DNA of 54,904 bases from a virus, in the IMG/VR virus record IMGVR_UViG_3300037847_004215, positions 805-55,708 of that record; one strand, 5' to 3'. This document shows positions 1 to 54,904 of this stretch, one piece after another. Numbering within the stretch: position 1 is the first letter of the stretch; each line of letters opens with the position of its first letter. The position numbers and the translations under genes were made by a program. The notes under the pieces are model-generated. The model was not told the DNA's origin. It did not search any database and saw nothing but the letters and a program-made list of their open reading frames with translations.

Positions 1-173
1 CTACAGACAGCATTGAAAGCTTCGTAGCATTTAGCGACTTGACTAATGATTCTGTTACCGCTTGGGTTGAGGCAGCATTGGGCGCCGATAAAGTTGCGGA
101 GCTAAAGGCATCTGTAGACGCGATGATTACAGAAAAAGCCACCCCTACTTCAGTAACGAAGTATATATCGTAA
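1..173 (+). CDS. C-terminal end of a small conserved phage protein (partial)
   Basis: The open frame runs in from the window edge (first full codon at base 3) to TAA at 171-173, giving 56 residues that contain DSVTAWVEAALGADKVAELK and end in TSVTKYIS. The pattern W-x-E-A-x-L-G followed by an amphipathic helix resembles the end of small proteins found near tail genes in marine phages (Pfam DUF7936, from memory). The start lies outside the window. No function is known to me; the position between fibre-type genes and capsid genes suggests a virion-related role. Confidence 0.6.
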   Translation, partial: TDSIESFVAFSDLTNDSVTAWVEAALGADKVAELKASVDAMITEKATPTSVTKYIS

Positions 174-210
174 GATTTTTTTTACTTTTACATAATTAAA
201 TTTAATTCAG

Positions 211-462
211 ATGGCAAAATCTAAGAAAATTACCAAGGATGAGTTGGCTTCTATTCAAGAAGCTGTAGGAAACATCAACAACCTTTACATAAATGTAGGT
301 CGTGCAATTGTAGGAGCTATAATTGATTCTGGGAACCTTGAAGCACTAAATACTGCTTTGAAAGAGCAACAAGAATCATTAGAAAAGAAGTATGGCGCAG
401 TAACTGTAAACTTACAGACTGGAGAATATGAAGAAGTTGTTGAGGAAGCTGTAGAGGCTTAA
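211..462 (+). CDS. Small coiled-coil phage protein, function unknown
   Basis: 83 residues starting MAKSKKITKDEL. It reads as one long helix with a central hydrophobic stretch (about 29-41) and a QQESLEKKYGAVTVNL segment before an acidic EEVVEEAVEA end. This 'helix, then EKKYG-x-V-x-VNL' layout recurs in small proteins of marine podoviruses, but I know no function. The upstream sequence is AT-rich (AATTTAATTCAG) with no Shine-Dalgarno. A strong terminator follows 22 bases after the stop, so this closes a transcription unit. Confidence 0.7.
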   Translation: MAKSKKITKDELASIQEAVGNINNLYINVGRAIVGAIIDSGNLEALNTALKEQQESLEKKYGAVTVNLQTGEYEEVVEEAVEA

Positions 463-483
463 AAAATTAACAAGCTTACACTC

Positions 484-514
484 AAGGGGTTACAGAAATG
501 TAGCCCCTTTTTTT
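484..514 (+). terminator. Rho-independent terminator
   Basis: GGGGTTAC and GTAGCCCC form a near-perfect 8-bp stem around a short AGAAAT loop, followed by a run of seven T. It ends the unit upstream and abuts the next promoter directly. Confidence 0.85.
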
Positions 515-515
515 A

Positions 516-523
516 TACCTTTG
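516..523 (+). promoter_or_regulatory. Bacteroidota -7 promoter box
   Basis: TACCTTTG matches TAnnTTTG exactly and begins within two bases of the terminator T-run. The next ATG is at 528, only four bases after the box, so a transcript starting at the usual distance would have almost no 5' leader. No convincing TTG box sits 17-20 bases upstream. Confidence 0.65.
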
Positions 524-527
524 TAGG

Positions 528-821
528 ATGAAAGCGAAGAAGAAAGACTCAAGGCTGGCAAGAGCGGGGGTATCGGGATACAATAAGCCTAAGCGCACTC
601 CTAATCACCCCAAAAAATCGCACATTGTCGTTGCTAAGGTTGGTAATATAATTAAGACCATTCGTTTTGGCGAGCAAGGTGCTAAGACAGCTGGCAAGCC
701 AAAAGCTGGAGAGTCTGAACGCATGAAAAAGAAAAGAGCGTCATTCAAAGCGCGTCATCGTAGAAACATCGCCAAGGGCAGATTGTCTGCTGCTTATTGG
801 GCAAATAAAGTAAAGTGGTAA
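528..821 (+). CDS. Small basic MKAKK-family protein
   Basis: 97 residues, very rich in Lys and Arg, starting MKAKKKDSRLARAG. The C-terminal half (TAGKPKAGESERMKKKR, then SFKARHRRNIAKGRLSAAYWANKVKW) matches a conserved small protein common in marine phages, perhaps the family Pfam calls DUF6321 (from memory, unsure). The high positive charge suggests nucleic-acid binding or packaging with DNA, but this is inference. It shares its first residues with four other small genes (at 2856, 42707, 42940 and 43079). The start lies just behind a promoter, so it heads an operon that runs to about 3.29 kb. Confidence 0.75.
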   Translation: MKAKKKDSRLARAGVSGYNKPKRTPNHPKKSHIVVAKVGNIIKTIRFGEQGAKTAGKPKAGESERMKKKRASFKARHRRNIAKGRLSAAYWANKVKW

Positions 822-822
822 A

Positions 823-1098
823 ATGGCAAAAGAGATATCTGAAGATACAGTAGTAGGTTTATCGTTAAAAACTATCGGAGCAATCATTGCTGGCGTAGGC
901 GTAGTAACACTTGGTTACTTTGACCTTCAAGCGGGCATTGAAGAAGCTAAAGAACTTCCTGCACCAGTAATCAGCAGAACAGAATACGACCTCAAAGATG
1001 AGTTGGTACGTGAGACTATCATGAACACTCAAGGGGATGTGAAGGAAATTAAAACACAATTAGACAAAATCGAAGAACGTCTGTTTGAAATGAAGTAA
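823..1098 (+). CDS. Membrane-anchored coiled-coil protein
   Basis: 91 residues. One hydrophobic segment (about residues 11-31, VGLSLKTIGAIIAGVGVVTL) is followed by a charged region ending in a heptad-like helix (EIKTQLDKIEERLFEMK). It begins one base after the stop of the preceding gene. The layout is that of a single-pass inner-membrane protein with a cytoplasmic or periplasmic coiled coil. It heads a run of three envelope-directed genes. Function unknown; a holin or spanin role is less likely because a full lysis cassette exists at 24.7-26.1 kb. Confidence 0.65.
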   Translation: MAKEISEDTVVGLSLKTIGAIIAGVGVVTLGYFDLQAGIEEAKELPAPVISRTEYDLKDELVRETIMNTQGDVKEIKTQLDKIEERLFEMK

Positions 1099-1099
1099 T

Positions 1100-1456
1100 A
1101 TGAAAAATCTAATCCTTGCCGTAGCATTCGTATTTGCTCCGCTTTCATCTGAGTCTCTTTCTAGTCAAATTAATATCAAGGGAGTAGCTGTTGTACATTA
1201 CAACGCTACTTGGAACGAAAAGAATAACTACACGGAAGTAGCAAAGGTCAAAGACGCAAAAGTAATGACCGCTTGGATTGATAAAGATGATACTATCAAA
1301 GAGTCGGAGGGAATCCGCTCTCTACCCACAGTGATTCTATATATGAACGGAAAGGAAGTTAAACGATGGGAAGCTGGACTTTCTTTTTCGTTGGACATAC
1401 CTTACCAAGAAATACAGCAAGAAGTAGATAATTTAACTGGCGCTGACCAATTCTAA
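1100..1456 (+). CDS. Exported thioredoxin-fold protein lacking the CxxC active site
   Basis: 118 residues. Residues 1-22 look like a signal peptide (MKNLILAVAFVFAPLSS). The rest follows thioredoxin: a VAVVHYNATW strand at 29-38, a middle strand (AKVMTAWID, 53-61), the cis-proline loop SLPTVILYMNGKEV (74-87) and a final Gly-rich turn. At the place of WCGPC it reads WNEKN (38-42), so both redox cysteines are missing and no dithiol chemistry is possible; a binding or chaperone role in the periplasm is inferred. It begins one base after the previous stop and is followed three bases later by a predicted outer-membrane protein, which may be its partner. Confidence 0.7.
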   Translation: MKNLILAVAFVFAPLSSESLSSQINIKGVAVVHYNATWNEKNNYTEVAKVKDAKVMTAWIDKDDTIKESEGIRSLPTVILYMNGKEVKRWEAGLSFSLDIPYQEIQQEVDNLTGADQF

Positions 1457-1459
1457 ACT

Positions 1460-2569
1460 ATGCGATTAATTAATCTCATCACATTTTTTCTCATTAGCAC
1501 AACAGCTGTATCACAAAACGCTGTACAAAAGTTTTTTAAGTACTCTACGGTATATACGAGTGCATTTGCTAACTCACCAATGCAGCCCACTACAGAATAC
1601 TATGTAACTCAAGGTGGAGAATTAAGAGATATTACAATAGAAAACCCATTCGATTACACTGCTACAATTGGTATTCGCAAGGTTGCAAGATTTAAGTATG
1701 AGAATAGACAAAACAGATTTTATGATGGGCAGACAGAGGCTACTACCTCTTTGTCTGCTACTGTAGGAGCGGTTAAAGGATGGGAGTATCTTGCTCAGTA
1801 TGACATGGGCAGACAGCAAGGAAGAGATTATATTAATCAGCGTTACTTCTTACGATATCTCGGTGAGCGCTGGATGGTTAAAGGAGAATACTACCAGCAA
1901 GGTCTTGTAGGACTGAACTACACACAAGTAGATTCTCGACTAAGAATGCACGTTGGAGAGTTAGACTTAAGTATTGGAGCAGCAGCAAGACAGCATCAAC
2001 CATATGGATACAATCCAATCGCCGACTATTTACAAGATAATCCTTGGTGGGAACTTGCTTTTGAATATGGATATGAAGACTACTATTACGGTATTGATTA
2101 CGATAATGATGATGTCTTAGATAATTTTGATTGGTTCTGGGAAGATATTAATGGAGTAAGAGTAGCGGATACAGACGAGGATTTTAGAAAGTACATTTAC
2201 GGAGACATTGTAAACGATTACAACAAAGCGAGACTTAGTGAGGTGGGCGCGTTAGGCTCTTTATCTGCTATTGCTGGTGTTGACTACTATCACTACGAGG
2301 AAGACTTTTGGTTTCATACTTGGGCAAGTATACTGCCTTGGCATATGCACATTCTTGGAGACCCAATGTATTCCTACGAACAGTTTGCTGACCAGCTAGA
2401 AAATACAAATCATTTTATTGCTGGGCAATGGATTGACTATAATGCTGGAGCAGTAGTAGGTTGGAAAATAGGTGCTAACTGGGGTCTGTTTGCAGAAGGA
2501 GAGTACATGAAGTATTGGGACAGAGAAATATTTAATGTACGTCTTGGACTTAACTATCAGTTTAGATAA
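1460..2569 (+). CDS. Predicted outer-membrane beta-barrel protein
   Basis: 369 residues with an N-terminal signal peptide (MRLINLITFFLISTTAVSQ, likely cut after AVS). The mature part is rich in Tyr, Trp, Phe and Gly in alternating hydrophobic patterns (for example SLSATVGAVKGWEYLAQYDM and GWKIGANWGLFAEGEYMKYW) and ends in FNVRLGLNYQFR, the kind of aromatic terminal strand that barrel-assembly machinery recognises. An acidic insert (YDNDDVLDNFDWFWEDIN, about 213-231) could be a calcium-binding or surface loop. A phage gene for an outer-membrane protein could mask a receptor, block superinfection or change host surface properties. I recognise no specific family; a virion role cannot be ruled out. 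Confidence 0.65.
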   Translation: MRLINLITFFLISTTAVSQNAVQKFFKYSTVYTSAFANSPMQPTTEYYVTQGGELRDITIENPFDYTATIGIRKVARFKYENRQNRFYDGQTEATTSLSATVGAVKGWEYLAQYDMGRQQGRDYINQRYFLRYLGERWMVKGEYYQQGLVGLNYTQVDSRLRMHVGELDLSIGAAARQHQPYGYNPIADYLQDNPWWELAFEYGYEDYYYGIDYDNDDVLDNFDWFWEDINGVRVADTDEDFRKYIYGDIVNDYNKARLSEVGALGSLSAIAGVDYYHYEEDFWFHTWASILPWHMHILGDPMYSYEQFADQLENTNHFIAGQWIDYNAGAVVGWKIGANWGLFAEGEYMKYWDREIFNVRLGLNYQFR

Positions 2570-2694
2570 TGGCAAAGAAAATAACTACTCTTTATTTTTC
2601 TAAAAGCAAGAAAAGACGCAAGCATAGCAAGAAAGAAAGTACCAATAAGTCTAGCCAAAACTACAAGAAGAGGTACAAAGGTCAAGGAAGATAA
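2569..2694 (+). CDS. Small basic protein, 41 residues
   Basis: Starts at an ATG that overlaps the TAA of the barrel gene by one base (TAATG) and encodes MAKKITTLYFSKSKKRRKHS and so on, with about 40% Lys plus Arg. The coupled start and continuous strand support it as real although it is short. Probably nucleic-acid binding by charge alone; function unknown. Confidence 0.5.
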   Translation: MAKKITTLYFSKSKKRRKHSKKESTNKSSQNYKKRYKGQGR

Positions 2695-2741
2695 TTTGTA
2701 TCTTCGTAATCCTTTTTGTCTAACTATTAAAACACTATGCC

Positions 2742-2843
2742 ATGAGCGACAGCTTTGCAGATTTCGTCAACGAATTAGAAACAGCAGAACAACCAACTTG
2801 TAATATGGAAAACCCCGAAGACTGCGAAGCTTGCGGAAGTTAA
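2742..2843 (+). CDS. Small acidic protein with three cysteines
   Basis: 33 residues, MSDSFADFVNELETAEQPTC and then a tail ending DCEACGS. The last two cysteines form a CxxC and the protein is strongly acidic, opposite in charge to its neighbours. The preceding sequence GTATCTTCG at about 2699-2707 is one base away from a TAnnTTTG box. Function unknown; a metal-binding or partner-binding microprotein is possible. Confidence 0.45.
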   Translation: MSDSFADFVNELETAEQPTCNMENPEDCEACGS

Positions 2844-2855
2844 AATAAAAAAATA

Positions 2856-3044
2856 ATGAAGGCTAAAAAGAAAAAATCAACGGTAAACAAAGCTGGCAAC
2901 TATACAAAGCCAGCTCTTCGTAAGCGTATATTTAGAAGAATTTTAGCTGGAAACAAGGGCGGACGTTCTGGTCAGTGGTCTGCTAGAAAAGCTCAAATGC
3001 TTGCAAAAGCATATAAAGCCGCTGGGGGAGGTTACAGAAACTAA
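2856..3044 (+). CDS. Small basic MKAKK-family protein with GQWSARKAQ motif
   Basis: 62 residues starting MKAKKKKSTVNKAG. The second half, GGRSGQWSARKAQMLAKAYK, then AAGGGYRN, matches a motif that recurs in small proteins of phages and large DNA viruses of algae (the exact Pfam name is uncertain to me). Highly basic with few acidic residues. The next gene starts on the last base of its stop codon (TAATG). Likely DNA- or virion-associated, by charge and by its place directly upstream of scaffold and capsid genes. Confidence 0.7.
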   Translation: MKAKKKKSTVNKAGNYTKPALRKRIFRRILAGNKGGRSGQWSARKAQMLAKAYKAAGGGYRN

Positions 3045-3289
3045 TGGCACTAAAAAAATCACAACAGTCTCTAAAAAATTGGACTAAACAAAACTGGAGA
3101 ACAGCTAGTGGTAAAAAGAGTCTAAAAACAGGAGAGCCGTATTTTCCCGCAGCGGCGGTAGCAGCTTTAAAAAGAGCTGGACTTTATGCTAAAGCAATGA
3201 GACAGAAAAAGGCAGCCACTAGGAAAGGAAAGCAATCTGCTAAATATTCTGCTGACATTCAAAGAATCGTAAGAAGATACAGAAAGTAA
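3044..3289 (+). CDS. Small basic phage protein (SLKNWTKQNWRT type)
   Basis: 81 residues. The pattern SLKNWTKQNWRTASGKKSL, then TGEPYFPAAAVAALK, matches a family I have seen in phages and algal viruses in which a W-x-x-Q/E-x-W-R-T motif precedes a 'TGERYLP' loop. Strongly basic throughout and ending RRYRK. It is translationally coupled to the gene upstream and closes the operon before a terminator. Function unknown; probably binds nucleic acid. Confidence 0.7.
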   Translation: MALKKSQQSLKNWTKQNWRTASGKKSLKTGEPYFPAAAVAALKRAGLYAKAMRQKKAATRKGKQSAKYSADIQRIVRRYRK

Positions 3290-3301
3290 TCTATTGATTA
3301 T

Positions 3302-3333
3302 TAGAGGGGTACATTAAAATGTATCCCTTTTTT
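3302..3333 (+). terminator. Rho-independent terminator
   Basis: GGGGTACAT pairs with ATGTATCCC (one G-T pair) around a TAAA loop and is followed by a T-run. The -7 box of the scaffold promoter starts four bases later. Confidence 0.85.
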
Positions 3334-3336
3334 GTT

Positions 3337-3344
3337 TAATTTTG
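3337..3344 (+). promoter_or_regulatory. Bacteroidota -7 promoter box for the scaffold-capsid unit
   Basis: TAATTTTG matches TAnnTTTG. It lies directly behind a terminator and 25 bases before the ATG of the scaffold gene, leaving an AT-rich leader (CAATTTATTTAACA). No clear -33 TTG at the right spacing. Confidence 0.6.
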
Positions 3345-3368
3345 TATCGTAATTCAATTTATTTAACA

Positions 3369-4523
3369 ATGAGCGATTTAAACAAAGACCTTGAAAACTT
3401 GGTGGGCGATATGGGTATGTCTATATCTGATTCACCACAAACAAACGAACAGCCTGTAGAACAGCCTGTTGAGACTCCAGAAGAACCTGTGCAAGAGCAG
3501 GAAACCGTGCAGGAAGAAGTACAAGAAGTTGTACAAGAAGAAGCACAACAGTCTCCAGAGCCAGTGCAGGAAACAGAGCAGCCAGAGGCGGCTGTAGAAG
3601 AACAGCCTCAAAGTTCTTTACAAGAAGAAGAAATTGATATCTCCGAGGAGGAAATGGAAGCGGCGATGCTTGGATACTTAAGTGAAAGACTGGGTAGACA
3701 GGTTTCAAGTTTAGATGAAATTCAAGGAGTTCAAGATACGTCTGTAGAAATTGATGAGCGTGTAGCTGCAATCAACGATTTCGTTAGAGAGACAGGTCGA
3801 AACCCGCAAGATTGGTTTACTTATCAGTCAATGAATACATCTGAAATGGATGATATGACTGCCGTAAAGTTCCAATTGAGCAACCAATACGGAGACTTGT
3901 CTGAAAGCGATTTAAACCTACTCGTTAATAATAAGTACAAACTGGACGCGGATTTGTATGATGAGAATGAGGTTCGTTTATCGCAGATTCAGCTTAAGAT
4001 GGATGCAGACAAGGCTAGACAAGAGATTGATACTTATCGTAATCAGTTCGCTGCACCTGTGCAAAAGCAACAGGAAAACGAAAGTGAGGTCGAGGGAATT
4101 GTCAATGACGAATGGTTGAGTAATATGTCGGCTGAGGTTGATGCACTGGATGGCATTGAGTTTCAAGTCACGAAAGACAAATCTTTTACCTTTGGTTTAG
4201 AAGACAGTTACAAGGGTCAGCTCAAGTCTAAAAATGAGAATATTGAAGACTTTTTCTCTACATATGTAGCGAATGACGGTCAATGGAACTTTGAAAAGTG
4301 GAATATGCACCAAGCTGTTCTAGATAACATCGAAACGATTGTTAAGACAGCTTACCAGCAAGGACTTGGAGAGGGACAAAGAGGCTTAGTTGATAAAGCT
4401 GCTAACGTGCAGTATCAACCTAATAAAGTTTCTGATGTTGGTGAGTCAAGCGCCCCAAGTGTAGAAGAACAGGTTCGTCAAGCTCTCGGATTAAATGATA
4501 ACGGACTTACGTTCAAGATTTAA
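3369..4523 (+). CDS. Putative capsid scaffolding protein
   Basis: 384 residues from ATG at 3369; a longer frame opens with TTG at 3342, but that codon lies inside the promoter box, so MSDLNKDLEN is the better start. Residues about 20-95 are a low-complexity Glu/Gln/Val/Pro tract with repeated EQPVE and VQEE units, followed by acidic and coiled-coil segments and a C-terminal helix. This composition, the length and the place just upstream of the capsid gene are those of podovirus scaffolds, which nucleate procapsid assembly and are then lost. No sequence match is claimed. Confidence 0.75.
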   Translation: MSDLNKDLENLVGDMGMSISDSPQTNEQPVEQPVETPEEPVQEQETVQEEVQEVVQEEAQQSPEPVQETEQPEAAVEEQPQSSLQEEEIDISEEEMEAAMLGYLSERLGRQVSSLDEIQGVQDTSVEIDERVAAINDFVRETGRNPQDWFTYQSMNTSEMDDMTAVKFQLSNQYGDLSESDLNLLVNNKYKLDADLYDENEVRLSQIQLKMDADKARQEIDTYRNQFAAPVQKQQENESEVEGIVNDEWLSNMSAEVDALDGIEFQVTKDKSFTFGLEDSYKGQLKSKNENIEDFFSTYVANDGQWNFEKWNMHQAVLDNIETIVKTAYQQGLGEGQRGLVDKAANVQYQPNKVSDVGESSAPSVEEQVRQALGLNDNGLTFKI

Positions 4524-4537
4524 AAAAATAAAACAAA

Positions 4538-5914
4538 ATGGCTACACAAGGCAATGTAACGTATGGTCTCGCTGGAAGCAACCCTTCTGGGAACCAGTTT
4601 GACCTACAAAAATTAGATGCAGCGAAATATATTTCGTTGTATGATTTGGTTAATAAACCAGACAACCGTGATGCTCTTATTAAGACTTACGGAAATCAAG
4701 GTATCACTGGATTTCTCCAGCTGGTAGGCGCAACAAAAGCTGTTGGTACAAATGACGAAGTACAATACTGGGAAGAAGAGCGTTTGCACAAGAAGCAAAA
4801 AGTAACTCTATCTGGTGCTGTATCTGCTGCTAAAACTCAAGATATCGCATTCGGTTCTGGTAACGCTGCTATCGTACGTTTGAATGACATTCTTTTGATG
4901 GCTGATGGTTCAACTCGTGCAATCGTTTATCAAATTGATAGCACTGGATTCAAAGTTGCTAACTTGGCTGATGCTAACTTGGCTGCATTGACTGCTGCTT
5001 CTCACGAGTTTGCAATCATTGGTAACTTGTATGCTCAAGGAACAGACCAACCGTCTTCTTTCATTGAGTCTGGTATCACTAAGCGTGTAAACAAGTTCAT
5101 GATTATGAAGGAAGTATACAGCGTAACTGGTTCTCAAGCAACCAACATTGGTTGGATTAACTTGGGTAACGGTGACTACCGTTGGTACTTGAAATCAGAA
5201 AGCGATACTCGTCAGCGTTTCATGGACAAGCGTGAAATGATGATGTTGTTAGGTCAAACCATTGCAAACGCAACTGCTGTTTCTAGTGGTGAGATGGACT
5301 ACACTGAAATTGATGGCTCTGAAGGTTACTTCGCTGCAATCGAAGACCGCGGTATGGTTCAGTCTGGTCTTATTAACACTATCGCTGAGGTTGATGACGT
5401 TGTTAAGGTATTCGATAAAGAAGGTGCTGCATCTGAGTACGCTCTTTACGTAAACCGTGCACAAGACTTGGCTATCGATGATATGTTGGCTGCTGGTCAG
5501 TTGGCTTCTGGAACTGCTAATACTACTGTAGGTGCTGCTGCTTTCGGTTCATTCCAAAACAGCCCAGAAACAGCTTTGACTCTAGGTTTCCGCAGCTTCG
5601 CTCGTGGTGGGTACACATTCCACAAGCACGACTGGAAGTTGTTGAACGACCCAACATTGTTGGCTGATTCAGACTTCTTCGGTGCTGCTGTGCCAATGGC
5701 ACAAGTAGCTGATGCTAAGACTGGTGAGAAAGCACCTGCTTTGGAGATGAACTACAAAGCTGCTAACGGCTACTCTCGCGAAATGGAACACTGGATGATT
5801 GGCTCTGTACTTGGTGCGTCTAACGCTACTAAGGACAACGTAGAATTCCACTACCGTTCTGAAGCTAACTTAATTACTCGTGCGGCTAACCGTCACTTGT
5901 TGATTAAGGGATAA
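4538..5914 (+). CDS. Major capsid protein
   Basis: 458 residues, Ala/Gly-rich and low in Cys, with codon use noticeably richer in C-ending codons than its neighbours, as expected for the most expressed gene (for example runs of GCT, GGT, AAC, CGT). It follows the scaffold gene by 14 bases and is closed by a strong terminator. Segments such as KRVNKFMIMKEVYSVTGSQA (residues about 179-198) and FLQLVGATKAVGTNDEVQYWEEE near the N terminus are typical of HK97-fold capsid proteins of crAss-like and related podoviruses, but the family is assigned mainly from context. It forms the icosahedral shell. Confidence 0.85.
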   Translation: MATQGNVTYGLAGSNPSGNQFDLQKLDAAKYISLYDLVNKPDNRDALIKTYGNQGITGFLQLVGATKAVGTNDEVQYWEEERLHKKQKVTLSGAVSAAKTQDIAFGSGNAAIVRLNDILLMADGSTRAIVYQIDSTGFKVANLADANLAALTAASHEFAIIGNLYAQGTDQPSSFIESGITKRVNKFMIMKEVYSVTGSQATNIGWINLGNGDYRWYLKSESDTRQRFMDKREMMMLLGQTIANATAVSSGEMDYTEIDGSEGYFAAIEDRGMVQSGLINTIAEVDDVVKVFDKEGAASEYALYVNRAQDLAIDDMLAAGQLASGTANTTVGAAAFGSFQNSPETALTLGFRSFARGGYTFHKHDWKLLNDPTLLADSDFFGAAVPMAQVADAKTGEKAPALEMNYKAANGYSREMEHWMIGSVLGASNATKDNVEFHYRSEANLITRAANRHLLIKG

Positions 5915-5921
5915 TACCACT

Positions 5922-5955
5922 GAGGAGAGGGGCGTTGCCCCTCCCTCTTTTTTTA
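5922..5955 (+). terminator. Rho-independent terminator after the capsid gene
   Basis: GAGGGGC and GCCCCTC pair around a GTT loop, with flanking GAG and CTC that could extend the stem, followed by seven T. A perfect TAnnTTTG box does not follow here, unlike at three other terminators, so partial read-through into the next gene is plausible. Confidence 0.85.
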
Positions 5956-5977
5956 ATTTTATTTAATACAACATAAA

Positions 5978-6805
5978 ATGGCAACAACTGCTAAGTCAGC
6001 TCCTAAAGCTGCACCAAAAGCTGCACCTAAGGCAGCACCGAAAAAAGCCGCTCCACTAGCGCAAAAAGTAAAAAGAGACCTCGTAGAAGAGGCTCGTCAA
6101 AACAAGCTGTACAGACTCCCAACTGGAGGAGGAATCTGGTATAAGCTAAAGCAAGCAAACATTACTGTATTTGATGAAGAAAGCGGTCTGGTTAGACAGC
6201 TTCGCTATTCTCCTAATGAAAATTCTGTGTTTGCAGATGAACAAGGTGATAATATTATTAGAGAACAAATCATCTTTAGAAACAAAGAACTCTACGTTCC
6301 TTTTAACAAACCCAACCTAATGAAGTATCTGGACTTACATCCAGACAACTACGCAAACGGCGGCAATCGCTTTGAGTTGGTAAATAACGAAGCAACAGCC
6401 GAGGTAGAAGTCGAGCAAGAATTTGCAATGGTAGATGCTGTTGCGATGGTTCGTGATAAATCAATCGAGGAGTTACTTCCAGTTGCATTGTATCTAGGTA
6501 TCGATGTGAATCAAAAGAACATGGAAATCAAGCGTGAGCTTCTGCAAGAGGCTAAGGCTAATCCAAGTAGATTCATCAAAATGTTTGATAATCCACAGGT
6601 ACAGACTAGAAGTACGATTATGAATGCTGTAGACTTTCAAATTCTCCGTGCAGATGGAGACGGCTTGAAATGGTATGATAGCGGAAAGCTAATTGTATCT
6701 ACGCCAGTAGGACAGGATACCTTAGATGTTGCTACTCGTTTCTGTTTAACAGAACGAGGGGCTTCAGTATTTGAGGAGATTGAAAGACAACTGTCTAAAA
6801 TCTAA
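5978..6805 (+). CDS. Virion-associated protein with Ala/Lys/Pro-rich N-terminal tail
   Basis: 275 residues. Residues 5-25 are a tandem KAAP/PKAA repeat (SAPKAAPKAAPKAAPKKAAP), very like the tails of histone H1 or HU-type proteins. The rest appears globular, with GGGIWYKLKQANITVFDEESG and an acidic patch near 140-150. It stands alone between two terminators immediately after the capsid gene, so an abundant head protein such as a head-completion or DNA-organising protein is the best guess. I do not recognise the globular family. Confidence 0.6.
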   Translation: MATTAKSAPKAAPKAAPKAAPKKAAPLAQKVKRDLVEEARQNKLYRLPTGGGIWYKLKQANITVFDEESGLVRQLRYSPNENSVFADEQGDNIIREQIIFRNKELYVPFNKPNLMKYLDLHPDNYANGGNRFELVNNEATAEVEVEQEFAMVDAVAMVRDKSIEELLPVALYLGIDVNQKNMEIKRELLQEAKANPSRFIKMFDNPQVQTRSTIMNAVDFQILRADGDGLKWYDSGKLIVSTPVGQDTLDVATRFCLTERGASVFEEIERQLSKI

Positions 6806-6829
6806 AGGAACTGATAAGTTACTGTATAT

Positions 6830-6862
6830 GAAGGGGTTGCATTTAGCAGCCCCTTCTTTTTT
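6830..6862 (+). terminator. Rho-independent terminator
   Basis: GAAGGGGTTGC and GCAGCCCCTTC form a long stem with one G-T pair around ATTTA, followed by TTTTTT. The next promoter box begins two bases further on. Confidence 0.9.
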
Positions 6863-6863
6863 G

Positions 6864-6871
6864 TATCTTTG
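6864..6871 (+). promoter_or_regulatory. Bacteroidota -7 promoter box for the connector-tail unit
   Basis: TATCTTTG matches TAnnTTTG and is fused to the terminator upstream. The ATG of the connector gene lies 20 bases downstream. No obvious -33 TTG at 17-20 bases. Confidence 0.65.
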
Positions 6872-6890
6872 CGTATAGAACAGAATTATT

Positions 6891-7631
6891 ATGGCATCTG
6901 TAAACGAAGTTTATTCAGCACTAAAGAATCTGGCAAATAAAGATGAGCGTGGTTTTATCACACCAAAGGTATTTAACACGTTTACCACCATTGCTCAGAA
7001 CAAGATATTCAATGACTTATTCAATGAGATGAGCAAGGCTAAAACATTGCGTATGCGTAATGTTGATGCTAAAACGCATTTGTCATTTAGTAAGCGATTA
7101 GAAGAAGACTTAGCGTACTTTTCTAAAGAATCTACAGTTAGCCAAGCATCTGGTGTTTTCGCAAAGCCAGATGACTTGTCAAGAATTATCTCTATGAAAA
7201 CAACTGGAACATATGTGTTTGGTAGTTCTACCTCAACACCTATTGATGTTATTTATGATGATTCTAAAATAGAATATATACTTCAATCTGACTTATCAGC
7301 ACCATCAGAAACACATCCTGTTGCGATGGTTTCAGAAGACATTGAAGTGTTCCCCACAAGTATTAAAAAAATCAAAGTAAGATATTACAAGTACCCAGAG
7401 GGTAGAGATGTAAGTACAGGCGCTAGAAGTGCGTTGTCTCCAAGATACAACGCTACTAACTTGGGAGGGGTTACCGAAACCTTTGACCCAACAACTTCTG
7501 TTGACTTTGAATTGCCAGACCACTACGTTCCTCAACTAGTGTTAGAAATCGGCAAGATGATTGGTATTAACCTGCGCGACCAAGATGTGTTTGCATACAC
7601 AAGTGGCGAAGAGCAGAAACAAAAGCAGTAA
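6891..7631 (+). CDS. Head-tail connector or adaptor protein 1
   Basis: 246 residues with an N-terminal helix (VNEVYSALKNLANKDERGFI) and a central beta-rich part containing YYKYPEGRD. Size, order (capsid, this protein, a second 270-residue protein, tail stabilisation protein) and the four-base spacing to the next gene fit the two ring or adaptor proteins under the portal in crAss-like and P22-like podoviruses. They would join the portal to the tail. The family match is from context and general resemblance, not a recognised signature. Confidence 0.6.
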   Translation: MASVNEVYSALKNLANKDERGFITPKVFNTFTTIAQNKIFNDLFNEMSKAKTLRMRNVDAKTHLSFSKRLEEDLAYFSKESTVSQASGVFAKPDDLSRIISMKTTGTYVFGSSTSTPIDVIYDDSKIEYILQSDLSAPSETHPVAMVSEDIEVFPTSIKKIKVRYYKYPEGRDVSTGARSALSPRYNATNLGGVTETFDPTTSVDFELPDHYVPQLVLEIGKMIGINLRDQDVFAYTSGEEQKQKQ

Positions 7632-7634
7632 TAG

Positions 7635-8447
7635 ATGGCTAGAGATACAGTTTCAGTAGACCAGATAGTCAACGACTTTATGCTCACCCTAGACGGTGAT
7701 GACTATGTAAACAACACTAACGGAATGCTTATACGCAACTATGCGCTACGAGGAATCCGTGAGATGAGTTTTGACATTCAGAGAAAGATAAAGTCTCTTA
7801 AACTGTCTGTAAACACGGCTAACGATACCGTAGAGTTGCCAGATGACTACGTTGATTATACCAAGATTGGAATTATAGGGGGAGACGGCTTGATTTATGT
7901 GTTCGCGGAGAACAAGAACCAAGCAGCACCTATGAAATATAAAACAGATTCTGCTGGAAATAACATTGACTCTAATAGCGATGGTGTATTTGACCGTGTA
8001 GACGCTAAGGGAGATAGCGGAAGTCGTGCATCTCTTTCTGATTACGAAAGCTATACGTTTCGCAACTTTTTATATGAGGGAAATGTTGGTCGTGCATATG
8101 GTATAGGCGGCGGTAAATACTCTGGAGAGTTCCGCATCAATAACGAACAGAACCGTATCGAATTATTTAGTACAGCTGGGTATAGTGAAATCATCATAGA
8201 GTATATTGCTGACGAGGCAAGAAGTACAAATCCAAGTATTCATCTTTATGCCGAGAATGCTCTACGTTCTTACATTTACTACAGACTTATTGAGCGCAAA
8301 GCTAATGTGCCGATGGGTGAAAAAATGAGAGCTAGACAAGAATACTATAATGAAAGAAGATTAGCTAATGCTCGTCTGAAATCATTTACTAAAGAGGAAG
8401 CTCTTAAAACTATTAGAAAGAACTTTAAGCAAAGCCCTAAAGGTTAA
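7635..8447 (+). CDS. Head-tail connector or adaptor protein 2
   Basis: 270 residues. The motif VELPDDYVDYTKIGIIGGDG (about 70-89) is shared by adaptor or tail-ring proteins of many podoviruses, including crAss-like ones, where a helical N-terminal part precedes a small beta domain. The C-terminal helices (ALRSYIYYRLIERKANVP) also fit. It is packed between connector 1 and the tail stabilisation protein with 3-base gaps, so all three are made from one message. Expected role: ring between portal and tail hub. Confidence 0.65.
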   Translation: MARDTVSVDQIVNDFMLTLDGDDYVNNTNGMLIRNYALRGIREMSFDIQRKIKSLKLSVNTANDTVELPDDYVDYTKIGIIGGDGLIYVFAENKNQAAPMKYKTDSAGNNIDSNSDGVFDRVDAKGDSGSRASLSDYESYTFRNFLYEGNVGRAYGIGGGKYSGEFRINNEQNRIELFSTAGYSEIIIEYIADEARSTNPSIHLYAENALRSYIYYRLIERKANVPMGEKMRARQEYYNERRLANARLKSFTKEEALKTIRKNFKQSPKG

Positions 8448-8450
8448 TCT

Positions 8451-11400
8451 ATGGCTATTGACAAACTCATACCTCAGTACTTAACTTCAGATACTGACCA
8501 GAAGCTTATAAAGACTGTTGAAATGACAGACAACCTCAACATTCGTGTATCAAACGATGATGAGGGTACGGCTGGGGTTGTGAAGAATATTAAGGGTAAT
8601 ACGGTAGTAGCCTCTAGGTCTTCTGCCGATAACTACCCAAGCGGAGATAACAGAGTTATAGGCTCTGTTGCAAACGAAAAAAATAAAGAGATTCTGTTTC
8701 TTCTGTGGAATAGTAATGACGACCACGGAATCTACAGGCTCGACATGACCACAGGCAAATATCAGAAGCTGTACCAAGACAGCGTTTTAAACTTCCAGAA
8801 GTTTAGTCATGCGGCTTGTAGTGTGGTAATAAACGAAGATGAAGAAACGCTTTTTTACTGGACAGACAACGTAAACGCTCCAAAAAAAGTAAACGTAAAC
8901 AGATTAATAAGTGGTGGGTATCCATCTTCCTTGACATCTGGCACAGATGAAGAAAAGCTGTTGTGTTTGACCGTTGCTAAACAAAGACCTTTATCTCCAC
9001 CTTCTTACAGCTTGGTAAACAATTCCTCTCTTGGTAGAAATGACATTAGAGAAAAACACTTTCAGTTTGCGTATAGATATAAATACTTAGACGGCGAAGT
9101 TTCGGCGTTATCGGAATGGTCTTCTTTTGGTTTTGCATCTACTCAGACTAAATCTGATTTTCTTACTATAGATAAATTAGACTTTTTTAATCAGATAAAT
9201 GTCTTTGTAAAAAACAGCGTTGCTGATGTAGAAAAAATTACAGTATTTGCTCGTGAGTTGAACTCAGAAACTTTCTTTGAAATCGAAGAGCTTGATAACA
9301 ACGGAACTACAGGAAGCTCTACGATAAACTTTACAAACAGAAAATTAGGTTCTCCTCTGTCGCTAGATGAAGTAAACAAGTCTTACGACAACGTGCCTCA
9401 AGTAGCCAAAGCACAAACCGTCACAGGCAACAGATTGATGTATGGTAATTATACCGAGGGGTATGAGAATCATCTCCCAGAGACTGATTCGAATCCTATA
9501 TATAAAACAAAGGAAAATACATATACTATAAAGGCATATGTAGAAGATGGAGGGAACCCTTATTATGACCAAATAGAAGCTGATTCAAGTACTAATTATC
9601 AAATAAAATTAGATTATTCAAATCTTCCATCAACCGTCCCAGCAAACTCGTTTATTCATATAGAGTTTGTATGGGTTGCTGAGGAGGTGACGGTAAACGC
9701 TGAGCAAAACGCTAATCATAATAGGTTATTTTTTGACTTTAAGACAGACAAAGACCTACTTTCTAATAAACTATTAGATAACATGGTTTTTAGTACTGGC
9801 ACTAGAGATACTGGAAGCGGTGGTGAGCCGTCTTGGAAACTTCCTATTAAGAACACGATATTTAAAGAAGTATATAGAAACAATGCTTCTAAAACAAAGT
9901 CTCAGTTAATTGCTGATATCAACAACAGGCTATCAAGTAAAGTATTTCACGGAGTCATTGATGGCGACAGAGCGATAGAAAAAAGCGGTAACGTATATGC
10001 AGAAACAAGTATTCTACTTTTTGCCACAGCAGAAGCAAAAGTATGGTTAGAGGGCACTGCTTCTTTTAGCTTACAGCAAGGAAACTTAGTAGGAGATGTA
10101 AAAACATTTAATCTAAAGTTTAATGGGGCAACCGTATCTGTAAAGGCTGCTGAAATAATTGACTTTGATTACCTTCCAACTTCACTCACCAGCTACCCAG
10201 TAGCTGTGGAGGTTACATCATCGCCTAGAGCGAAAATTGGTGGACAATCTGGTTTTAATCTTATGACTGGAGCCCCGCTTACTGAAATGGTAGAATATAA
10301 GCTATCTGGCATTTCTGGAAGTTCATCTTACGTAGCTGAAAGCTTAGACGGATATCGCTCATTTAAGAGTAACGCCAACCATTCTTTTGGAATCGTATAC
10401 ACAGACGACAGAGGAAGAACTGGTGGTGTAAATGAAATTGAGCCTGTATTTGTAGAGCCAACTTCTGACCGAACAAAAAAGGGCGGGGTAGAGATAGATT
10501 TTAGAATAAAGACTGACGCTCCAAGTTGGGCTAAAAAATGGCAAATAGTATATGCTGGTAATACTGATATAGGAAATTTTGTTCAGTATACAATAGGAAA
10601 CAGCTTACTTCCAAAAGATAAAGATGAGTTTGTTTCTAGAAACATATATGTATCATTAAACACATTAGAAGGCACGAACAATTCATACAGAGAAGGAGCA
10701 GGAGCTAACCTAGAATATAAGTATGCTGAGGGGGATAGAGTTAGAGTGTTGAGATATACCGATGATTCTGGAAACTATGTTTATCCTGCGGATAAAGACT
10801 TTAAGGTTCTATCATACGAAAAGCTCTCAGAAGAAACTGATAAGTTTTTAGCTCCTGCTGGTTTTAATTATCAAGCTAAAAACGGGTATGTATTAAAAAT
10901 TGAAGCCAATAATGAAGTCGGCTTTGATTTTCGTTCAGTACAAGGCGGCGATAGTTTATGGGATAAAGAAGTTGTTGTAGAGATTTACACCCCTAAAAAA
11001 GAAATAGAAGATAAAGTATACAGTGGGGTTGGAAAGTGTTACGATGTTGTGAATAGCAAGCATCATGGTGACAGAACCATAGAATCTAGTGCTTCTGCAA
11101 CTATTACCATTGATGGCAGCGGAGGGGCTACATCTAGTGACAGGTTGTATATAGGTGACCAAATTAGTGTTTCGGGAGTAGTTATTACAATTACATCTAT
11201 TCAAGTAAACACAGACGGTACATTCTCGTATGAATATAGTGGAACTGTGTCTTCTCAATCAGCAGCAACTTACAATATAATTAATCATGCAGATGCAAAT
11301 ATTACCGTAACAACAGGCGATGTATTCTTTAGAGCAAGAAGATTAGTTACAAGAGACAATACTATAAAAAACAATGTTCTTCTCTCGCTAAACTGGGATG

Positions 11401-13178
11401 AAAGTAGCTTTAGTAGTGTGGTTGATTTTATAGAAGATTACGCTATTAGCGACTTTTATATGTCAAGAAACTTTACCAAGAATAAACCATACGCATTCAT
11501 ACCTAACTCTAAAACGATTAGAAGAAGGTCTTCTATTACATATTCTGATGCATATGTTATCGATTCAGACAGATTAAATCTAAGCTCGTTTAATCTTAGT
11601 CTAGCTAACTGGCAAGACATCGATTTAATATATGGTTCTATTAGCTCTTTGGTATCTAGAGGAGATGCGTTAACCGTATTACAGGAAAGTAAAGCCTCTC
11701 AGTTACCAGTTGGTAAAAATATTATTGAGTTCTCAAGCGGAAATGCAAATGTAACAGCCTCTAAAAATGTATTGGGGAATCCTTCATATTATGCTGGAGA
11801 CTATGGTACATCTAATCCAGAATCTGTTGTAGAACGATTTGGTGTAGTATACTTTGCGGATTCTGAGGCAGGCAAAGTTATAAGACTATCTGCTGACGGT
11901 ATTACACCTATTAGCGAAAAGGGCATGGACAGCTTCTTTGAGGACAAGTTTAAAAACTTAATCTCAGCTACAGATAAACCTCGTGTTGTCGGTGGGTTTG
12001 ACCCAGACAACAACGAGTATCTAATTACAGTAGAAGCTATTAAAAAGGCTGTTGTTACAATTGGTTCAACAGAGTACAATATACCTGTAGATGCTTCTGG
12101 CAGTTTTACAGTACAAGGATATGTATATACTCCAAACACGGTGCTTTGGAATGTTTGGGGCAACCTTTGGAATACTTTCTGTGGCAACTGGGAAGATATC
12201 GGGAATGGCATTGTAATTCTAGACAATATATACGGAACACAAAGCGTACTAATTGATGACGAGTTATCTGGAAGCACTGGTACGATAAATGTATTAGTAA
12301 CAGACTCTACATACAGTTTTAGTATCATAGCTACATTGAATCTGGGCACAGGTGTTATTACACTACCTTCTACGACTTGTGAGGGGACTAGTATTACTAC
12401 TGGCTCGTCTTCATCTGCTGAAGCTGGGTTTACGATTTCTTACAAGCACAGAGAAGGCGTATGGGGAAGCAAGTATAGCTTCAAGCCAACGATGTATGTT
12501 AACATCAACAATGAGCTTTACAGCTTCTTTGATACATCTTCTGGAGTCATGTGGAAACACAATGTAAATGCTACTAGAAACAACTTCTACGGCACTCAAT
12601 ATAATTCTGAAATAGAGGTAGTTTCTAACAGAAACCCATCTATGGTTAAAGTATTTGAAGCACTAGCTGTAGAAGGTGGAGGTACTTGGTCAGCTGCATT
12701 AAACACAGCTACTCAGCAAACTACTATAGGTACTACTGATTTTGACGAGAGAGAAGGTCATAGATATGCTATGATACCAAGAGACACTTCAGTATCTACT
12801 TCTCATAAAATATATGTTGGAAAAGTTGCTACGGGAGGCGTTAGTGCAGATAAGGTAACATTTACCACTCCTATCAATAGAATACCTTTTGTAGTTGGAG
12901 ATGAGCTAAAAACAGCTTCTGGAGCAAACCTAGTAGCAACAAGTGAGATTATAAACGGTATTACGGACAGAAAAACAATACAATGTACCAATACTATTAC
13001 TGGTATAGGTAATGGGGACAACGTGTTTGTGGAACATACAGCTAGAGTTGATGGAGACCCTATGAGAGACGTTTTCTTAAAAGTAAAGCTAACTTGTACA
13101 GACACATCTGCTTTTGAGGTACACGCTGTATCTTTAAGCTACGACAGGTCTAGGCTACATAACGACAGAGTCAATTAA
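8451..13178 (+). CDS. Tail stabilisation / hub protein (crAss-like)
   Basis: 1575 residues. The N terminus, KLIPQYLTSDTDQKLIKTVE followed by MTDNLNIRVSNDDEG and GVVKNIKGN, is the typical opening of the tail stabilisation protein of crAss-like phages, in which a 'DALNIRIS' motif precedes beta-propeller-like repeats. Later segments such as NSKTIRRRSSITYSDAYVID also suit that family. It would form the upper tail or collar below the adaptor rings. The protein is longer than many homologues; several Thr/Ser-rich beta segments (about 870-980 and 1230-1330) look like inserted Ig- or fibre-like domains. Confidence 0.75.
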   Translation: MAIDKLIPQYLTSDTDQKLIKTVEMTDNLNIRVSNDDEGTAGVVKNIKGNTVVASRSSADNYPSGDNRVIGSVANEKNKEILFLLWNSNDDHGIYRLDMTTGKYQKLYQDSVLNFQKFSHAACSVVINEDEETLFYWTDNVNAPKKVNVNRLISGGYPSSLTSGTDEEKLLCLTVAKQRPLSPPSYSLVNNSSLGRNDIREKHFQFAYRYKYLDGEVSALSEWSSFGFASTQTKSDFLTIDKLDFFNQINVFVKNSVADVEKITVFARELNSETFFEIEELDNNGTTGSSTINFTNRKLGSPLSLDEVNKSYDNVPQVAKAQTVTGNRLMYGNYTEGYENHLPETDSNPIYKTKENTYTIKAYVEDGGNPYYDQIEADSSTNYQIKLDYSNLPSTVPANSFIHIEFVWVAEEVTVNAEQNANHNRLFFDFKTDKDLLSNKLLDNMVFSTGTRDTGSGGEPSWKLPIKNTIFKEVYRNNASKTKSQLIADINNRLSSKVFHGVIDGDRAIEKSGNVYAETSILLFATAEAKVWLEGTASFSLQQGNLVGDVKTFNLKFNGATVSVKAAEIIDFDYLPTSLTSYPVAVEVTSSPRAKIGGQSGFNLMTGAPLTEMVEYKLSGISGSSSYVAESLDGYRSFKSNANHSFGIVYTDDRGRTGGVNEIEPVFVEPTSDRTKKGGVEIDFRIKTDAPSWAKKWQIVYAGNTDIGNFVQYTIGNSLLPKDKDEFVSRNIYVSLNTLEGTNNSYREGAGANLEYKYAEGDRVRVLRYTDDSGNYVYPADKDFKVLSYEKLSEETDKFLAPAGFNYQAKNGYVLKIEANNEVGFDFRSVQGGDSLWDKEVVVEIYTPKKEIEDKVYSGVGKCYDVVNSKHHGDRTIESSASATITIDGSGGATSSDRLYIGDQISVSGVVITITSIQVNTDGTFSYEYSGTVSSQSAATYNIINHADANITVTTGDVFFRARRLVTRDNTIKNNVLLSLNWDESSFSSVVDFIEDYAISDFYMSRNFTKNKPYAFIPNSKTIRRRSSITYSDAYVIDSDRLNLSSFNLSLANWQDIDLIYGSISSLVSRGDALTVLQESKASQLPVGKNIIEFSSGNANVTASKNVLGNPSYYAGDYGTSNPESVVERFGVVYFADSEAGKVIRLSADGITPISEKGMDSFFEDKFKNLISATDKPRVVGGFDPDNNEYLITVEAIKKAVVTIGSTEYNIPVDASGSFTVQGYVYTPNTVLWNVWGNLWNTFCGNWEDIGNGIVILDNIYGTQSVLIDDELSGSTGTINVLVTDSTYSFSIIATLNLGTGVITLPSTTCEGTSITTGSSSSAEAGFTISYKHREGVWGSKYSFKPTMYVNINNELYSFFDTSSGVMWKHNVNATRNNFYGTQYNSEIEVVSNRNPSMVKVFEALAVEGGGTWSAALNTATQQTTIGTTDFDEREGHRYAMIPRDTSVSTSHKIYVGKVATGGVSADKVTFTTPINRIPFVVGDELKTASGANLVATSEIINGITDRKTIQCTNTITGIGNGDNVFVEHTARVDGDPMRDVFLKVKLTCTDTSAFEVHAVSLSYDRSRLHNDRVN

Positions 13179-13184
13179 AAATAT

Positions 13185-13192
13185 TAAATTTG
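13185..13192 (+). promoter_or_regulatory. Bacteroidota -7 promoter box, leaderless context
   Basis: TAAATTTG matches TAnnTTTG and ends four bases before the ATG at 13197, the same spacing as at 528. Transcription starting at the usual distance would begin at or next to the start codon. Confidence 0.55.
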
Positions 13193-13196
13193 CATT

Positions 13197-14432
13197 ATGG
13201 CAGTGGACATTAATCAATTAGCGCAAATAGGTTCAATGGCGGCAACAGGCGGTACTGCCCAAGCCGCTCTTGGTACTGCACAAACTATATATGGTTTAAC
13301 CCAGTTACCACGGGCACGAGCAGAGTTTGAGCGCGCCCGCGCCGCTGCACCATCACTTGAAACACCGTCTCAGTTTTACGAAAACTATAAGAACGCATAC
13401 GATGCTACTCTAGCAGGTATGGAAAGAGATGCTATTCAAGCAAATTTAGCTACTTCCGTACAAGCCCTACAAGGCGCAGGAGGAAGAGCGCTAGTAGGAG
13501 GTCTTTCTCAAGCAACAGCTCAAAGTCAATTGGCTCAAAACAGGATGTTAGCACAAGAACGTCAAATGAGATTTCAAGCTGGACAAGCACTTGCGGGAGC
13601 GGAAGAAAGAAGTATTGCGCGAAAAGAAACTAGAAGCCAACGTGACCAAGCGTATGCAAATCAAGCATATCAAGCGGCACTAGGCAATATTGGCGGTGGC
13701 TTATCTGCTGTAGGTACAGGTCTTATGTACTCTGGCGGTCTCAAAGGAGATGGAAAACTTGGTGAAAAAGCAAGTAATCTTGTCGGCAAGGCTGAGGAAA
13801 AAATTGGAGAAAAAATCTCTGATATGAGGGATGCTAGAAAAGTTAGAAAATTTGGTGACTTTGTTCAAGAATCTAGGGGGATGATTGACGCTGCAAATAA
13901 ACCAAGCTATATGCAGACCCCAGAACTTAATATGCCTAGTCTGACCCAAACCTTTATGCAAAACAGACCTTTAGGATTTGGAGAAAAGCCTTTGTCTACA
14001 ATAGAGCCGAAACAAGTAAAAACAGTAGACTTAACATCTGGAATACCCGCCGCATCATTGCAGCCCGTAAATATGCCAACCCCTGTTCCAACTAGGTATG
14101 AACCTATGGGCAGTCCTATTCCGATGGAATTTAGAAACGAGCAAGCAATCAGACAGCTTGATGTTTTAGCACAGGGTTACAATCAAGCAATACCCGCTTT
14201 AAACATTTTTAATCAGACTAACCCATTCAAACACGGCGGTATGATGACTAATGGCGATTTTAGTCATGATAGAAATCCGATTGATATTGTACAGGGTGGT
14301 GCAAAGGTTGGCGAAATGACAGGTGGAGAATATATTATAAATCCCACTCAAGCAAAAAAGATAGCATCTCAAAGCACATATGCCAGAAAGCTGTTTAAGA
14401 GATTTGAAAGAAACGCTAAAAAGAACAAGTAA
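13197..14432 (+). CDS. Internal virion or tail-associated structural protein
   Basis: 411 residues. The N-terminal 150 residues are Ala/Gln-rich helix, with LAGMERDAIQANLATSVQAL and similar. The C-terminal region has GGEYIINPTQAKKIASQSTY, a motif that recurs at the ends of internal virion or minor structural proteins of many podoviruses ('GGEFVINP'). Position between the tail hub and two very large genes supports a protein ejected with the DNA. The next gene begins on its last stop base (TAATG). Confidence 0.65.
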   Translation: MAVDINQLAQIGSMAATGGTAQAALGTAQTIYGLTQLPRARAEFERARAAAPSLETPSQFYENYKNAYDATLAGMERDAIQANLATSVQALQGAGGRALVGGLSQATAQSQLAQNRMLAQERQMRFQAGQALAGAEERSIARKETRSQRDQAYANQAYQAALGNIGGGLSAVGTGLMYSGGLKGDGKLGEKASNLVGKAEEKIGEKISDMRDARKVRKFGDFVQESRGMIDAANKPSYMQTPELNMPSLTQTFMQNRPLGFGEKPLSTIEPKQVKTVDLTSGIPAASLQPVNMPTPVPTRYEPMGSPIPMEFRNEQAIRQLDVLAQGYNQAIPALNIFNQTNPFKHGGMMTNGDFSHDRNPIDIVQGGAKVGEMTGGEYIINPTQAKKIASQSTYARKLFKRFERNAKKNK

Positions 14433-15829
14433 TGTCAGTATTAGGCACAACAGTATTTAAAGTACCCAATCTAGGCGAGACTGGCTTTAGAATAGACCAA
14501 GTTCAAGCTCAAAAACAACAGCAACGTCAAGCTGCGATTCAGAAACAATTAAATGCTACTGGAGCAGAAAAAGCTTATGCTGAAACAGCTATGGGTCTTA
14601 CTGGCAGATGGAAACAGATGGCTGATGGATATTACGATATTTGGAAAGACGCTTCTATTAGGTTTGAAATGACTGGCTCAGCGGCTGATAAAGCCGCTAT
14701 GGAAGCAGCAGGTCGTAAGCTTTCTTACGCATCTACCGCTGGCGGCACTATCTTGGGCGAAGGCGGAAAGACTTATCAGAAAAATAAGGCTGAAGGATTT
14801 AGAAATGTAAGCAGCAGCGCAAAAGACTCTGGAGACCTTTATACTGGATTTGCATTTGGGGAGTTTGAAAAAGGTGAGATTGTTAGAAAAGGCAACGAGC
14901 TTTTTGTAAAAGATGGTGAAAGTCTAGTACCTGCGTTTCAATCTACGTATTTATCCTCAACACCCAACTTAAATAATACTTATATGTTGCCCGCTGTTGT
15001 AAAGCAGGGCAAATATGTAAATCCTCAAGCATTTGTTAGTGAGTTTAGGGGAGCAATCTCAGCAGGCAGCTCTGTTCAGAACGCACAAAGCAGAATGCTT
15101 ACACTGTTGGAGCAAAATCTAAAGAATGACGAGTTCGTAAAAGATGTAGTAACAGCTTTTGCTATATCTAAAAATGATGGTCTTGGCATGGTTGAAGACC
15201 CCTCCAAATTAGGTGTAGACACATATGACAAAATTATGGAGCTTGCCCAAAACCCAGAAATCGTAGACCAAGCTGTAGAGTGGTATAAAAATACTGTTTC
15301 AGAATCTGTACCACCTTTATATAAAGCAACACGCCCATCAACAGGCGGTGGAGGCGATAGCAGTAATTTTAGTTTTGTCATTGACAAAGACACTGAACAA
15401 ACCGTAAGCAGTGTAGATGCAGAAGGCGTAACATCAGAACCAGTTAAAATAGATGACTTTATTGGTCTTCCTAGTGCAACTCAAGCCAAAAGTGTTGCTG
15501 ACCCAGCAACTGGCAACAGATATAATATTCAAGGATTAGGTATAGCATTGCGTAATGGGCAACCCACTTTACTTGCAGATAGAGTTGTAAGTGAAGGGAG
15601 CGATGCTTTCTCTTTAGAAACAGGCACAAACTATAGAAGATATATTAGTGAAATGAATCTGTCGGAGTTTAGACAATTGCCAGCAAAAACACAGCGTAGA
15701 TTAGAGCAAATAATAACTGAAGAATATGGTGCAGATTATTATAACGAATTGTATAATAATCTTGAAGGATTTAGACGTAGTGATGATGAGATAAACGAGG
15801 GATTTGACCCAAACTCTTACAAGAAGTAG
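14432..15829 (+). CDS. Internal virion-type structural protein, family unrecognised
   Basis: 465 residues, translationally coupled to the gene upstream. The N-terminal part is Gln/Ala-rich (VQAQKQQQRQAAIQKQLNAT) and predicted helical; a Gly/Ser-rich linker (STGGGGDSSN, about 302-311) separates it from a mixed C-terminal region. It sits between the preceding internal-type protein and the 2958-residue gene, the place where internal core proteins lie in podovirus genomes. I cannot name the family. Confidence 0.55.
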   Translation: MSVLGTTVFKVPNLGETGFRIDQVQAQKQQQRQAAIQKQLNATGAEKAYAETAMGLTGRWKQMADGYYDIWKDASIRFEMTGSAADKAAMEAAGRKLSYASTAGGTILGEGGKTYQKNKAEGFRNVSSSAKDSGDLYTGFAFGEFEKGEIVRKGNELFVKDGESLVPAFQSTYLSSTPNLNNTYMLPAVVKQGKYVNPQAFVSEFRGAISAGSSVQNAQSRMLTLLEQNLKNDEFVKDVVTAFAISKNDGLGMVEDPSKLGVDTYDKIMELAQNPEIVDQAVEWYKNTVSESVPPLYKATRPSTGGGGDSSNFSFVIDKDTEQTVSSVDAEGVTSEPVKIDDFIGLPSATQAKSVADPATGNRYNIQGLGIALRNGQPTLLADRVVSEGSDAFSLETGTNYRRYISEMNLSEFRQLPAKTQRRLEQIITEEYGADYYNELYNNLEGFRRSDDEINEGFDPNSYKK

Positions 15830-15835
15830 ATTCAT

Positions 15836-15843
15836 TATCTTTG
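15836..15843 (+). promoter_or_regulatory. Bacteroidota -7 promoter box before the giant gene
   Basis: TATCTTTG matches TAnnTTTG exactly and lies 28 bases before the ATG at 15872, in the only non-coding gap among the internal virion genes. Confidence 0.55.
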
Positions 15844-15871
15844 GAAAACCAAAAAATAACTGTCATTTATT

Positions 15872-18800
15872 ATGAATGAAGAATACCTAAGAGCTTTACA
15901 CAAGAGTCTAAAAGTTGATGATGATTATGATACTTGGATTAATGCTGTACAAGGAGATGAAGAGTACTTAAGAGGTCTTCATAGCTATATAGGTGTTGAT
16001 GATGACTATGAAACTTGGTATTCATCTGTTTTAGATAAAAAAAAAGAAGATACGGAATCGTTATCTACTGGGGAAACCGAAGATTCTCCTTCGGAAATAC
16101 AGACGATTCAAGGTAGCACGGTTTTACCTGAGCCTAAAGCCCTAGATAAAGACATACCAGCAACGGAAATCCCACTACCTACAGCACTGTCTCAAAATAT
16201 GTCAGTAGCTGGTATGTATGGTAGAGGAGAGGCTGTTGATGGTGCTCCAAGAGTAGAATATCAAAGAAAAAAAGCAAAACTTTCAAGAAAAGAACAGGAA
16301 GAAATCTGGACAGATTTAGGGTATGGTGAAGATGATTATGACCTTATAGACCTTACCCAAGATGAGTTTGGAGAAAGGCTGGAAGGTCAAATGCAAGAGA
16401 GAAGAGTTTCATCTGATGAAAGTGAAGATGAATTTCAGCAAAGAAAAGAGCTTACAGGAGACGATACACTAACAAGAGGCGCAGAAACCGAAGAGCAGAG
16501 AAAAATAAGGCTTGAAAAGCTAGACCCTGAAAGTGTTGCTAGATTTGATATTTTAGAAAGAGCTAGTAATGCATATGCTCAAGAAGAAAGCATAATATCA
16601 GAGCAGTTGGGGATAGATACCGAAGCCCCAGATAAAATTGAAATAGCTAACTCTAAATATAGAGAAGCGCTAACTGTTTACAATAAATTCAAATCTAATT
16701 TTGAAACAGATAGAGGTGAATTCAGCCAAGATTTTGTAGACCAAAAAAGGCAAGAGGCATTTGAAAAAATGTCTGAAATTCTGTCTTTAGATTCATCTGC
16801 TTCAAGCATAGAAGATTTAGCGGCTCATGCTGAAAAGTATAAAGCAGAAACAGAGTCAATTTTGCTAGACAGAACTTTAGACGCAGCTGCTTTAAAGTTG
16901 CTTACAAAGAAAAAAACAAAAGTTCCCAACTTTATGAAAGACGGAATTCGTCTTTATAGGGGAATGTTTGGTCTTGAAACCAAAGATGCATCTGAAGATT
17001 TTTTCATTGACTTTACCTATACGAAAAGAGCAACCACAGATGCTGTACTTGGTATAGTAAATGATGCCGTTATAATGGCTGCTGATTATATAGGAGACCC
17101 CATCTCTGCTGAAAAATATCAGCAGAGAAAAACCGAGAGAAGAGCTTTAGCTAACCTAGAGTTAGGAATAAGTAATGATGACACAAGGGGATTTCAAGAA
17201 ACATGGAATGATGGCGATAAAGCTTTAGCCATGAAAAAGCTGACTTTGATGACAGCAGATTCTTGGCTTCCTTATGCTGCCGCTATAGTTAACCCTGCAT
17301 CTGGTATAGCGTTAGCAGGAACTATGGGAACTCTTGGAACATATGAAGCATATAGAGATAGAGGTGATTTAACAGAGCTAGAAAAAAATGCATTGGCTTG
17401 GGGTTCAGGTACTATAGAGGGTATTATTACTAGTATAGGTGCGGGAAATATAAGAAGATTTAGAAGTGCTATAGGTATAGCTGATGATATAGGTAGAAGT
17501 TCTATAGCTGCAAAAAGAGCAGCGTACACAAAAGCTATAAACTATATAAAGCCTTACTCTACTGAAGTCGCAAGAGTGCTGCACAGCGCACCTGTAAGGG
17601 GCGGGGTTGTCTTTGTAAGGGAGATGGCAGCAGAGCAGCTTGAAGAATTAAGTATTAGTGTAGGTCAACAAGCACTAGCTTATGCTATAGCTTTTGACGA
17701 GTTTGACCCATACGAGTTGGCTGATGTTTTTTGGACAACATTGGTTATGAGTAAACTTCCGTCTGCTGTTACTAGTATTAAAGAAGTAAAAAATATCAAT
17801 AGAATGAACATAGTTCCTTCTTCTGATAATATTAAAAAACTAGAAGACCTAAAGGGTTTAGCAAACGATTTAAGTTCTACTTTAAAAGAAGACCTTCCCG
17901 CTAATGAAAAGAAAATCATAAGAAACGAGCTGGCAAGTGTTAAAGCAGAAATCTTAGAAATGAAGATTGATGCTATATCGCAAATATCAGCCATGCCTGA
18001 GGCGGAGCAAAATCGTGTAATTGAAATAAACAAAGAAATAAGAAAGCGGTCTAGAGCTGCTAAACAAACAGGAAACGAGCAGGTTAAAAAATCTTCATAC
18101 AGACAAATATCTCAGCTTTTAGACGAAAAGAAAACAATAGAAGAAAGATTACAGATATTTGACGATACTCAAAGAGCAGAAGAAGTAAGCACAATTGCAG
18201 AACAAGTAACCAGAGATGATAGAGGTGTCGTAGAACAGCCTGCACAGGAGTTGCCTGTAGATATAGATGAAGCAACGCCGCCTCCTGTAGTTGAAGTTCC
18301 TGCTCAAGAACCCACACCAGTTGCTGAAGAACCAGTAGAAGCTCCTTCTGATGCTCAAGTCGATGAAGGAAGACAGGTTCTTCAAACAGTCGGTGATGTA
18401 GCTGTTGATGATAATACAAAAGAAACAGTAGATAAATTTGTTGGGGCACTTCGAAATGTAGCTCCAAATATCAATGTGGTAATGCACGCTTCAAGAGATA
18501 GCTACAATACCACTCATAAAAGAGCTGATAGAGATGTTGGTCATTTTAACCCTGCCACAAATACTATAAACCTTTTAGTAGACCCAGAGAACCCTCTGAA
18601 TACATCTGGCTTTATGCTTTTAAAGCACGAAGCTGTTCACCCCATCGTGGAGGCTTTGGTTACATCAGACCCTAAGTTTGCAGATTCTGTTGAAAACAAG
18701 GTCAAGGGCATCATGAATAGATACGCCAAAGGAAGTGATGCTCAAAAAAGAGTACTTGACCATTATAAAAGATATAGCGGCAGAAGTGACCAGTCTTTAG

Positions 18801-21800
18801 AACTGCTCACAGAGTTTTTAACTGTGTTTTCAGAGCCTAAGAATATAAACTCTATAACAAGAAATAGGACAGCCATAGAAAAGCTTGTAGACCTTTTACA
18901 AACAATTATAGATAGAATCAAAGGGGTTAGGGATTCGAATATTCCAACTAGCAAGGCTGAGATTATAAGTTTGGTTAAAGATGTAAACAAAGCATTTTCT
19001 ACTGGTAGCGCTATAGATATAGACAAGACATTAGGGGCAGAATCTAAAAAACAAGCTGTAAGGTCTAGTCTTGAAAAAGACTCAGACCCTGAAAACGCAT
19101 ATCAACCCGAACGTGGCTTAAGTCCTGATGAGGTTTATTCTAAATGGAACGATAGCAAGAACAACTTTATAATTGCTGAAAATCTAGAACACAGCCTTGA
19201 ATTAAGAAGAATGGGCTTTGTAGAGGCTTACGAAAGAGACGGTAAGATTTATATGTCTACTCCTGTAAAGTATGAGTCTTACAATGCAGGAACTAATGTT
19301 GCTAAAATTGCCCCCAAGTCTTTTATTACAAAAGCCCCTAAAGACAAGGCTAAGAAAAGGGTATACGACTCTTTAAACTCTCTGGCTAAGTTCAGTGGTT
19401 ATAAAATAGAATATGTAGACAGACCTGATTTACAGTTCTCTTCTACTTTGGTTATACCAGATTCAGACAACAAGTTAGATGAAAACACCATAGTAGCTAA
19501 CCTTGCTTATGCAAATGAAAGAACGGGTGCTGGTGGTTTCTCTTTTGTTGTTCTCGAAACGATGAGAAGAAAGTCTCCAGAATACATAAATGACCTCTAC
19601 TCTAAAATAAAGAAAGGAGACAGCGAAGTAAGTAAAGCCTTTAATCAGTACTTGAAAAGATATCCAGAGCTTACACCTTTTAAGGATGTAAGCAAAGAAG
19701 ATATTGAATTTATCGCTTTGGCAAATGTCATACAAGAGTCTATAGACAAAATGATGACTAGTGCTATAGATTTAAACACTGAGAACCTGCTAAGTGATTT
19801 TCAGACAGCCTTTACAGAAGCTATAGAAAAAGACACAGACTCTGAAATAAAGATGTCTTTAGTTCCATTAGGCGAAAACACTTTAATGGCTATAGAATCA
19901 ACTCTTGGCAACAAAAAGATAGAGTTTACAAAAGACATAGATAATCTAGAAAAGGATAGAATAGACGCTCTGGTAGATGTTGTAAAATCCAATGTTGTCG
20001 ATGACATCACATTACGGGAGTTTGTTGAATATATGAAGCAACCTGTAGAGATAAATTTTGCTGGACTTCAGAAGTATACAATGATTGACGCTATGCGTGC
20101 TATAGATTTAGATTTAGAGTCCAATCAATCTATTGACATTATAAATTCAAGTTCATTGATTTCTTTCTATGCTAATGATGCTATACTAGAAGATATTGCA
20201 AATACTTATACTTCATTAAGTAATGATTTTATTAATGCGAAACAAAAGGATTTCGAATTAATTCAAGATGTTTTCTTTAACAGAAAACCAGAGACATCTT
20301 TAAACGAATCTCAAACAAGAGTATTAGACTTTATAAAAACTTTAGATGAAAAAACATTTACCGCCTCAGATAAGGCGTTAAATTTTAGTGGCTCTGTTTT
20401 TACTGATTCATTTATACAAATGATGGATGCATTAGTGGAAAATGTAAGAAACCCTAGGTCACACTACAAGCTTCTTGATTTTGTTTATTCTGTAACTGAT
20501 GATTATGAACTAGCTAAAACGGCAAGAATCCATCACGGAGTTTTAGAGATTACGCAAAAGAACAAGTATTTAGACAAATATGAAGACATCTCAGAAACTC
20601 AAAAAGTAAACGACTTTATAGAAGATGTGTTTGATTCGAATTTAGAGTATTTTGATAAGGCTTATGCTGCATCTAAAATAAATGTGAATCAATTGGTTGA
20701 TGCTGTATCTAAAGAGAAAACATTTAGAGATGCACTCAACAAAGCAAAATCACAATTTGATATTAATTATGAGGATGGTGTTTTTACCATTAAGGTTGAG
20801 ACTCCAGAGTTAAAGAGAAGATTTCCTAAAAAGATACCGAAGGGAGCAGAGGCTGTTTACAATGATAGGGCTAGAATGGACATTATAGCTGTTCCTACGC
20901 CAGATGGAGGACTTGATGTGCAGTTTGATTTAGCTTACGATGGGATACTTAAACCCTTAGGTGTGTTTGATACCCCTGAGTATAGATTTGCTGACTTTCC
21001 TAAGTCTTGGGGGGTCGGAAGTGTAACAATGCCTATCGTGTTTAAATATGTAAATGCCATGACCGCTTTGTTGAATTCAAAGTACGTTTCTTTTGCGGCT
21101 ACTACAAACCAAAAACATCCAGAGATAGATTTAGATTTATACTCTGATGCTCAAAAGGAATCTTTCCTTAGTAGAAACCCAGTAATGAGGAGAGGTATCT
21201 ATAATCTAGCGGCACTTAGATATGGTAACATAGTTGATGCTAAAACAAAAAGAGACGTTGCCTTTCTTCTTCCTGATGATAATACAGTATATAAGTCTAA
21301 AGATAAAGAGCTTGTTGATTTTATTACATCGCCTAAAATTGATAATTCGATATATAAGCTGGGCGATTTATTTATATCCGAAAAGATAGGAGAAGAGCTT
21401 GTAAAATATAGAAAGACAGACCTTATAAATAGATTGAAAAAGGAATCTGATAAGGTTGATGTAAAAAAAGGAGAGTCTCCTATTACAGCTGCTAATAGAA
21501 TAAATAGCGAATCATTTGTTTTCAAGGGTGCAGAAACAATAAATAACAATGCTCCTATGGCATCAGCGTTTGAAAATAGCGAGAAGTATATTTCATCTGC
21601 TGGTATACGTTCAATGCTTACCCCAGAAAATATTGAACAGGGCAGAGATACTAGGAAGGAGTTTGAAAGAATGAACGAAGCTTCTATTGAAGCTCAGTTA
21701 AGAGAAAATAAATCCAAGAGAAAAGACTTTGTAAAAAAATACTTTGGTAGAGAAGCTTTGGTTACAACCACCGCGGGCGTGCAAAAAGCACTAGAAAAAG

Positions 21801-24748
21801 GATTTGATGATTACATATTAGCTCAATTCACTTCCTTGAATGGACAGAGAGGCAATGCTGAGGCGAGGTTTATGCGTTTAGAAAAAGAAATATACGGCGG
21901 GCTAAGTGTTGAAGATGAAGGTGTTCTTAATGAGTTAATATTTTATAGAAGAGTAATTCAAGTAGACGCAAATAGAGATAGAAGACTTTTAGAAAACGAA
22001 GGTAAACTGAGTGTTTTAAATGCAGAGCTAGAGGGGTTGGAACAGACTCTGAAAAAAGCAGACACGAAGAAAGCTAAGGATGCTGTTTCATTAAAAATTA
22101 GCGAAACAAAAAAGACCATAAAGTTTGTTGAAGAGCAAATAGAAAGATATAGTGAGCCGATAATGCATGGCAGTAAAATAATAAAACTAGAGACTGCTCA
22201 GAATGCAATAAAAGTTATGAAATTTGATGTTCCAGAAGCTAAGATGGCGGACTTAGAGTCTAGGGCTGAGGCATATTTCAACGCTTATAAACAAATACTT
22301 GAAGACTCTTATCAGGCGGGTCTTATAGACCAAGAAACTAGAGACAGATTTATAAATGATGATTACTCTCCTAGAGTATTCATAAGTAAGATGTTTGAAA
22401 ACACCGACCCACGAGTTTTTGAAAACATGGGATTAGGGGAAGACCAAATAAAATCTATTAAAAACGGTAGTGAGGGTGAGATGTTCTTGGACACAAGATT
22501 CTTGCTTAATGCTAGTTTACGCTCTCTGGAAAAGAGAGCTAAATACAATGAGTTTTTTAATGCTGTTAATAAGGAAGCTGATAGATTAGACTACAAGATT
22601 AAGAGTGATTTTCTCAGAGAAGGTAAATACAAAACAGATTCAGAGGGTAATGTTATAGAAGATTCTTTTGGCAATAGACAGCTGGAATCTCCAGATGAAG
22701 GATATACAAACCTAATATTTAAAGAAGACGGAAAAACTAGAGGCTTCCAAGTTCAAAGCGATTTGTATAATCAAATGGTAGGTATAGAAGATAGAAGGCT
22801 CATGTCTCCAACTCAAAGAAGAAAAGTAGAAAAGGTTACTGGTGTAAGGACAAAGAAAGCTTTAGTTACTGGACTGTCTCCTAGATTTGCTGTAGTTGCT
22901 ACACTTCGTGGGTTTACTGAGGTGACTCGTGGTCGTGGTGTGTACGATGATTTTATGGCATTGCCGATAATGCAAACTATGGCAATGGTTGATTTCTTCA
23001 AAGCATTGCCTAATGCAAACCTCAACTCTGAATTAGCGCAAGATTATGCTGAACATGGGGGTATGATGTCATTTATGACTAATCAAGGTAGACCTGAAAA
23101 AGTAGTTAAAAGAAAAGCTCAAAGAGAAAAAGGCATTATATCATCTACTAGAGCTATGCTTGGTCAGTTTAGTCCTCTTAAGAAGGCAGGAAGAGTTTTA
23201 TCTTATGCTGGTGAAACAGCGGAGCTTGGAATGAGACTGGCTATATATGACAGAATGTTAAAGAAGCTTGCAAAAACAAGACCTGAACTAACAGAAAAAC
23301 AAAGAAAATTTTTGGCAATTGAAGAGGCTAGGCTTCTTGCAGATTTTAGTCAAGGTGGATACTTAGGTAAAGATTTAGATGCATTTAAACCTTACCTAAA
23401 TGCAGCCATTCAGGGTACTAGGGGCACTTTAAACTACATAAAAAAGAATCCGAAGATGTTTAGCATTAAAGCAGCTCAATCTGTAATTATACAGGCTGGG
23501 TTGGTTATGTTAGCTAAGTCTGTTGCTGGTGAGTACTGGGAAAACATATCTCAATACATAAAGAACAGATATATGTTGATTCCTTTGTTTATCACAAAAA
23601 CAGTTAAAAACAAAAAAGGAGATGATGTTGAAGTTCCTCAGTTCTTAAAAATACCAAAGGCTCATCAGTTTATGATGCTTGACCATCTATCAACAATGCT
23701 AGGAGAGGAGCTGTATTCTTTGTATCAAGGTGAGGATTACGACTGGAAAATGTATGATGGTAGAGGCGGGTTTACAGAGCAGGGCGAAGGCTTTGTTGAT
23801 GCTATGCTTAGTTCATTACCAGCAGGTGACCTATTGCCAGAGGAGATATTAGCTCCTAAAGATTTAACTTTTAATAACATCATGGGAGGCATAGTATCTA
23901 ACATACCAGTAGGAGGAATGCTTGATTCTTACATTAACAATGTAGATAGATACATGAATTCAGTTGTTACTTATGACCGCAAAGATGAAGCGAGTGAAAG
24001 AATATTCCCTTCGGCAGAGGGAATGCTTGATGCTAAAACAAGAGATATGTTCAAGCTTATGGGTGAAGCTACAGCTAGATTTGGGGAGAAGTCTATATCA
24101 CCACCTAGAGCGCAAAAAGCTTTCGAGAAAATGTTCTCAAATGAAACAAGTATTATTGTTAGCGCTATATACAATATAACTGATGCCATGATAAGTACTC
24201 AAGATGAGAAGTCATCAATACAGCCTTCTCCAGAACTAATCGGCAAAAGAAAAAAGAAGTTCGAAAAAGATTTGGGATTGGTAAGAACGTTTATATACGA
24301 AGTTCCTGCTGACAAATATGAACCTTCTTTGAGTAAGAAGTATAGAGAAGAAATGGTTAAGGCTAATACAGAAAGGTTTAAAATAAAAAGAGAGATTGGT
24401 GTTTTACTTAAAAACTATAAGTACGATGTCATATCAAATGACAAGGATATAAAGTTCCCTAAAAAGGTAGAAGAGTATATTTTATCTTTGCCTGAAGCTG
24501 TCAGAAAACAATATATTAATAGTACAAAGAACCAACTAAAAGGCTTTGAAGCAAATCCTATATTTGTAGATTCTAGATATGTAACTCCTGAAGTTGCAGG
24601 AATGTATTTAAGAGATGCCCTTCAGATTGATTTTTGGGATGATTTATCTCCTGAAGATAAACAGTCTTTTAAAGAAGATATGAAGAGAGCAGGAATCTCA
24701 AACACTCAAGGATATTTGATTATTGAAGAACTAAAAAAGGAAAGATAA
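15872..24748 (+). CDS. Giant internal/polyvalent virion protein with HExxH peptidase motif and LPD38-like domain
   Basis: 2958 residues. Residues 1-27 and 30-56 are two copies of a short repeat (EEYLRALHKSLKVDDDYDTW versus DEEYLRGLHSYIGVDDDYETW), a motif common at the ends of very large phage virion proteins. An acidic, Pro/Val-rich linker (about 790-850) precedes a zinc-peptidase-like segment with H919-E920-A-V-H923 in LLKHEAVHPIVEAL. Near the C terminus, ADFSQGGYLGKDLDAFKPYL (about 2490-2509) followed by NAAIQGTRG and a hydrophobic stretch (about 2533-2552) resembles the LPD38 domain of large polyvalent proteins. Such proteins sit inside the capsid and are ejected with the DNA; the peptidase could trim the cell wall, mature the virion or act on host targets. 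The role is inferred. Confidence 0.75.
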   Translation: MNEEYLRALHKSLKVDDDYDTWINAVQGDEEYLRGLHSYIGVDDDYETWYSSVLDKKKEDTESLSTGETEDSPSEIQTIQGSTVLPEPKALDKDIPATEIPLPTALSQNMSVAGMYGRGEAVDGAPRVEYQRKKAKLSRKEQEEIWTDLGYGEDDYDLIDLTQDEFGERLEGQMQERRVSSDESEDEFQQRKELTGDDTLTRGAETEEQRKIRLEKLDPESVARFDILERASNAYAQEESIISEQLGIDTEAPDKIEIANSKYREALTVYNKFKSNFETDRGEFSQDFVDQKRQEAFEKMSEILSLDSSASSIEDLAAHAEKYKAETESILLDRTLDAAALKLLTKKKTKVPNFMKDGIRLYRGMFGLETKDASEDFFIDFTYTKRATTDAVLGIVNDAVIMAADYIGDPISAEKYQQRKTERRALANLELGISNDDTRGFQETWNDGDKALAMKKLTLMTADSWLPYAAAIVNPASGIALAGTMGTLGTYEAYRDRGDLTELEKNALAWGSGTIEGIITSIGAGNIRRFRSAIGIADDIGRSSIAAKRAAYTKAINYIKPYSTEVARVLHSAPVRGGVVFVREMAAEQLEELSISVGQQALAYAIAFDEFDPYELADVFWTTLVMSKLPSAVTSIKEVKNINRMNIVPSSDNIKKLEDLKGLANDLSSTLKEDLPANEKKIIRNELASVKAEILEMKIDAISQISAMPEAEQNRVIEINKEIRKRSRAAKQTGNEQVKKSSYRQISQLLDEKKTIEERLQIFDDTQRAEEVSTIAEQVTRDDRGVVEQPAQELPVDIDEATPPPVVEVPAQEPTPVAEEPVEAPSDAQVDEGRQVLQTVGDVAVDDNTKETVDKFVGALRNVAPNINVVMHASRDSYNTTHKRADRDVGHFNPATNTINLLVDPENPLNTSGFMLLKHEAVHPIVEALVTSDPKFADSVENKVKGIMNRYAKGSDAQKRVLDHYKRYSGRSDQSLELLTEFLTVFSEPKNINSITRNRTAIEKLVDLLQTIIDRIKGVRDSNIPTSKAEIISLVKDVNKAFSTGSAIDIDKTLGAESKKQAVRSSLEKDSDPENAYQPERGLSPDEVYSKWNDSKNNFIIAENLEHSLELRRMGFVEAYERDGKIYMSTPVKYESYNAGTNVAKIAPKSFITKAPKDKAKKRVYDSLNSLAKFSGYKIEYVDRPDLQFSSTLVIPDSDNKLDENTIVANLAYANERTGAGGFSFVVLETMRRKSPEYINDLYSKIKKGDSEVSKAFNQYLKRYPELTPFKDVSKEDIEFIALANVIQESIDKMMTSAIDLNTENLLSDFQTAFTEAIEKDTDSEIKMSLVPLGENTLMAIESTLGNKKIEFTKDIDNLEKDRIDALVDVVKSNVVDDITLREFVEYMKQPVEINFAGLQKYTMIDAMRAIDLDLESNQSIDIINSSSLISFYANDAILEDIANTYTSLSNDFINAKQKDFELIQDVFFNRKPETSLNESQTRVLDFIKTLDEKTFTASDKALNFSGSVFTDSFIQMMDALVENVRNPRSHYKLLDFVYSVTDDYELAKTARIHHGVLEITQKNKYLDKYEDISETQKVNDFIEDVFDSNLEYFDKAYAASKINVNQLVDAVSKEKTFRDALNKAKSQFDINYEDGVFTIKVETPELKRRFPKKIPKGAEAVYNDRARMDIIAVPTPDGGLDVQFDLAYDGILKPLGVFDTPEYRFADFPKSWGVGSVTMPIVFKYVNAMTALLNSKYVSFAATTNQKHPEIDLDLYSDAQKESFLSRNPVMRRGIYNLAALRYGNIVDAKTKRDVAFLLPDDNTVYKSKDKELVDFITSPKIDNSIYKLGDLFISEKIGEELVKYRKTDLINRLKKESDKVDVKKGESPITAANRINSESFVFKGAETINNNAPMASAFENSEKYISSAGIRSMLTPENIEQGRDTRKEFERMNEASIEAQLRENKSKRKDFVKKYFGREALVTTTAGVQKALEKGFDDYILAQFTSLNGQRGNAEARFMRLEKEIYGGLSVEDEGVLNELIFYRRVIQVDANRDRRLLENEGKLSVLNAELEGLEQTLKKADTKKAKDAVSLKISETKKTIKFVEEQIERYSEPIMHGSKIIKLETAQNAIKVMKFDVPEAKMADLESRAEAYFNAYKQILEDSYQAGLIDQETRDRFINDDYSPRVFISKMFENTDPRVFENMGLGEDQIKSIKNGSEGEMFLDTRFLLNASLRSLEKRAKYNEFFNAVNKEADRLDYKIKSDFLREGKYKTDSEGNVIEDSFGNRQLESPDEGYTNLIFKEDGKTRGFQVQSDLYNQMVGIEDRRLMSPTQRRKVEKVTGVRTKKALVTGLSPRFAVVATLRGFTEVTRGRGVYDDFMALPIMQTMAMVDFFKALPNANLNSELAQDYAEHGGMMSFMTNQGRPEKVVKRKAQREKGIISSTRAMLGQFSPLKKAGRVLSYAGETAELGMRLAIYDRMLKKLAKTRPELTEKQRKFLAIEEARLLADFSQGGYLGKDLDAFKPYLNAAIQGTRGTLNYIKKNPKMFSIKAAQSVIIQAGLVMLAKSVAGEYWENISQYIKNRYMLIPLFITKTVKNKKGDDVEVPQFLKIPKAHQFMMLDHLSTMLGEELYSLYQGEDYDWKMYDGRGGFTEQGEGFVDAMLSSLPAGDLLPEEILAPKDLTFNNIMGGIVSNIPVGGMLDSYINNVDRYMNSVVTYDRKDEASERIFPSAEGMLDAKTRDMFKLMGEATARFGEKSISPPRAQKAFEKMFSNETSIIVSAIYNITDAMISTQDEKSSIQPSPELIGKRKKKFEKDLGLVRTFIYEVPADKYEPSLSKKYREEMVKANTERFKIKREIGVLLKNYKYDVISNDKDIKFPKKVEEYILSLPEAVRKQYINSTKNQLKGFEANPIFVDSRYVTPEVAGMYLRDALQIDFWDDLSPEDKQSFKEDMKRAGISNTQGYLIIEELKKER

Positions 24749-24750
24749 TT

Positions 24751-24984
24751 ATGAAGAAATTTTCACAGATATTTAAAGACACAAATGATTGGAACGAGAA
24801 AACCATTATAGGTTTTCTTTCTTTCGCTGTAATGGTGATTGTGATGCTTGCTGATGTAGGTAGCGGATTTTACGGAAAAGACCTTCCGATTAATGAATTC
24901 ACCTACAACTCTTTTGTAATAGTCACTCTTGGCTCATTCGGTATCGCTGGATTAGAAAAGTTTGCAGGTAAAAAGGCAGAGTGA
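24751..24984 (+). CDS. Holin candidate with two membrane segments
   Basis: 77 residues with hydrophobic segments at about 21-39 (IGFLSFAVMVIVMLADVGSG) and 51-67 (NSFVIVTLGSFGIAGLEKF), a charged N terminus and a Lys-rich C terminus. Size and topology fit a class II holin, which permeabilises the inner membrane and times lysis. Its TGA overlaps the ATG of the candidate endolysin (TGATG), the usual coupling in lysis cassettes. Confidence 0.65.
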   Translation: MKKFSQIFKDTNDWNEKTIIGFLSFAVMVIVMLADVGSGFYGKDLPINEFTYNSFVIVTLGSFGIAGLEKFAGKKAE

Positions 24985-25460
24985 TGGAACTAGAAGTGTT
25001 GAGGTTCAGCAGTCAAAAAGACAGTACGAATGGATTACTATTTGAAATTACTGGGGGGAAGAGAGAGTTTTTATGTTACACGCTTGAGGATGAACACCGA
25101 GACGATAAAGTCTCGGGAGAAACAAGAATCCCTTCTGGAACATATCGGGTTACTCTGCGGACGACTGGAGGATTTCATGGAAGATATCTAAAGAAGTATG
25201 GGGAGATGCACAAAGGAATGTTATGGGTTCGTGACGTGCCTAACTTTGAGTATATCCTTATTCATACTGGTAATACTGACGAACACACTGCTGGGTGTTT
25301 GCTTGTTGGTGATAGTCAACAAACGAATTTTGGCAACAGCGATGGCTTTATTGGTTCGTCTGGCAATGCATATAAAAGAATATATCCTCCGATTGCTGAG
25401 GTTCTTGAAGGGGGAGGAAGTGTAACTATATCATACAGAGATTTTGATTATAAAAAATAA
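24984..25460 (+). CDS. DUF5675-like candidate endolysin
   Basis: 158 residues from ATG at 24984; the frame also opens with an in-frame GTG one codon earlier, but the ATG gives the TGATG coupling to the holin. The pattern TLEDEHRD, GETRIPSGTYRVTL, then ILIHTGNTDEHTAGCLLVGD matches the DUF5675 family as I know it. The His-Thr-Gly ... Gly-Cys-Leu-Leu-Val layout is reminiscent of L,D-transpeptidase (YkuD) catalytic motifs, so a peptidoglycan-acting enzyme is plausible. Its position between a holin and a spanin supports endolysin, since no other muralytic gene is visible. Catalysis is not proven by the sequence. Confidence 0.7.
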   Translation: MELEVLRFSSQKDSTNGLLFEITGGKREFLCYTLEDEHRDDKVSGETRIPSGTYRVTLRTTGGFHGRYLKKYGEMHKGMLWVRDVPNFEYILIHTGNTDEHTAGCLLVGDSQQTNFGNSDGFIGSSGNAYKRIYPPIAEVLEGGGSVTISYRDFDYKK

Positions 25461-25466
25461 AAAAAG

Positions 25467-25640
25467 ATGGAAAAAGTAAAAGAACTTTGGAGTGAATTTG
25501 GTAAAGAAGTAGTTGTAGCATTTTTTGTAGCCACATTGGTTGCAGAGAAGAATAATCTGCTTACTGGTTTATTTTTCGCGATATTCACTGGATTCGCCTT
25601 ATTTGTAGGTGATAAGATTTACAAATCATTCAAAAAGTAA
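25467..25640 (+). CDS. Small two-segment membrane protein, second holin or antiholin
   Basis: 57 residues, MEKVKELWSEFGKEVVVAFF and so on, with hydrophobic segments at about 14-26 and 32-47 and a Lys-rich tail (KIYKSFKK). It lies between the candidate endolysin and the spanin, three bases before the latter. The similarity in size and topology to the holin at 24751 suggests a holin/antiholin pair or a second pore-former. Confidence 0.55.
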   Translation: MEKVKELWSEFGKEVVVAFFVATLVAEKNNLLTGLFFAIFTGFALFVGDKIYKSFKK

Positions 25641-25642
25641 CA

Positions 25643-26074
25643 ATGAAATGGCTGGTAGGGTTGACGCTAATAAGCTTATTAACGAGTTGCAGCGCTCAAT
25701 GGCACTTAAAGAAAGCGGTGCAGAAAGACCCTTTAATTCTGGAAAAAGACACGCTGGTTGTGACGGACACGGTTGTAACGCCGCCTGTGGCTATCACGGA
25801 TACTGTGACTTTGAAGCAACACGATACTATAGTAATTCAAAAAGACAGACTCAAGGTACAGTTAGTAAAGGTCAACGACACAATTACTATAAACGCAGAA
25901 TGCGCCTCGGATACGATAGTAAGAACGATTGAAGTACCCTATGAAAAAATTGTATATGTTGAACAGAAAACACTTTGGCAAAAGATACAATCATTAGCTT
26001 TTTATTTTGCGCTAGTTCTACTAGCACTTGCACTTGTAAAAAGACTAATCGATAAGTATCTATTTAATGGCTAA
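25643..26074 (+). CDS. Unimolecular spanin (lipoprotein plus C-terminal membrane anchor)
   Basis: 143 residues. The start MKWLVGLTLISLLTSC has a lipobox LTSC with the lipidated Cys at 16, giving an outer-membrane anchor. The middle (WHLKKAVQKDPLILEKDTL, then VVTDTVVTPP) is a Thr/Val/Asp-rich extended region. Residues about 118-136 (SLAFYFALVLLALALVKRL) form a C-terminal membrane helix with positive charges after it. Lipoprotein at one end and inner-membrane helix at the other is the definition of a u-spanin, which fuses inner and outer membranes in the last step of lysis. Placement at the end of the lysis cassette agrees. Confidence 0.8.
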   Translation: MKWLVGLTLISLLTSCSAQWHLKKAVQKDPLILEKDTLVVTDTVVTPPVAITDTVTLKQHDTIVIQKDRLKVQLVKVNDTITINAECASDTIVRTIEVPYEKIVYVEQKTLWQKIQSLAFYFALVLLALALVKRLIDKYLFNG

Positions 26075-26174
26075 AACAAAAAAAGAACAGCCCCGTAAGA
26101 AACAATACTGCGAGGTTGAACCAAAAGAGTGTGACGGAAAATGCTGTTACGCAAAGAAAAAGGGGGGCAAGTAG
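26067..26174 (+). CDS. Cys-rich basic microprotein
   Basis: 35 residues starting MAKTKKEQPRKKQYC, with four cysteines in C-x6-C-x3-CC, ending KKKGGK. It overlaps the spanin gene by 8 bases and its last codons lie inside the terminator hairpin. Lys-rich ends with clustered cysteines suggest a metal-binding or redox knot. Function unknown; moderate confidence that it is translated. Confidence 0.45.
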   Translation: MAKTKKEQPRKKQYCEVEPKECDGKCCYAKKKGGK

Positions 26175-26187
26175 CCCCCCTTCTTAC
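26161..26187 (+). terminator. Terminator at the end of the rightward late region
   Basis: GGGGGGC and GCCCCCC pair around AAGTA, followed by TTCTT. It overlaps the last codons of the microprotein gene. It separates the rightward late genes from the leftward replication genes; the converging gene ends at 26252. Confidence 0.8.
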
Positions 26188-26251
26188 TAACCAAACGAAA
26201 CCGAGAGTTTCTGCTCGTCTTTCCGAGCCGTCACTAATCAATAACTCAAAT

Positions 26252-26596
26252 CTAGTATCTAAATCCCTTAAATCCAAGCATATGAAACATTGTTTCTAAC
26301 AAATGCGCTAATTTCACTCGCTTAGTAGTCATAATGATAAAAGCATATTTTACGTTTTTGCCTAGTTCTTTATGCCTAGTCACTCTTTTTTTAAAGTTCA
26401 TAGTCATACCAACATACCTTTCTTTAGGAAGATAGTATAGTATATACTTTCCTTCGTGTTCTTTTTTTCCGTGGACATCGACTTGCTTCTTGCACTTTTT
26501 GCAATATCTCTGTACTCCGCTAGGTCTACTTCTGTCTTTGTGAAACTCAGACAGCGGCTTCTTTTTTTTGCACTTACTGCAATTCTGAGTACTCAT
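26252..26596 (-). CDS. GIY-YIG nuclease-like protein with N-terminal zinc ribbon
   Basis: 114 residues. Residues 6-35 hold two CxxC pairs (C6/C9 and C32/C35) in the order CSKCKKKKPLSEFHKDRS and YCKKCKK, as in treble-clef domains that accompany phage endonucleases. Residues 50-75 read GKYILYYLPKERYVGMTMNF then KKRVTRHK, a GIY-YIG pattern (Y-I-L-Y ... Y-V-G, then R and H), with E101 as a possible metal ligand. It could be a free-standing homing endonuclease or a nuclease used in host DNA degradation. It is the last gene of the leftward region and overlaps the gene upstream. Confidence 0.7.
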   Translation of the reverse strand: MSTQNCSKCKKKKPLSEFHKDRSRPSGVQRYCKKCKKQVDVHGKKEHEGKYILYYLPKERYVGMTMNFKKRVTRHKELGKNVKYAFIIMTTKRVKLAHLLETMFHMLGFKGFRY

Positions 26597-26789
26597 CTGC
26601 TGCCGATTGAATCAGTTCTAGCTCTTGGCGTATCTTAGCCATGAACTTTTGTCTAATTGCCTTAATCTCCTCAGAAGTGACCTTGGGGTCACCATTCGGA
26701 GTATGGACTTCCTCGTAGAGGGCATCCAACAATTCGTGTGCATTCAAGCACGACAGATTGTAGAGTTGTGATAACTTATCAAAATTCAT
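26574..26789 (-). CDS. Small helical protein, function unknown
   Basis: 71 residues, MNFDKLSQLYNLSCLNAHEL and onwards, predicted all-helical with a Glu-rich C-terminal helix (KIRQELELIQSAADEYSELQ). It overlaps the resolvase gene by 4 bases upstream and the GIY-YIG gene by 23 bases downstream, so it is co-translated with them. I do not recognise a family. Confidence 0.6.
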   Translation of the reverse strand: MNFDKLSQLYNLSCLNAHELLDALYEEVHTPNGDPKVTSEEIKAIRQKFMAKIRQELELIQSAADEYSELQ

Positions 26790-27193
26790 TGGTCGTTTAG
26801 GTATTTAATAATCTCATCTACTTGAGACCTATTTTTCGGTATAAAAACTGCGTGGTCTGACATATCAGAGTCCATTAAAAACCTAAGAAACAGCTTCCAC
26901 CTTAACGGAAATGAATCATTTGCCCTTACAAAGCCCTTTGTTTCTATGAACGCTTTTCTGTCGGGTAAGTAGAAATCTGGCTTGTATTTAATTGGACGGG
27001 TCTTCTTCCCAGTAGCGTTGACCAGCTCCTTCTTCTTCGGAACTGACTTGTAATGGTCAGAGGGGTATGTGAACCCCTCGACCAAAATAAACTGTGATTC
27101 GTACTCAAACTTGTGACCCGATTGCTTGAGGGAATCTCCACAGTACTTCTCTAAACTGTTTTTATATCTGCCAAATGATTTCTTCTTTGCCAC
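26786..27193 (-). CDS. Endonuclease I-like PD-(D/E)XK nuclease (Holliday-junction resolvase type)
   Basis: 135 residues. The core PIKYKPDFYLPDRKAFIETK (68-86) holds the PD at 72-73 and E84-x-K86 of the PD-(D/E)XK fold, and the context 'Y-K-P-D-F-x-L-P ... F-I-E-x-K-G' is that of T7 endonuclease I-type enzymes, which resolve branched DNA before packaging and degrade host DNA. The size is close to the family's usual 140-150 residues. The C-terminal SDHAVFIPKNRSQVDEIIKY fits the conserved 'F-x-x-x-x-x-x' helix region. First gene after the primase-helicase. Confidence 0.75.
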   Translation of the reverse strand: MAKKKSFGRYKNSLEKYCGDSLKQSGHKFEYESQFILVEGFTYPSDHYKSVPKKKELVNATGKKTRPIKYKPDFYLPDRKAFIETKGFVRANDSFPLRWKLFLRFLMDSDMSDHAVFIPKNRSQVDEIIKYLNDQ

Positions 27194-27210
27194 ATACCTA
27201 ATTTAGGTAT
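27194..27210. repeat. TAGGTAT inverted repeat
   Basis: ATACCTA and TAGGTAT are separated by ATT directly upstream of the resolvase start. The same heptamer pair occurs in the 42-kb control region, and singles occur there too, suggesting a shared binding site. Confidence 0.5.
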
Positions 27211-27243
27211 AAAAAGTAAAAAAGAAAAACAGATTTATTTGAC

Positions 27244-27252
27244 TTATCCACA
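27244..27252 (+). promoter_or_regulatory. Perfect DnaA box
   Basis: TTATCCACA is identical to the high-affinity DnaA box of many bacteria. It lies in the 60-base gap between the primase-helicase and resolvase genes, 34 bases from a TAGGTAT palindrome, and about 3.1 kb from a gene for a DnaA domain IV-like protein. One isolated box could occur by chance, but its place is suggestive of an origin or a control point. Confidence 0.45.
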
Positions 27253-27253
27253 G

Positions 27254-29077
27254 CTAGAATGCTGAGTTGGGGTCGATTATTTCTGTCTGAACAGATTCAG
27301 CTCTTTGTTCTAGTATGCTTTTAAATAACGGCTTACCATAGGCATCAACGAAACCAGTGTTGTGTAAATTCATTTGAAATCTAATAGGCTCATCCACAGG
27401 GCTTGGCTGCCCACCAGTTTCTACCTCACGTATTTTTCTAACATGAAACTCTATAGTTCTGCGGTCAATAGGGTCTTGAGCTTGAACTTTTCTATGAAAC
27501 GTTAAAAAATCATCACTGCGGTTCACGTGCTTACCGCCGCCTTCAGTGTCCTCAGCGTAAGGAGCAACGGGCAAGCCATCAGCTCCCTTTCTGCGTTGAG
27601 CCTCTGTCACTGCGTGCATATTCAACCAGACGGCAATGTCGTGATTGTTTGTGAAAGTCAAGAACTCACTAGCAGCTTCGTAGTGATACTCGTGAGTGGA
27701 AAGTCCAGACCTTTCACTCATATCTATACGAAGAGAGTTGTATGGGTCTATAAAATATCCGTGAAAACCACCCTTATTTAACAGCTTTTCTCCGAATATT
27801 ATCAAGTCATAGTAACTATAAACTTGTTTATTACTTATTAAGACAAAGTGCTGAGATACCCACTCGTAGGCAATCTTTCTTTGAGCAAAAGACATATCCT
27901 TTACATCCATGTTACAACAGAAAGACATAAGCTTCATCTTGATAGAGGCTGTCCTATTCTCAGAAGAATAGATTATCCATTTCCACCCATGTCTTATGGC
28001 TGAGTTTACAATAAGATATAGGGCGAATGTAGTCTTGCCTACATTCGAATGACCATTAATAATGGTAAAGTTCTGCTTGTATCTCCAAAATCCATCAAGT
28101 ATTTCTGAGCCAGTATCAAGACCAGCTTCTATCTTGCCTTCTGCAAAGTCGCATATCCATCTGAAGTCTTCGTCATCAGATGATACGAAAGACATATCTC
28201 CATCATTAATAAGCATCTCTCTACGAGCCTTATCTTCTTGGTCGATAATCTCATGGATAGGCATGGTCTTTCCCTTTGCGATACCATCAGCAATGGTAGC
28301 CATAGGGTCATAGTGAGTGTCAAACTCACGCTTAGAGAACTCTCTAAATAGAACTCTCTTTACCTCTTCTTCTTCCATACGACCCGCAGAGATGTAACCC
28401 CCACATAGTATCGAAGCTTTTAGCAAAGTGTTGTGTCTATGACCATCTTCGGCTCGGCGAACCATGCGAGCCGCAAGGTTTAGTTTCATGTAGTCTGTGA
28501 AGACATAGTCTTCGTTGACCTCAACCTTTGTTGCCTCGTGGTCGGTAATAAATGCAGAGAATACCTTTGCCCCCATCTGCACTATTAGTTCGGGGTCATA
28601 AGACTCAAAGCAAGCTCTAGACAAGTTCTTACCAGTACCGTCTACCTCTAGACCATATGTTTTCTCGAAGTATTTCTCTAATGCACGAAAATGGTCTTCA
28701 TGTCTCTCTGGATTGCTGATTTGTACAAGAGCCTTCACTCCATTCCCCGATGGGGATGCCCAACAGGAAAACACATAATCGTCTGTGCCTAGCTGCCTTT
28801 TTACAGATTCAACATCGACATTGTCTAGGTCGATTACAACGAGTCTGGAATGCTCGAAAATGTCATCGTCTCTACGAGTAGAGAACGTACCCGAAAATAA
28901 GACAACAGGAAGCTGTAACTTTTTCTGCTTGTCTCCAGTATCTCGCAGCTCTTCTACCAGCTGCTGAGAGTTGCCTCTCTTTATGTTTTTCAGTGCATCT
29001 CCTAAAGAGATATACTCTGGGCTGTCTTTGTCATAGATGCTCTGAAAACAGGTTACTTGAATTTCGTTTGGTTTCAT
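27254..29077 (-). CDS. Primase-helicase: VirE_N/BT4734-like N-terminal domain fused to DnaB/RecA-like helicase
   Basis: 607 residues. The N-terminal third (SRLVVIDLDNVDVESVKRQL, then FSCWASPSGNGVKALVQIS) matches the VirE N-terminal and BT4734-like primase domain of Bacteroidota mobile elements. The C-terminal half has Walker A G342-HSNVGKTT (Lys348), a SSENR-type segment (IYSSENRTASIKMKLMSFC) and an arginine-rich end, as in DnaB or RepA-like helicases. It would unwind and prime phage DNA and is the only replicative enzyme seen in the window; no DNA polymerase is present. It lies head of the DnaA box gap and follows the Nmad1-like gene by 4 bases. Confidence 0.75.
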   Translation of the reverse strand: MKPNEIQVTCFQSIYDKDSPEYISLGDALKNIKRGNSQQLVEELRDTGDKQKKLQLPVVLFSGTFSTRRDDDIFEHSRLVVIDLDNVDVESVKRQLGTDDYVFSCWASPSGNGVKALVQISNPERHEDHFRALEKYFEKTYGLEVDGTGKNLSRACFESYDPELIVQMGAKVFSAFITDHEATKVEVNEDYVFTDYMKLNLAARMVRRAEDGHRHNTLLKASILCGGYISAGRMEEEEVKRVLFREFSKREFDTHYDPMATIADGIAKGKTMPIHEIIDQEDKARREMLINDGDMSFVSSDDEDFRWICDFAEGKIEAGLDTGSEILDGFWRYKQNFTIINGHSNVGKTTFALYLIVNSAIRHGWKWIIYSSENRTASIKMKLMSFCCNMDVKDMSFAQRKIAYEWVSQHFVLISNKQVYSYYDLIIFGEKLLNKGGFHGYFIDPYNSLRIDMSERSGLSTHEYHYEAASEFLTFTNNHDIAVWLNMHAVTEAQRRKGADGLPVAPYAEDTEGGGKHVNRSDDFLTFHRKVQAQDPIDRRTIEFHVRKIREVETGGQPSPVDEPIRFQMNLHNTGFVDAYGKPLFKSILEQRAESVQTEIIDPNSAF

Positions 29078-29081
29078 TTAA

Positions 29082-29429
29082 TTAAGTTGTTGTTTGGTAG
29101 TATCCTCGGTGTTCGAAGCCTTCGACTTCCATTATCTGCTCTTTCCATTGGCGCAGATGTGGTTCATCATTTTCTTCGTCTAATGCAATCTTAAGCAAAA
29201 TTAGATAACCAATCAAGTCTTTGACATTATCTTCTCCATATCCACGAAAACCTTGAGTCTTTATACGCATCAGTTTGTCATCGATTCTAGCGCACAGATT
29301 ATCTATCGCGCTACCGCCAGCGAATACATTTGCTGGCTCAAGAGCTGAGTCTCCGTAGCTCTGATTCTTTTCAATGAGCAAGTCTATAACCTCTTGACCT
29401 ACTTCTTTAATTTTTTCTTGTGTTGTCAT
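29082..29429 (-). CDS. Nucleotide modification associated domain 1-like protein (DUF1599)
   Basis: 115 residues. The pattern LIEKNQSYGDSALEPANVF, then LCARIDDKLMRIKTQGF and DLIGYLILLKIALDEEN, matches DUF1599 (Nmad1), a small all-helical domain found in many phages. The role is not firmly known; association with modified-nucleotide or nucleotide-pyrophosphatase-like functions has been suggested. The start overlaps the upstream gene by 4 bases (ATGA). Confidence 0.7.
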   Translation of the reverse strand: MTTQEKIKEVGQEVIDLLIEKNQSYGDSALEPANVFAGGSAIDNLCARIDDKLMRIKTQGFRGYGEDNVKDLIGYLILLKIALDEENDEPHLRQWKEQIMEVEGFEHRGYYQTTT

Positions 29430-29824
29430 AACAAGTCTTTTGATTTAATTAAAATTCCAGTGGATGTGTTGCTGTCCCCACCGCTTACATTCTTCCTATA
29501 GTGTTTGGTTTTACAAAGTTCTTTGAGTTTTTCTGTAGACAGAAGAACAGAGAATAGTATATCGTCTTTCTCTATATCTCGAAGCTCTGTTTTTAAATCT
29601 ACACCCTTCTCCGTAGAGGCTATCAGCATCCAGTAATCTGCCTTGGTGGTAGATATGCCCGAAGGCTTACCACGAGATTCATACTCTATGTAAAAGTTAC
29701 CAGTTCGGTAACAAGCAAAATCAAATTTTACCTCTATCGTTTTGCTAGAGAGCATCTTCCCTACCCAGCCTTCGCCTAATTGACCCAAAGCTAGGTCATA
29801 CTTAAAGTCTCCGTTAAAATCCAT
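29426..29824 (-). CDS. PD-(D/E)XK nuclease-like phage protein
   Basis: 132 residues from the ATG at 29824 that overlaps the upstream TAA (TAATG); a TTG two codons earlier also opens the frame but breaks that coupling. The core IEVKFDFACYRTGNFYIEYE, then SRGKPSGISTTKADYWMLI, matches a widespread phage family in which E-x-K and 'TGN-x-x-I-E' residues sit on a restriction-endonuclease-like fold. Probable DNA nuclease of the early region; target unknown. Confidence 0.6.
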   Translation of the reverse strand: MDFNGDFKYDLALGQLGEGWVGKMLSSKTIEVKFDFACYRTGNFYIEYESRGKPSGISTTKADYWMLIASTEKGVDLKTELRDIEKDDILFSVLLSTEKLKELCKTKHYRKNVSGGDSNTSTGILIKSKDLL

Positions 29825-30201
29825 TACCAATCAAAGTCTTCAATCCATAATGGGGTCTTATCTCCAACCATAGCTCCAAAGGTGTTGTAATCTGCAAACT
29901 CTTCAGCTTCTTCAGCGGACATCCCGTCTCTATCTATGAATATATCTATGACCTTGGTTCTTGAGTACACAACCTTCCAAAGTGTAGGTTCAAATCCTAT
30001 GATAGCATCATCTAATCCATCCGCAAATAATACATCGTCAGTATTAGCATAGTACTCCAGTATCATCTCTTTTATTGATTGCTGAGGATGAGTATCGTAA
30101 GGATGCTTATACACGCTATCCTTTACTTGTCTTAATTCATTTAAACTTCTATGTTTCATCGTTTCGGTTTCTATGTTCAAGTTCTCTTTCTCTCCTGCCA
30201 T
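29824..30201 (-). CDS. Conserved phage protein of unknown function
   Basis: 125 residues. The segment DDVLFADGLDDAIIGFEP, then RDGMSAEEAEEFADYNTFGA and VGDKTPLWIEDF, is a very common phage protein of unknown role. The start is ambiguous: ATG at 30201 overlaps the upstream microgene by 25 bases, whereas an internal ATG at 30159 (MKHRSLNE) would leave a 17-base gap; the longer form is listed. Confidence 0.65.
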   Translation of the reverse strand: MAGEKENLNIETETMKHRSLNELRQVKDSVYKHPYDTHPQQSIKEMILEYYANTDDVLFADGLDDAIIGFEPTLWKVVYSRTKVIDIFIDRDGMSAEEAEEFADYNTFGAMVGDKTPLWIEDFDW

Positions 30202-30305
30202 CTTGCATACATTTTAGCTGCCCACGCTGAACGCTGTTGTTTGTTTGGGTAAATGCTCTTTAGACGAGCATTTGCGATTCGTAGAAATTGTTCCATAATT
30301 TTCAT
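30177..30305 (-). CDS. 42-residue basic protein
   Basis: MKIMEQFLRIANARLKSIYP, then NKQQRSAWAAKMYARWQERK. The ATG overlaps the stop of the DnaA-like gene (ATGA) and the end overlaps the next gene. A short protein with the same 'R-S-A-W-A-A-K-M' motif recurs in other phages. Function unknown. Confidence 0.5.
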   Translation of the reverse strand: MKIMEQFLRIANARLKSIYPNKQQRSAWAAKMYARWQERKRT

Positions 30306-30853
30306 AGCAGGTTTTTTAATCGTTTACATTCTGTATTAAGTTTCTTGTTTCTTTTCTCAAGACCTTCAATATATTTTTTGGCTGCGTTGATTCTCTTTTT
30401 CTCTGAAGCTATTTCTTGCTTGTATAGCTCAAACTCTTTTATCAACTCTCTTAATCTTCGAGACACCCTCAAGAACTTGAAGTGTATATCTTTGACTTCA
30501 TTAGTATCCGAAATCATTTTAGGAACGATTCCGTTAAACAACAGCATATCCTGTAACTCTATTAAAATAGTGTTGTAGATAGACCTGTAGTCTGCATCGA
30601 AACGATAGTTCGTCTCGTGGTTCTTACAAGCGTGGAGTACTGTGGCGTGGTCTCTGCCTATGACGCTTCCTATTCTTGTCAAAGACAGCTTTACGTTTTC
30701 TCTGGCGATTACGGCAAAGGCGTGGCGATGAACCACATTAATTCTTTCTCTTGTATTCGTAACTCTGTTTTCAGCTTTGTATTTATTCCAGTAAGCTCTT
30801 AATGCTTCTTGCGATATTAGCGAACCCAATGCCTTGAAATTATCTTTACTCAT
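30302..30853 (-). CDS. DnaA domain IV-like DNA-binding protein without AAA+ domain
   Basis: 183 residues. Residues about 43-78 (RHAFAVIARENVKLSLTRIG, then SVIGRDHATVLHACKN) carry the DnaA domain IV signature, in which the RDHATVLHA helix contacts DnaA boxes. The rest is not DnaA: there is no Walker A or AAA+ module, and the C-terminal half is a long Lys/Arg/Glu-rich coiled coil ending KKLNTECKRLKNLL. It would bind DnaA-box-like DNA and either bring the phage helicase to an origin or compete with host DnaA. The upstream microgene overlaps it by 8 bases. The domain call is firm; the role is inferred. Confidence 0.75.
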   Translation of the reverse strand: MSKDNFKALGSLISQEALRAYWNKYKAENRVTNTRERINVVHRHAFAVIARENVKLSLTRIGSVIGRDHATVLHACKNHETNYRFDADYRSIYNTILIELQDMLLFNGIVPKMISDTNEVKDIHFKFLRVSRRLRELIKEFELYKQEIASEKKRINAAKKYIEGLEKRNKKLNTECKRLKNLL

Positions 30854-30998
30854 AGCCTTGTATTTTTTCTACAACATCTATCCAATAATTTCTCTTGTAA
30901 AAGGGAGCGAGTGCCAAACACTGCTTCGCTTGTACTATAGCTTCTGTCTTGCTGTACTTTGTTAAGAATTGTTTTGCCTTGGACTTAGGACTAATCAT
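30846..30998 (-). CDS. 50-residue protein, function unknown
   Basis: MISPKSKAKQFLTKYSKTEA, ending VVEKIQGYE. Basic and helical. It overlaps the genes on both sides by 8 bases each, a strong sign of translational coupling for so short a frame. Confidence 0.5.
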   Translation of the reverse strand: MISPKSKAKQFLTKYSKTEAIVQAKQCLALAPFYKRNYWIDVVEKIQGYE

Positions 30999-31197
30999 CG
31001 AGCGAATCCTTTATCAGTCTTCCAATTTTTTCTGGGTCGTGAGCAAGAATCCTACGCAACTTCTGTCGCTCTTGCACCTTTGCTTTTTCGTAATCAGCTT
31101 TACTGCAATCACTGCCTAAGTTTTGGAACAGCTTTGCATTTTGCTCTAGGACGCAATCTATGATTGCTTTGTCTGCTTTGTTATCGTGATAAGCCAT
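30991..31197 (-). CDS. 68-residue helical protein, function unknown
   Basis: MAYHDNKADKAIIDCVLEQN and a basic C-terminal helix (QERQKLRRILAHDPEKIGRL). Immediately upstream of the coupled 50-residue and DnaA-like genes, behind a terminator-like hairpin at 31228-31256, so it may lead that unit. No family recognised. Confidence 0.6.
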   Translation of the reverse strand: MAYHDNKADKAIIDCVLEQNAKLFQNLGSDCSKADYEKAKVQERQKLRRILAHDPEKIGRLIKDSLDD

Positions 31198-31208
31198 AAT
31201 TAGTGTTT

Positions 31209-31316
31209 TTAAATTAAAAATATAAGAGAGGGAGACTCTGTACAGACATCTCCCTCAATGTCTTTGACTACCTTAATCTTCAATAGAAAACCAGAGGTGG
31301 AAAAGATTTTAACCAT
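31209..31316 (-). CDS. Possible 35-residue protein
   Basis: MVKIFSTSGFLLKIKVVKDI, ending SPSLIFLI. The start follows an AAATTTTAATTTA leader like those of neighbouring genes. The 3' part lies across a terminator-like hairpin. Weakly supported. Confidence 0.3.
   Translation of the reverse strand: MVKIFSTSGFLLKIKVVKDIEGDVCTESPSLIFLI
31215..31256 (-). terminator. Leftward terminator-like hairpin
   Basis: Read leftward, GAGGGAGA pairs with TCTCCCTC around a 13-base loop, followed by TCTTATATTTTTAATTT. The T-run is broken, so efficiency is uncertain. It separates the 31.2-32.1 kb genes from the DnaA-like unit. The 31317-31389 stretch holds no gene I can support. Confidence 0.55.
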
Positions 31317-31389
31317 TAAATTAAAATTTACTGGCAGGTAGCCCTTCAATCCCGAAGACATCCGAGCGTGGTTTTATAATCCATCCTCT

Positions 31390-31584
31390 TCAAAACTTTA
31401 AAAGGCGAAGCCTTCTTTCGTACTTTCTAATCAAGCAACCTCTGTTATCAAGGTGCTTCTCAACTCCGTTATGAAAACCAGTAGCCGATGCACTGATAAC
31501 GGTATTAATTATTTCCCAATGTAGTTCTACGATATACCTTTTAGTATACCTCTTGTGTCTGAGTTTTCTTAAGTATTTTTTCAT
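31390..31584 (-). CDS. 64-residue basic protein, function unknown
   Basis: Chosen start MKKYLRKLRHKRYTKRYIVE at 31584; an upstream in-frame ATG would overlap the neighbouring gene by about 110 bases, against 44 here. The N-terminal 17 residues are almost all Lys, Arg and aromatic. Ends GCLIRKYERRLRLLKF. Likely binds nucleic acid. Confidence 0.5.
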   Translation of the reverse strand: MKKYLRKLRHKRYTKRYIVELHWEIINTVISASATGFHNGVEKHLDNRGCLIRKYERRLRLLKF

Positions 31585-31879
31585 CGTATTTTTTTGATAG
31601 CATTTGTAGTCTGATTGCTTGAGCAACCTTGAAGTTCTCATGATAATCAAACTGGGTTAGTAACTTTTCATTATGCTTTTTAAAAGCATATCTTATGTTG
31701 TTTGTATCCTTCACATCAAACAAGTCTCTGAGGGAATACAGATTAGCCTCCCCTATGAAAGCGTTCATAAACGCTTGACGTTTATTCGTGTTCACTCTTT
31801 TTGAATTGTCTGCGATATCACCAACAACATTAGTGTATCTCTCTAGTGCGTACTCAAGGTCTTTAGTCTTGAATTCCAT
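31541..31879 (-). CDS. 112-residue helical protein, function unknown
   Basis: MEFKTKDLEYALERYTNVVG, with a helical middle (NKRQAFMNAFIGEANLYSLR) and basic C terminus (KKYDEKILKKTQTQEVY). It overlaps the gene upstream by 17 bases. No family recognised. Confidence 0.6.
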   Translation of the reverse strand: MEFKTKDLEYALERYTNVVGDIADNSKRVNTNKRQAFMNAFIGEANLYSLRDLFDVKDTNNIRYAFKKHNEKLLTQFDYHENFKVAQAIRLQMLSKKYDEKILKKTQTQEVY

Positions 31880-32075
31880 ATCCTATTAATTTTTTATCTA
31901 TTACTTTTAGTATTAGCACATCGTTGTACTTATTCTTCCCGTAAACAGCCTGCTTGACTCTTTCAATGGTGGTAGGTCTTTTGTTAAGCTCTGCGGCATT
32001 CTCTCCTTTGGAGACAACTTCTATCTCTTTTTTTATAAACGATTTACCTTTCTTGTAGCTAACTAGTAGCTTCAT
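31863..32075 (-). CDS. 70-residue protein, function unknown
   Basis: Chosen start MKLLVSYKKGKSFIKKEIEV at 32075, which gives a 17-base overlap with the gene upstream; an earlier ATG at 32108 would overlap by 50. The segment NAAELNKRPTTIERVKQAVY could be a short helix-turn-helix. No family recognised. Confidence 0.55.
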   Translation of the reverse strand: MKLLVSYKKGKSFIKKEIEVVSKGENAAELNKRPTTIERVKQAVYGKNKYNDVLILKVIDKKLIGYGIQD

Positions 32076-32490
32076 CAGATAAATCGGCATTGTCCATTTT
32101 ATTGACACCTATTTCAAATTTTCGTTTTATAAAAGGTACTAAACTAGCCAATGGGAATCTGTCTTTATTGTTAGCCATTAGCATGACGGCATCTTCGGTC
32201 TTCAAGACTACGCAGTTGTTGTTTTGTTTATTCCAAATACACAGGACTATATAGTCTGAGTTGCCCAAGCTCTTCGTATCCATGTTGTCGGTATTGACCC
32301 AAACACCCTTTACATCTACATAGTAGTTTGTAAAGTAGATTTCAAATCTAACCTTACCATTGGTTTTAGGAGAATGAAAGGAAGCATACGGCGGATTGAG
32401 GGACTCGCATTTGAGTCCCCAATCCAAAGCCATATACATTCCAATGGCGTTGCTCCAATTCTTGGACATCTCCATTTGGAAAGCACTCAT
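32059..32490 (-). CDS. 143-residue protein, possible nuclease-fold
   Basis: Starts MSAFQMEMSKNWSNAIGMYM. The strand pair GKVRFEIYFTNYYVDVKGVW (about 45-64) carries a D-x-K in a hydrophobic strand, and residues NSDYIVLCIWNKQN follow, an arrangement reminiscent of small PD-(D/E)XK folds. This is a guess from pattern only. Its start overlaps the SSB-like stop by one base, so it is expressed with the recombination genes. Confidence 0.55.
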   Translation of the reverse strand: MSAFQMEMSKNWSNAIGMYMALDWGLKCESLNPPYASFHSPKTNGKVRFEIYFTNYYVDVKGVWVNTDNMDTKSLGNSDYIVLCIWNKQNNNCVVLKTEDAVMLMANNKDRFPLASLVPFIKRKFEIGVNKMDNADLSDEATS

Positions 32491-32768
32491 TAGAACGGCA
32501 GGTCAGATGACGCTGGTTGCTGAGCTTTTGCTGGTGCTGTGTTAGCAGCGTTTGGGTCATAGACTTTAATCATGTTGTAAGCCTTACCCGCTTTACTCAT
32601 ACCAGAAACTGCTGTCAAGTAAACACGACCTTGCTTGCCGTCTTTACCTTGAGTTGCGTAGCGTTTCAAATCCTCCAACTCTGAAAGGGTTAAAGAGAAA
32701 CGAGATTCGATGCGAGGTGTCTCGCAGTAGCCAACTAGTGGCGAGTTGTTGTTCTGATTTTGTGACAT
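32490..32768 (-). CDS. Small SSB-like single-strand DNA-binding protein
   Basis: 92 residues ending QQPASSDLPF, close to the acidic 'DDDIPF' tip by which bacterial SSB recruits partners. Before it comes a Gln/Pro/Ala linker (AANTAPAKAQQPAS), again SSB-like. The core (SRFSLTLSELEDLKRYATQG, then GRVYLTAVSGMSKAGKAYNM) could be a small OB-type fold, but is shorter than SSB. Position next to exonuclease and ERF genes supports a role coating single strands for annealing. Confidence 0.6.
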   Translation of the reverse strand: MSQNQNNNSPLVGYCETPRIESRFSLTLSELEDLKRYATQGKDGKQGRVYLTAVSGMSKAGKAYNMIKVYDPNAANTAPAKAQQPASSDLPF

Positions 32769-32775
32769 TTTAAAA

Positions 32776-33597
32776 TCAAATTAAATTAAACAATGCAAAG
32801 GTGTTCGTATCCTTTGTCGGGTTTTTGAGCCATCTGTCGATGTTCTCAATGGCAGACCAAAACTTCCGTTCCCCGTTTTGAAGCGTGGACTCTGAGGCTT
32901 TGTAAACGGCGCAGAGATAGGGCTTAGATTTCTGTTGGACTACCCAATAAAAATCATCAATCCCAATAACTCTGGTGTAGATAAAGGCTTGAATGTCATA
33001 GTTATACTTGTTGACATCGTATCTAAATCCACTTATAGAGCGAGTAGTTTTACTATCTGAGATGAATCCATCTCCAAGTACGTCAAGAAAACCTCGTACT
33101 GGTATCTCATCTATCCAATCGTTTATCTCATACTGAGGGTTACCTTTTAGATAGTCTCGAACCAACTTAAGTTCTCCAGTTTGTGTATCAACAACCTCAG
33201 AAGAGTCGAGGCGGAGAATCATATTCTCAGCCATCGACATATCTTCTTCGGAGACTATAAGTTTCCCCGAAGCCTCAGCCTCCTCACGAGCTTGGGCTGT
33301 TCGCTCCTTGTAAAGCTTTGAAGCTTTAGGATTTTTATAGTCTTTGCTTAACTCCGATACAATATCGGAATCGTCCAACACAACGAATTGCTCGTGAGTT
33401 TTTTCTGGTTCAAGTAATAGACAGTCATAGAGTTTACCGAAGGACAGCGCAGGAGATTCCTTGCGGAGCAGACCCCTCATATACAATTCAAACAGCTTCA
33501 TGTCTTGGTCGGCAGAGCCGTCCGCAGCGTATTTGAGAGCGGAGTACGAAAGGTATCCCTTGCCTGTTACCTCCTGTAATCTAAGTGCGAAGTCCAT
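32776..33597 (-). CDS. PD-(D/E)XK exonuclease (RecE/exodeoxyribonuclease VIII type)
   Basis: 273 residues. The opening GYLSYSALKYAADGSADQDM and the middle SFGKLYDCLLLEPEKTHEQF are the usual start of phage RecE-like nucleases; GFLDVLGDGFISDSKTTRSI (about 168-187) gives the metal-binding D and the D-x-K, and YDIQAFIYTRV follows as the conserved 'Q-x-x-x-Y' helix. It would resect ends for the ERF annealing protein upstream, with a one-base overlap (TAATG) between the two genes. Confidence 0.75.
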   Translation of the reverse strand: MDFALRLQEVTGKGYLSYSALKYAADGSADQDMKLFELYMRGLLRKESPALSFGKLYDCLLLEPEKTHEQFVVLDDSDIVSELSKDYKNPKASKLYKERTAQAREEAEASGKLIVSEEDMSMAENMILRLDSSEVVDTQTGELKLVRDYLKGNPQYEINDWIDEIPVRGFLDVLGDGFISDSKTTRSISGFRYDVNKYNYDIQAFIYTRVIGIDDFYWVVQQKSKPYLCAVYKASESTLQNGERKFWSAIENIDRWLKNPTKDTNTFALFNLI

Positions 33598-34169
33598 TAC
33601 TTCACAAATTTACCGAGTGCTTCTTTTTGCTTATCAGAGAATGTATCTCCGTATTTAGCAAGAACTTGTTCCAATGCTAGCTTCTTTGTCTTTGATGCCT
33701 TGATGTAGTCTACAGACTTCTGAAAGGCATCGGATGTTGGAGATGCTTTTGGTTTTGATGATTGTGAAGAAGACTTGCCGTGCGTGTTTGTAGCATCAGC
33801 ATCTTTGGTATCATCAATCAAGAACATACCATTCATAGCATACTTTCTAGCATAAGAGCTAGAGCTACCGAAAGACTGGGCTATATCCATACCTTTTCTG
33901 CTGGGGTCAATACCAGCTTGAGCGGATGCTGTAACACTATCTACACCATCAGTTACTCTAACTGATGCGTTGACAAATACAAGTCCGCCCACCTCGATAA
34001 TCTCATCAGAGATAGTCATAGATAACCCGTTCTTTGAAAGTAAAGGTTTAACAGCTTCAAGGATATCCTCAGCTGAGCGGTAAGAATACTTACCGAATGA
34101 GTTGTACTGACCCTTCGGGGCTTTCAACTCTGACTGCACTTTTACAAGTGCTTTGTTTAGTTTTTCCAT
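33597..34169 (-). CDS. ERF-family single-strand annealing recombinase
   Basis: 190 residues. The N-terminal 120 residues (KYSYRSAEDILEAVKPLLSK, then LSMTISDEIIEVGGLVFVNA and SSSSYARKYAMNGMFLIDD) match the ERF superfamily, including the Tyr-Arg and Tyr-Ala-Lys-Lys-Tyr-like signature. A Ser/Lys linker and a short C-terminal helix follow. It pairs complementary strands in phage recombination and genome circularisation or concatemer formation. It heads the exonuclease, SSB-like operon. Confidence 0.8.
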   Translation of the reverse strand: MEKLNKALVKVQSELKAPKGQYNSFGKYSYRSAEDILEAVKPLLSKNGLSMTISDEIIEVGGLVFVNASVRVTDGVDSVTASAQAGIDPSRKGMDIAQSFGSSSSYARKYAMNGMFLIDDTKDADATNTHGKSSSQSSKPKASPTSDAFQKSVDYIKASKTKKLALEQVLAKYGDTFSDKQKEALGKFVK

Positions 34170-34214
34170 TTGGTTGAATTAAATTGATTATTCGAATGTA
34201 GAAAAGTCTGGACA

Positions 34215-34640
34215 CTAATCCAAGACTTTTCGAAAATAAATTTTATCTGGGTTGTGTCCATAGAACCAAGTCATAACTCCACACAACCACATGGTTTCAT
34301 AACGACCTTTTTTGTTGATGAAATCATACCAAGCTCCATCGCCTTCGGTATCATCAAATGCTTTCTCAAGCTTTCTAGCACCATCAAAGTATTCTAGTGA
34401 AGTTTGTAAAACGACATCGTTCCTGTCGGGTGTTCGCATAGATTCTAGAAACCTATCAGCACCCTGAACCATTTCCAAATGATATTTGGCGGCTTTCCAT
34501 TCAGGTAAGTCTACATACCATCGACCTTTGTGGTCTTTGTAAAATCTAAACTCTCTGTCTTTACTTCCTTTGTTTTTAGGAAGAAGCATCATCATGATGG
34601 ATTTTAGTTTTTTGTACAATCTGTTTATTATTTTTTTCAT
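34215..34640 (-). CDS. DUF6717-like protein
   Basis: 141 residues from MKKIINRLYK at 34640, an ATG in the shared ACTATG context; a longer frame with two earlier ATGs runs into the palindrome upstream. The segments REFRFYKDHKGRWYVDLPEW, MVQGADRFLESM and MWLCGVMTWFYGHNPDKIYF match a family I know as DUF6717, common in Bacteroidota and their phages. Function unknown. Confidence 0.65.
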   Translation of the reverse strand: MKKIINRLYKKLKSIMMMLLPKNKGSKDREFRFYKDHKGRWYVDLPEWKAAKYHLEMVQGADRFLESMRTPDRNDVVLQTSLEYFDGARKLEKAFDDTEGDGAWYDFINKKGRYETMWLCGVMTWFYGHNPDKIYFRKVLD

Positions 34641-34659
34641 AGTATTATATATTATATTA

Positions 34660-34693
34660 TATATCATTATCCCTTTAGGGGGATAATGATATA
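34660..34693. repeat. Perfect 14-bp inverted repeat around CCCTTTAGGG
   Basis: TATATCATTATCCC pairs with GGGATAATGATATA across a 6-base TTTAGG loop. It lies 20 bases before the start of the DUF6717-like gene on the leftward strand and shares the CCC-TTTA-GGG core with hairpins in the 42-kb control region. It could be an operator, a processed RNA hairpin or a terminator for the genes upstream. Confidence 0.7.
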
Positions 34694-34735
34694 ATACATT
34701 ATTATCTAATAAGGGGGATGTTTAAGTATTTACAC

Positions 34736-34888
34736 TTACTCAATAGGTTTTCTAAACCAGTAACATCTTGATTTCCAAGACACCACAAGAATCCTATTAT
34801 TGTATTTTTTTACATAAAGCTTGTGCCCCAGCAAACTTTTCTCGTTCATAGATAATAGAAAGCCGTGTAACTTTTTTGGTATTAACAT
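34736..34888 (-). CDS. 50-residue basic protein
   Basis: MLIPKKLHGFLLSMNEKSLL, then GHKLYVKKYNNRILVVSWKS and RCYWFRKPIE. It begins one base after the stop of the DUF932 gene. Lys/Arg and aromatic rich. No family recognised. Confidence 0.5.
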   Translation of the reverse strand: MLIPKKLHGFLLSMNEKSLLGHKLYVKKYNNRILVVSWKSRCYWFRKPIE

Positions 34889-34889
34889 A

Positions 34890-35774
34890 CTAAAGATTCA
34901 AGAACTCCTCAAGAGTGTTAGCGTCAACCATCTTGAGCACCTCATTGTACCCAATGTTAGATAGCTTGTAGCCACCCCCTACCATAAGGTAAGTATTTTT
35001 AGCATCCTCATCCTTCGGAGCTGCAACGTGGTTAGTGTAACGAGTTACAGCATTGAACAAAGACCATAAGGTTTTACCATGTGTATTTACCTCAGTAACA
35101 AGTGAGTCAGCAAAGCTCTTCACTTGATTTGATTTACGAGTTGATACACTATCCTCTGGCGCATCAAGACTTACATTGAACATAGCACGAATAGTGCGGT
35201 CAACAGCCTCATCAGTCAACGCGGTTTCATCAAAAGCTTTGTAAGTCTGAATCAAGTTGAACTCCTCACGAATAGCATTCTGAAGCTGTGAGATACTCAC
35301 AGATATACTTGACTCTGCATTGCGAGTGTGGCGGTGCTTAGACTTCATCTCCTTGAGAGTACGATAGAAACCATTGCTACAAACGATTACCTTGTTGGCT
35401 ACGCCAAAGGCAATAGAGGTAGAGCCATCGTGAGAGTTCATGGCTGTGATAAATCTCTTGATATTAGAAGCACCTACACGCTCTTGCTCAAGCTCTGCTT
35501 GTAGATATATCTTTTTACCACCTTGTAGTTCACCACCTTTGGTGATAGGGATTCCTGCTACATCAGTAAGTTCTACCATACGCTCAACAAGTTGAGAGTT
35601 CTGGTATGGTGTGTAACGCTCGCCCGCAGTACCAAGCCAAGCATTATTGTCATTACGGAAGATACCGTAGCTCTCAGTAGGTAGACCATCCTCAGATACG
35701 AGAGGTTTCTTTTCTACTGACCAATTAAGTCCTGTTGATTGTAGGACATCGAAAGTTTTTTGAAAGTTATCCAT
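34890..35774 (-). CDS. DUF932 protein (phage/plasmid-like)
   Basis: 294 residues from MDNFQKTFDVLQ at 35774; a longer frame from 35843 starts before the promoter box. The pattern GERYTPYQNSQLVERMVELT, then FGVANKVIVCSNGF and TKGGELQGGKKIYLQAEL, matches DUF932, found in many phages and plasmids. Its role is unknown; a DNA-related early function has been assumed. The first gene behind the best-matched leftward promoter in the window. Confidence 0.8.
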   Translation of the reverse strand: MDNFQKTFDVLQSTGLNWSVEKKPLVSEDGLPTESYGIFRNDNNAWLGTAGERYTPYQNSQLVERMVELTDVAGIPITKGGELQGGKKIYLQAELEQERVGASNIKRFITAMNSHDGSTSIAFGVANKVIVCSNGFYRTLKEMKSKHRHTRNAESSISVSISQLQNAIREEFNLIQTYKAFDETALTDEAVDRTIRAMFNVSLDAPEDSVSTRKSNQVKSFADSLVTEVNTHGKTLWSLFNAVTRYTNHVAAPKDEDAKNTYLMVGGGYKLSNIGYNEVLKMVDANTLEEFLNL

Positions 35775-35807
35775 AAGATTGAATTTAATTTGGCATTGTT
35801 GCCGTTG

Positions 35808-35839
35808 CAAATATATAATTGTCGAATTGCCGATGTCAA
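35808..35839 (-). promoter_or_regulatory. Leftward promoter: TTGACA, 18 bases, TATATTTG
   Basis: Read leftward, TTGACA (35839-35834) is followed after 18 bases by TATATTTG (35815-35808), matching both boxes of the Bacteroidota promoter, with an A-tract further upstream. The start codon of the DUF932 gene is 34 bases beyond. A partner promoter with identical TTGACA-18 spacing is at 39168-39198. Confidence 0.8.
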
Positions 35840-35904
35840 GCAATCAGCCATATTTTTTTTCGTAATACAACTAACTGCTTGATTATCAGCGAGAAAAATT
35901 TTAT

Positions 35905-36138
35905 CTAGATTGAATCGAAGTAGCGTTGGAACATACCACCAGAATCCTCGTCAAGCTCGGATGCACATAGCATAATCTCCATAGGCACACCATTGTCGTG
36001 CTGTATTCCTTCCTCCACGAACAATACCTTTTCAGGGTCAGAGTCTCCGTGTGAGCGGAAGCTTACTTCAATCTCTTCTAGATTGTTTCCTTGCATATGT
36101 AAGTCTACAAGAAACATCATTAAGTCATTAGCTGTCAT
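35905..36138 (-). CDS. 77-residue acidic protein, function unknown
   Basis: Chosen start MTANDLMMFLVDLHMQGNNL at 36138, one base after the stop of the gene upstream; an earlier in-frame ATG would overlap that gene by 47 bases. Ends SGGMFQRYFDSI. Strongly acidic, as are many phage inhibitors, but function unknown. Confidence 0.55.
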   Translation of the reverse strand: MTANDLMMFLVDLHMQGNNLEEIEVSFRSHGDSDPEKVLFVEEGIQHDNGVPMEIMLCASELDEDSGGMFQRYFDSI

Positions 36139-36139
36139 A

Positions 36140-36382
36140 TTAATCGCATTTAAGTTCTCCTCTTGAGTAGCCCATTCCGTATCCATGCTTGTAGGTGTTT
36201 CTACCTACAGGCGGAACAGGACACACAGGTGTAAGTCCTACCTTGAAACAGCTTTCCAAGGCATCTTGATATCCATCTTCCCATCCCTCACAAAAGTCTG
36301 GGTTTACATTAGCTTGGTTTATAAAACCATAGCTAATAGCTCCTAGTATTAGCACTACTAGTACTCTGTAAATTCTTTTCAT
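36140..36382 (-). CDS. Small secreted or membrane-anchored Cys protein
   Basis: 80 residues. Residues 5-21 (YRVLVVLILGAISYGFI) are a hydrophobic N-terminal segment, followed by NPDFCEGWEDGYQDALESCF and CPVPPVGRNTYKHGYGMGYS, with four cysteines. The 'GWEDGY ... GY-x-x-GY' pattern recurs in small Bacteroidota and phage proteins. Likely exported or anchored in the inner membrane. ACTATG start context. Confidence 0.55.
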   Translation of the reverse strand: MKRIYRVLVVLILGAISYGFINQANVNPDFCEGWEDGYQDALESCFKVGLTPVCPVPPVGRNTYKHGYGMGYSRGELKCD

Positions 36383-36384
36383 AG

Positions 36385-36603
36385 TTAAATCCTTCTTGGA
36401 ATCTCATTTGAGATTTTTGTGCTAACATCTTGTTCGCTAACATCTGAAAGAGCCATTGTGATTTTGTCCCCTAGTACTTTTTTCATTTCCCAGTAAACAG
36501 AACTTAAGTCATTCATGTCATATCCAGACATAATAGCTTTACCCGTTTCTTTCCATCGGATGTCAGTGTTGCCCTCTCTGAGGGAGTGTTTTACTTTGCT
36601 CAT
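36385..36603 (-). CDS. 72-residue protein, function unknown
   Basis: MSKVKHSLREGNTDIRWKET, then AIMSGYDMNDLSSVYWEMKK. Helical. The start is in an ACTATG context and the stop is 2 bases before the next start. No family recognised. Confidence 0.55.
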   Translation of the reverse strand: MSKVKHSLREGNTDIRWKETGKAIMSGYDMNDLSSVYWEMKKVLGDKITMALSDVSEQDVSTKISNEIPRRI

Positions 36604-36614
36604 AGTTAATTAAA

Positions 36615-36983
36615 TTAAAACCATTTCTCGTTTGAAAATAGTGCCTCCTCATCATTGAGAGGATACCCCACCGATTTCTTTACAATCTCTAAGTCATTCC
36701 AAGTATAGTCTTTGTATTTTTCTGGATACTCTTCCTTGATGAAGACTTGGTATCTATCTCTAAGAACAGCCCAAGTATTTTCTAAGACTAAAAGCTTCTT
36801 GTAGGATTCGTAATACTTACCTCCCCAAACCATAGGTTCTTCTTTTACTTGTTCTAAGGTTTCTACCATCAACGCTTTCATCTGAGACAACAAGCCACAG
36901 CTCAAATGAGAACACTCATAGGTGTCTATGAGATTTCTTCTTACTTCTTCTGTCTGTACAGATTTCCCCTTAAATCTTTTCAT
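36615..36983 (-). CDS. 122-residue protein, function unknown
   Basis: MKRFKGKSVQTEEVRRNLID, then helical with ESYKKLLVLENTWAVLRDRY and a final YPLNDEEALFSNEKWF. ACTATG context. No family recognised. Confidence 0.6.
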   Translation of the reverse strand: MKRFKGKSVQTEEVRRNLIDTYECSHLSCGLLSQMKALMVETLEQVKEEPMVWGGKYYESYKKLLVLENTWAVLRDRYQVFIKEEYPEKYKDYTWNDLEIVKKSVGYPLNDEEALFSNEKWF

Positions 36984-36988
36984 AGTAT

Positions 36989-37123
36989 TTATTCTTCTTT
37001 TGATTTGTCTTGAGGTATGTCTTTGACCTCGTTGGTATCGGGGTCAATTACCACTAGTTTCTTTCTTGATTGCTGAGGCTTTACAGTGAAAAGCCCCAGC
37101 GGTGTTACGTTTGATTTACTCAT
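36989..37123 (-). CDS. 44-residue protein, function unknown
   Basis: Chosen start MSKSNVTPLGLFTVKPQQSR at 37123, one base after the stop of the gene upstream; the longer frame would overlap that gene by nearly 100 bases. Lys/Gln/Pro-rich with VVIDPDTNEVKD, a possible strand-turn-strand. No family recognised. Confidence 0.5.
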   Translation of the reverse strand: MSKSNVTPLGLFTVKPQQSRKKLVVIDPDTNEVKDIPQDKSKEE

Positions 37124-37124
37124 A

Positions 37125-37379
37125 TTAATTCCATTTTTTGTTAAACTTTCTAGAATAGAACTGGTACTCCTCGTACGCCTCATCAGATACTTGTTCTTGT
37201 TCTTTGTCTGATGTATCACGCAGGTAAGAAGCTAGGTCGTCTAGCCAAGTAGACTGCTTGTGTTCTAGAGTATACCTGTCTTTGTAGTAACAAAGCATAG
37301 TAATTAGTTCTTGCTTGTCGCAGTTGCCCCAATTATCTAGAGCTTTATACAAGTCTTCGGTGTGTTTGAATTTGTACAT
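37125..37379 (-). CDS. 84-residue protein, function unknown
   Basis: Chosen start MYKFKHTEDLYKALDNWGNC at 37379, two bases after the preceding stop. Acidic C-terminal helix (SDKEQEQVSDEAYEEYQFYS). No family recognised. Confidence 0.55.
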   Translation of the reverse strand: MYKFKHTEDLYKALDNWGNCDKQELITMLCYYKDRYTLEHKQSTWLDDLASYLRDTSDKEQEQVSDEAYEEYQFYSRKFNKKWN

Positions 37380-37381
37380 AA

Positions 37382-37663
37382 TTAATTGTTTTTGTTTGTT
37401 ATTAAATTGTTTTCCCACTCTTCCAGAAGTTCTTCTGGAACAGCATAGTTCTCGTAGTTCGCTCCACTCATTACTATTTCTTCGCAATCTTCGTAGAAGG
37501 AGTACTCATTGTAGTACAAGTTGTCGGGGTCGATATCCGTGTTGGGATACCAAGTTCCGTTTATGTTTTTGTAATCTTTTGGTGTTCTTCGATACAGCCA
37601 ATAGATATCGTAGCCGTCCCTCGTATGAAGGACATCAAAGAAAAACTTTTCTGGAATACTCAT
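37382..37663 (-). CDS. 93-residue acidic protein, function unknown
   Basis: MSIPEKFFFDVLHTRDGYDI, then NTDIDPDNLYYNEYSFYEDC, rich in Tyr, Asp and Glu. The start overlaps the upstream stop (ATGA) and is in the ACTATG context. Dense surface acidity resembles small DNA-mimic or inhibitor proteins, but no match is claimed. Confidence 0.55.
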   Translation of the reverse strand: MSIPEKFFFDVLHTRDGYDIYWLYRRTPKDYKNINGTWYPNTDIDPDNLYYNEYSFYEDCEEIVMSGANYENYAVPEELLEEWENNLITNKNN

Positions 37664-38043
37664 AGTCTATTATTTTTTATCCATTCAAAACTTTGTTCAA
37701 TTACTTGATTGATTCTTTCCTCAGTCCAATGAGCCTTAGCTTCATCGGGGTCAGAGTCAACGCTCACTCTGTGAAAGGTGTCCTCTCGCCATTGTCTACT
37801 AGGTAGATGGTATACACCATCTTTGTCCCAATAAGCAAAGTCTAAGACATCGCCACCTTCTGCAAGTGGAAGGTCATAGTATGTTAGATAGTTATCTAAC
37901 TCCTCTATGTCTACTCGCTCTATGTTGAGTAGCCAATCGGATGCAGACTCTTTGCTAGAAGGATGGATAGTACCATCCTCATTGACATAGAGAGTGCCGT
38001 GGCTACTCTCAAATTCCATAGGAATTAATTCTTTTGTTTTCAT
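37660..38043 (-). CDS. 127-residue acidic protein, function unknown
   Basis: The frame opens at two ATGs (MTM); the second (38043, MKTKELIPMEF) is chosen because the same spacing to the TAAATTTTC leader is seen at genes with no first ATG. Residues 45-70 read IEELDNYLTYYDLPLAEGGD. Acidic. Function unknown. Confidence 0.6.
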   Translation of the reverse strand: MKTKELIPMEFESSHGTLYVNEDGTIHPSSKESASDWLLNIERVDIEELDNYLTYYDLPLAEGGDVLDFAYWDKDGVYHLPSRQWREDTFHRVSVDSDPDEAKAHWTEERINQVIEQSFEWIKNNRL

Positions 38044-38055
38044 AGTCATTGAAAT

Positions 38056-38307
38056 TTAAACTCTTACTACATCATAGGTATCTGTTTCGGAAGAGTCTCC
38101 GCAAACAGAAACCAAGTCGCAAAGCGGACTATCCAAGTCCCATATCGCATCAAGAATAGCATCTTCTTTTTTCTCTGATGCATTCCGCCCAATGATAACT
38201 TCAATCTCGTTGAAGCGAGTGTTTAGTAAAACCTTAGCACTCTGATTAGTTTTCTTTACAGCCTCAACTACCTTGTTAAGGTCTGCTTGATTTAGCTTGT
38301 AGCTCAT
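38056..38307 (-). CDS. 83-residue protein, function unknown
   Basis: Start MSYKLNQADLNKVVEAVKKT at 38307 (second ATG, same reasoning as the gene downstream). The middle NTRFNEIEVIIGRNASEKKE suggests an alpha-beta fold. Function unknown. Confidence 0.55.
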   Translation of the reverse strand: MSYKLNQADLNKVVEAVKKTNQSAKVLLNTRFNEIEVIIGRNASEKKEDAILDAIWDLDSPLCDLVSVCGDSSETDTYDVVRV

Positions 38308-38320
38308 AGTCATTGAAAAT

Positions 38321-38497
38321 TTAATTGTTATTATATTCTTTCCACAACTCAGCTCGGTACGAAACCTCTGATGAGTCTACCATAATCTCATAGCTATTCA
38401 CTTCAATGAATAAGCTACCATCATCTATGGTTGCAGGGATATCATTATCTCTGAACCAAGCTAGAGCATCTAGCATATCCTTAGTTACTTCTAACAT
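38321..38497 (-). CDS. 58-residue acidic protein, function unknown
   Basis: Start MLEVTKDMLDALAWFRDNDI at 38497 (second ATG). Alternating acidic and hydrophobic residues (GSLFIEVNSYEIMVDSSEVS) suggest beta-strands. Function unknown. Confidence 0.5.
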   Translation of the reverse strand: MLEVTKDMLDALAWFRDNDIPATIDDGSLFIEVNSYEIMVDSSEVSYRAELWKEYNNN

Positions 38498-38510
38498 AGT
38501 CATTGAAAAT

Positions 38511-38615
38511 TTAAGAGGGGGTCAAAGCCCCCTCGGTTATACATTCGTGTTCCATAATATCTCCGTTGTCATCTACGATGTCGTAGCAACAAAGATTACA
38601 AGTCGTGTACTTCAT
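38511..38615 (-). CDS. 34-residue Cys microprotein
   Basis: MKYTTCNLCCYDIVDDNGDI, ending TEGALTPS. CNLCC plus a further Cys (HEC) suggests a small metal site. The ATG overlaps the upstream TAA by one base, and the last codons form a hairpin. Too short for ordinary gene finding but coupled to a clear gene. Confidence 0.45.
   Translation of the reverse strand: MKYTTCNLCCYDIVDDNGDIMEHECITEGALTPS
38515..38534 (-). terminator. Hairpin in front of the shared leader
   Basis: GAGGGGG and CCCCCTC pair perfectly around a 6-base loop; leftward it runs straight into TTAAATTTTCAATGACTATG. A similar hairpin stands at 41331-41354. Possible attenuator or RNA-processing point; the T-run is weak. Confidence 0.55.
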
Positions 38616-39115
38616 TACTTGTTGATGTTTAGCTTAGCACTTACCATTACCTCAAGGCTATCAGCAAACTGCTGAATAGCTGTGTCAATCATAGACTGAA
38701 CAGCATCAGTACTGATGTTACCCGAACCTTGATTGTCAACCTCATCAGAGATGAGTTGGTGCATACCTTCTCGGTCAGCAATCTTCTCAGACACAGTCTG
38801 AGCAAGGGTATCCATATCAAGGGCATCAGTCATCTCCTCTTGGAGGGAGCTGTAGTCTATGTGCTCTGAAAAATCTTGATAGTCTATGCAACGGGCAAGG
38901 TCATCAGTATCTATGTTGGAAGCCACATCGCTATTGTCGATATAACCTACAAGGTCATACATATCAATAGAACTTGCTATCTCACTATAATCCATAGTGT
39001 CTTTAGCGATTTCTGTGAAATCTGTTTTGTCATAGACATCTAGTCTTTTTTGTAGTGTTACTACTTCCGCTTGGATTTTGTCAAGACCCAAAAACTTGAT
39101 GATTGCATTTTTCAT
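38615..39115 (-). CDS. Helical protein with tandem Asp-rich repeats
   Basis: 166 residues from MKNAIIKFLGLDKIQAEVVT at 39115, after the promoter at 39168-39198. Residues about 45-100 contain five tandem copies of a short unit of the type D-Y-S-E-I-A-S-S-I-D / D-N-S-D-V-A-S-N-I-D / D-D-L-A-R-C-I-D / D-F-S-E-H-I-D. Such 9- to 11-residue acidic repeats could be a solenoid or a DNA-mimic surface. Function unknown. Confidence 0.6.
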   Translation of the reverse strand: MKNAIIKFLGLDKIQAEVVTLQKRLDVYDKTDFTEIAKDTMDYSEIASSIDMYDLVGYIDNSDVASNIDTDDLARCIDYQDFSEHIDYSSLQEEMTDALDMDTLAQTVSEKIADREGMHQLISDEVDNQGSGNISTDAVQSMIDTAIQQFADSLEVMVSAKLNINK

Positions 39116-39167
39116 TTGATTGAAATTTGATTGATTAAAGTTGGTGGCTTTCTGCCTCCTGCGTATA

Positions 39168-39198
39168 CAAGATAGCATCAGCAGATTGCCGTTGTCAA
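39168..39198 (-). promoter_or_regulatory. Leftward promoter: TTGACA, 18 bases, TATCTTGT
   Basis: Read leftward, TTGACA (39198-39193) is followed after 18 bases by TATCTTGT (6 of 8 matches to TAnnTTTG). The -33 flank (A-tract, TTGACAACGGCAATC) resembles that at 35834-35839 (TTGACATCGGCAATT). The start codon lies 53 bases downstream of the -7 box. Confidence 0.6.
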
Positions 39199-39220
39199 GT
39201 ATTTTTTTTCTATTAATTTT

Positions 39221-39526
39221 TTACTCCGTAGGAGTAGTACCCCCAATAGATTTCTTTACCCACACATCATGCTCGTAGCACGAGTTAATGAGGTCGATAA
39301 GTTCACTAGGTGGTAGGTCGGATGTTAGCCTCGAGTTGTTGGTCATCGTTACTTTGCTACCCGTAGCCACGTAGTCTATGTTATTTGCATTGTCATAGAT
39401 ACTTGTCTTGGTAGGTACAATAGACACTATCTTTTCGGGGTTAATCCACGATTGAATTGAATACAATTCAGATGTGGGTTGGTCGTTCTTGAAGCGTTGC
39501 TTCTTTAAACTTGTTATTAGTATCAT
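39221..39526 (-). CDS. 101-residue protein, function unknown
   Basis: MILITSLKKQRFKNDQPTSE, then NPEKIVSIVPTKTSIYDNAN. Mixed strands; ends SIGGTTPTE. Its start is in the ACTATG context and overlaps the upstream stop (ATGA). No family recognised. Confidence 0.55.
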   Translation of the reverse strand: MILITSLKKQRFKNDQPTSELYSIQSWINPEKIVSIVPTKTSIYDNANNIDYVATGSKVTMTNNSRLTSDLPPSELIDLINSCYEHDVWVKKSIGGTTPTE

Positions 39527-39654
39527 AGTTTTATTTCTAAAATTTTACAGATTTCTTCGAAATACTCTTGACCACTTTGGCTCATACGTTGGTGGTCAAA
39601 ACTTAATCCGAACATTAAAGTTTTTACTCTTACTAATTTTTCTTGTGTTGTCAT
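39523..39654 (-). CDS. 43-residue protein, function unknown
   Basis: Start MTTQEKLVRVKTLMFGLSFD at 39654 in the ACTATG context; the frame extends further upstream but across the leader. Helical. Coupled to the downstream gene by an ATGA overlap. Confidence 0.5.
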   Translation of the reverse strand: MTTQEKLVRVKTLMFGLSFDHQRMSQSGQEYFEEICKILEIKL

Positions 39655-39658
39655 AGTC

Positions 39659-39826
39659 TTAGTATTTAAAATTTGCTTGGTATCTATGCAATACATCTCG
39701 TATTGCATCTTTAAAATACTGCTCAACATCTACGCTCTCTCTGATAAGACCTAGCTCAACGAACTCATCGACTATGTCGATATAGATGTCAGCGATTAGT
39801 GTTTCGAAGTTTGTATTGTCTTCCAT
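39659..39826 (-). CDS. 55-residue acidic protein, function unknown
   Basis: MEDNTNFETLIADIYIDIVD, then EFVELGLIRESVDVEQYFKD and a basic end. Start in the ACTATG context, four bases after which the next gene begins. No family recognised. Confidence 0.5.
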   Translation of the reverse strand: MEDNTNFETLIADIYIDIVDEFVELGLIRESVDVEQYFKDAIRDVLHRYQANFKY

Positions 39827-39833
39827 AGTCTTG

Positions 39834-40073
39834 TTATTTATTAGAATTATTTCGTTGATTCATTAATTCATTCATTCCCTCGTCATAGTACTGAGCACAT
39901 TCTTTAAATGCCTCATCTTTTAAGTTCATAACGAGCCACTCAATAGCATCATAAGAGTCAGTATACCGCTCTATTATCTGCTCAGCAGTCCATACTGCTA
40001 CATCTATTTCTCTTTTAGTTGCACTCATACTAGAAAGGTTGTCGCTTAACTTGGTGATTTTAAAAAGTCCCAT
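39834..40073 (-). CDS. 79-residue helical protein, function unknown
   Basis: MGLFKITKLSDNLSSMSATK; the first ATG lies nine bases after the preceding stop, which supports it over the internal MSATKREID. Acidic helices follow (TDSYDAIEWLVMNLKDEAFK). No family recognised. Confidence 0.5.
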   Translation of the reverse strand: MGLFKITKLSDNLSSMSATKREIDVAVWTAEQIIERYTDSYDAIEWLVMNLKDEAFKECAQYYDEGMNELMNQRNNSNK

Positions 40074-40081
40074 AATCTTGA

Positions 40082-40768
40082 TTATTCTGATTCTACTAAT
40101 TCTTTTATTTTGTCCTCAGCGATTATATCGCCATTCTCATCATACACATCTACATACTCCAATTCGTAGATTAACTCATCGGAGTCCATATATTCTCTGA
40201 GGTATTCGTGTATCATTCCGTCAAGATTATCTATCTTGAATAGTCTTGCATTAGTGTATCCACCACGAACATCACAGCCTCCGTGTATTTGAAGTATCAA
40301 ATAAATTTCATCATCTATTTTTATCCAACTGCCTTGCAGTGTTTGAGATAGGTCGCTATCTCCGTTGTAGGTGTTGAAAGTACTCCAATCCTCTCCGTAT
40401 ATGTCATAGTATATCTCATGTCCATAGTCATGACATAGTGAGTCTAGATATTCTTGAGCCTCTTTGGAAACGCCATAGAAATTGCCTTCCCAATTGTCCG
40501 CATCTCTGTTGATGTCGTTGAACTTTTCGCATAGTTCATCTATGTCAAGCTCTGACAGATAGTGAAACACACTAACTATCCTCTCGAATTGTTTGTACCT
40601 ACTATCGTAGGTAATTTTTTGTTCGGGTTCATTGTAAAAGTCCTCGATAGTCTTTGACTGATTGCGTTGCCAATGTCTGCCGTAGGCACTACCGCTGTCT
40701 AGCATATGCGTTCCAGTGTTCTCTGTGAGCATAGCATAGATTTCTCTTTGAGTTTTTGTAAAATTCAT
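40082..40768 (-). CDS. 228-residue acidic protein, function unknown
   Basis: Start MNFTKTQREIYAMLTENTGT at 40768, in the shared leader; a longer frame would cross it. Very acidic (for example NINRDADNWEGNFYGVSKEA and EYVDVYDENGDIIAEDKIKE), with a Tyr-rich beta region (CDVRGGYTNARLFKIDNLDG). Largest gene of the early array. A DNA-mimic or protein-binding inhibitor is possible, but I see no known motif. Confidence 0.6.
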   Translation of the reverse strand: MNFTKTQREIYAMLTENTGTHMLDSGSAYGRHWQRNQSKTIEDFYNEPEQKITYDSRYKQFERIVSVFHYLSELDIDELCEKFNDINRDADNWEGNFYGVSKEAQEYLDSLCHDYGHEIYYDIYGEDWSTFNTYNGDSDLSQTLQGSWIKIDDEIYLILQIHGGCDVRGGYTNARLFKIDNLDGMIHEYLREYMDSDELIYELEYVDVYDENGDIIAEDKIKELVESE

Positions 40769-40781
40769 AGTTTTTGAAAAT

Positions 40782-40880
40782 TTATTTGCAGTTATTACAT
40801 TCATCTCTTTCTAATTCTTCATTCCAAGTTACACTTGGGGTGTGGTCTCCACAGCATCCGCAGATATAAAGATTTTCCAT
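40782..40880 (-). CDS. 32-residue zinc-ribbon-like microprotein
   Basis: MENLYICGCCGDHTPSVTWN, then EELERDECNNCK. It has CGCC and CNNC, two CxxC-type pairs about 20 residues apart, the layout of a zinc ribbon. It starts behind the shared TAAATTTTC...ACTATG leader, which argues that it is translated. Confidence 0.6.
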   Translation of the reverse strand: MENLYICGCCGDHTPSVTWNEELERDECNNCK

Positions 40881-41002
40881 AGTCTTTGAAAATTTAGTTA
40901 TTAAAAAAAAGAAAGAGATATACAAGCCCGTTCAATCTTCTCACTTAATGGGTACATTGAGCCGAACTTGATATCCCTTTCCGTAGGAATTACTTAGCCT
41001 TA

Positions 41003-41311
41003 TTATTCTTTTTCTTGATACCCGAAGGTTTCAAGTAGTTTTCTTACTTGTTCTCTGTCAAGACTATCCGCCTCAAACTTGTTTGAGTGAATCATAACGA
41101 TTTGACAGAACTCGATGATTACATCATCAGCGCAGTTGAACGGATAAAGTTGAGAATTTGAGTTGTAAAAACTAAGAACATACTTTGCGAATTCGTAGAA
41201 TTCTACGCAGGTGTGCTTGTTTTCTTCTCTTTGAACTTTGCAGACTTTAGACAATAAGTCTAAGTCTAAATTGTTTTCTTGAATTAGATTTACAATTCCG
41301 TTATATTTCAT
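41003..41311 (-). CDS. 102-residue helical protein, function unknown
   Basis: MKYNGIVNLIQENNLDLDLL, then KVCKVQREENKHTCVEFYEF. Helical, mixed charge; ends LLETFGYQEKE. Leader TTAAATTTTCAATTTAACTATG. The 40881-41002 gap holds leader sequence and an 18-codon frame I do not credit. Confidence 0.55.
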   Translation of the reverse strand: MKYNGIVNLIQENNLDLDLLSKVCKVQREENKHTCVEFYEFAKYVLSFYNSNSQLYPFNCADDVIIEFCQIVMIHSNKFEADSLDREQVRKLLETFGYQEKE

Positions 41312-41329
41312 AGTTAAATTGAAAATTTA
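41309..41329 (-). repeat. One copy of the shared AU-rich translation-initiation leader
   Basis: Read leftward: TAAATTTTC, 5-9 bases, then ATG, usually ACTATG. Other copies precede the starts at 38043 (one A shorter), 38307, 38497, 40768, 40880 and 41854. ACTATG alone also precedes 34640, 36382, 36603, 36983, 37663, 39526, 39654 and 39826. The 9-mer sits exactly where a Shine-Dalgarno sequence would, suggesting a host-adapted AU-rich ribosome-recruitment site. Confidence 0.7.
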
Positions 41330-41330
41330 A

Positions 41331-41354
41331 GGAGAGGGCTTTGAAACCCTCTCC
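41331..41354 (-). terminator. Hairpin in front of the shared leader (second copy)
   Basis: GGAGAGGG pairs perfectly with CCCTCTCC over an 8-base loop; leftward it is followed by TTAAATTTTCAATTTAACTATG. Same arrangement as at 38515-38534. Possible attenuator or processing hairpin. Confidence 0.6.
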
Positions 41355-41386
41355 GAGGGTTATTAATACTTTGTCTTGATTAAACC

Positions 41387-41854
41387 TTACTTTGTAAGGT
41401 CGATGATGGTTAAAGCCACATTCAGAGGCAGAGCCTCTAAGATGGATTGCTTTTCCTTATCACTTGCTAAAGCAAGGGATACAAGAGCCTCTCTAACAGC
41501 TACGCTGTTTGCCGAAGCTTTAGCGAAGCTAAAATTAGACTTTGTCTTTGTAGCCTTCGGGGTAGAAACAGCCTTCTCTACCTTCTTCGAAGGTTTCTTA
41601 GAAGTACTACGTACTTTTTCCGCTTTCTTGCCTTTGGCAACGGTAGTTGACTGAAGAATGGTAACCTTGTTACCATCGGCTTGGATTAGCATTTCACACT
41701 TATCTCCTTTGGAGATTGGTTGCCCTGAAAGGGCACAAGAGCCGTAGGCTTTCTTCGCTACAAAAGTGAAACTTTTTACCGCCTCGATAACTTCGTTATT
41801 GTAGACTCTGCTGATTGCACTAGCTTTGCTAGTAAGAACTTTTGAAGTTGACAT
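41387..41854 (-). CDS. First gene of the leftward arm; basic protein with CxxC-like and linker regions
   Basis: 155 residues starting MSTSKVLTSKASAISRVYNN. Residues about 37-55 (AYGSCALSGQPISKGDKCEM) resemble a small zinc or treble-clef-like turn with two Cys. A Lys/Ser-rich linker (KGKKAEKVRSTSKKPSKKVE) is followed by an Ala-rich helical C terminus (VAVREALVSLALASDKEKQS). Being first behind the control region, it is likely the earliest product; a host-takeover or DNA-binding regulator is plausible but not shown. Confidence 0.65.
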   Translation of the reverse strand: MSTSKVLTSKASAISRVYNNEVIEAVKSFTFVAKKAYGSCALSGQPISKGDKCEMLIQADGNKVTILQSTTVAKGKKAEKVRSTSKKPSKKVEKAVSTPKATKTKSNFSFAKASANSVAVREALVSLALASDKEKQSILEALPLNVALTIIDLTK

Positions 41855-41905
41855 AAATTGAAAATTTATTTGTTATGAGCTCAGCACTTTGCCGAGCCGA
41901 CACCT

Positions 41906-41926
41906 ATAGTATACTATGGTTGTCAA
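41906..41926 (-). promoter_or_regulatory. Leftward TTGACA box with ATAGTATACTAT palindrome
   Basis: TTGACA (41926-41921 leftward) shares its AAxACTTGACAxC flank with the promoters at 35839 and 39198. Instead of a TAnnTTTG box 18 bases on, there is the perfect 12-bp palindrome ATAGTATACTAT at 41906-41917, as expected for an operator. It fires towards the gene ending at 41387. Confidence 0.55.
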
Positions 41927-41931
41927 GTTTT

Positions 41932-41955
41932 TACCCCCTTTGGGGGTAGTTTTTT
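41932..41955 (+). terminator. Hairpin followed by T-run
   Basis: TACCCCC pairs with GGGGGTA over a TTT loop, followed by GTTTTTT. Rightward terminator, or a leftward structure just upstream of the TTGACA box. Confidence 0.6.
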
Positions 41956-42022
41956 CTACCCTTTAGGGTAGGTTACAAATTTCAATTAGCCCCTATAATG
42001 TTTTTTTAACCCTTTAGGGTTA
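41956..42022. repeat. Two CCCTTTAGGG palindromes
   Basis: CTACCCTTTAGGGTAG at 41956-41971 and TAACCCTTTAGGGTTA at 42007-42022 are perfect 7-bp-arm palindromes, 36 bases apart, with the same core as the 14-bp repeat at 34660-34693. An operator or processing site family is likely. Confidence 0.65.
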
Positions 42023-42085
42023 TTACCCCTATTATATTTTTCAGTGTTAGCAAGGTTTGAGGCTCAGGGAAATGATGATTGTGAA

Positions 42086-42137
42086 AGGGTATTTAGATAC
42101 CCTAGGTTGGTGGTTTGTGGTTATACCTTTTAGGTAT
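42086..42137. repeat. Two further inverted repeats
   Basis: AGGGTAT/ATACCCT with loop TTAG at 42086-42103, and ATACCT/AGGTAT with loop TTT at 42123-42137. They vary one theme, AGG(G)TAT with its complement. Confidence 0.55.
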
Positions 42138-42202
42138 GGGGGTTATTGACTCGTTTCGCTGTCGAGCTCCGCCGAAGCTCTCAGACGGCGCATGGTATTA
42201 AA

Positions 42203-42238
42203 ATACTACGCATGGTCTTGGTAGTAGTATCTTTTTTT
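42203..42238 (+). terminator. Terminator-like hairpin with CGCATGGT direct repeats
   Basis: ATACTAC pairs with GTAGTAT over a 14-base loop, then CTTTTTTTG. CGCATGGT occurs at 42189-42196 and 42209-42216, exactly 20 bases apart, one copy inside the loop. Confidence 0.5.
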
Positions 42239-42271
42239 GCGGCTGCTAAGCATAAAAACCTAAAAATTTTA

Positions 42272-42287
42272 TAGGTATTTATACCTA
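42272..42287. repeat. TAGGTAT/ATACCTA inverted repeat
   Basis: TAGGTAT-TT-ATACCTA. The same heptamers, in opposite order, form the repeat at 27194-27210 beside the DnaA box. Single TAGGTAT copies follow at 42409-42415 and 42477-42483, each continuing with a T-run and ATAC. Confidence 0.55.
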
Positions 42288-42313
42288 AGGCAAGGGGTTG
42301 GGTTGCAATATCC

Positions 42314-42337
42314 GTTTCGGTCTATGACCGACAACGT
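42314..42337. other. Hairpin in the control region
   Basis: CGTTTCGGTC and GACCGACAACG pair around TAT with a single bulged base. Structural role unknown; it may be an RNA or DNA hairpin. Confidence 0.4.
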
Positions 42338-42492
42338 GTATAAACATATATAATCCCCAATTTCTGTATTTCTCAAAAAAATGCACAAATCTTCCAAGCA
42401 TTACCCACTAGGTATTTTATACTAGTCTCTGTAAGGCGCACTATTATTGGATTCTGTATCTATAAATGCAGGAGACTAGGTATTTATACTCA

Positions 42493-42523
42493 TTGATTTA
42501 ATCAAAAAAAAGCCGTAACTTTG
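42493..42523 (+). promoter_or_regulatory. Rightward promoter TTG-20-TAACTTTG
   Basis: TTG at 42493-42495 and TAACTTTG at 42516-42523 with 20 bases between them match the Bacteroidota -33/-7 promoter. It would start the rightward transcript towards the MKAKK genes, with a hairpin near the 5' end. Confidence 0.7.
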
Positions 42524-42534
42524 CTAAGTCATAA

Positions 42535-42560
42535 GGCGGTAGTCTTTAAGAGACACCGCC
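42535..42560 (+). other. 5' leader hairpin of the rightward transcript
   Basis: GGCGGT-A-GTCT pairs with AGAC-ACCGCC around TTAAG, starting about 10 bases after the promoter. Such a strong stem at a 5' end may stabilise the message or act in regulation. Confidence 0.55.
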
Positions 42561-42594
42561 AGCATCAAAAAGACACAAAAACAAAGTAAGCCGA

Positions 42595-42726
42595 ATGGCG
42601 GTGCGGTGTGTACATCCTAATCTGGAGATGATGCAAGCAATCCTTATTGTATTATTGGTTATCTTTGTTCCTATAACGGTCTTAAAACTAACTAGTTACA
42701 GATTTCGTGAAGGCAAAGAAGAGTAA
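42595..42726 (+). CDS. 43-residue single-pass membrane protein
   Basis: MAVRCVHPNLEMMQAILIVL, then LVIFVPITVLKLTSYRFREG and KEE. One membrane segment at about 14-32, Cys near the N terminus, basic tail. First frame behind the rightward promoter; overlaps the next gene by 20 bases. Internal Met12/13 are alternative starts. Confidence 0.45.
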   Translation: MAVRCVHPNLEMMQAILIVLLVIFVPITVLKLTSYRFREGKEE

Positions 42727-42940
42727 AACGTCAAAATATTACGCTAAAAATCCAGAGGCTGCGGAGAAACGCAGAAAGTGGCAGCGTAAGGAGAACAAGA
42801 AGAAAAGCAAGAAGAGATATCGTGCTTTCTTGAACAAAATCAGACGTAAGGCTGGTCGTTATGGAAAACGTGACGGTATGGATTACGACCACGGTGAAGG
42901 AAGATTTATAACAGCAAAACGCAACAGAAGTAAAAAATGA
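42707..42940 (+). CDS. Small basic MKAKK-family protein (GTG start)
   Basis: 77 residues from GTG, MKAKKSKTSKYYAKNPEAAE. More than 40% Lys plus Arg; ends FITAKRNRSKK, with a NKIRRKAGRYGKRDG helix. The GTG is chosen because it yields the MKAKK start shared with four other genes. Probably nucleic-acid binding. Overlaps the next gene (ATGATG). Confidence 0.6.
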   Translation: MKAKKSKTSKYYAKNPEAAEKRRKWQRKENKKKSKKRYRAFLNKIRRKAGRYGKRDGMDYDHGEGRFITAKRNRSKK

Positions 42941-43089
42941 TGAAGGCTAAAAAGAAAAAGAAAGGAATGTACAGCTATGCAGCTGGAGGCATGATGGAAA
43001 TGAAGGAGTACAAGATGGGCGGCAAAATCTATAAAGATGGAGGTCGTGCATTGTTTGAAGCCCTAAAAAAGAAGTTCGGTGAAGGCTAA
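42937..43089 (+). CDS. Small MKAKK-family protein with Gly/Met repeats
   Basis: 50 residues, MMKAKKKKKGMYSYAAGGMM and MGGKIYKDGGRALFEALKKK. The first Met (42937) overlaps the upstream TGA; the second (42940) restores the exact MKAKK start. 'AAGGMM ... GGKIYKDGG' repeats recur in small proteins near structural genes of marine phages. Confidence 0.55.
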   Translation: MMKAKKKKKGMYSYAAGGMMEMKEYKMGGKIYKDGGRALFEALKKKFGEG

Positions 43090-43240
43090 GAAGAAAAAAA
43101 TGAAAGTAAAAGCTCCCTCTGGATTTCACTGGATGTCCAAAGGGGGTCGCTACTCTCTCATGCCACACGAGGGAAAGTTCGTTCCTCATGAAGGAGCATC
43201 ACTAGAGGCAGAGTTCAAGGTTATTACCAAGCATAGTTAA
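43079..43240 (+). CDS. Small MKAKK-family protein (GTG start)
   Basis: 53 residues from GTG, MKAKKKKMKVKAPSGFHWMS, then KGGRYSLMPHEGKFVPHEGA and a Glu-rich end. ATG at 43100 would give a shorter form lacking the tag. The GTG lies within the codons of the gene upstream; the two overlap by 11 bases. Ends tail-to-tail with the regulator gene. Confidence 0.55.
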   Translation: MKAKKKKMKVKAPSGFHWMSKGGRYSLMPHEGKFVPHEGASLEAEFKVITKHS

Positions 43241-43671
43241 GCAGGTATATTAATCTGTTCTTCTCCCTCTATCTTACGGTAGTACTTCTGTACTAGCAGT
43301 CTGCCCTTTTGTGTAAGGGCATACCTAACACGATATTCAAACTTATTTTCTTTAAACATAGCCTCCTCGTAACTTGAGGGGGCTAATCTATTATAGTACT
43401 TATATAAGTATTCCTTTTGCTGTAAAGGATATATCAGTCGCTGTGCCAGTTTTAATTTATTGTAGAAGTAAGATTCTGAAATGTGGTCAATTGTAAAGAA
43501 CTCATAGTCGTATATAAATATGAGAAAGTTGAGTTCGGATTCCTTTACATCGTAATTTCCAACGATATCTCTGGTTGCTAGTCTTAAATACTTAAGGTAT
43601 CCCCTGCCTATCTTTTCTGAGTCTTTATACTTAAAGTCTCGAAACATACTCTTTCTTGAGCGCTTCGCCAT
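43237..43671 (-). CDS. Winged-helix (MarR/PadR-like) transcriptional regulator
   Basis: 144 residues from MAKRSRKSMFRDFKYKDSEK at 43671; a longer frame would extend through both promoter boxes. The core ELNFLIFIYDYEFFTIDHIS, then KLKLAQRLIYPLQQKEYLYK and the wing EYRVRYALTQKGRLLVQKYY, is a winged-helix pattern typical of small regulators. It is the only leftward gene in a rightward region and starts inside a divergent promoter, the usual layout for a repressor controlling itself and the neighbouring late gene. Confidence 0.65.
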   Translation of the reverse strand: MAKRSRKSMFRDFKYKDSEKIGRGYLKYLRLATRDIVGNYDVKESELNFLIFIYDYEFFTIDHISESYFYNKLKLAQRLIYPLQQKEYLYKYYNRLAPSSYEEAMFKENKFEYRVRYALTQKGRLLVQKYYRKIEGEEQINIPA

Positions 43672-43677
43672 TTTTAT

Positions 43678-43702
43678 TAAATTTGCATTGTATACAAAGT
43701 TA
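43678..43702. promoter_or_regulatory. Divergent overlapping promoters
   Basis: Rightward: TTG at 43656-43658, 19 bases, TAAATTTG at 43678-43685, serving the gene at 43708. Leftward: TAACTTTG at 43702-43695, serving the regulator at 43671. The two -7 boxes are nine bases apart, so they cannot be used at once. Confidence 0.65.
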
Positions 43703-43707
43703 AACAA

Positions 43708-44733
43708 ATGGCAACTCTTTCTGGAAATAAGGTCAAGGACACCTATCAGTCCCTACTCAAATTAGAAACTAACGGATTATCTTCAACGCCTAAAATTGTT
43801 GAGGATGGTGCTGGCGTAGATTCTGCACTTAAATTATCAACCACTTTCGTAGAAGTAAACGGAACTCTTAAGTTTACCACTGCGCCAAGTACAGACTCCT
43901 CAGAGCTTACCGCTCTTCTATTAGATGGAAGCAACAATATCGTAAAGCGTGAATTAGATGCTACGGCATTTTCTTCTGGGGCTGTCAATACTTTTCAGAC
44001 CATCGCGGTCTCTGGGCAAACAAGTGTTGTTGCGGATTCATCGACAGATACTCTAACTCTAGCTGAGGGCGCGGGTATAGACATTACTACAAATGCATCA
44101 ACGGATACTGTTACTATTGCAAACAGCTCTAGCGCATTCAAAACTATCTCTGTTTCTGGTCAAACAGATGTAGTAGCAGACGCTGTAGAAGATACCCTTA
44201 CATTGGCTGCTGGCACTGGTATTACCATTACTACAGCAGCATCAACTGATACCATCACGATTGCATCGTCTTCTGGTACTGGAACACCCATCATGGTTGT
44301 TAGACCTAGTGCAAACTATACACTAACTAGCTCTGCTGCAATTCCTAATACCGCTTCCGTAAGCAACACCAGCGATACAGGCACTTATTCTATCAACAAC
44401 CCATCTAGTAGCGAACTAGAATTAATTGCCAACAAAGGCGTTAAAGTAGCTCAAGATGGTGTTATAAGGATTGATGTAGATTTTATCCTAGAGACAACAA
44501 GTGCAAATACAGATGTAGAAATAAGTATTATTAGAGAACGTCCAGAAGGTGCTTCAGAAACTGTCCTTCAGCAGGTTGAGCGTAGAATGGCTAACGCTGC
44601 GAATGTGGTTGTTGGATTTTCTTTGTACGCTGCCGCAATAGTAGACGATGTTTACCTTTATAAGATTCACCGTTCTGCTGGTGCAGGGAGTTTAAAAGCA
44701 GCAAGTTCTTTTACCGTTACAAAGCTTTCATAA
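43708..44733 (+). CDS. Phage fibre-type protein with 48-residue tandem repeat
   Basis: 341 residues. Two copies of one repeat, at about 96-138 and 144-186 (FQTIAVSGQTSVVADSSTDT against FKTISVSGQTDVVADAVEDT, each followed by TLTLA-x-G-x-GI-x-IT), indicate a beta-helical or Ig-like shaft. A globular C-terminal part (residues 195-341) includes ITIASSSGTGTPIMVVRPSA and RRMANAANVVVGFSLYAAAI. Likely part of a fibre or spike at the virion surface. Confidence 0.65.
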   Translation: MATLSGNKVKDTYQSLLKLETNGLSSTPKIVEDGAGVDSALKLSTTFVEVNGTLKFTTAPSTDSSELTALLLDGSNNIVKRELDATAFSSGAVNTFQTIAVSGQTSVVADSSTDTLTLAEGAGIDITTNASTDTVTIANSSSAFKTISVSGQTDVVADAVEDTLTLAAGTGITITTAASTDTITIASSSGTGTPIMVVRPSANYTLTSSAAIPNTASVSNTSDTGTYSINNPSSSELELIANKGVKVAQDGVIRIDVDFILETTSANTDVEISIIRERPEGASETVLQQVERRMANAANVVVGFSLYAAAIVDDVYLYKIHRSAGAGSLKAASSFTVTKLS

Positions 44734-45068
44734 TGACTGAAAAGCAAAAAGACTGTATTATTGAAATCCAAGAATTAATGATTGCAATAAATACAATCGT
44801 AAAAAAACACGGGCTTGAAGATGAGTTCATCGCGTGTTTGGCTATAGGCTTTTTAGACTTGAGTTCTCAATATACTGACGAATACGGCGATGAACGAGCT
44901 AACATGAATTTGCTTTCTTCGTTTGCAGTTTCAGATGAAGAAGAATTAGACGACTTACTTTCTTATTGCGTTGAAGCATACAGAATGCAAGAGGAAGAAA
45001 AAGATGTAGATACATCTAGCATAGATTATTGGATAAACTTTGGAAGAAGAGACGGCGATATAAATTAG
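44733..45068 (+). CDS. 111-residue acidic protein, function unknown
   Basis: MTEKQKDCIIEIQELMIAIN, helical, then acidic (AVSDEEELDDLLSYCVEAYR). Starts by TAATG overlap with the fibre gene. No family recognised; small acidic proteins here could be chaperones for fibre assembly. Confidence 0.55.
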   Translation: MTEKQKDCIIEIQELMIAINTIVKKHGLEDEFIACLAIGFLDLSSQYTDEYGDERANMNLLSSFAVSDEEELDDLLSYCVEAYRMQEEEKDVDTSSIDYWINFGRRDGDIN

Positions 45069-45091
45069 TCTCTTAATATAATTTAATTAAA

Positions 45092-45322
45092 ATGATTAGA
45101 AAGATTGTTATCGGGCGAGACCCGAAAGACGCTATGGCATACTATGTGGGTATGCGCGCTGGTGCAGGAAAGGTAGTCGCAATCGTTGAAGACGATTCAT
45201 ACCTACATAAATTCTCTAAAAAAAGATATCTCATTTACATTGAAAACGAGGAAGGCACAATGGTCTGGAAGGCTATTGATGATATGCCTTGTATTCTAGA
45301 GTACGACCTTAAATTCGATTGA
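45092..45322 (+). CDS. 76-residue conserved phage-type protein
   Basis: MIRKIVIGRDPKDAMAYYVG, then MRAGAGKVVAIVEDDSYL and VWKAIDDMPCILEYDLKF. The IVIGRDPKDAMAYYVG start recurs in small phage proteins next to co-chaperonin and terminase genes. Predicted alpha-beta. Function unknown. The next gene starts 1 base after its stop. Confidence 0.6.
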   Translation: MIRKIVIGRDPKDAMAYYVGMRAGAGKVVAIVEDDSYLHKFSKKRYLIYIENEEGTMVWKAIDDMPCILEYDLKFD

Positions 45323-45323
45323 T

Positions 45324-45902
45324 ATGAAACCTGTTAGAGATTTTATCGTAAGGATACCCAAAAAGTTTAAAGACGAGGTTTCATTCAACGGAACGAAATT
45401 GAAACTTGTGAACAAGTTCAATGAATTTGAACATAGGGTAAACTATGCAGAAATTTTAGGCTGTCCTAAAAGTTGCCCAGTAGATAGCTGTGACGGGGCT
45501 GTTCTGTACTTTCACCACCACGTTGTAATGGAACAAAGATATGATATTGGTGAAGACTTGTATATGGTTACTTATGACCCAGACGCTGGATATGGAAACC
45601 ACGCTATCGCAATCGAAGACGAAGCTGGTAATATTACTATGCTTGGGGATTGGTGTTTTGTTGCACCCCCACCTCCTGCGGAAGAAGAAACAACTGATTC
45701 TGGCATCGTTCTTAGCATCAAAGAAAAACCAGAACTGGAAGGAGAACTATTGCATATGCCCGAAGGCGCAGAGTGGATTGGAGCGAAGTCTGGTGATATG
45801 GTGGGCTACCGAAAAAATTCAGAATATGAAATGGAACTTCTGGACGGAAGCAAGGTATACAGAATGAGACTATCAGAAATAGTGTATGCCAAAGAAGCGT
45901 AA
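45324..45902 (+). CDS. GroES-like co-chaperonin (gp31 type)
   Basis: 192 residues. The start VRDFIVRIPKKFKDEVSFNG and the C-terminal barrel (GAKSGDMVGYRKNSEYEMEL, then KVYRMRLSEIVY) fit GroES-like proteins; a middle segment (VLYFHHHVVMEQRYDIGEDL, then HAIAIEDEAGNITMLGDWCF) looks like the mobile-loop and turret region seen in phage relatives. Four early cysteines (CPKSCPVDSC) are unusual. It would replace host GroES to fold the large capsid protein. Lies just upstream of the terminase. Confidence 0.65.
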   Translation: MKPVRDFIVRIPKKFKDEVSFNGTKLKLVNKFNEFEHRVNYAEILGCPKSCPVDSCDGAVLYFHHHVVMEQRYDIGEDLYMVTYDPDAGYGNHAIAIEDEAGNITMLGDWCFVAPPPPAEEETTDSGIVLSIKEKPELEGELLHMPEGAEWIGAKSGDMVGYRKNSEYEMELLDGSKVYRMRLSEIVYAKEA

Positions 45903-46179
45903 ATTTACAACGATAGAAGCATCAACTAGATTGCTTTCTTCTATGGAAGTAGCAATCAACAATATGATTGATGAAATCAGAAAGCCTGTAGATGCAGAGC
46001 TTTCTGGCTCTCAGCGAAAAGCTGAACTACAGAGTATTAAGCAAACAGCAACGGATGCGAAAGAACTACTCATCGAGTACCAGCGACTCGAGCAAATGGT
46101 CAGAGAACTCAAAGAGACTGGCGGAATCGAAGAAGACAAAGACTACTCTGGGGGATTCGCAGAGCGATTCTCAAAGTAG
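45886..46179 (+). CDS. Small coiled-coil protein, candidate terminase small subunit
   Basis: 97 residues, MPKKRKFTTIEASTRLLSSM; helical, with a coiled coil (LLIEYQRLEQMVRELKETGG). Small, basic at the N terminus and directly upstream of the large terminase, as small terminase subunits usually are. No helix-turn-helix is obvious, so the call is by position. Overlaps the GroES-like gene by 17 bases. Confidence 0.4.
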   Translation: MPKKRKFTTIEASTRLLSSMEVAINNMIDEIRKPVDAELSGSQRKAELQSIKQTATDAKELLIEYQRLEQMVRELKETGGIEEDKDYSGGFAERFSK

Positions 46180-46195
46180 TCAAGTCTTCATCTAT

Positions 46196-46212
46196 TGGGA
46201 TTATTAATCCCA
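46196..46212. terminator. Bidirectional hairpin
   Basis: TGGGATTA and TAATCCCA form a perfect 8-bp stem with a single-base centre at the end of the rightward gene and across the end of the antisense lipoprotein gene. No T-run on the right; may act in both directions. Confidence 0.45.
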
Positions 46213-46341
46213 GTAAGCATGGGAGTGTATAGCGGTGATTTCACAATTGTGTTTTGGGCAAGATGAATGAACTGCTACACTTTCGCTACTAGCGCAAGAG
46301 GCTAGTATAAGAAACCCAGCTAATAAGAAAATCTTTTTCAT
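46204..46341 (-). CDS. Hidden 45-residue lipoprotein, antisense
   Basis: MKKIFLLAGFLILASCASSE, then SVAVHSSCPKHNCEITAIHS and HAYWD. A textbook lipoprotein signal: two Lys, a hydrophobic stretch, lipobox LASC with Cys at 16. Further Cys at 28 and 33 could form a disulphide; His-rich. It lies opposite the surrounding genes in a 207-base gap that would otherwise be empty. Phage lipoproteins of this kind often block superinfection at the receptor, but function here is inferred. No perfect TAnnTTTG box upstream (TATATTTA at about 46364-46371). Confidence 0.6.
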   Translation of the reverse strand: MKKIFLLAGFLILASCASSESVAVHSSCPKHNCEITAIHSHAYWD

Positions 46342-46386
46342 AAGCTGGAATGTTAATTTAATGTAAATATAGTAAAATATAATGAA

Positions 46387-48516
46387 ATGGCGGGTCTTAA
46401 AAAGGTTGAAGGATACGATAACTACGTTGTCAATATATGTCCCAACGATTCAGACGGCGAGATTACCACAATTGGCGGGATTGATATTCAGCTTCCCAAA
46501 GCTCCGAAAGACAAAGAAATCCTCAACCATGGAAGGGAGTTGGATGTGCAAATGTGGAAACGACTTCCTGTGCCAGAAGAATTGCGTAGGATTCGCAGTA
46601 TGGATGAGTGGTACGAAATGCCCGCGGAGTTCAAGAAGCGTTTTTCTCCGTACATCGAACAAGAGTTTAAGCGCAGGCGCGAAGGTGTTTGGTTTTTCAA
46701 TAATGGTGAGCGTGTCTACATTACAGGGAGACACTATATGATGTTACAATGGAGCAAGATGGATATTGGCTATGCCGATTATCTTGAGTTCCAAAGAAGA
46801 CTGTTTCTACATTTTGCCGCCTGTGAAGCCGACCCTCGCTCTATGGGTCAGATGTATACTAAGTGTAGACGTTCTGGATATACTAATATGTCTTCAGCTA
46901 TTCTTGTTGATGAAGGCACACAAGTAAAAGACAAGCTACTAGGTATACAGTCTAAAACTGGTAAAGACGCACAGGAGAATATATTTATGAAAAAAGTAGT
47001 TCCTATGTTTAAGAGCTATCCTTTTTTCTTTAAGCCCATTCAAGACGGTACGACTAACCCTCGTATGGAATTAGCTTTTCGTGAGCCGTCTAAACGTATC
47101 ACGAAAAACAATAAAACATCAACTAAAGGTGAAGCACTTAACACAATTATTAACTGGAAGAACACTACCAATAATGCCTATGATGGAGAAAAGCTCCACA
47201 TCATGTATTTGGATGAGGCGGGCAAATGGGAAAAACCTACTGATATACGAGAAGCGTGGCGCATTGAGCGAACCTGTCTTATTGTTGGTAGAAGGATTAT
47301 AGGAAAAGCTCTGGTGGGTTCTACCGTAAACCCAATGGATAAAGGTGGAAAACAATACAAAGAAATATGGAGGGACTCCGACCCAGATGACCGAAACGCA
47401 AACGGAAGAACAAAGACTGGACTTTATAGATTTTTTGTACCAGCCTATGAAGCCCTCGAGGGATTCTTTGATGAATATGGGAATCCTATTATCGAAGACC
47501 CAGACCAGCCAGTTAAAACTATTGATGGAGACTTTGTGGATATCGGCGCAAAGACTTATCTCAAGAACGAAAGGGAAGCACTAAAGCATGATGCAAGAGA
47601 ACTGAATGAATACATACGTCAGTTTCCTTTTACAGTTGAAGAAGCAATGCGCGATAGCATTGAAGGGTCTACATTTAATATTGGAAAAATATACGAACAG
47701 GTAGAACATAATCAAGAGCTGTTTCCTAATCCTATAGTGCAAGGAAATTTTAGTTGGAAAGACGGTGTTAATGATAGCGAGGTTGTTTTTAGTCCAAACA
47801 AAACTGGTCGATGGCGTATAGGATGGATGCCGAAGCCAGAAAATAGAAATAAGTACATAACCAAGTACAATAAAAAACATCCAGCAAACGACCACATTGG
47901 TGTTGGAGGAGTCGATAGCTATGACTTAGATTCTACAACAGACAACAGGGGTTCTAAGGGAGCTTGTCATATGTACAATAAATTTAGCATGGCTGCTCCA
48001 GCCAATATGTTTGTAGCTGAATACGCCTCCAGACCGCCACTAGCCCGCATATTTTATGAAGATGTTCTTATGGCGGCAGTGTTTTACGGATACCCACTTT
48101 TAATAGAAAACAACAAATACGGAATCGTTAGATACTTCGAGTCTAGAGGATACGAAGAATATGTAATGAAGCGTCCCGAACATTTGAGGTCTCCGAATGC
48201 ATCTGGAAATGTAAAAACTAGGGGCATTCCATCTAACTCACAGGATGTAATCCAAGCCCATGCTCATGCTATTGAAGCATACATAGAAGAACACGTTGGA
48301 ATCAACAATGAAACTGGTGAAATGGGCAAGATGTATTTTGACAGAACACTTGAAGATTGGATAGGATATAAAATCGATAATCGTACTAAGTTTGACCTTA
48401 CTATTAGTTCTGGTTTAGCTCTACTTGCAGCACAAAAAGTAAAGGTTGAAAAGAAGGAAAGTTCATTTACTGAAAAGCAGTTTTTTAGAAGATACAACAA
48501 GGAGATAAGACGCTGA
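46387..48516 (+). CDS. Terminase large subunit (crAss-like)
   Basis: 709 residues. The N-terminal half has RVYITGRHYMMLQWSKMD, then QMYTKCRRSGYTNMSSA (the Walker A position, residues about 155-170, lacks GxGKT), then LGIQSKTGKDAQENIF. Walker B is LHIMYLDEAGKW with D276/E277. The C-terminal half has the nuclease region, with VGGVDSYDLDSTTD giving metal-binding acids. Motifs and order match the terminase of crAss-like phages, as I recall them. It packages DNA into the procapsid and pairs with the portal gene downstream. Confidence 0.85.
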   Translation: MAGLKKVEGYDNYVVNICPNDSDGEITTIGGIDIQLPKAPKDKEILNHGRELDVQMWKRLPVPEELRRIRSMDEWYEMPAEFKKRFSPYIEQEFKRRREGVWFFNNGERVYITGRHYMMLQWSKMDIGYADYLEFQRRLFLHFAACEADPRSMGQMYTKCRRSGYTNMSSAILVDEGTQVKDKLLGIQSKTGKDAQENIFMKKVVPMFKSYPFFFKPIQDGTTNPRMELAFREPSKRITKNNKTSTKGEALNTIINWKNTTNNAYDGEKLHIMYLDEAGKWEKPTDIREAWRIERTCLIVGRRIIGKALVGSTVNPMDKGGKQYKEIWRDSDPDDRNANGRTKTGLYRFFVPAYEALEGFFDEYGNPIIEDPDQPVKTIDGDFVDIGAKTYLKNEREALKHDARELNEYIRQFPFTVEEAMRDSIEGSTFNIGKIYEQVEHNQELFPNPIVQGNFSWKDGVNDSEVVFSPNKTGRWRIGWMPKPENRNKYITKYNKKHPANDHIGVGGVDSYDLDSTTDNRGSKGACHMYNKFSMAAPANMFVAEYASRPPLARIFYEDVLMAAVFYGYPLLIENNKYGIVRYFESRGYEEYVMKRPEHLRSPNASGNVKTRGIPSNSQDVIQAHAHAIEAYIEEHVGINNETGEMGKMYFDRTLEDWIGYKIDNRTKFDLTISSGLALLAAQKVKVEKKESSFTEKQFFRRYNKEIRR

Positions 48517-48544
48517 TTGGCAGTCCTTTAATTTCGTATATTTG
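48517..48544 (+). promoter_or_regulatory. Promoter TTG-17-TATATTTG before the portal gene
   Basis: TTG at 48517-48519 and TATATTTG at 48537-48544 with 17 bases between them match the Bacteroidota -33/-7 promoter. It lies between terminase and portal, 26 bases before the portal ATG. Confidence 0.75.
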
Positions 48545-48570
48545 CAAGGAAGTATTTTGCGAAAGGCTAT

Positions 48571-51012
48571 ATGTACGATAACAACACCAATAAGGGGAAG
48601 TATGGAAACTTCCCAGACCCATTTGCCGATTATGGAAAAAAGAGTTCCAATGCCTATGGGATAAAATTCGCTAAAGCGATTGAAAAGCAATGGGGTAATT
48701 CAGACGATGAACGAAGTTTGTTCAGAAGACGTATGAAGGACTTCGAGACAAACCGTGACTATGCTAACGGTACGCAAGATACTTCTATATACAAACAGAT
48801 TTTAAATTCACTCGACCCTAATAACGGGGACGGAACTCTTTTAAACTTGGACTGGACTCCAGTTCCTATCGTCCCTAAATTCGTTAAGATTGTTGTAAAT
48901 AACATTCTTTCTAGAAAACCTTATCCAAACCTAAGGGCAATCGACCCGCTATCTCAGTCTGAAAAAGACAAGAAAAGAGCGGAGGTAATGTTTGAGGTAA
49001 AAAACAGAGAAGCCTTAGCCGAGCTTGAAAAGCAAGGTGTAAGCACAAATGTTGATTTATCTCAAGTTCCCGAAACCCCAGAAGAAGCTGAAATCTTAAT
49101 GGATGTAAATGTGAAGACCGCAGCAGAGATTGCTGCTCAAGTCGGAACAAACATCACACTTGAATGGAACGACTTTGACCAACGCGTCTACCGTAGGGCA
49201 GTTACAGATTTAGTAACCTGTGGTATGGGAGTAATAAAAAGAAGAAATGACCCAAACTACGGAATACAAGAAGAATATATTGACCCAGCCCATTTCTTTC
49301 ATAGCTACACCGAAGACCCTACATTTAGTGACCTCATTTATGCAGGACACATCAAAAAAATTAGCATCTCGGAACTCAAGCGTATCGCTCGTGATGAGCT
49401 TACTGAAGAACAATATGAAAAGATAGCTCAATCGGTAAAAAACAAATACCAAAATAGAGCAGACAAACTTAGCTACAAATACTATGATGAAACTCTTGAC
49501 CGTACTACATATGGATACGATGAGTTTATTGTAGAGATTATGGACTTTGAATTCCTCTCAACAGATTCTATGATGTTTGAAGAGAAGGCTTCAAGATTCG
49601 GAAACACTAGCTTTTATTATAAAGGATTTGAATACACTCCTCCGAAAGAGTCTGTTTATGAAAGAACTCCTCATTCGATGAATGTTCAAACCGTATTCGG
49701 AGGTAGTTATGTTGTAGGGTGTGGATATATTTATGATTATGGTCAGAAAAGAAATGTTCCTAAAAATGCTCATGACCTAACTAGAGCCAGACTTTCTTAC
49801 TCTGTTGTATCCACAAACCTACGCAGAATGATGCCTAAATCATTGGTAGGTTCTGTAATTGGTTTTGCAGACCAATTACAACTTTCACATTTAAAGTTAC
49901 AGCAAGCAATAGCCAAAGCTAAACCAGATGGTCTTATCGTAGACATCGAAGGGCTGGAAAATGTCCAGCTAGGTAAAGGTGGCGAGTTGCAACCACTAGA
50001 TATTCAAGACATCTATGAACAGACAGGTGTATTCTACTACAGGAGCAAGAACCCAGAAGGAGGTTTCCAAAACCCTCCAGTGCGTTCTTTGGACAATAGC
50101 ATTCGTAATATCAATGAGCTTATCGCTATTTATAACCATAACCTTCGCCTCATTCGTGATACCACAGGTATAAACGAGGTGATGGACGGTACATCTCCAA
50201 AGGGAGAACAGTTAGTAGGTGTCCGTCAGCAGGCTATGGCAGCAGGAAACAATGCTATTTACGATATCACAAACGCATCTATTTACTTGTATACTAGAGT
50301 TTGTGAGGACATCGTAAAGTGTCTTCAGATTCTACCGACAGACTCTGTTTTGTTTATGGCATATGAAAGAGCCATAGGTGAATCAAACATGAAAGTTTTA
50401 TCATCATTTGGAGACCTCCCGATGTACAATTTTGGTGTTAAGGTTCAAATGGAAATGGACACTACCGAAAAAGCATACTTAGAACAAAACATACAAATAG
50501 CATTATCTCAAAAAGAGATTGACCTAGAAGATGCTATAGCTGTAAGACAACTTAAAGATGTTGACCAAGCAGAAAGATTGTTGATTATTAGACGCAAGAA
50601 GAGAATGGCTATGCAACAACAAATCGCACAGCAAAACTCTCAAATGCAGTCTCAAATGAATCAGCAAGCTTCTGCTGCTGCCTCTCAAGGAAAAATGGCT
50701 GAAATTCAAGCACAGGCACAAGCTAACATTGCAGAAATTCAAGCCAAAGCACAAGCAGATGCCGAGCTACTTCAAATAGAGTACCAGCTTAAAGGTCAAG
50801 TTGAGGGAGCTAAGGCTCAAACCTTAGCGATGTCAAAAGAAAAAGACATGGCTTTTAGAAGTGAGCTTGAAGACAAAAAAGAAAAAGCAAAAGACGATAG
50901 AGTTAAAAAACAAGCTGTTGAGCAATCTAAAATGATTTCTCAAAGACAGGGCAAACGAGGTGAATTATCAGATGAATCCGATGACGTCTTGGACGCGCTA
51001 ACTGACTCATAA
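48571..51012 (+). CDS. Portal protein (crAss-like/P22-like)
   Basis: 813 residues. WTPVPIVPKFVKIVVNNILS (about 90-109) and KSLVGSVIGFADQLQLSHLK, then NELIAIYNHNLRLIRDTTGI and EVMDGTSPKGEQLVGVRQQA, are typical of crAss-like and P22-type portals. The last 150 residues are a Gln/Ala/Lys-rich helical tail (AQQNSQMQSQMNQQASAAAS and so on), the portal barrel or a scaffold-binding tail. The dodecameric ring is the DNA gateway into the head. Directly follows terminase with its own promoter. Confidence 0.85.
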   Translation: MYDNNTNKGKYGNFPDPFADYGKKSSNAYGIKFAKAIEKQWGNSDDERSLFRRRMKDFETNRDYANGTQDTSIYKQILNSLDPNNGDGTLLNLDWTPVPIVPKFVKIVVNNILSRKPYPNLRAIDPLSQSEKDKKRAEVMFEVKNREALAELEKQGVSTNVDLSQVPETPEEAEILMDVNVKTAAEIAAQVGTNITLEWNDFDQRVYRRAVTDLVTCGMGVIKRRNDPNYGIQEEYIDPAHFFHSYTEDPTFSDLIYAGHIKKISISELKRIARDELTEEQYEKIAQSVKNKYQNRADKLSYKYYDETLDRTTYGYDEFIVEIMDFEFLSTDSMMFEEKASRFGNTSFYYKGFEYTPPKESVYERTPHSMNVQTVFGGSYVVGCGYIYDYGQKRNVPKNAHDLTRARLSYSVVSTNLRRMMPKSLVGSVIGFADQLQLSHLKLQQAIAKAKPDGLIVDIEGLENVQLGKGGELQPLDIQDIYEQTGVFYYRSKNPEGGFQNPPVRSLDNSIRNINELIAIYNHNLRLIRDTTGINEVMDGTSPKGEQLVGVRQQAMAAGNNAIYDITNASIYLYTRVCEDIVKCLQILPTDSVLFMAYERAIGESNMKVLSSFGDLPMYNFGVKVQMEMDTTEKAYLEQNIQIALSQKEIDLEDAIAVRQLKDVDQAERLLIIRRKKRMAMQQQIAQQNSQMQSQMNQQASAAASQGKMAEIQAQAQANIAEIQAKAQADAELLQIEYQLKGQVEGAKAQTLAMSKEKDMAFRSELEDKKEKAKDDRVKKQAVEQSKMISQRQGKRGELSDESDDVLDALTDS

Positions 51013-51024
51013 TCAGTAAATTAG

Positions 51025-51032
51025 TACCTTTG
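51025..51032 (+). promoter_or_regulatory. Bacteroidota -7 promoter box before the fibre cluster
   Basis: TACCTTTG matches TAnnTTTG, with an A-rich 16-base leader before the ATG at 51049. No clear -33 TTG at 17-20 bases. Confidence 0.6.
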
Positions 51033-51048
51033 TAAAAAATAAAAAAAA

Positions 51049-51321
51049 ATGTCAGCAAACAAATTAGTTCACGATTATAATTACAACCTAATGTCCTTTG
51101 GGCAGTCTGGTTTTGATTACATTACGAGTGGCACTGTTAGTGACCAAACTTTTATTGCCATCACAGCTCTAGAAGACGCCAGTATCAGTGCTACTGCATC
51201 CAAAGGAGACAGCCTTAGCTCAGTCACCATTCCTAAAGGTCTTACGATTTATGGAAGGTTCACTAGTGTCACTGTATCTTCTGGTAAAATTTTAGCATAT
51301 AGAGAAGCTACAGACTTATAA
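51049..51321 (+). CDS. Small beta-rich virion protein
   Basis: 90 residues, MSANKLVHDYNYNLMSFGQS; the C-terminal half (VTIPKGLTIYGRFTSVTVSS, then GKILAYREATDL) has the 'IPKG-x-x-IYGRF-x-x-VTV-x-SG' pattern seen in small proteins near portal and fibre genes of marine phages. Probably a minor virion or head-decoration protein. The next ATG overlaps its stop (TAATG). Confidence 0.6.
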   Translation: MSANKLVHDYNYNLMSFGQSGFDYITSGTVSDQTFIAITALEDASISATASKGDSLSSVTIPKGLTIYGRFTSVTVSSGKILAYREATDL

Positions 51322-52133
51322 TGATAGGATTAGGATTAGCATTAGCAAAACAAGATTTCCTTAGTGGGGTATCTTTTGACTTCGCTACCTTCAATGGTAT
51401 TGAACAAGAGATAGTTGGCACTGGGTCATCCCCTTATATATGGACTGATGCTGTCACTCAAGATTTATCTTTTTCGTTTTGGATTAGAATTGATTCTACC
51501 GCAAAAGAAAACCAAGAAATTATTTTTTTGGGAGATACCAACCTTGATAATCAAATCAAAATAAACTATAATGCAGCCAACAACACCTTAGATTACATTA
51601 TGGAGTGGGGTGGTGTGGCTACTCATTCAGCAAAGATTCAGCTTCACGATGCTGCTAACCAGTCCACAACTGGGATTACTAGTTCCGCTACGGGCTGGAC
51701 GAATTCTCAAGGAAGTCGTAATAGTGATGGATTTATAAATGTGACCATTACGTTTGACGCTTCTTCAGATATGTCTGGTGTTAAGTTCTACTGGAACGGA
51801 ACTGAAATATCTGGAGGTATTCTAACGGCAACTACTGGTGTTACTAAAGCTGACTGGGATGCCTCTATTTTAGGCTTGGCAAATGATGGTTCTGCCTCTA
51901 ATCAAGCAGATATATTAAAGGGGGCTTTAGATGAGGTTAAGTTTTATAGTTCTGTGTTAAGCTCTACAGATGTTCATTCTATATATAATAGCGGAACACC
52001 TATAAATGCATCAACCGCTGGTGTAACATCAAGCTTAATAACAGAATGGACACTAAACGGAACTGTTAATGACTCTGCTGGCAAATACGACACTTCGGGT
52101 TCTGCTAACAATGTAACATTTGATTCATACTAA
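51321..52133 (+). CDS. LamG/concanavalin-like lectin domain fibre protein
   Basis: 270 residues. QDLSFSFWIRIDSTAKENQE, then DGFINVTITFDASSDMSGVK and KGALDEVKFYSSVLSSTDVH followed by SIYNSGTPI are the strands and closing motif of LamG-like jelly-roll domains that bind sugars. Likely a receptor-binding or adhesion component. It shares coupled starts with its neighbours, so the whole set is one message. Confidence 0.75.
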   Translation: MIGLGLALAKQDFLSGVSFDFATFNGIEQEIVGTGSSPYIWTDAVTQDLSFSFWIRIDSTAKENQEIIFLGDTNLDNQIKINYNAANNTLDYIMEWGGVATHSAKIQLHDAANQSTTGITSSATGWTNSQGSRNSDGFINVTITFDASSDMSGVKFYWNGTEISGGILTATTGVTKADWDASILGLANDGSASNQADILKGALDEVKFYSSVLSSTDVHSIYNSGTPINASTAGVTSSLITEWTLNGTVNDSAGKYDTSGSANNVTFDSY

Positions 52134-52498
52134 TGGCAACACAAGTAAACTTAGACAACGCAACAAGAGTAGATATCACCTGTAGAAAGGGCGATACATT
52201 TACTCTTGAATTTACATTTACAGATAGTGCAGGTGCTGCTATAGATTTAACTGGCTATGTGTGGAAAATGGATGTGAAAGAAACAGACACTTCTTCTGGA
52301 GATATTATTGCTGACAATTCTTTTGACTATACAGGAGCAGACCCTGCGGTTGGAAAACTAAAAATAACAGCAACAGCCGCTACAATGGCTGGAGTTTCTG
52401 GGGGGTTATATGTTTATGATTTGCAGTCTACCGCCAGTAGTGTAGTAAAAACATGGGTATATGGTTTGTTTAAAGTAAATGAGGACGTAAGTGAGTAA
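52133..52498 (+). CDS. Ig-like/beta-sandwich fibre-associated protein
   Basis: 121 residues, with VDITCRKGDTFTLEFTFTDS, then GAAIDLTGYVWKMDVKETDT. The 'RKGDTF-x-L-x-F-x-x-T-D-x-x-G-x-x-x-D-L-T-G' pattern is a recurring phage beta-sandwich unit (baseplate upper protein-like in general form). It starts on the LamG stop (TAATG) and precedes fibre genes, so a tail or fibre adaptor is likely. Confidence 0.6.
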   Translation: MATQVNLDNATRVDITCRKGDTFTLEFTFTDSAGAAIDLTGYVWKMDVKETDTSSGDIIADNSFDYTGADPAVGKLKITATAATMAGVSGGLYVYDLQSTASSVVKTWVYGLFKVNEDVSE

Positions 52499-52826
52499 TA
52501 TTATTGAAATATCATCTGGAGATTCTGTTTCTATTAAGAGTGTATCTACAACGACAAGCTCTATTAAAGTAAAAGAGCCATCAACCACTGTGTCTATTAC
52601 TGGCGTTATTGCCTCCGCCTCAGCAACAGGAGACAAGGATTTTACTTTTACTCAAAGCTCTGCTAGTACTACTTGGAATATTACTCACAATTTAGGTAAA
52701 AAACCTAGTGTTTCTATAGCAGATAGTGCAGACACCCTAATACATGGAGCTGTTTCTTACACAGATTTAAACAACCTAACAATAAGCCTGTCTGCCCCCA
52801 CGAGCGGCACGGCATACTTAAACTAA
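52491..52826 (+). CDS. Fibre C-terminal module protein (GTG start)
   Basis: 111 residues from GTG, overlapping the upstream TAA by 8 bases. The segment FTQSSASTTWNITHNLGKKP, then SVSIADSADTLIHGAVSYTD and LSAPTSGTAYLN, matches a module found at the ends of many phage fibres ('HNLGK-P-V'). A related module ends the next gene. Likely binds the fibre tip or caps it. Confidence 0.6.
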   Translation: MSNIIEISSGDSVSIKSVSTTTSSIKVKEPSTTVSITGVIASASATGDKDFTFTQSSASTTWNITHNLGKKPSVSIADSADTLIHGAVSYTDLNNLTISLSAPTSGTAYLN

Positions 52827-52832
52827 TATAAA

Positions 52833-54428
52833 ATGGCTGACGTAAAATTTTTAAGCAATCTGGTAGTTGATGGGAACATTACCCTTACCGCAGGCGGCGG
52901 CTATCAAATTAAAAATGCAACATTTGAATCATTAACGGCAGACCCTTCTTCTAATAACTTTGAAGGTAGAATGATTTACCGTTCAGATACGAATCAAGTT
53001 CGTTTCTATGATGGTTCATCATGGACTTCTATTGCAGGAGATATTACAGGGGTTACCGCAGGTAATGGTTTAAGTGGTGGTGGAACAACTGGTACTGTAA
53101 CTCTTGACTTAGACCTTAGTGAACTTACTGCTATTTCAGCAGTAGCACAGGGCGACCACATTCCTCTTGTAGATGCAAGTGATTCTTCTGCTACAAAAAA
53201 AGTAACATTCTCTGATTTAGAGGATGCGGTATTTGGAAATGTAAGCGGTGATATTACTATCGCGGCAGGTGGTGCAGCAACTATTTCTGCTAATTCTGTT
53301 GCACTAGGTACAGACACTACGGGGAACTACGTAGCAACGTTGGGCACTCTGACGGGTCTTACAACTTCTGGAAACACTGGAGAGGGGTCAACACCTACTC
53401 TTGCCGTTACTTATGGAACTACAGCTACCACGGCATTAGAGGGTAACACTGTAGTTGACGATGTAAGCGTGTCAAATCTAGAGACACGTTTAGGACAGAT
53501 TGATAGTAGTATTACTATTGGTAACGGTTCTTCGGTAGCGCTTACCACAAGCGGTAATCTTACTGTTTCTGGCAACTTAGTTGTGAACGGCACAACAACC
53601 ACTGTTAATTCAACTACATTAACAATTGACGACCATCATATTAAGGTGGCGACAGACAATGCAGGTTCTAATGATTTTGGTTACTATGGACGCTATGATA
53701 CTAGCGGAACAGCCAAGTATGCTGGTTTATTCTATGATGTATCGGCAGAATCTTGGAAGGTTTATAGAAATAATGCCACAGAGCCAAACAACACAACTTT
53801 TAGTGAAGACGAGCTAAGTGACCTTACCGCTGGTAATTTTATTGGTTCATTAACAGGTAACGCTTCTACGGCAAGCAAGTGGACGACCGCACGCACAATT
53901 ACTCTTGGCGGTGATTTATCTGGAAGCGTATCTATTGATGGTTCGGCAAACGTAACTCTTAGCGCTACTGTTGTTGCAAACGCTGTAGCCCTCGGCACAG
54001 ATACTACTGGGAATTATGTAGCCACAATCGCTGCAACTTCTGGAACGGGTATTTCTGTATCGGGCTCTGGCTCTGAAACTGCTGCTGTAACAATCGCTGG
54101 TATTGATGCGTCAACAACTGTTAAAGGGGTTGTTGAACTCGCCACAACTGCTGAGGCGCTTGCAGGCACTTCTACTACGCTTGCAGTTACCCCTGCTGGT
54201 CTTGCTGCTCGTTCTTACCGTGCAGCTATCGGTGATGGAAGCGCTACAAGTATTGCAGTCACACACAGCCTTGGAACTCGCGATGTAATTGTTCAGTTAT
54301 ATGACGCATCAAGTTATGAAACTGTATATGCTCAAGTTGTTAGAACAAGCACAAGTGTAGTAACTGTAGATTTTAATACCGCTCCATCTACTGGAGATGT
54401 AATTATTTTGGTTACTAAAATAGATTAA
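52833..54428 (+). CDS. Tail fibre protein
   Basis: 531 residues. The N terminus (MADVKFLSNLVVDGNITLTA) and long Thr/Gly/Ala-rich beta repeats, with GTDTTGNYVAT appearing twice (about 156-166 and 388-398), indicate a trimeric beta-helix shaft. The C-terminal 75 residues (SYRAAIGDGSATSIAVTHSL, then GTRDVIVQLYDASSY) form a HNLG-type terminal domain. The most likely host-recognition fibre. It ends before a strong terminator. Confidence 0.75.
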   Translation: MADVKFLSNLVVDGNITLTAGGGYQIKNATFESLTADPSSNNFEGRMIYRSDTNQVRFYDGSSWTSIAGDITGVTAGNGLSGGGTTGTVTLDLDLSELTAISAVAQGDHIPLVDASDSSATKKVTFSDLEDAVFGNVSGDITIAAGGAATISANSVALGTDTTGNYVATLGTLTGLTTSGNTGEGSTPTLAVTYGTTATTALEGNTVVDDVSVSNLETRLGQIDSSITIGNGSSVALTTSGNLTVSGNLVVNGTTTTVNSTTLTIDDHHIKVATDNAGSNDFGYYGRYDTSGTAKYAGLFYDVSAESWKVYRNNATEPNNTTFSEDELSDLTAGNFIGSLTGNASTASKWTTARTITLGGDLSGSVSIDGSANVTLSATVVANAVALGTDTTGNYVATIAATSGTGISVSGSGSETAAVTIAGIDASTTVKGVVELATTAEALAGTSTTLAVTPAGLAARSYRAAIGDGSATSIAVTHSLGTRDVIVQLYDASSYETVYAQVVRTSTSVVTVDFNTAPSTGDVIILVTKID

Positions 54429-54450
54429 TATATATTGATATTAATATGGG

Positions 54451-54486
54451 GAGGGGTGTGGCTTATACTGCACCCCTCTTTTTTTT
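54451..54486 (+). terminator. Rho-independent terminator
   Basis: GAGGGGTG pairs with CACCCCTC around a TGGCTTATACTG loop, followed by eight T. The -7 box of the next gene shares its last T. Confidence 0.9.
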
Positions 54487-54493
54487 ATCTTTG
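54486..54493 (+). promoter_or_regulatory. Bacteroidota -7 promoter box, fused to terminator
   Basis: TATCTTTG matches TAnnTTTG, begins on the last base of the terminator T-run and is 17 bases before the next ATG. Confidence 0.65.
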
Positions 54494-54510
54494 CACTATA
54501 CAATTCTAAT

Positions 54511-54904
54511 ATGGCATCAAATAGATTTTTAACAGATATAACCGTTGACGGTAAAGCTGGGATTGGAACATCAAGTCTTCATGCGGAACTTGTTGTTGCA
54601 GGTAAAATAGACACTTCTGACACAACTAACGGCGCGTTTAGAGTATACAATGGCTCTACCTTTAGAGGCGGCTGGGGTACTGGCGACTGGGCGGGTGTAA
54701 ACTTTGGTGACAGCAGTTCAGACCTTGTTGCTTTTGTAGCTGGCAGTAACAAGTATTTTATTGGGACTAATAGTCAACCAAGACTTGCTGTAGATGGAAG
54801 CGGTAACGTTGGTATCGGGACTACTGGCCCATCGGAAAAATTTCATATATATCACCCCACTACAAATACATTAGCATATTTACAAAGCGGTGATGCCACT
54901 ACGA
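54511..54904 (+). CDS. Tail fibre or spike protein, N-terminal part (cut by the window end)
   Basis: 131 residues visible, MASNRFLTDITVDGKAGIGT; LAVDGSGNVGIGTTGPSEKF is the 'GNVGIGT-x-x-P-x-x-K' pyramid motif of long fibres that often end in an auto-cleaving peptidase (chaperone) domain, not seen here because the window ends. Second fibre after the one upstream, with its own promoter, so the two may be alternatives or stacked parts. Confidence 0.7.
   Translation, partial: MASNRFLTDITVDGKAGIGTSSLHAELVVAGKIDTSDTTNGAFRVYNGSTFRGGWGTGDWAGVNFGDSSSDLVAFVAGSNKYFIGTNSQPRLAVDGSGNVGIGTTGPSEKFHIYHPTTNTLAYLQSGDATT

Follow-up and report, generated by a model that had tools for sequence, protein, structure and literature searches.

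Gene content of the locus

The window (the whole stretch of 54,904 nucleotides that was analyzed, from a 57.3-kb IMG/VR record) derives from a phage of Bacteroidota-type bacteria. The features considered in this study are the following.

26786 to 27193, minus strand: phage endonuclease I/Holliday-junction-resolvase-like protein (PF05367, E=2.7e-5, below the cut-off; phrog_190, E=9e-8)
27194 to 27210, no strand assigned: TAGGTAT palindrome ATACCTAATTTAGGTAT, lying directly before the start of the endonuclease gene
27244 to 27252, plus strand: 9-mer TTATCCACA, in the 60-bp gap that follows the stop codon of the primase-helicase gene, judged a chance match
27254 to 29077, minus strand: primase-helicase of 607 aa, with a BT4734-like N-terminal domain fused to a DnaB-like helicase domain (PF08800, E=1.4e-23; DnaB_C, E=2e-5; phrog_18375, E=2e-141)
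29082 to 29429, minus strand: conserved small gene, phrog_1485, between D4 and the primase-helicase
29426 to 29830, minus strand: small gene, phrog_13596
29824 to 30201, minus strand: small gene, phrog_13182
30302 to 30853, minus strand: D4, DnaA-domain-IV protein of 183 aa (from Pfam, AF2, fold search, and homologues)
31541 to 31879, minus strand: D4b, second, divergent DnaA-IV-like protein of 112 aa, without a coiled-coil tail
32776 to 33597, minus strand: exonuclease VIII-like protein, DUF3799/PDDEXK (PF12684, E=3e-20; phrog_412, E=3e-35)
33597 to 34169, minus strand: Erf-type ssDNA-annealing protein (PF04404, E=5e-37)
42131 to 42487, no strand assigned: cluster of TAGGTAT half-sites at 42131, 42272, 42281, 42409, and 42477

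A preliminary description of this DNA had reported that the phage lacks a DNA polymerase, and we found none in the whole 57.3-kb record, whose replication block looks whole because both record ends cut tail-fibre-like ORFs. Moreover, the profile search for the phrog_428/Phg_2220_C initiator gave no match in D4 or elsewhere in the record. PolA, PolB, PolIII-alpha, and the Panino polymerase were all undetectable in 19 long relatives, and the phrog_428 initiator was likewise missing from them.

The D4 protein is a DnaA domain IV without the ATPase

D4 is a DnaA domain IV that lacks the ATPase and carries a coiled-coil tail, with a layout that comprises an N-terminal helix, a DnaA-type HTH (about residues 16 to 105), a linker, and a 65-residue coiled-coil helix (118 to 182). 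In the Pfam search, residues 32 to 77 matched Bac_DnaA_C (PF08299) with E=1.1e-9 and 38.6 bits, above the cut-off of 31.5 (40.6 bits in a six-frame search), and no AAA+ family was matched across the 183 residues, domain IV alone being aligned. The score against the full-length DnaA equivalog TIGR00362, 36.0 bits, falls below its cut-off of 343.9. The AlphaFold (AF2) model, with a pLDDT of 90.8, presents an HTH core and one helix spanning residues 118 to 182, and the best folds retrieved by the structure search were those of DnaA domain IV in two DnaA-DNA complexes (Z of 10.5 to 3pvp and 10.0 to 1j1v; rmsd of 2.4 to 2.5 over 87 to 90 residues), the next unrelated row having a Z of 6.2. Profile and structure prediction thus bear out the earlier reading of this 183-residue protein, based on its RDHATVLHA motif (residues 67 to 75), as a DnaA domain IV without an AAA+ module. 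The long coiled coil proposed at the same time is also confirmed, with 84% of the heptad a/d positions from residue 120 onward being hydrophobic; a fold search with the tail alone gave no informative match.

The residues contacting the DnaA box were assigned in part from those that we take to be the contacts in 1J1V. The other part of the assignment comes from PMC9638019, where position 435 of E. coli DnaA is a base-contact residue. In particular, D4 residues R35, R43, D68, H69, and T71 correspond to R399, R407, D433, H434, and T436 of E. coli DnaA, whereas H44 and A70 depart from Q408 and T435. In an alignment of 41 homologues, whose identity is roughly 20%, arginine occupies the columns of R399 and R407 in 38, aspartate that of D433 in 29, histidine that of H434 in 31, and threonine that of T436 in 34, while position 408 is variable.

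The search that found the relatives used a two-sequence alignment as the query, and homologues of D4 at 40 to 55% identity are present in IMG/VR contigs. At least 585 relatives are in IMG/VR, whereas genome_contigs yielded no close relatives as cellular or prophage copies. A seven-sequence DnaA-IV alignment offered no stretch conserved enough for scanning.

The second copy, D4b, is absent from the preliminary description and appears as a degenerate paralogue near D4. It had no match in the direct Pfam search and was recognized by a leave-out family HMM (E=1.5e-8; reversed decoys gave no matches) and by hhalign (probability of 88.9). Its AF2 model has a pLDDT of 92.2, with DnaA DNA-binding domains as the best PDB folds, and its recognition helix reads KDTNN where D4 has RDHAT.

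DnaA boxes and TAGGTAT sites

The perfect DnaA box TTATCCACA at 27244, for which a possible role at an origin had been suggested, does lie by the primase-helicase gene, but we rejected it as an origin element, since it is present in chance number, unclustered, and broken in the closest relative. The window holds 1 perfect box against about 0.5 expected and 13 sites with at most one mismatch against 15 expected, no cluster of boxes is found in it (the maximum seen was attained in 28 of 40 simulations), and it contains no array of TTATNCACA-type boxes. Boxes are not enriched in 12 relatives, and over 14 genomes perfect boxes are not enriched either (11 versus 7.1 expected). In L013, the closest relative, which has the same gene order and a primase-helicase 79% identical, the 9-mer aligned to position 27244 is TGTTAATAA and not TGTGGATAA. 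The palindrome ATACCTAATTTAGGTAT is likewise present beside the primase-helicase, as had been described, but missing in L013.

The TAGGTAT half-sites at 42131 to 42487 are candidate operator or origin sites. They sit in an 852-bp divergent intergenic region, include a perfect TAGGTATTTATACCTA at 42272 to 42287, and form the only significant local k-mer cluster of the window (corrected E=0.04), where TAGGTAT occurs 19 times against 7.4 expected; the signal is weak, and the cluster is not shared by the closest relatives. No iterons common to the relatives were found, each genome having its own repeats. GC skew was discarded as origin evidence and says nothing independent about it, because its sign changes, near 26 kb and 41 to 42 kb, coincide with gene-strand switches. 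The search of the window for a binding site of D4 found none, with DnaA boxes at chance level and TAGGTAT as the only motif cluster.

Gene context across relatives

What is new here is the conserved gene context of the DnaA-IV-only protein within a replication and recombination cassette. The protein is encoded in 28 of the 29 loci where the primase-helicase gene has 3.5 kb or more of flank on either side and in all 19 long relatives, and every one of the 52 copies counted lies on the primase-helicase strand; many of these loci are close relatives, so that the counts are not independent. The phrog_1485 gene adjoins the primase-helicase gene in relatives too. Downstream of 32 of the 52 copies, an annealing-protein gene starts within 700 bp, in many cases with a 4-nt overlap, and in ctfjg026 the DnaA-IV, Sak, and exonuclease genes stand in a row. 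In the window and in the L068/L131 group, the DnaA-IV gene is near the primase-helicase gene and does not adjoin Erf. Outside the lineage of the window phage the linkage is not universal, since in Gundel_1 the gene adjoins two separate annotated replication proteins and in Harreka_1 it is away from any helicase.

Of 26 records, the only two with the phrog_428 initiator were those of the related phages Panino and elemoF, which are also the only two without DnaA-IV. The mutual exclusion of this initiator and DnaA-IV rests on two records and could reflect phylogeny. Panino combines a homologous full-length primase-helicase with a polymerase of its own.

Proposed role of D4 and alternatives

Judging from this linkage, D4 probably serves these polymerase-less phages to mark their own DNA site. 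It would be a sequence-specific DNA-binding factor, probably dimeric, with DnaA domain IV as its head and the coiled coil as its tail, and it is encoded in the cassette that also comprises the Erf annealing protein, exonuclease VIII, the primase-helicase, and the endonuclease. It may dimerize through the coiled coil, recognize a phage-specific site rather than a host DnaA box, and there recruit or position the phage primase-helicase or the recombination proteins, synthesis then being carried out by the host polymerase. DnaA opens strands with its ATPase; D4 would perform the site-recognition half of this job, and strand opening would depend on the helicase, on transcription, or on recombination. 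We give about an even chance to D4 being the dimeric site-recognition factor of the phage's replication and recombination cassette. The gene linkage and the lack of phrog_428 in the carriers support the earlier idea that D4 marks a site for the helicase of the phage itself, which loses the part that relied on the box at 27244. It is also possible to hypothesize, with considerable doubt, that polymerase-less Bacteroidota phages of one widespread lineage start replication with a dimeric, ATPase-free DnaA-IV protein that delivers their own primase-helicase to a phage-specific origin and has displaced the usual phage initiator. If so, origin recognition by the DnaA fold would be uncoupled from the AAA+ machine.

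By analogy with GafA and GafY, D4 might instead be a phage transcription regulator in which the DnaA-IV fold serves as an ordinary HTH; this is the main rival reading, which we regard as possible but less probable. GafA has a DnaA-like DNA-binding domain, which the activation of GTA promoters requires, a small DnaA-like gene precedes gafA in most Hyphomicrobiales genomes (PMC9638019), and GafY acts through RpoD and IHF to activate transcription (PMC11150451). Furthermore, a stand-alone DnaA-IV with a dimerizing tail has the classical layout of a regulator, multicopy motifs before early genes in relatives show that such phages have early regulons, and an early transcription regulator encoded in the cassette operon would fit the same evidence. 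However, those motifs vary between phages and were not linked to D4, whose gene lies in the replication and recombination cassette and not by a repressor or a late promoter, and the phrog_428 initiator is missing from every record carrying DnaA-IV.

The retention of most DNA-contact residues would also allow D4 to bind host DnaA boxes, where a protein without the ATPase could only block, thus stopping host initiation or freeing the host replisome, in line with the titration of host DnaA suggested earlier. We consider such competition improbable, given the alanine at position 435, the variability of position 408, and the lack of a box array in the window; strict linkage to the phage primase-helicase and annealing genes would be unexpected for a host-takeover gene. 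As regards recombination, D4 could be the DNA-binding partner of Erf and exonuclease VIII, for example in recombination-dependent replication or genome circularization, rather than an initiation factor. Most relatives have the DnaA-IV gene directly upstream of the annealing gene, the frequent 4-nt start-stop overlap suggests coupled translation, and the three genes of ctfjg026 are consecutive, but the placement near the primase-helicase instead of Erf in the window and in the L068/L131 group makes this role quite unlikely in our opinion, and we know of no need of phage annealing proteins for a sequence-specific partner.

Comparison with known systems

Phage DnaA-IV-only proteins have already been annotated elsewhere, and D4 joins this known kind. 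Many phage genomes from marine and freshwater habitats encode such stand-alone proteins, and the label "replication initiator DnaA" is given to them even though the DNA-opening part of DnaA is absent, so it should not be read as "DnaA"; we found in the literature no study that tested the function of one. The near-constant linkage with the primase-helicase and annealing genes, together with the lack of a polymerase, makes the present cassette a testable system for the start of replication with a host polymerase.

D4 shares with bacterial DnaA domain IV (1j1v and 3pvp) the same fold, with a Z of about 10, and the five residues R399, R407, D433, H434, and T436. Different from bacterial DnaA, it has neither domains I to III nor the AAA+ filament, the ATP switch, and strand opening, in place of which it carries a coiled-coil tail; compared with the E. 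coli protein, T435 is replaced with an alanine and Q408 with a histidine.

In GafA and GafY, which belong to a system derived from phages, a DnaA-IV-like DNA-binding domain is likewise used in proteins other than DnaA (PMC9638019 and PMC11150451). However, those proteins are transcription activators of alphaproteobacterial GTAs, GafA adding sigma-like and omega-interacting parts, and the Pfam search of D4 revealed no second domain matching these parts. The phrog_428/Phg_2220_C gene of Panino and elemoF, just before the primase-helicase gene, has a position near that of D4, but its sequence is unrelated, contains no DnaA-IV, and occurs in no DnaA-IV carrier tested.

Further counterparts are the DnaA-IV-only proteins of other phages, namely, those of Polaribacter P12002L/S (annotated as "replication initiation protein DnaA"), Olleya Harreka_1, the Flavobacterium mumin group, Tenacibaculum Gundel_1, Cellulophaga phi19:3, Pelagibacter HTVC010P and Skadi-4, ctfjg026, and uncultured Caudovirales. 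Like D4, they present a single DnaA-IV domain in the early module and no ATPase, but their identity to D4 is very low and their tails are different. D4 is set apart from these versions by its unusually long coiled coil and by the degenerate paralogue encoded nearby.

A DnaA domain IV protein without the AAA+ module

Two genes of the window encode proteins resembling DnaA domain IV (DnaA-IV), with the second lying 0.7 kb upstream of the first:

30302 to 30853, minus strand, D4, DnaA-IV protein of 183 residues (ORF)
31541 to 31879, minus strand, D4b, divergent DnaA-IV paralogue of 112 aa (HMM, hhalign, and AF2)

The preliminary description had read D4 as DnaA domain IV without its ATPase, fused to a long coiled coil, and both the profile search and the structure prediction bore this out. 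In Pfam, residues 32 to 77 match Bac_DnaA_C with 38.6 bits (cutoff, 31.5), with no AAA+ family match in the 183 residues, and in NCBIfam the alignment with DnaA is confined to the 70 C-terminal residues of the latter and scores far under the DnaA cutoff. By sequence, the top PDB match is 1j1v, domain IV of E. coli DnaA (E = 4e-5). The AlphaFold model, obtained from a 41-sequence alignment (pLDDT, 90.8), presents a DnaA-type helical core and one helix (residues 118 to 182), and its top folds in VIA-align are DNA-binding domains of DnaA in complex with box DNA (Z, 10.5 and 10.0; 87 to 90 residues), the next unrelated row being well below (Z, 6.2). Since the heptad of the tail is clean (a, VFLFIIINCL; d, IVLYEALLL), D4 is likely to form a two-headed coiled-coil dimer.

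D4b was recovered by a model built without it (E = 1.5e-8), with an hhalign probability of 89 and an AF2 pLDDT of 92, and its top folds are again DnaA DNA-binding domains. Its recognition helix lacks the RDH motif, so that D4b may no longer read a box; a function as heterodimer partner or decoy is speculation. Two DnaA-IV copies also occur in the IMG/VR relatives L068/L131, L032, and L036 and in ctfjg026, a complete 60.8-kb relative.

Linkage to the primase-helicase and absence of a polymerase

Scanning IMG/VR with an alignment of the primase-helicase (27254 to 29077, minus strand) gave over 585 relatives, and the 80 best were kept. An iterated HMM seeded with D4 was applied to loci with flanks of 3.5 kb or more on both sides of this gene, and a DnaA-IV-like protein was present on the primase-helicase strand in 28 of the 29 qualifying loci, several of them near duplicates in a sampling that follows similarity to the window; reversed-sequence decoys gave zero matches at E ≤ 10. 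In nearly all loci, the protein lies 2.3 to 4.4 kb upstream or 0.7 to 3.1 kb downstream of the primase-helicase. Among the best-conserved alignment columns are those corresponding to R399 and R407 and those holding D, H, and T in the RDHxT motif. The next gene encodes the annealing protein in 32 of 52 cases, starting no more than 700 bp away and often overlapping by 4 nt.

The earlier impression that the phage has no DNA polymerase also held, as none was found by PHROGs scans of the large ORFs or by searches of the whole 57,325-bp record for PolA, PolB, PolIII-alpha, and the polymerase of the phage Panino. The record is not closed, and a polymerase hidden in its gap is unlikely, because both ends cut inside tail-fibre-like ORFs and the module order is that of ctfjg026. 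All 19 long relatives carry a DnaA-IV protein, and neither a polymerase nor phrog_428, a phage replication-initiation family, is detectable in any of them. Conversely, Panino, whose full-length primase-helicase is homologous, encodes both a polymerase and an initiator of the Phg_2220_C/phrog_428 family and lacks DnaA-IV, and the phage elemoF has phrog_428 without DnaA-IV; the exclusion between DnaA-IV and phrog_428 rests on these two records.

Elsewhere in the window, a single ORF of 2,958 aa (15872 to 24748, plus strand) has no PHROGs match; its product, like that of the 3,859-aa ORF at the same place in ctfjg026, is possibly an ejected virion protein. A GroES-like co-chaperonin gene (45324 to 45902, plus strand) precedes the terminase and is also found in Panino, elemoF, and ctfjg026.

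Candidate sites in noncoding DNA

27244 to 27252, 9-mer TTATCCACA, in the 60-bp gap directly beyond the primase-helicase stop codon
42131 to 42477, cluster of TAGGTAT half-sites, inside an 852-bp divergent intergenic region

The perfect DnaA box noted beside the helicase, and the palindrome near it (ATACCTAATTTAGGTAT), are indeed present in the window, but the significance given to the box did not survive. One perfect copy was seen against about 0.5 expected per genome, sites with at most one mismatch numbered 13 (15 expected), and 14 genomes together gave 11 perfect boxes (7.1 expected) with no convincing cluster. Furthermore, in L013, the closest relative by primase-helicase (79% identical, gene order unchanged), the aligned 9-mer is TGTTAATAA and the palindrome is missing. 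We therefore dropped the box as evidence.

TAGGTAT half-sites are in excess in the window (19 versus 7.4 expected) and form its only significant cluster (corrected E = 0.04); no excess occurs in G014, which among the full-length relatives is nearest in D4 sequence (9 versus 8.1 expected). They are candidate operator or origin sites with no tie to D4. The intergenic region containing them (41855 to 42706), in which the terminator-like ACCCTTTAGGGT occurs twice, is where a control region or origin of this genome would most likely lie.

Other repeats were noticed in the relatives. Fourteen perfect 16-bp palindromes, GTGTCGTTAACGACAC, occur in ctfjg026 (MW202828.1, 43745 to 55175; L010, 13745 to 25175), confined to the early module and in many cases about 20 to 30 nt upstream of start codons, suggesting a system of operators or of start-associated repeats. 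The start-associated repeat of G014 (IMGVR_UViG_3300010299_000006, also L093; 11995 to 15368, minus strand) is different: GGTTACTGATAACTTAA recurs there in twelve near-identical copies, every one of them placed between a hairpin and an early-gene start. The Bacteroidota −7 promoter element is TAnnTTTG; TATATTTGC, the top-enriched noncoding word in several relatives (G005, G007, G013, G018, and G019), fits it and thus supports a Bacteroidota host.

Putative role and comparison with known systems

Proteins consisting of DnaA-IV only have already been annotated in Bacteroidota and Pelagibacter phages (PMC4615864), and we found no functional test of such a phage protein in the open-access literature; the useful additions here are the lineage-wide linkage of DnaA-IV and the exclusion pattern. 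From the evidence, D4 belongs to a replication/recombination cassette and carries a DNA-reading head of the DnaA type. Its most probable role, to which we give about an even chance, is that D4 would recognize a putative phage site and recruit to it the primase-helicase or the recombination proteins, the host polymerase then carrying out DNA synthesis.

Interference with host DnaA and a purely recombination role are both less likely than site recognition and recruitment. The strongest rival is that D4 may act in transcription control. It has an experimental precedent in GafA and GafY, activators of gene transfer agents, which share this domain with D4 and in which it works in transcription control (PMC9638019, PMC11150451).

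Follow-up and report, generated by a model that had tools for sequence, protein, structure and literature searches.

How are start codons chosen where Shine-Dalgarno (SD) sequences are ignored? For the Bacteroidota, the answers so far rest mainly on whole-genome statistics, and phage arrays in which a single leader recurs ahead of many unrelated genes provide natural experiments with a concrete, testable sequence. The window, a stretch of 54,904 nucleotides of viral DNA, carries such an array at 34.2-41.9 kb, where two elements recur shortly upstream of the ATG: (i) the trinucleotide ACT and (ii) a box, TAAATTT(T)C. Taken together, box and ACT are probably a lineage-specific, non-SD translation-initiation leader of a Bacteroidota-infecting phage, spread by cassette shuffling.

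ACT lies directly 5' of the ATG at 14 of the 22 starts in the array, namely 34640, 36382, 36603, 36983, 37663, 38043, 38307, 38497, 39526, 39654, 39826, 40768, 40880 and 41311, all of which had been listed in the earlier note and are confirmed. With the class 'early' assigned by gene position, ACT precedes 1/33 late and 0/16 replication starts (Fisher p = 9e-7 for early versus late, and p = 2e-8 versus late plus replication). The chance level of one in 64 assumed in that note has to be replaced by a fair local one, the 9/201 (4.5%) of non-start ATGs on the same strand that follow ACT, against which the enrichment still reaches p = 3e-14. Host genes were represented by tuf-flanking Flavobacteriales DNA, a sample rich in strongly expressed genes and possibly not from the phage's own host, where ACT precedes 3/340 genes (26 loci). 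Omitting the five ambiguous starts among the 14 (34640, 38043, 38307, 38497 and 40768) gives 9/22 (p = 4e-10 versus host, p = 6e-4 versus late genes). The ACT letters double as upstream-gene sequence in three cases, the CTA-TGA/ATGA overlaps at 37663 and 39526 and the TA[A-CT] at 36382; with ambiguous and gene-overlapping cases all left out, the count is 6/22 (p = 2e-6 versus host, 3e-4 versus local ATGs). The idea that ACT-ATG settles the MTM start ambiguities holds up, and these resolve to the ACT-proximal ATG because the L098 and L094 orthologues start at the second ATG. The eight ACT-ATG genes that lack the box are:

34215..34640, minus strand, gene whose matching starts in L094 and L095 are also ACT-ATG
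36140..36382, minus strand, small gene, TAACT-ATG, the A at -3 being the stop A of the upstream gene
36385..36603, minus strand, small gene
36615..36983, minus strand, small gene
37382..37663, minus strand, small gene, ACT inside the ATGA overlap with an upstream gene ending NNRL*
39221..39526, minus strand, small gene, ACT inside an ATGA overlap and kept in L094
39523..39654, minus strand, small gene
39659..39826, minus strand, small gene

The box itself precedes seven genes, as had been claimed, the full leader reading TAAATTTTCAAnnACT-ATG. Exact matches to TAAATTTTC in the whole window number six, all on the minus strand between 38,315 and 41,868, accompanied by a single TAAATTTC copy, one T shorter, at 38,051-38,058; the spacing from the box C to the ATG is 5, 7 or 9 nt. 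In four of the seven copies (38497, 38307, 38043 and 40768) the TAA at the head of the box doubles as the upstream gene's stop codon. The copies, and a weaker version, are:

41860..41868, minus strand, TAAATTTTC ahead of gene 41387-41854, which opens unit P1, with CAATTT-ATG and no ACT; kept in L095 and L013, altered in L094, the spacer upstream having diverged
41321..41329, minus strand, TAAATTTTC before gene 41003-41311, AATTTAACT-ATG, with a hairpin directly before the box
40888..40896, minus strand, TAAATTTTC before gene 40782-40880, AAAGACT-ATG
40776..40784, minus strand, TAAATTTTC before gene 40082-40768, TAA being the stop of gene 40782-40880
38505..38513, minus strand, TAAATTTTC before gene 38321-38497, AATGACT-ATG, TAA being the stop of gene 38511-38615
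38315..38323, minus strand, TAAATTTTC before gene 38056-38307, TAA being the stop of gene 38321-38497
38051..38058, minus strand, TAAATTTC before gene 37660-38043, TAA being the stop of gene 38056-38307; the L098 orthologue has the leader TAAATTTTCAATGACT-ATG
39116..39129, minus strand, a weaker copy, CAAATTTCAATCAA-ATG, preceding the gene that opens unit P2, 38615-39115; counterparts TAAATTTCAAACAA in L095 and TTAATTTTCAAACAAC in L094

The reported lack of the signal elsewhere is borne out, with the box at 0/33 late and 0/16 replication genes and ACT as rare there as given above; late genes must be translated too, and the signal is therefore not required.

Conserved promoters are separate from, and upstream of, the leaders in all three transcription units, and the box is therefore a transcribed leader:

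41905..41926, minus strand, promoter P1, TTGACA-7-TATACTATA, upstream of the box and conserved in four genomes
39164..39198, minus strand, promoter P2, TTGACA-18-TATCTTGTATA, conserved in three genomes
35808..35839, minus strand, promoter P3, TTGACA-18-TATATTTG, matching the Bacteroidota -7 element TAHHTTTG

The terminase relatives are Flavobacterium and Cellulophaga phages, and TAHHTTTG promoters occur in the phage. In Bacteroidota, SD signals are absent and initiation depends on A at -3, -6 and -12/-13, determinants measured in Flavobacterium johnsoniae (PMC6847099). The window agrees on both counts: SD-like words precede 1/22 early, 1/16 replication and 2/33 late starts, and the early array has A at -3 in 18/22, at -6 in 15/22, at -12 in 16/22 and at -13 in 18/22 starts, coinciding with those measured determinants (PMC6847099). 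The leader thus resembles the non-SD, Kozak-like initiation regions of the phylum (PMC6847099, PMC3155529), including their AU-rich character and, by analogy, a possible reading by ribosomal protein S1, which has been conjectured in print for the phylum as a whole (PMC6847099, PMC3155529). It differs from their loose statistical preference in being a near-fixed TAAATTTTCAAnnACT, with C at -2 and U at -1, and from a phylum-wide pattern in being confined to one gene array of one phage lineage. The array suggests U at -1 together with C at -2 as additional determinants of the start.

The mRNA is AU-rich from about -17 to -1: an A-run lies around -13, the proposed position of S1, A occupies -6 as well as -3, and U occupies -1; binding of S1 to the leader is plausible. 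In the extended codon-anticodon model, a U at -1 can pair as well, giving the anticodon loop of the initiator tRNA a fourth base pair, and the U found here could act in this way. Each cistron would then be equipped with a good start of its own for ribosomes that, in this host, disregard SD sequences, and, judged from sequence, the leader is most likely a standard, copyable ribosome-landing site tuned to the host. Predicted openness at starts shows no gain (early 0.57, late 0.56), and greater accessibility is unsupported. Stop codon, leader and start form one short junction, TAA-ATTTTCAATGACT-ATG, so that the leader would travel with exchanged gene cassettes; such exchange, presumably by recombination, could have made it uniform across the array. 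Start-site leaders can turn uniform within one phage gene array, and repeated leaders of this kind aid the annotation of small genes in these phages.

Comparison with relatives bears on both function and spread. The expectation that related phages carry the box is upheld by the closest ones, which have it also before unrelated genes, and not by more distant ones, which lack it, two of them having other repeated leaders; a box search in viral contigs returned eight stretches, three of them relatives. The same leader precedes non-homologous genes, and early leader pairs share common runs of at least 8 in 10.9% of cases versus 1.6% when shuffled, compared with 2.0% versus 1.2% for late leader pairs. 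In two cross-genome pairs the leader is kept, from about -17 down, while the sequence above diverges: a gene shared by L199 and L201 (17/17 identical at -17..-1 versus 4/13 and 10/30 upstream) and gene 38043 between the window and L098 (15/17 versus 2/13 and 7/30). Orthologous leaders are poorly conserved at genes 35774, 39115 and 39526. In the more distant relatives, T stands at -1 in 65% of early versus 34% of late starts (p = 2e-5). Leaders alike within a genome and unlike between genomes can also be produced by neutral copying. The earlier proposal of a phage-specific, AU-rich ribosome-recruitment site stands insofar as the leader is lineage-specific, lies where a ribosome-binding site would, with separate conserved promoters further upstream, and fits the Bacteroidota determinants; the regulator attached to it is not supported.

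The shared leader might instead be a recombination joint only, a short gene-end homology for swapping small genes that has no role in translation, which we regard as unlikely. Genes do swap neighbours at box junctions, and junctions persist while neighbours change, the AATAGACTATGA junction after gene 38043 leading into one gene in L098 and another in L094; the L199/L201 similarity starts at the box, and an Erf and ExoVIII-like gene pair is present. Hairpins adjoin the box at 38497 and 41311, none being evident in the sequence at 38307, 38043 and 40768:

38515..38534, minus strand, hairpin GAGGGGGCTTTGACCCCCTC, coding for the C-terminal residues EGALTPS of the gene 38511-38615 product, with similar hairpins in L094 and L098
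41331..41354, minus strand, hairpin GGAGAGGGTTTCAAAGCCCTCTCC, adjoining the box of gene 41003-41311

Hairpin and box occur before different genes, and those of gene 41003-41311 recur at L094 4094; a search of viral contigs for the combination turned up L092, which is identical to contig L098, and otherwise chance matches to unrelated sequences. A terminator U-tract reading of the box was rejected, several boxes lacking a hairpin. The PeSL cassettes of T4-like phages (Arbiol 2010, Comeau 2014, as described in PMC4503421) are comparable: small early genes of changing order are separated by short repeated junctions, a stem-loop being present in some, and a recombination-joint role has been proposed. 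PeSLs hold an early promoter (PMC4503421), whereas the junction here holds a translation leader and often a stop codon; no early promoter was found within the repeated box. Against a joint alone, ACT follows many unlike upstream sequences, and is therefore not one copied block; the bases coincide with independently measured initiation determinants, and the first genes of units carry the box with no upstream gene.

A translation regulator that switches on the whole array, as the earlier note also entertained, would make the box the operator of a phage-encoded protein akin to T4 RegA, moving the array up or down together, and this is quite unlikely. RegA acts on about 30 early mRNAs by binding AU-rich sites that cover the AUG (PMC3014915), and the leaders here share with its operators an AU-rich, unstructured element with an A-run 5' of the AUG on many early phage mRNAs (PMC3014915); they are also lineage-specific, as a co-evolving regulator predicts. 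RegA sites, however, vary far more than the sequence here does, and no sign of repression was seen. Pfam scans, from which several short ORFs were left out, gave no homologue of RegA, S21 or other translation factors; an IF3_C match to protein 26252-26596 was set aside as weak, below cut-off and overlapping a GIY-YIG-like match. A regulator of unrelated fold might still be encoded. Moreover, 8/14 ACT genes lack the box, the gene 38321-38497 product is 98% identical to that of its L098 orthologue, which starts at the second ATG and has no box, and the leaders differ in other phages of the group. The product of gene 41387-41854 is a candidate, found only in box-carrying contigs, with its own box and a Lys-rich linker; it has no family match, its low-confidence model (pLDDT 61) gave only insignificant fold matches, some of them to PARP zinc fingers, which were set aside, and its co-occurrence with the box tracks ancestry. 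It is very unlikely that an early phage protein, perhaps this one, recognizes the box on every mRNA that carries it, including the one that encodes the protein, and so coordinates translation in a host lacking SD signals; if true, each phage lineage would have its own protein-leader pair.

It is highly improbable that TAAATTTTC is a degenerate -7 promoter element from which genes are singly transcribed as leaderless mRNAs. The box resembles TAHHTTTG, terminator-like hairpins precede some copies, and Deinococcus-Thermus has -10 elements next to ORFs (PMC12340547), but the nearly invariant final G is missing in 7/7 copies (TAAATTTTC or TAAATTTC), the TAHHTTTG and TTGACA promoters sit elsewhere, the box lies within the leader in three units with conserved promoters, and F. 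johnsoniae transcripts mostly have leaders of >10 nt (PMC6847099); with promoters located outside the box, the promoter reading was rejected.

Plain host style, the host starting its own genes alike, is extremely improbable: A-rich positions -13 to -11, A at -3 and the AAATTT core occur frequently upstream of Flavobacteriales genes (A at -13 0.56, at -12 0.58, at -3 0.53; the core before 40/340 genes versus 13 shuffled, about threefold enriched), but AAATTTTC precedes 0/340 and ACT as few as stated above in the 26 loci of this stand-in, and the phage's own late genes lack the signal, so that the claim of a distinct signal was not refuted. Host style alone does not account for the leader, yet the host pattern is its foundation.

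The exact box TAAATTTTC, a short AU-rich element lying ahead of the ATG of small early genes, occurs in six copies within the window, every one inside the small-gene array, where the variant TAAATTTC provides one further copy. The gene layout comprises:

Structural genes, + strand
Replication genes, 26-34 kb, - strand
Small-gene array, 34-42 kb, - strand

The 14 starts reported in the earlier note as ACT-ATG, with ACT directly preceding the start codon, are all present in the sequence, and ACT stands before 14 of 22 array starts (hand-curated), compared with 1 of 33 late and none of 16 replication starts. The starts were picked by the analyst with the finding already known, and conservative recounts were therefore added: (i) without five ambiguous starts, ACT is retained at 9/22 (p = 4e-10 versus 340 host genes and 6e-4 versus late genes), and (ii) without, in addition, three starts where ACT overlaps the upstream gene, at 6/22 (p = 2e-6 versus host and 3e-4 versus other same-strand ATGs). 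The chance level of 1/64 proposed for ACT before ATG proved too low, the 9/201 counted on same-strand ATGs being fairer. Runs of at least 8 identical bases are shared by 10.9% of leader pairs from non-homologous early genes of the window, against 1.6% in shuffled leaders; the corresponding values for late-gene leader pairs are 2.0% and 1.2%.

The leader was also proposed to settle the ambiguity of MTM starts, and the orthologues of two array genes bear this out. No ATG exists at the upstream MTM position in the L098 orthologue of gene 38497 or in the L094 orthologue of gene 38043, both from related viral contigs, so that the second ATG is the start of the two genes.

The virus record comprises 57.3 kb, 54.9 kb of which are covered by the window, and the terminase displays up to 48% identity to those of Flavobacterium elemo phages, Cellulophaga phages and others, a similarity that makes a member of Bacteroidota very probably the host. 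In a sample of 26 Flavobacteriales loci around tuf, where a simple script called 340 starts, A reaches a frequency of about 0.6 from -13 to -11 and of 0.53 at -3, reproducing the known pattern, and the core AAATTT is enriched in the leaders (40 occurrences versus 13 in shuffled leaders). Yet ACT precedes only 3 of these 340 Flavobacteriales starts and AAATTTTC none of them, so that the equal frequency before host genes by which the earlier note would have recognized mere host style was not seen in this sample. Taken together, the comparison indicates that the phage leader is an unusually rigid version of the host pattern. The positive determinants in F. johnsoniae comprise A-3, A-6, A-12 and A-13 (PMC6847099), and the adenines of the phage array leaders fall on the same positions.

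Among the relatives, the expected recurrence of the box was found in part. Several copies each are present in 3300022921_000133 (L094/L201) and 3300024475_000242 (L095/L199), and a single copy each in 3300006916_000553 (L013), 3300021389_000018 (L098) and 3300024581_000857 (L100), whereas no box precedes an ATG in L096, L097, L099 and L101-L103. The ATG of early genes in L096-L102 is mostly preceded by ATT or GTT, with T at -1 in 65% of early versus 34% of late genes (p = 2e-5, by a generous test, the late genes being partly mutual orthologues). The early leaders of elemoA (L205) and MW202828 (L204) carry their own, different repeated words, including CTAAAATTTATACA(C/T)T-ATG in the former and AACGACACAAAAATCAACACTATC-ATG, found twice, in the latter, where the repetition is clear.

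The junctions between array genes disclose a recurrent arrangement. The upstream stop codon is the TAA of the box in 4/7 copies, reading TAA-ATTTTCAATGACT-ATG or close variants, and the hairpin ahead of the box at 38497 belongs to the coding region of the upstream gene, whose product ends in EGALTPS*; similar C-termini, EGADTPS* and EGADNPS*, occur in L094 and L098 with different genes downstream. Likewise, the end of gene 38043 is AATAGACTATGA in three genomes with differing downstream genes, and two leaders are near-identical across genomes at -17 to -1 and dissimilar further upstream. Shared junctions with differing neighbours, together with the conserved -17 to -1 segment, suggest that genes are exchanged at these points, presumably by recombination. 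Between the replication genes and the small-gene array lie genes for an annealing protein of the Erf kind and a nuclease resembling ExoVIII.

The best reading of the leader, judged from its sequence and distribution, is a non-Shine-Dalgarno initiation leader at which host ribosomes would initiate, with cassette exchange presumably rendering it uniform across the array. The box-to-ATG distance of 5-9 nt lies in the range expected of a translation signal; early and late starts could not be told apart by their folding-based accessibility. A RegA-like regulator acting on the leader, of the general kind put forward earlier as a phage translation regulator, would fit the same pattern, but no positive evidence for it was found. 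Gene 41387-41854 (-), which opens the early-type array, encodes a 155-aa product restricted to the close clade and showing no family match, with a predicted architecture (low confidence) of a beta domain, a Lys-rich linker and a helical end.

A promoter role for the box is rejected, the G of TAHHTTTG being missing in every copy and promoter-like elements lying upstream. Alignment with relatives of the regions ahead of genes 41854, 39115 and 35774 revealed in each a conserved promoter-like element, TTGACA with TATACTATA, TATCTTGTATA or TATATTTGC, followed by a short hairpin or spacer and then by the AU-rich leader.

Two conserved palindromes of the CCCCTAAAGGGG type, whose base changes in L013 compensate one another, occupy 41927-41980 (-), just upstream of the early promoter P1 (41905..41926, -), and represent a possible operator or terminators; a similar hairpin, CCCCCTAAAGGG, lies ahead of gene 34640. 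The small genes 36140-36382 and 35905-36186 (-) show an apparent 47-base overlap, provided that the start at 36186 is correct. The tiny proteins of 40782-40880 and 38511-38615 (-), of 32 and 34 aa, contain paired cysteines and are zinc ribbon-like. Ahead of the terminase region, the protein 45324-45902 (+) shows a weak, below cut-off match to Cpn10, and the corresponding place in elemoA is annotated as GroES.
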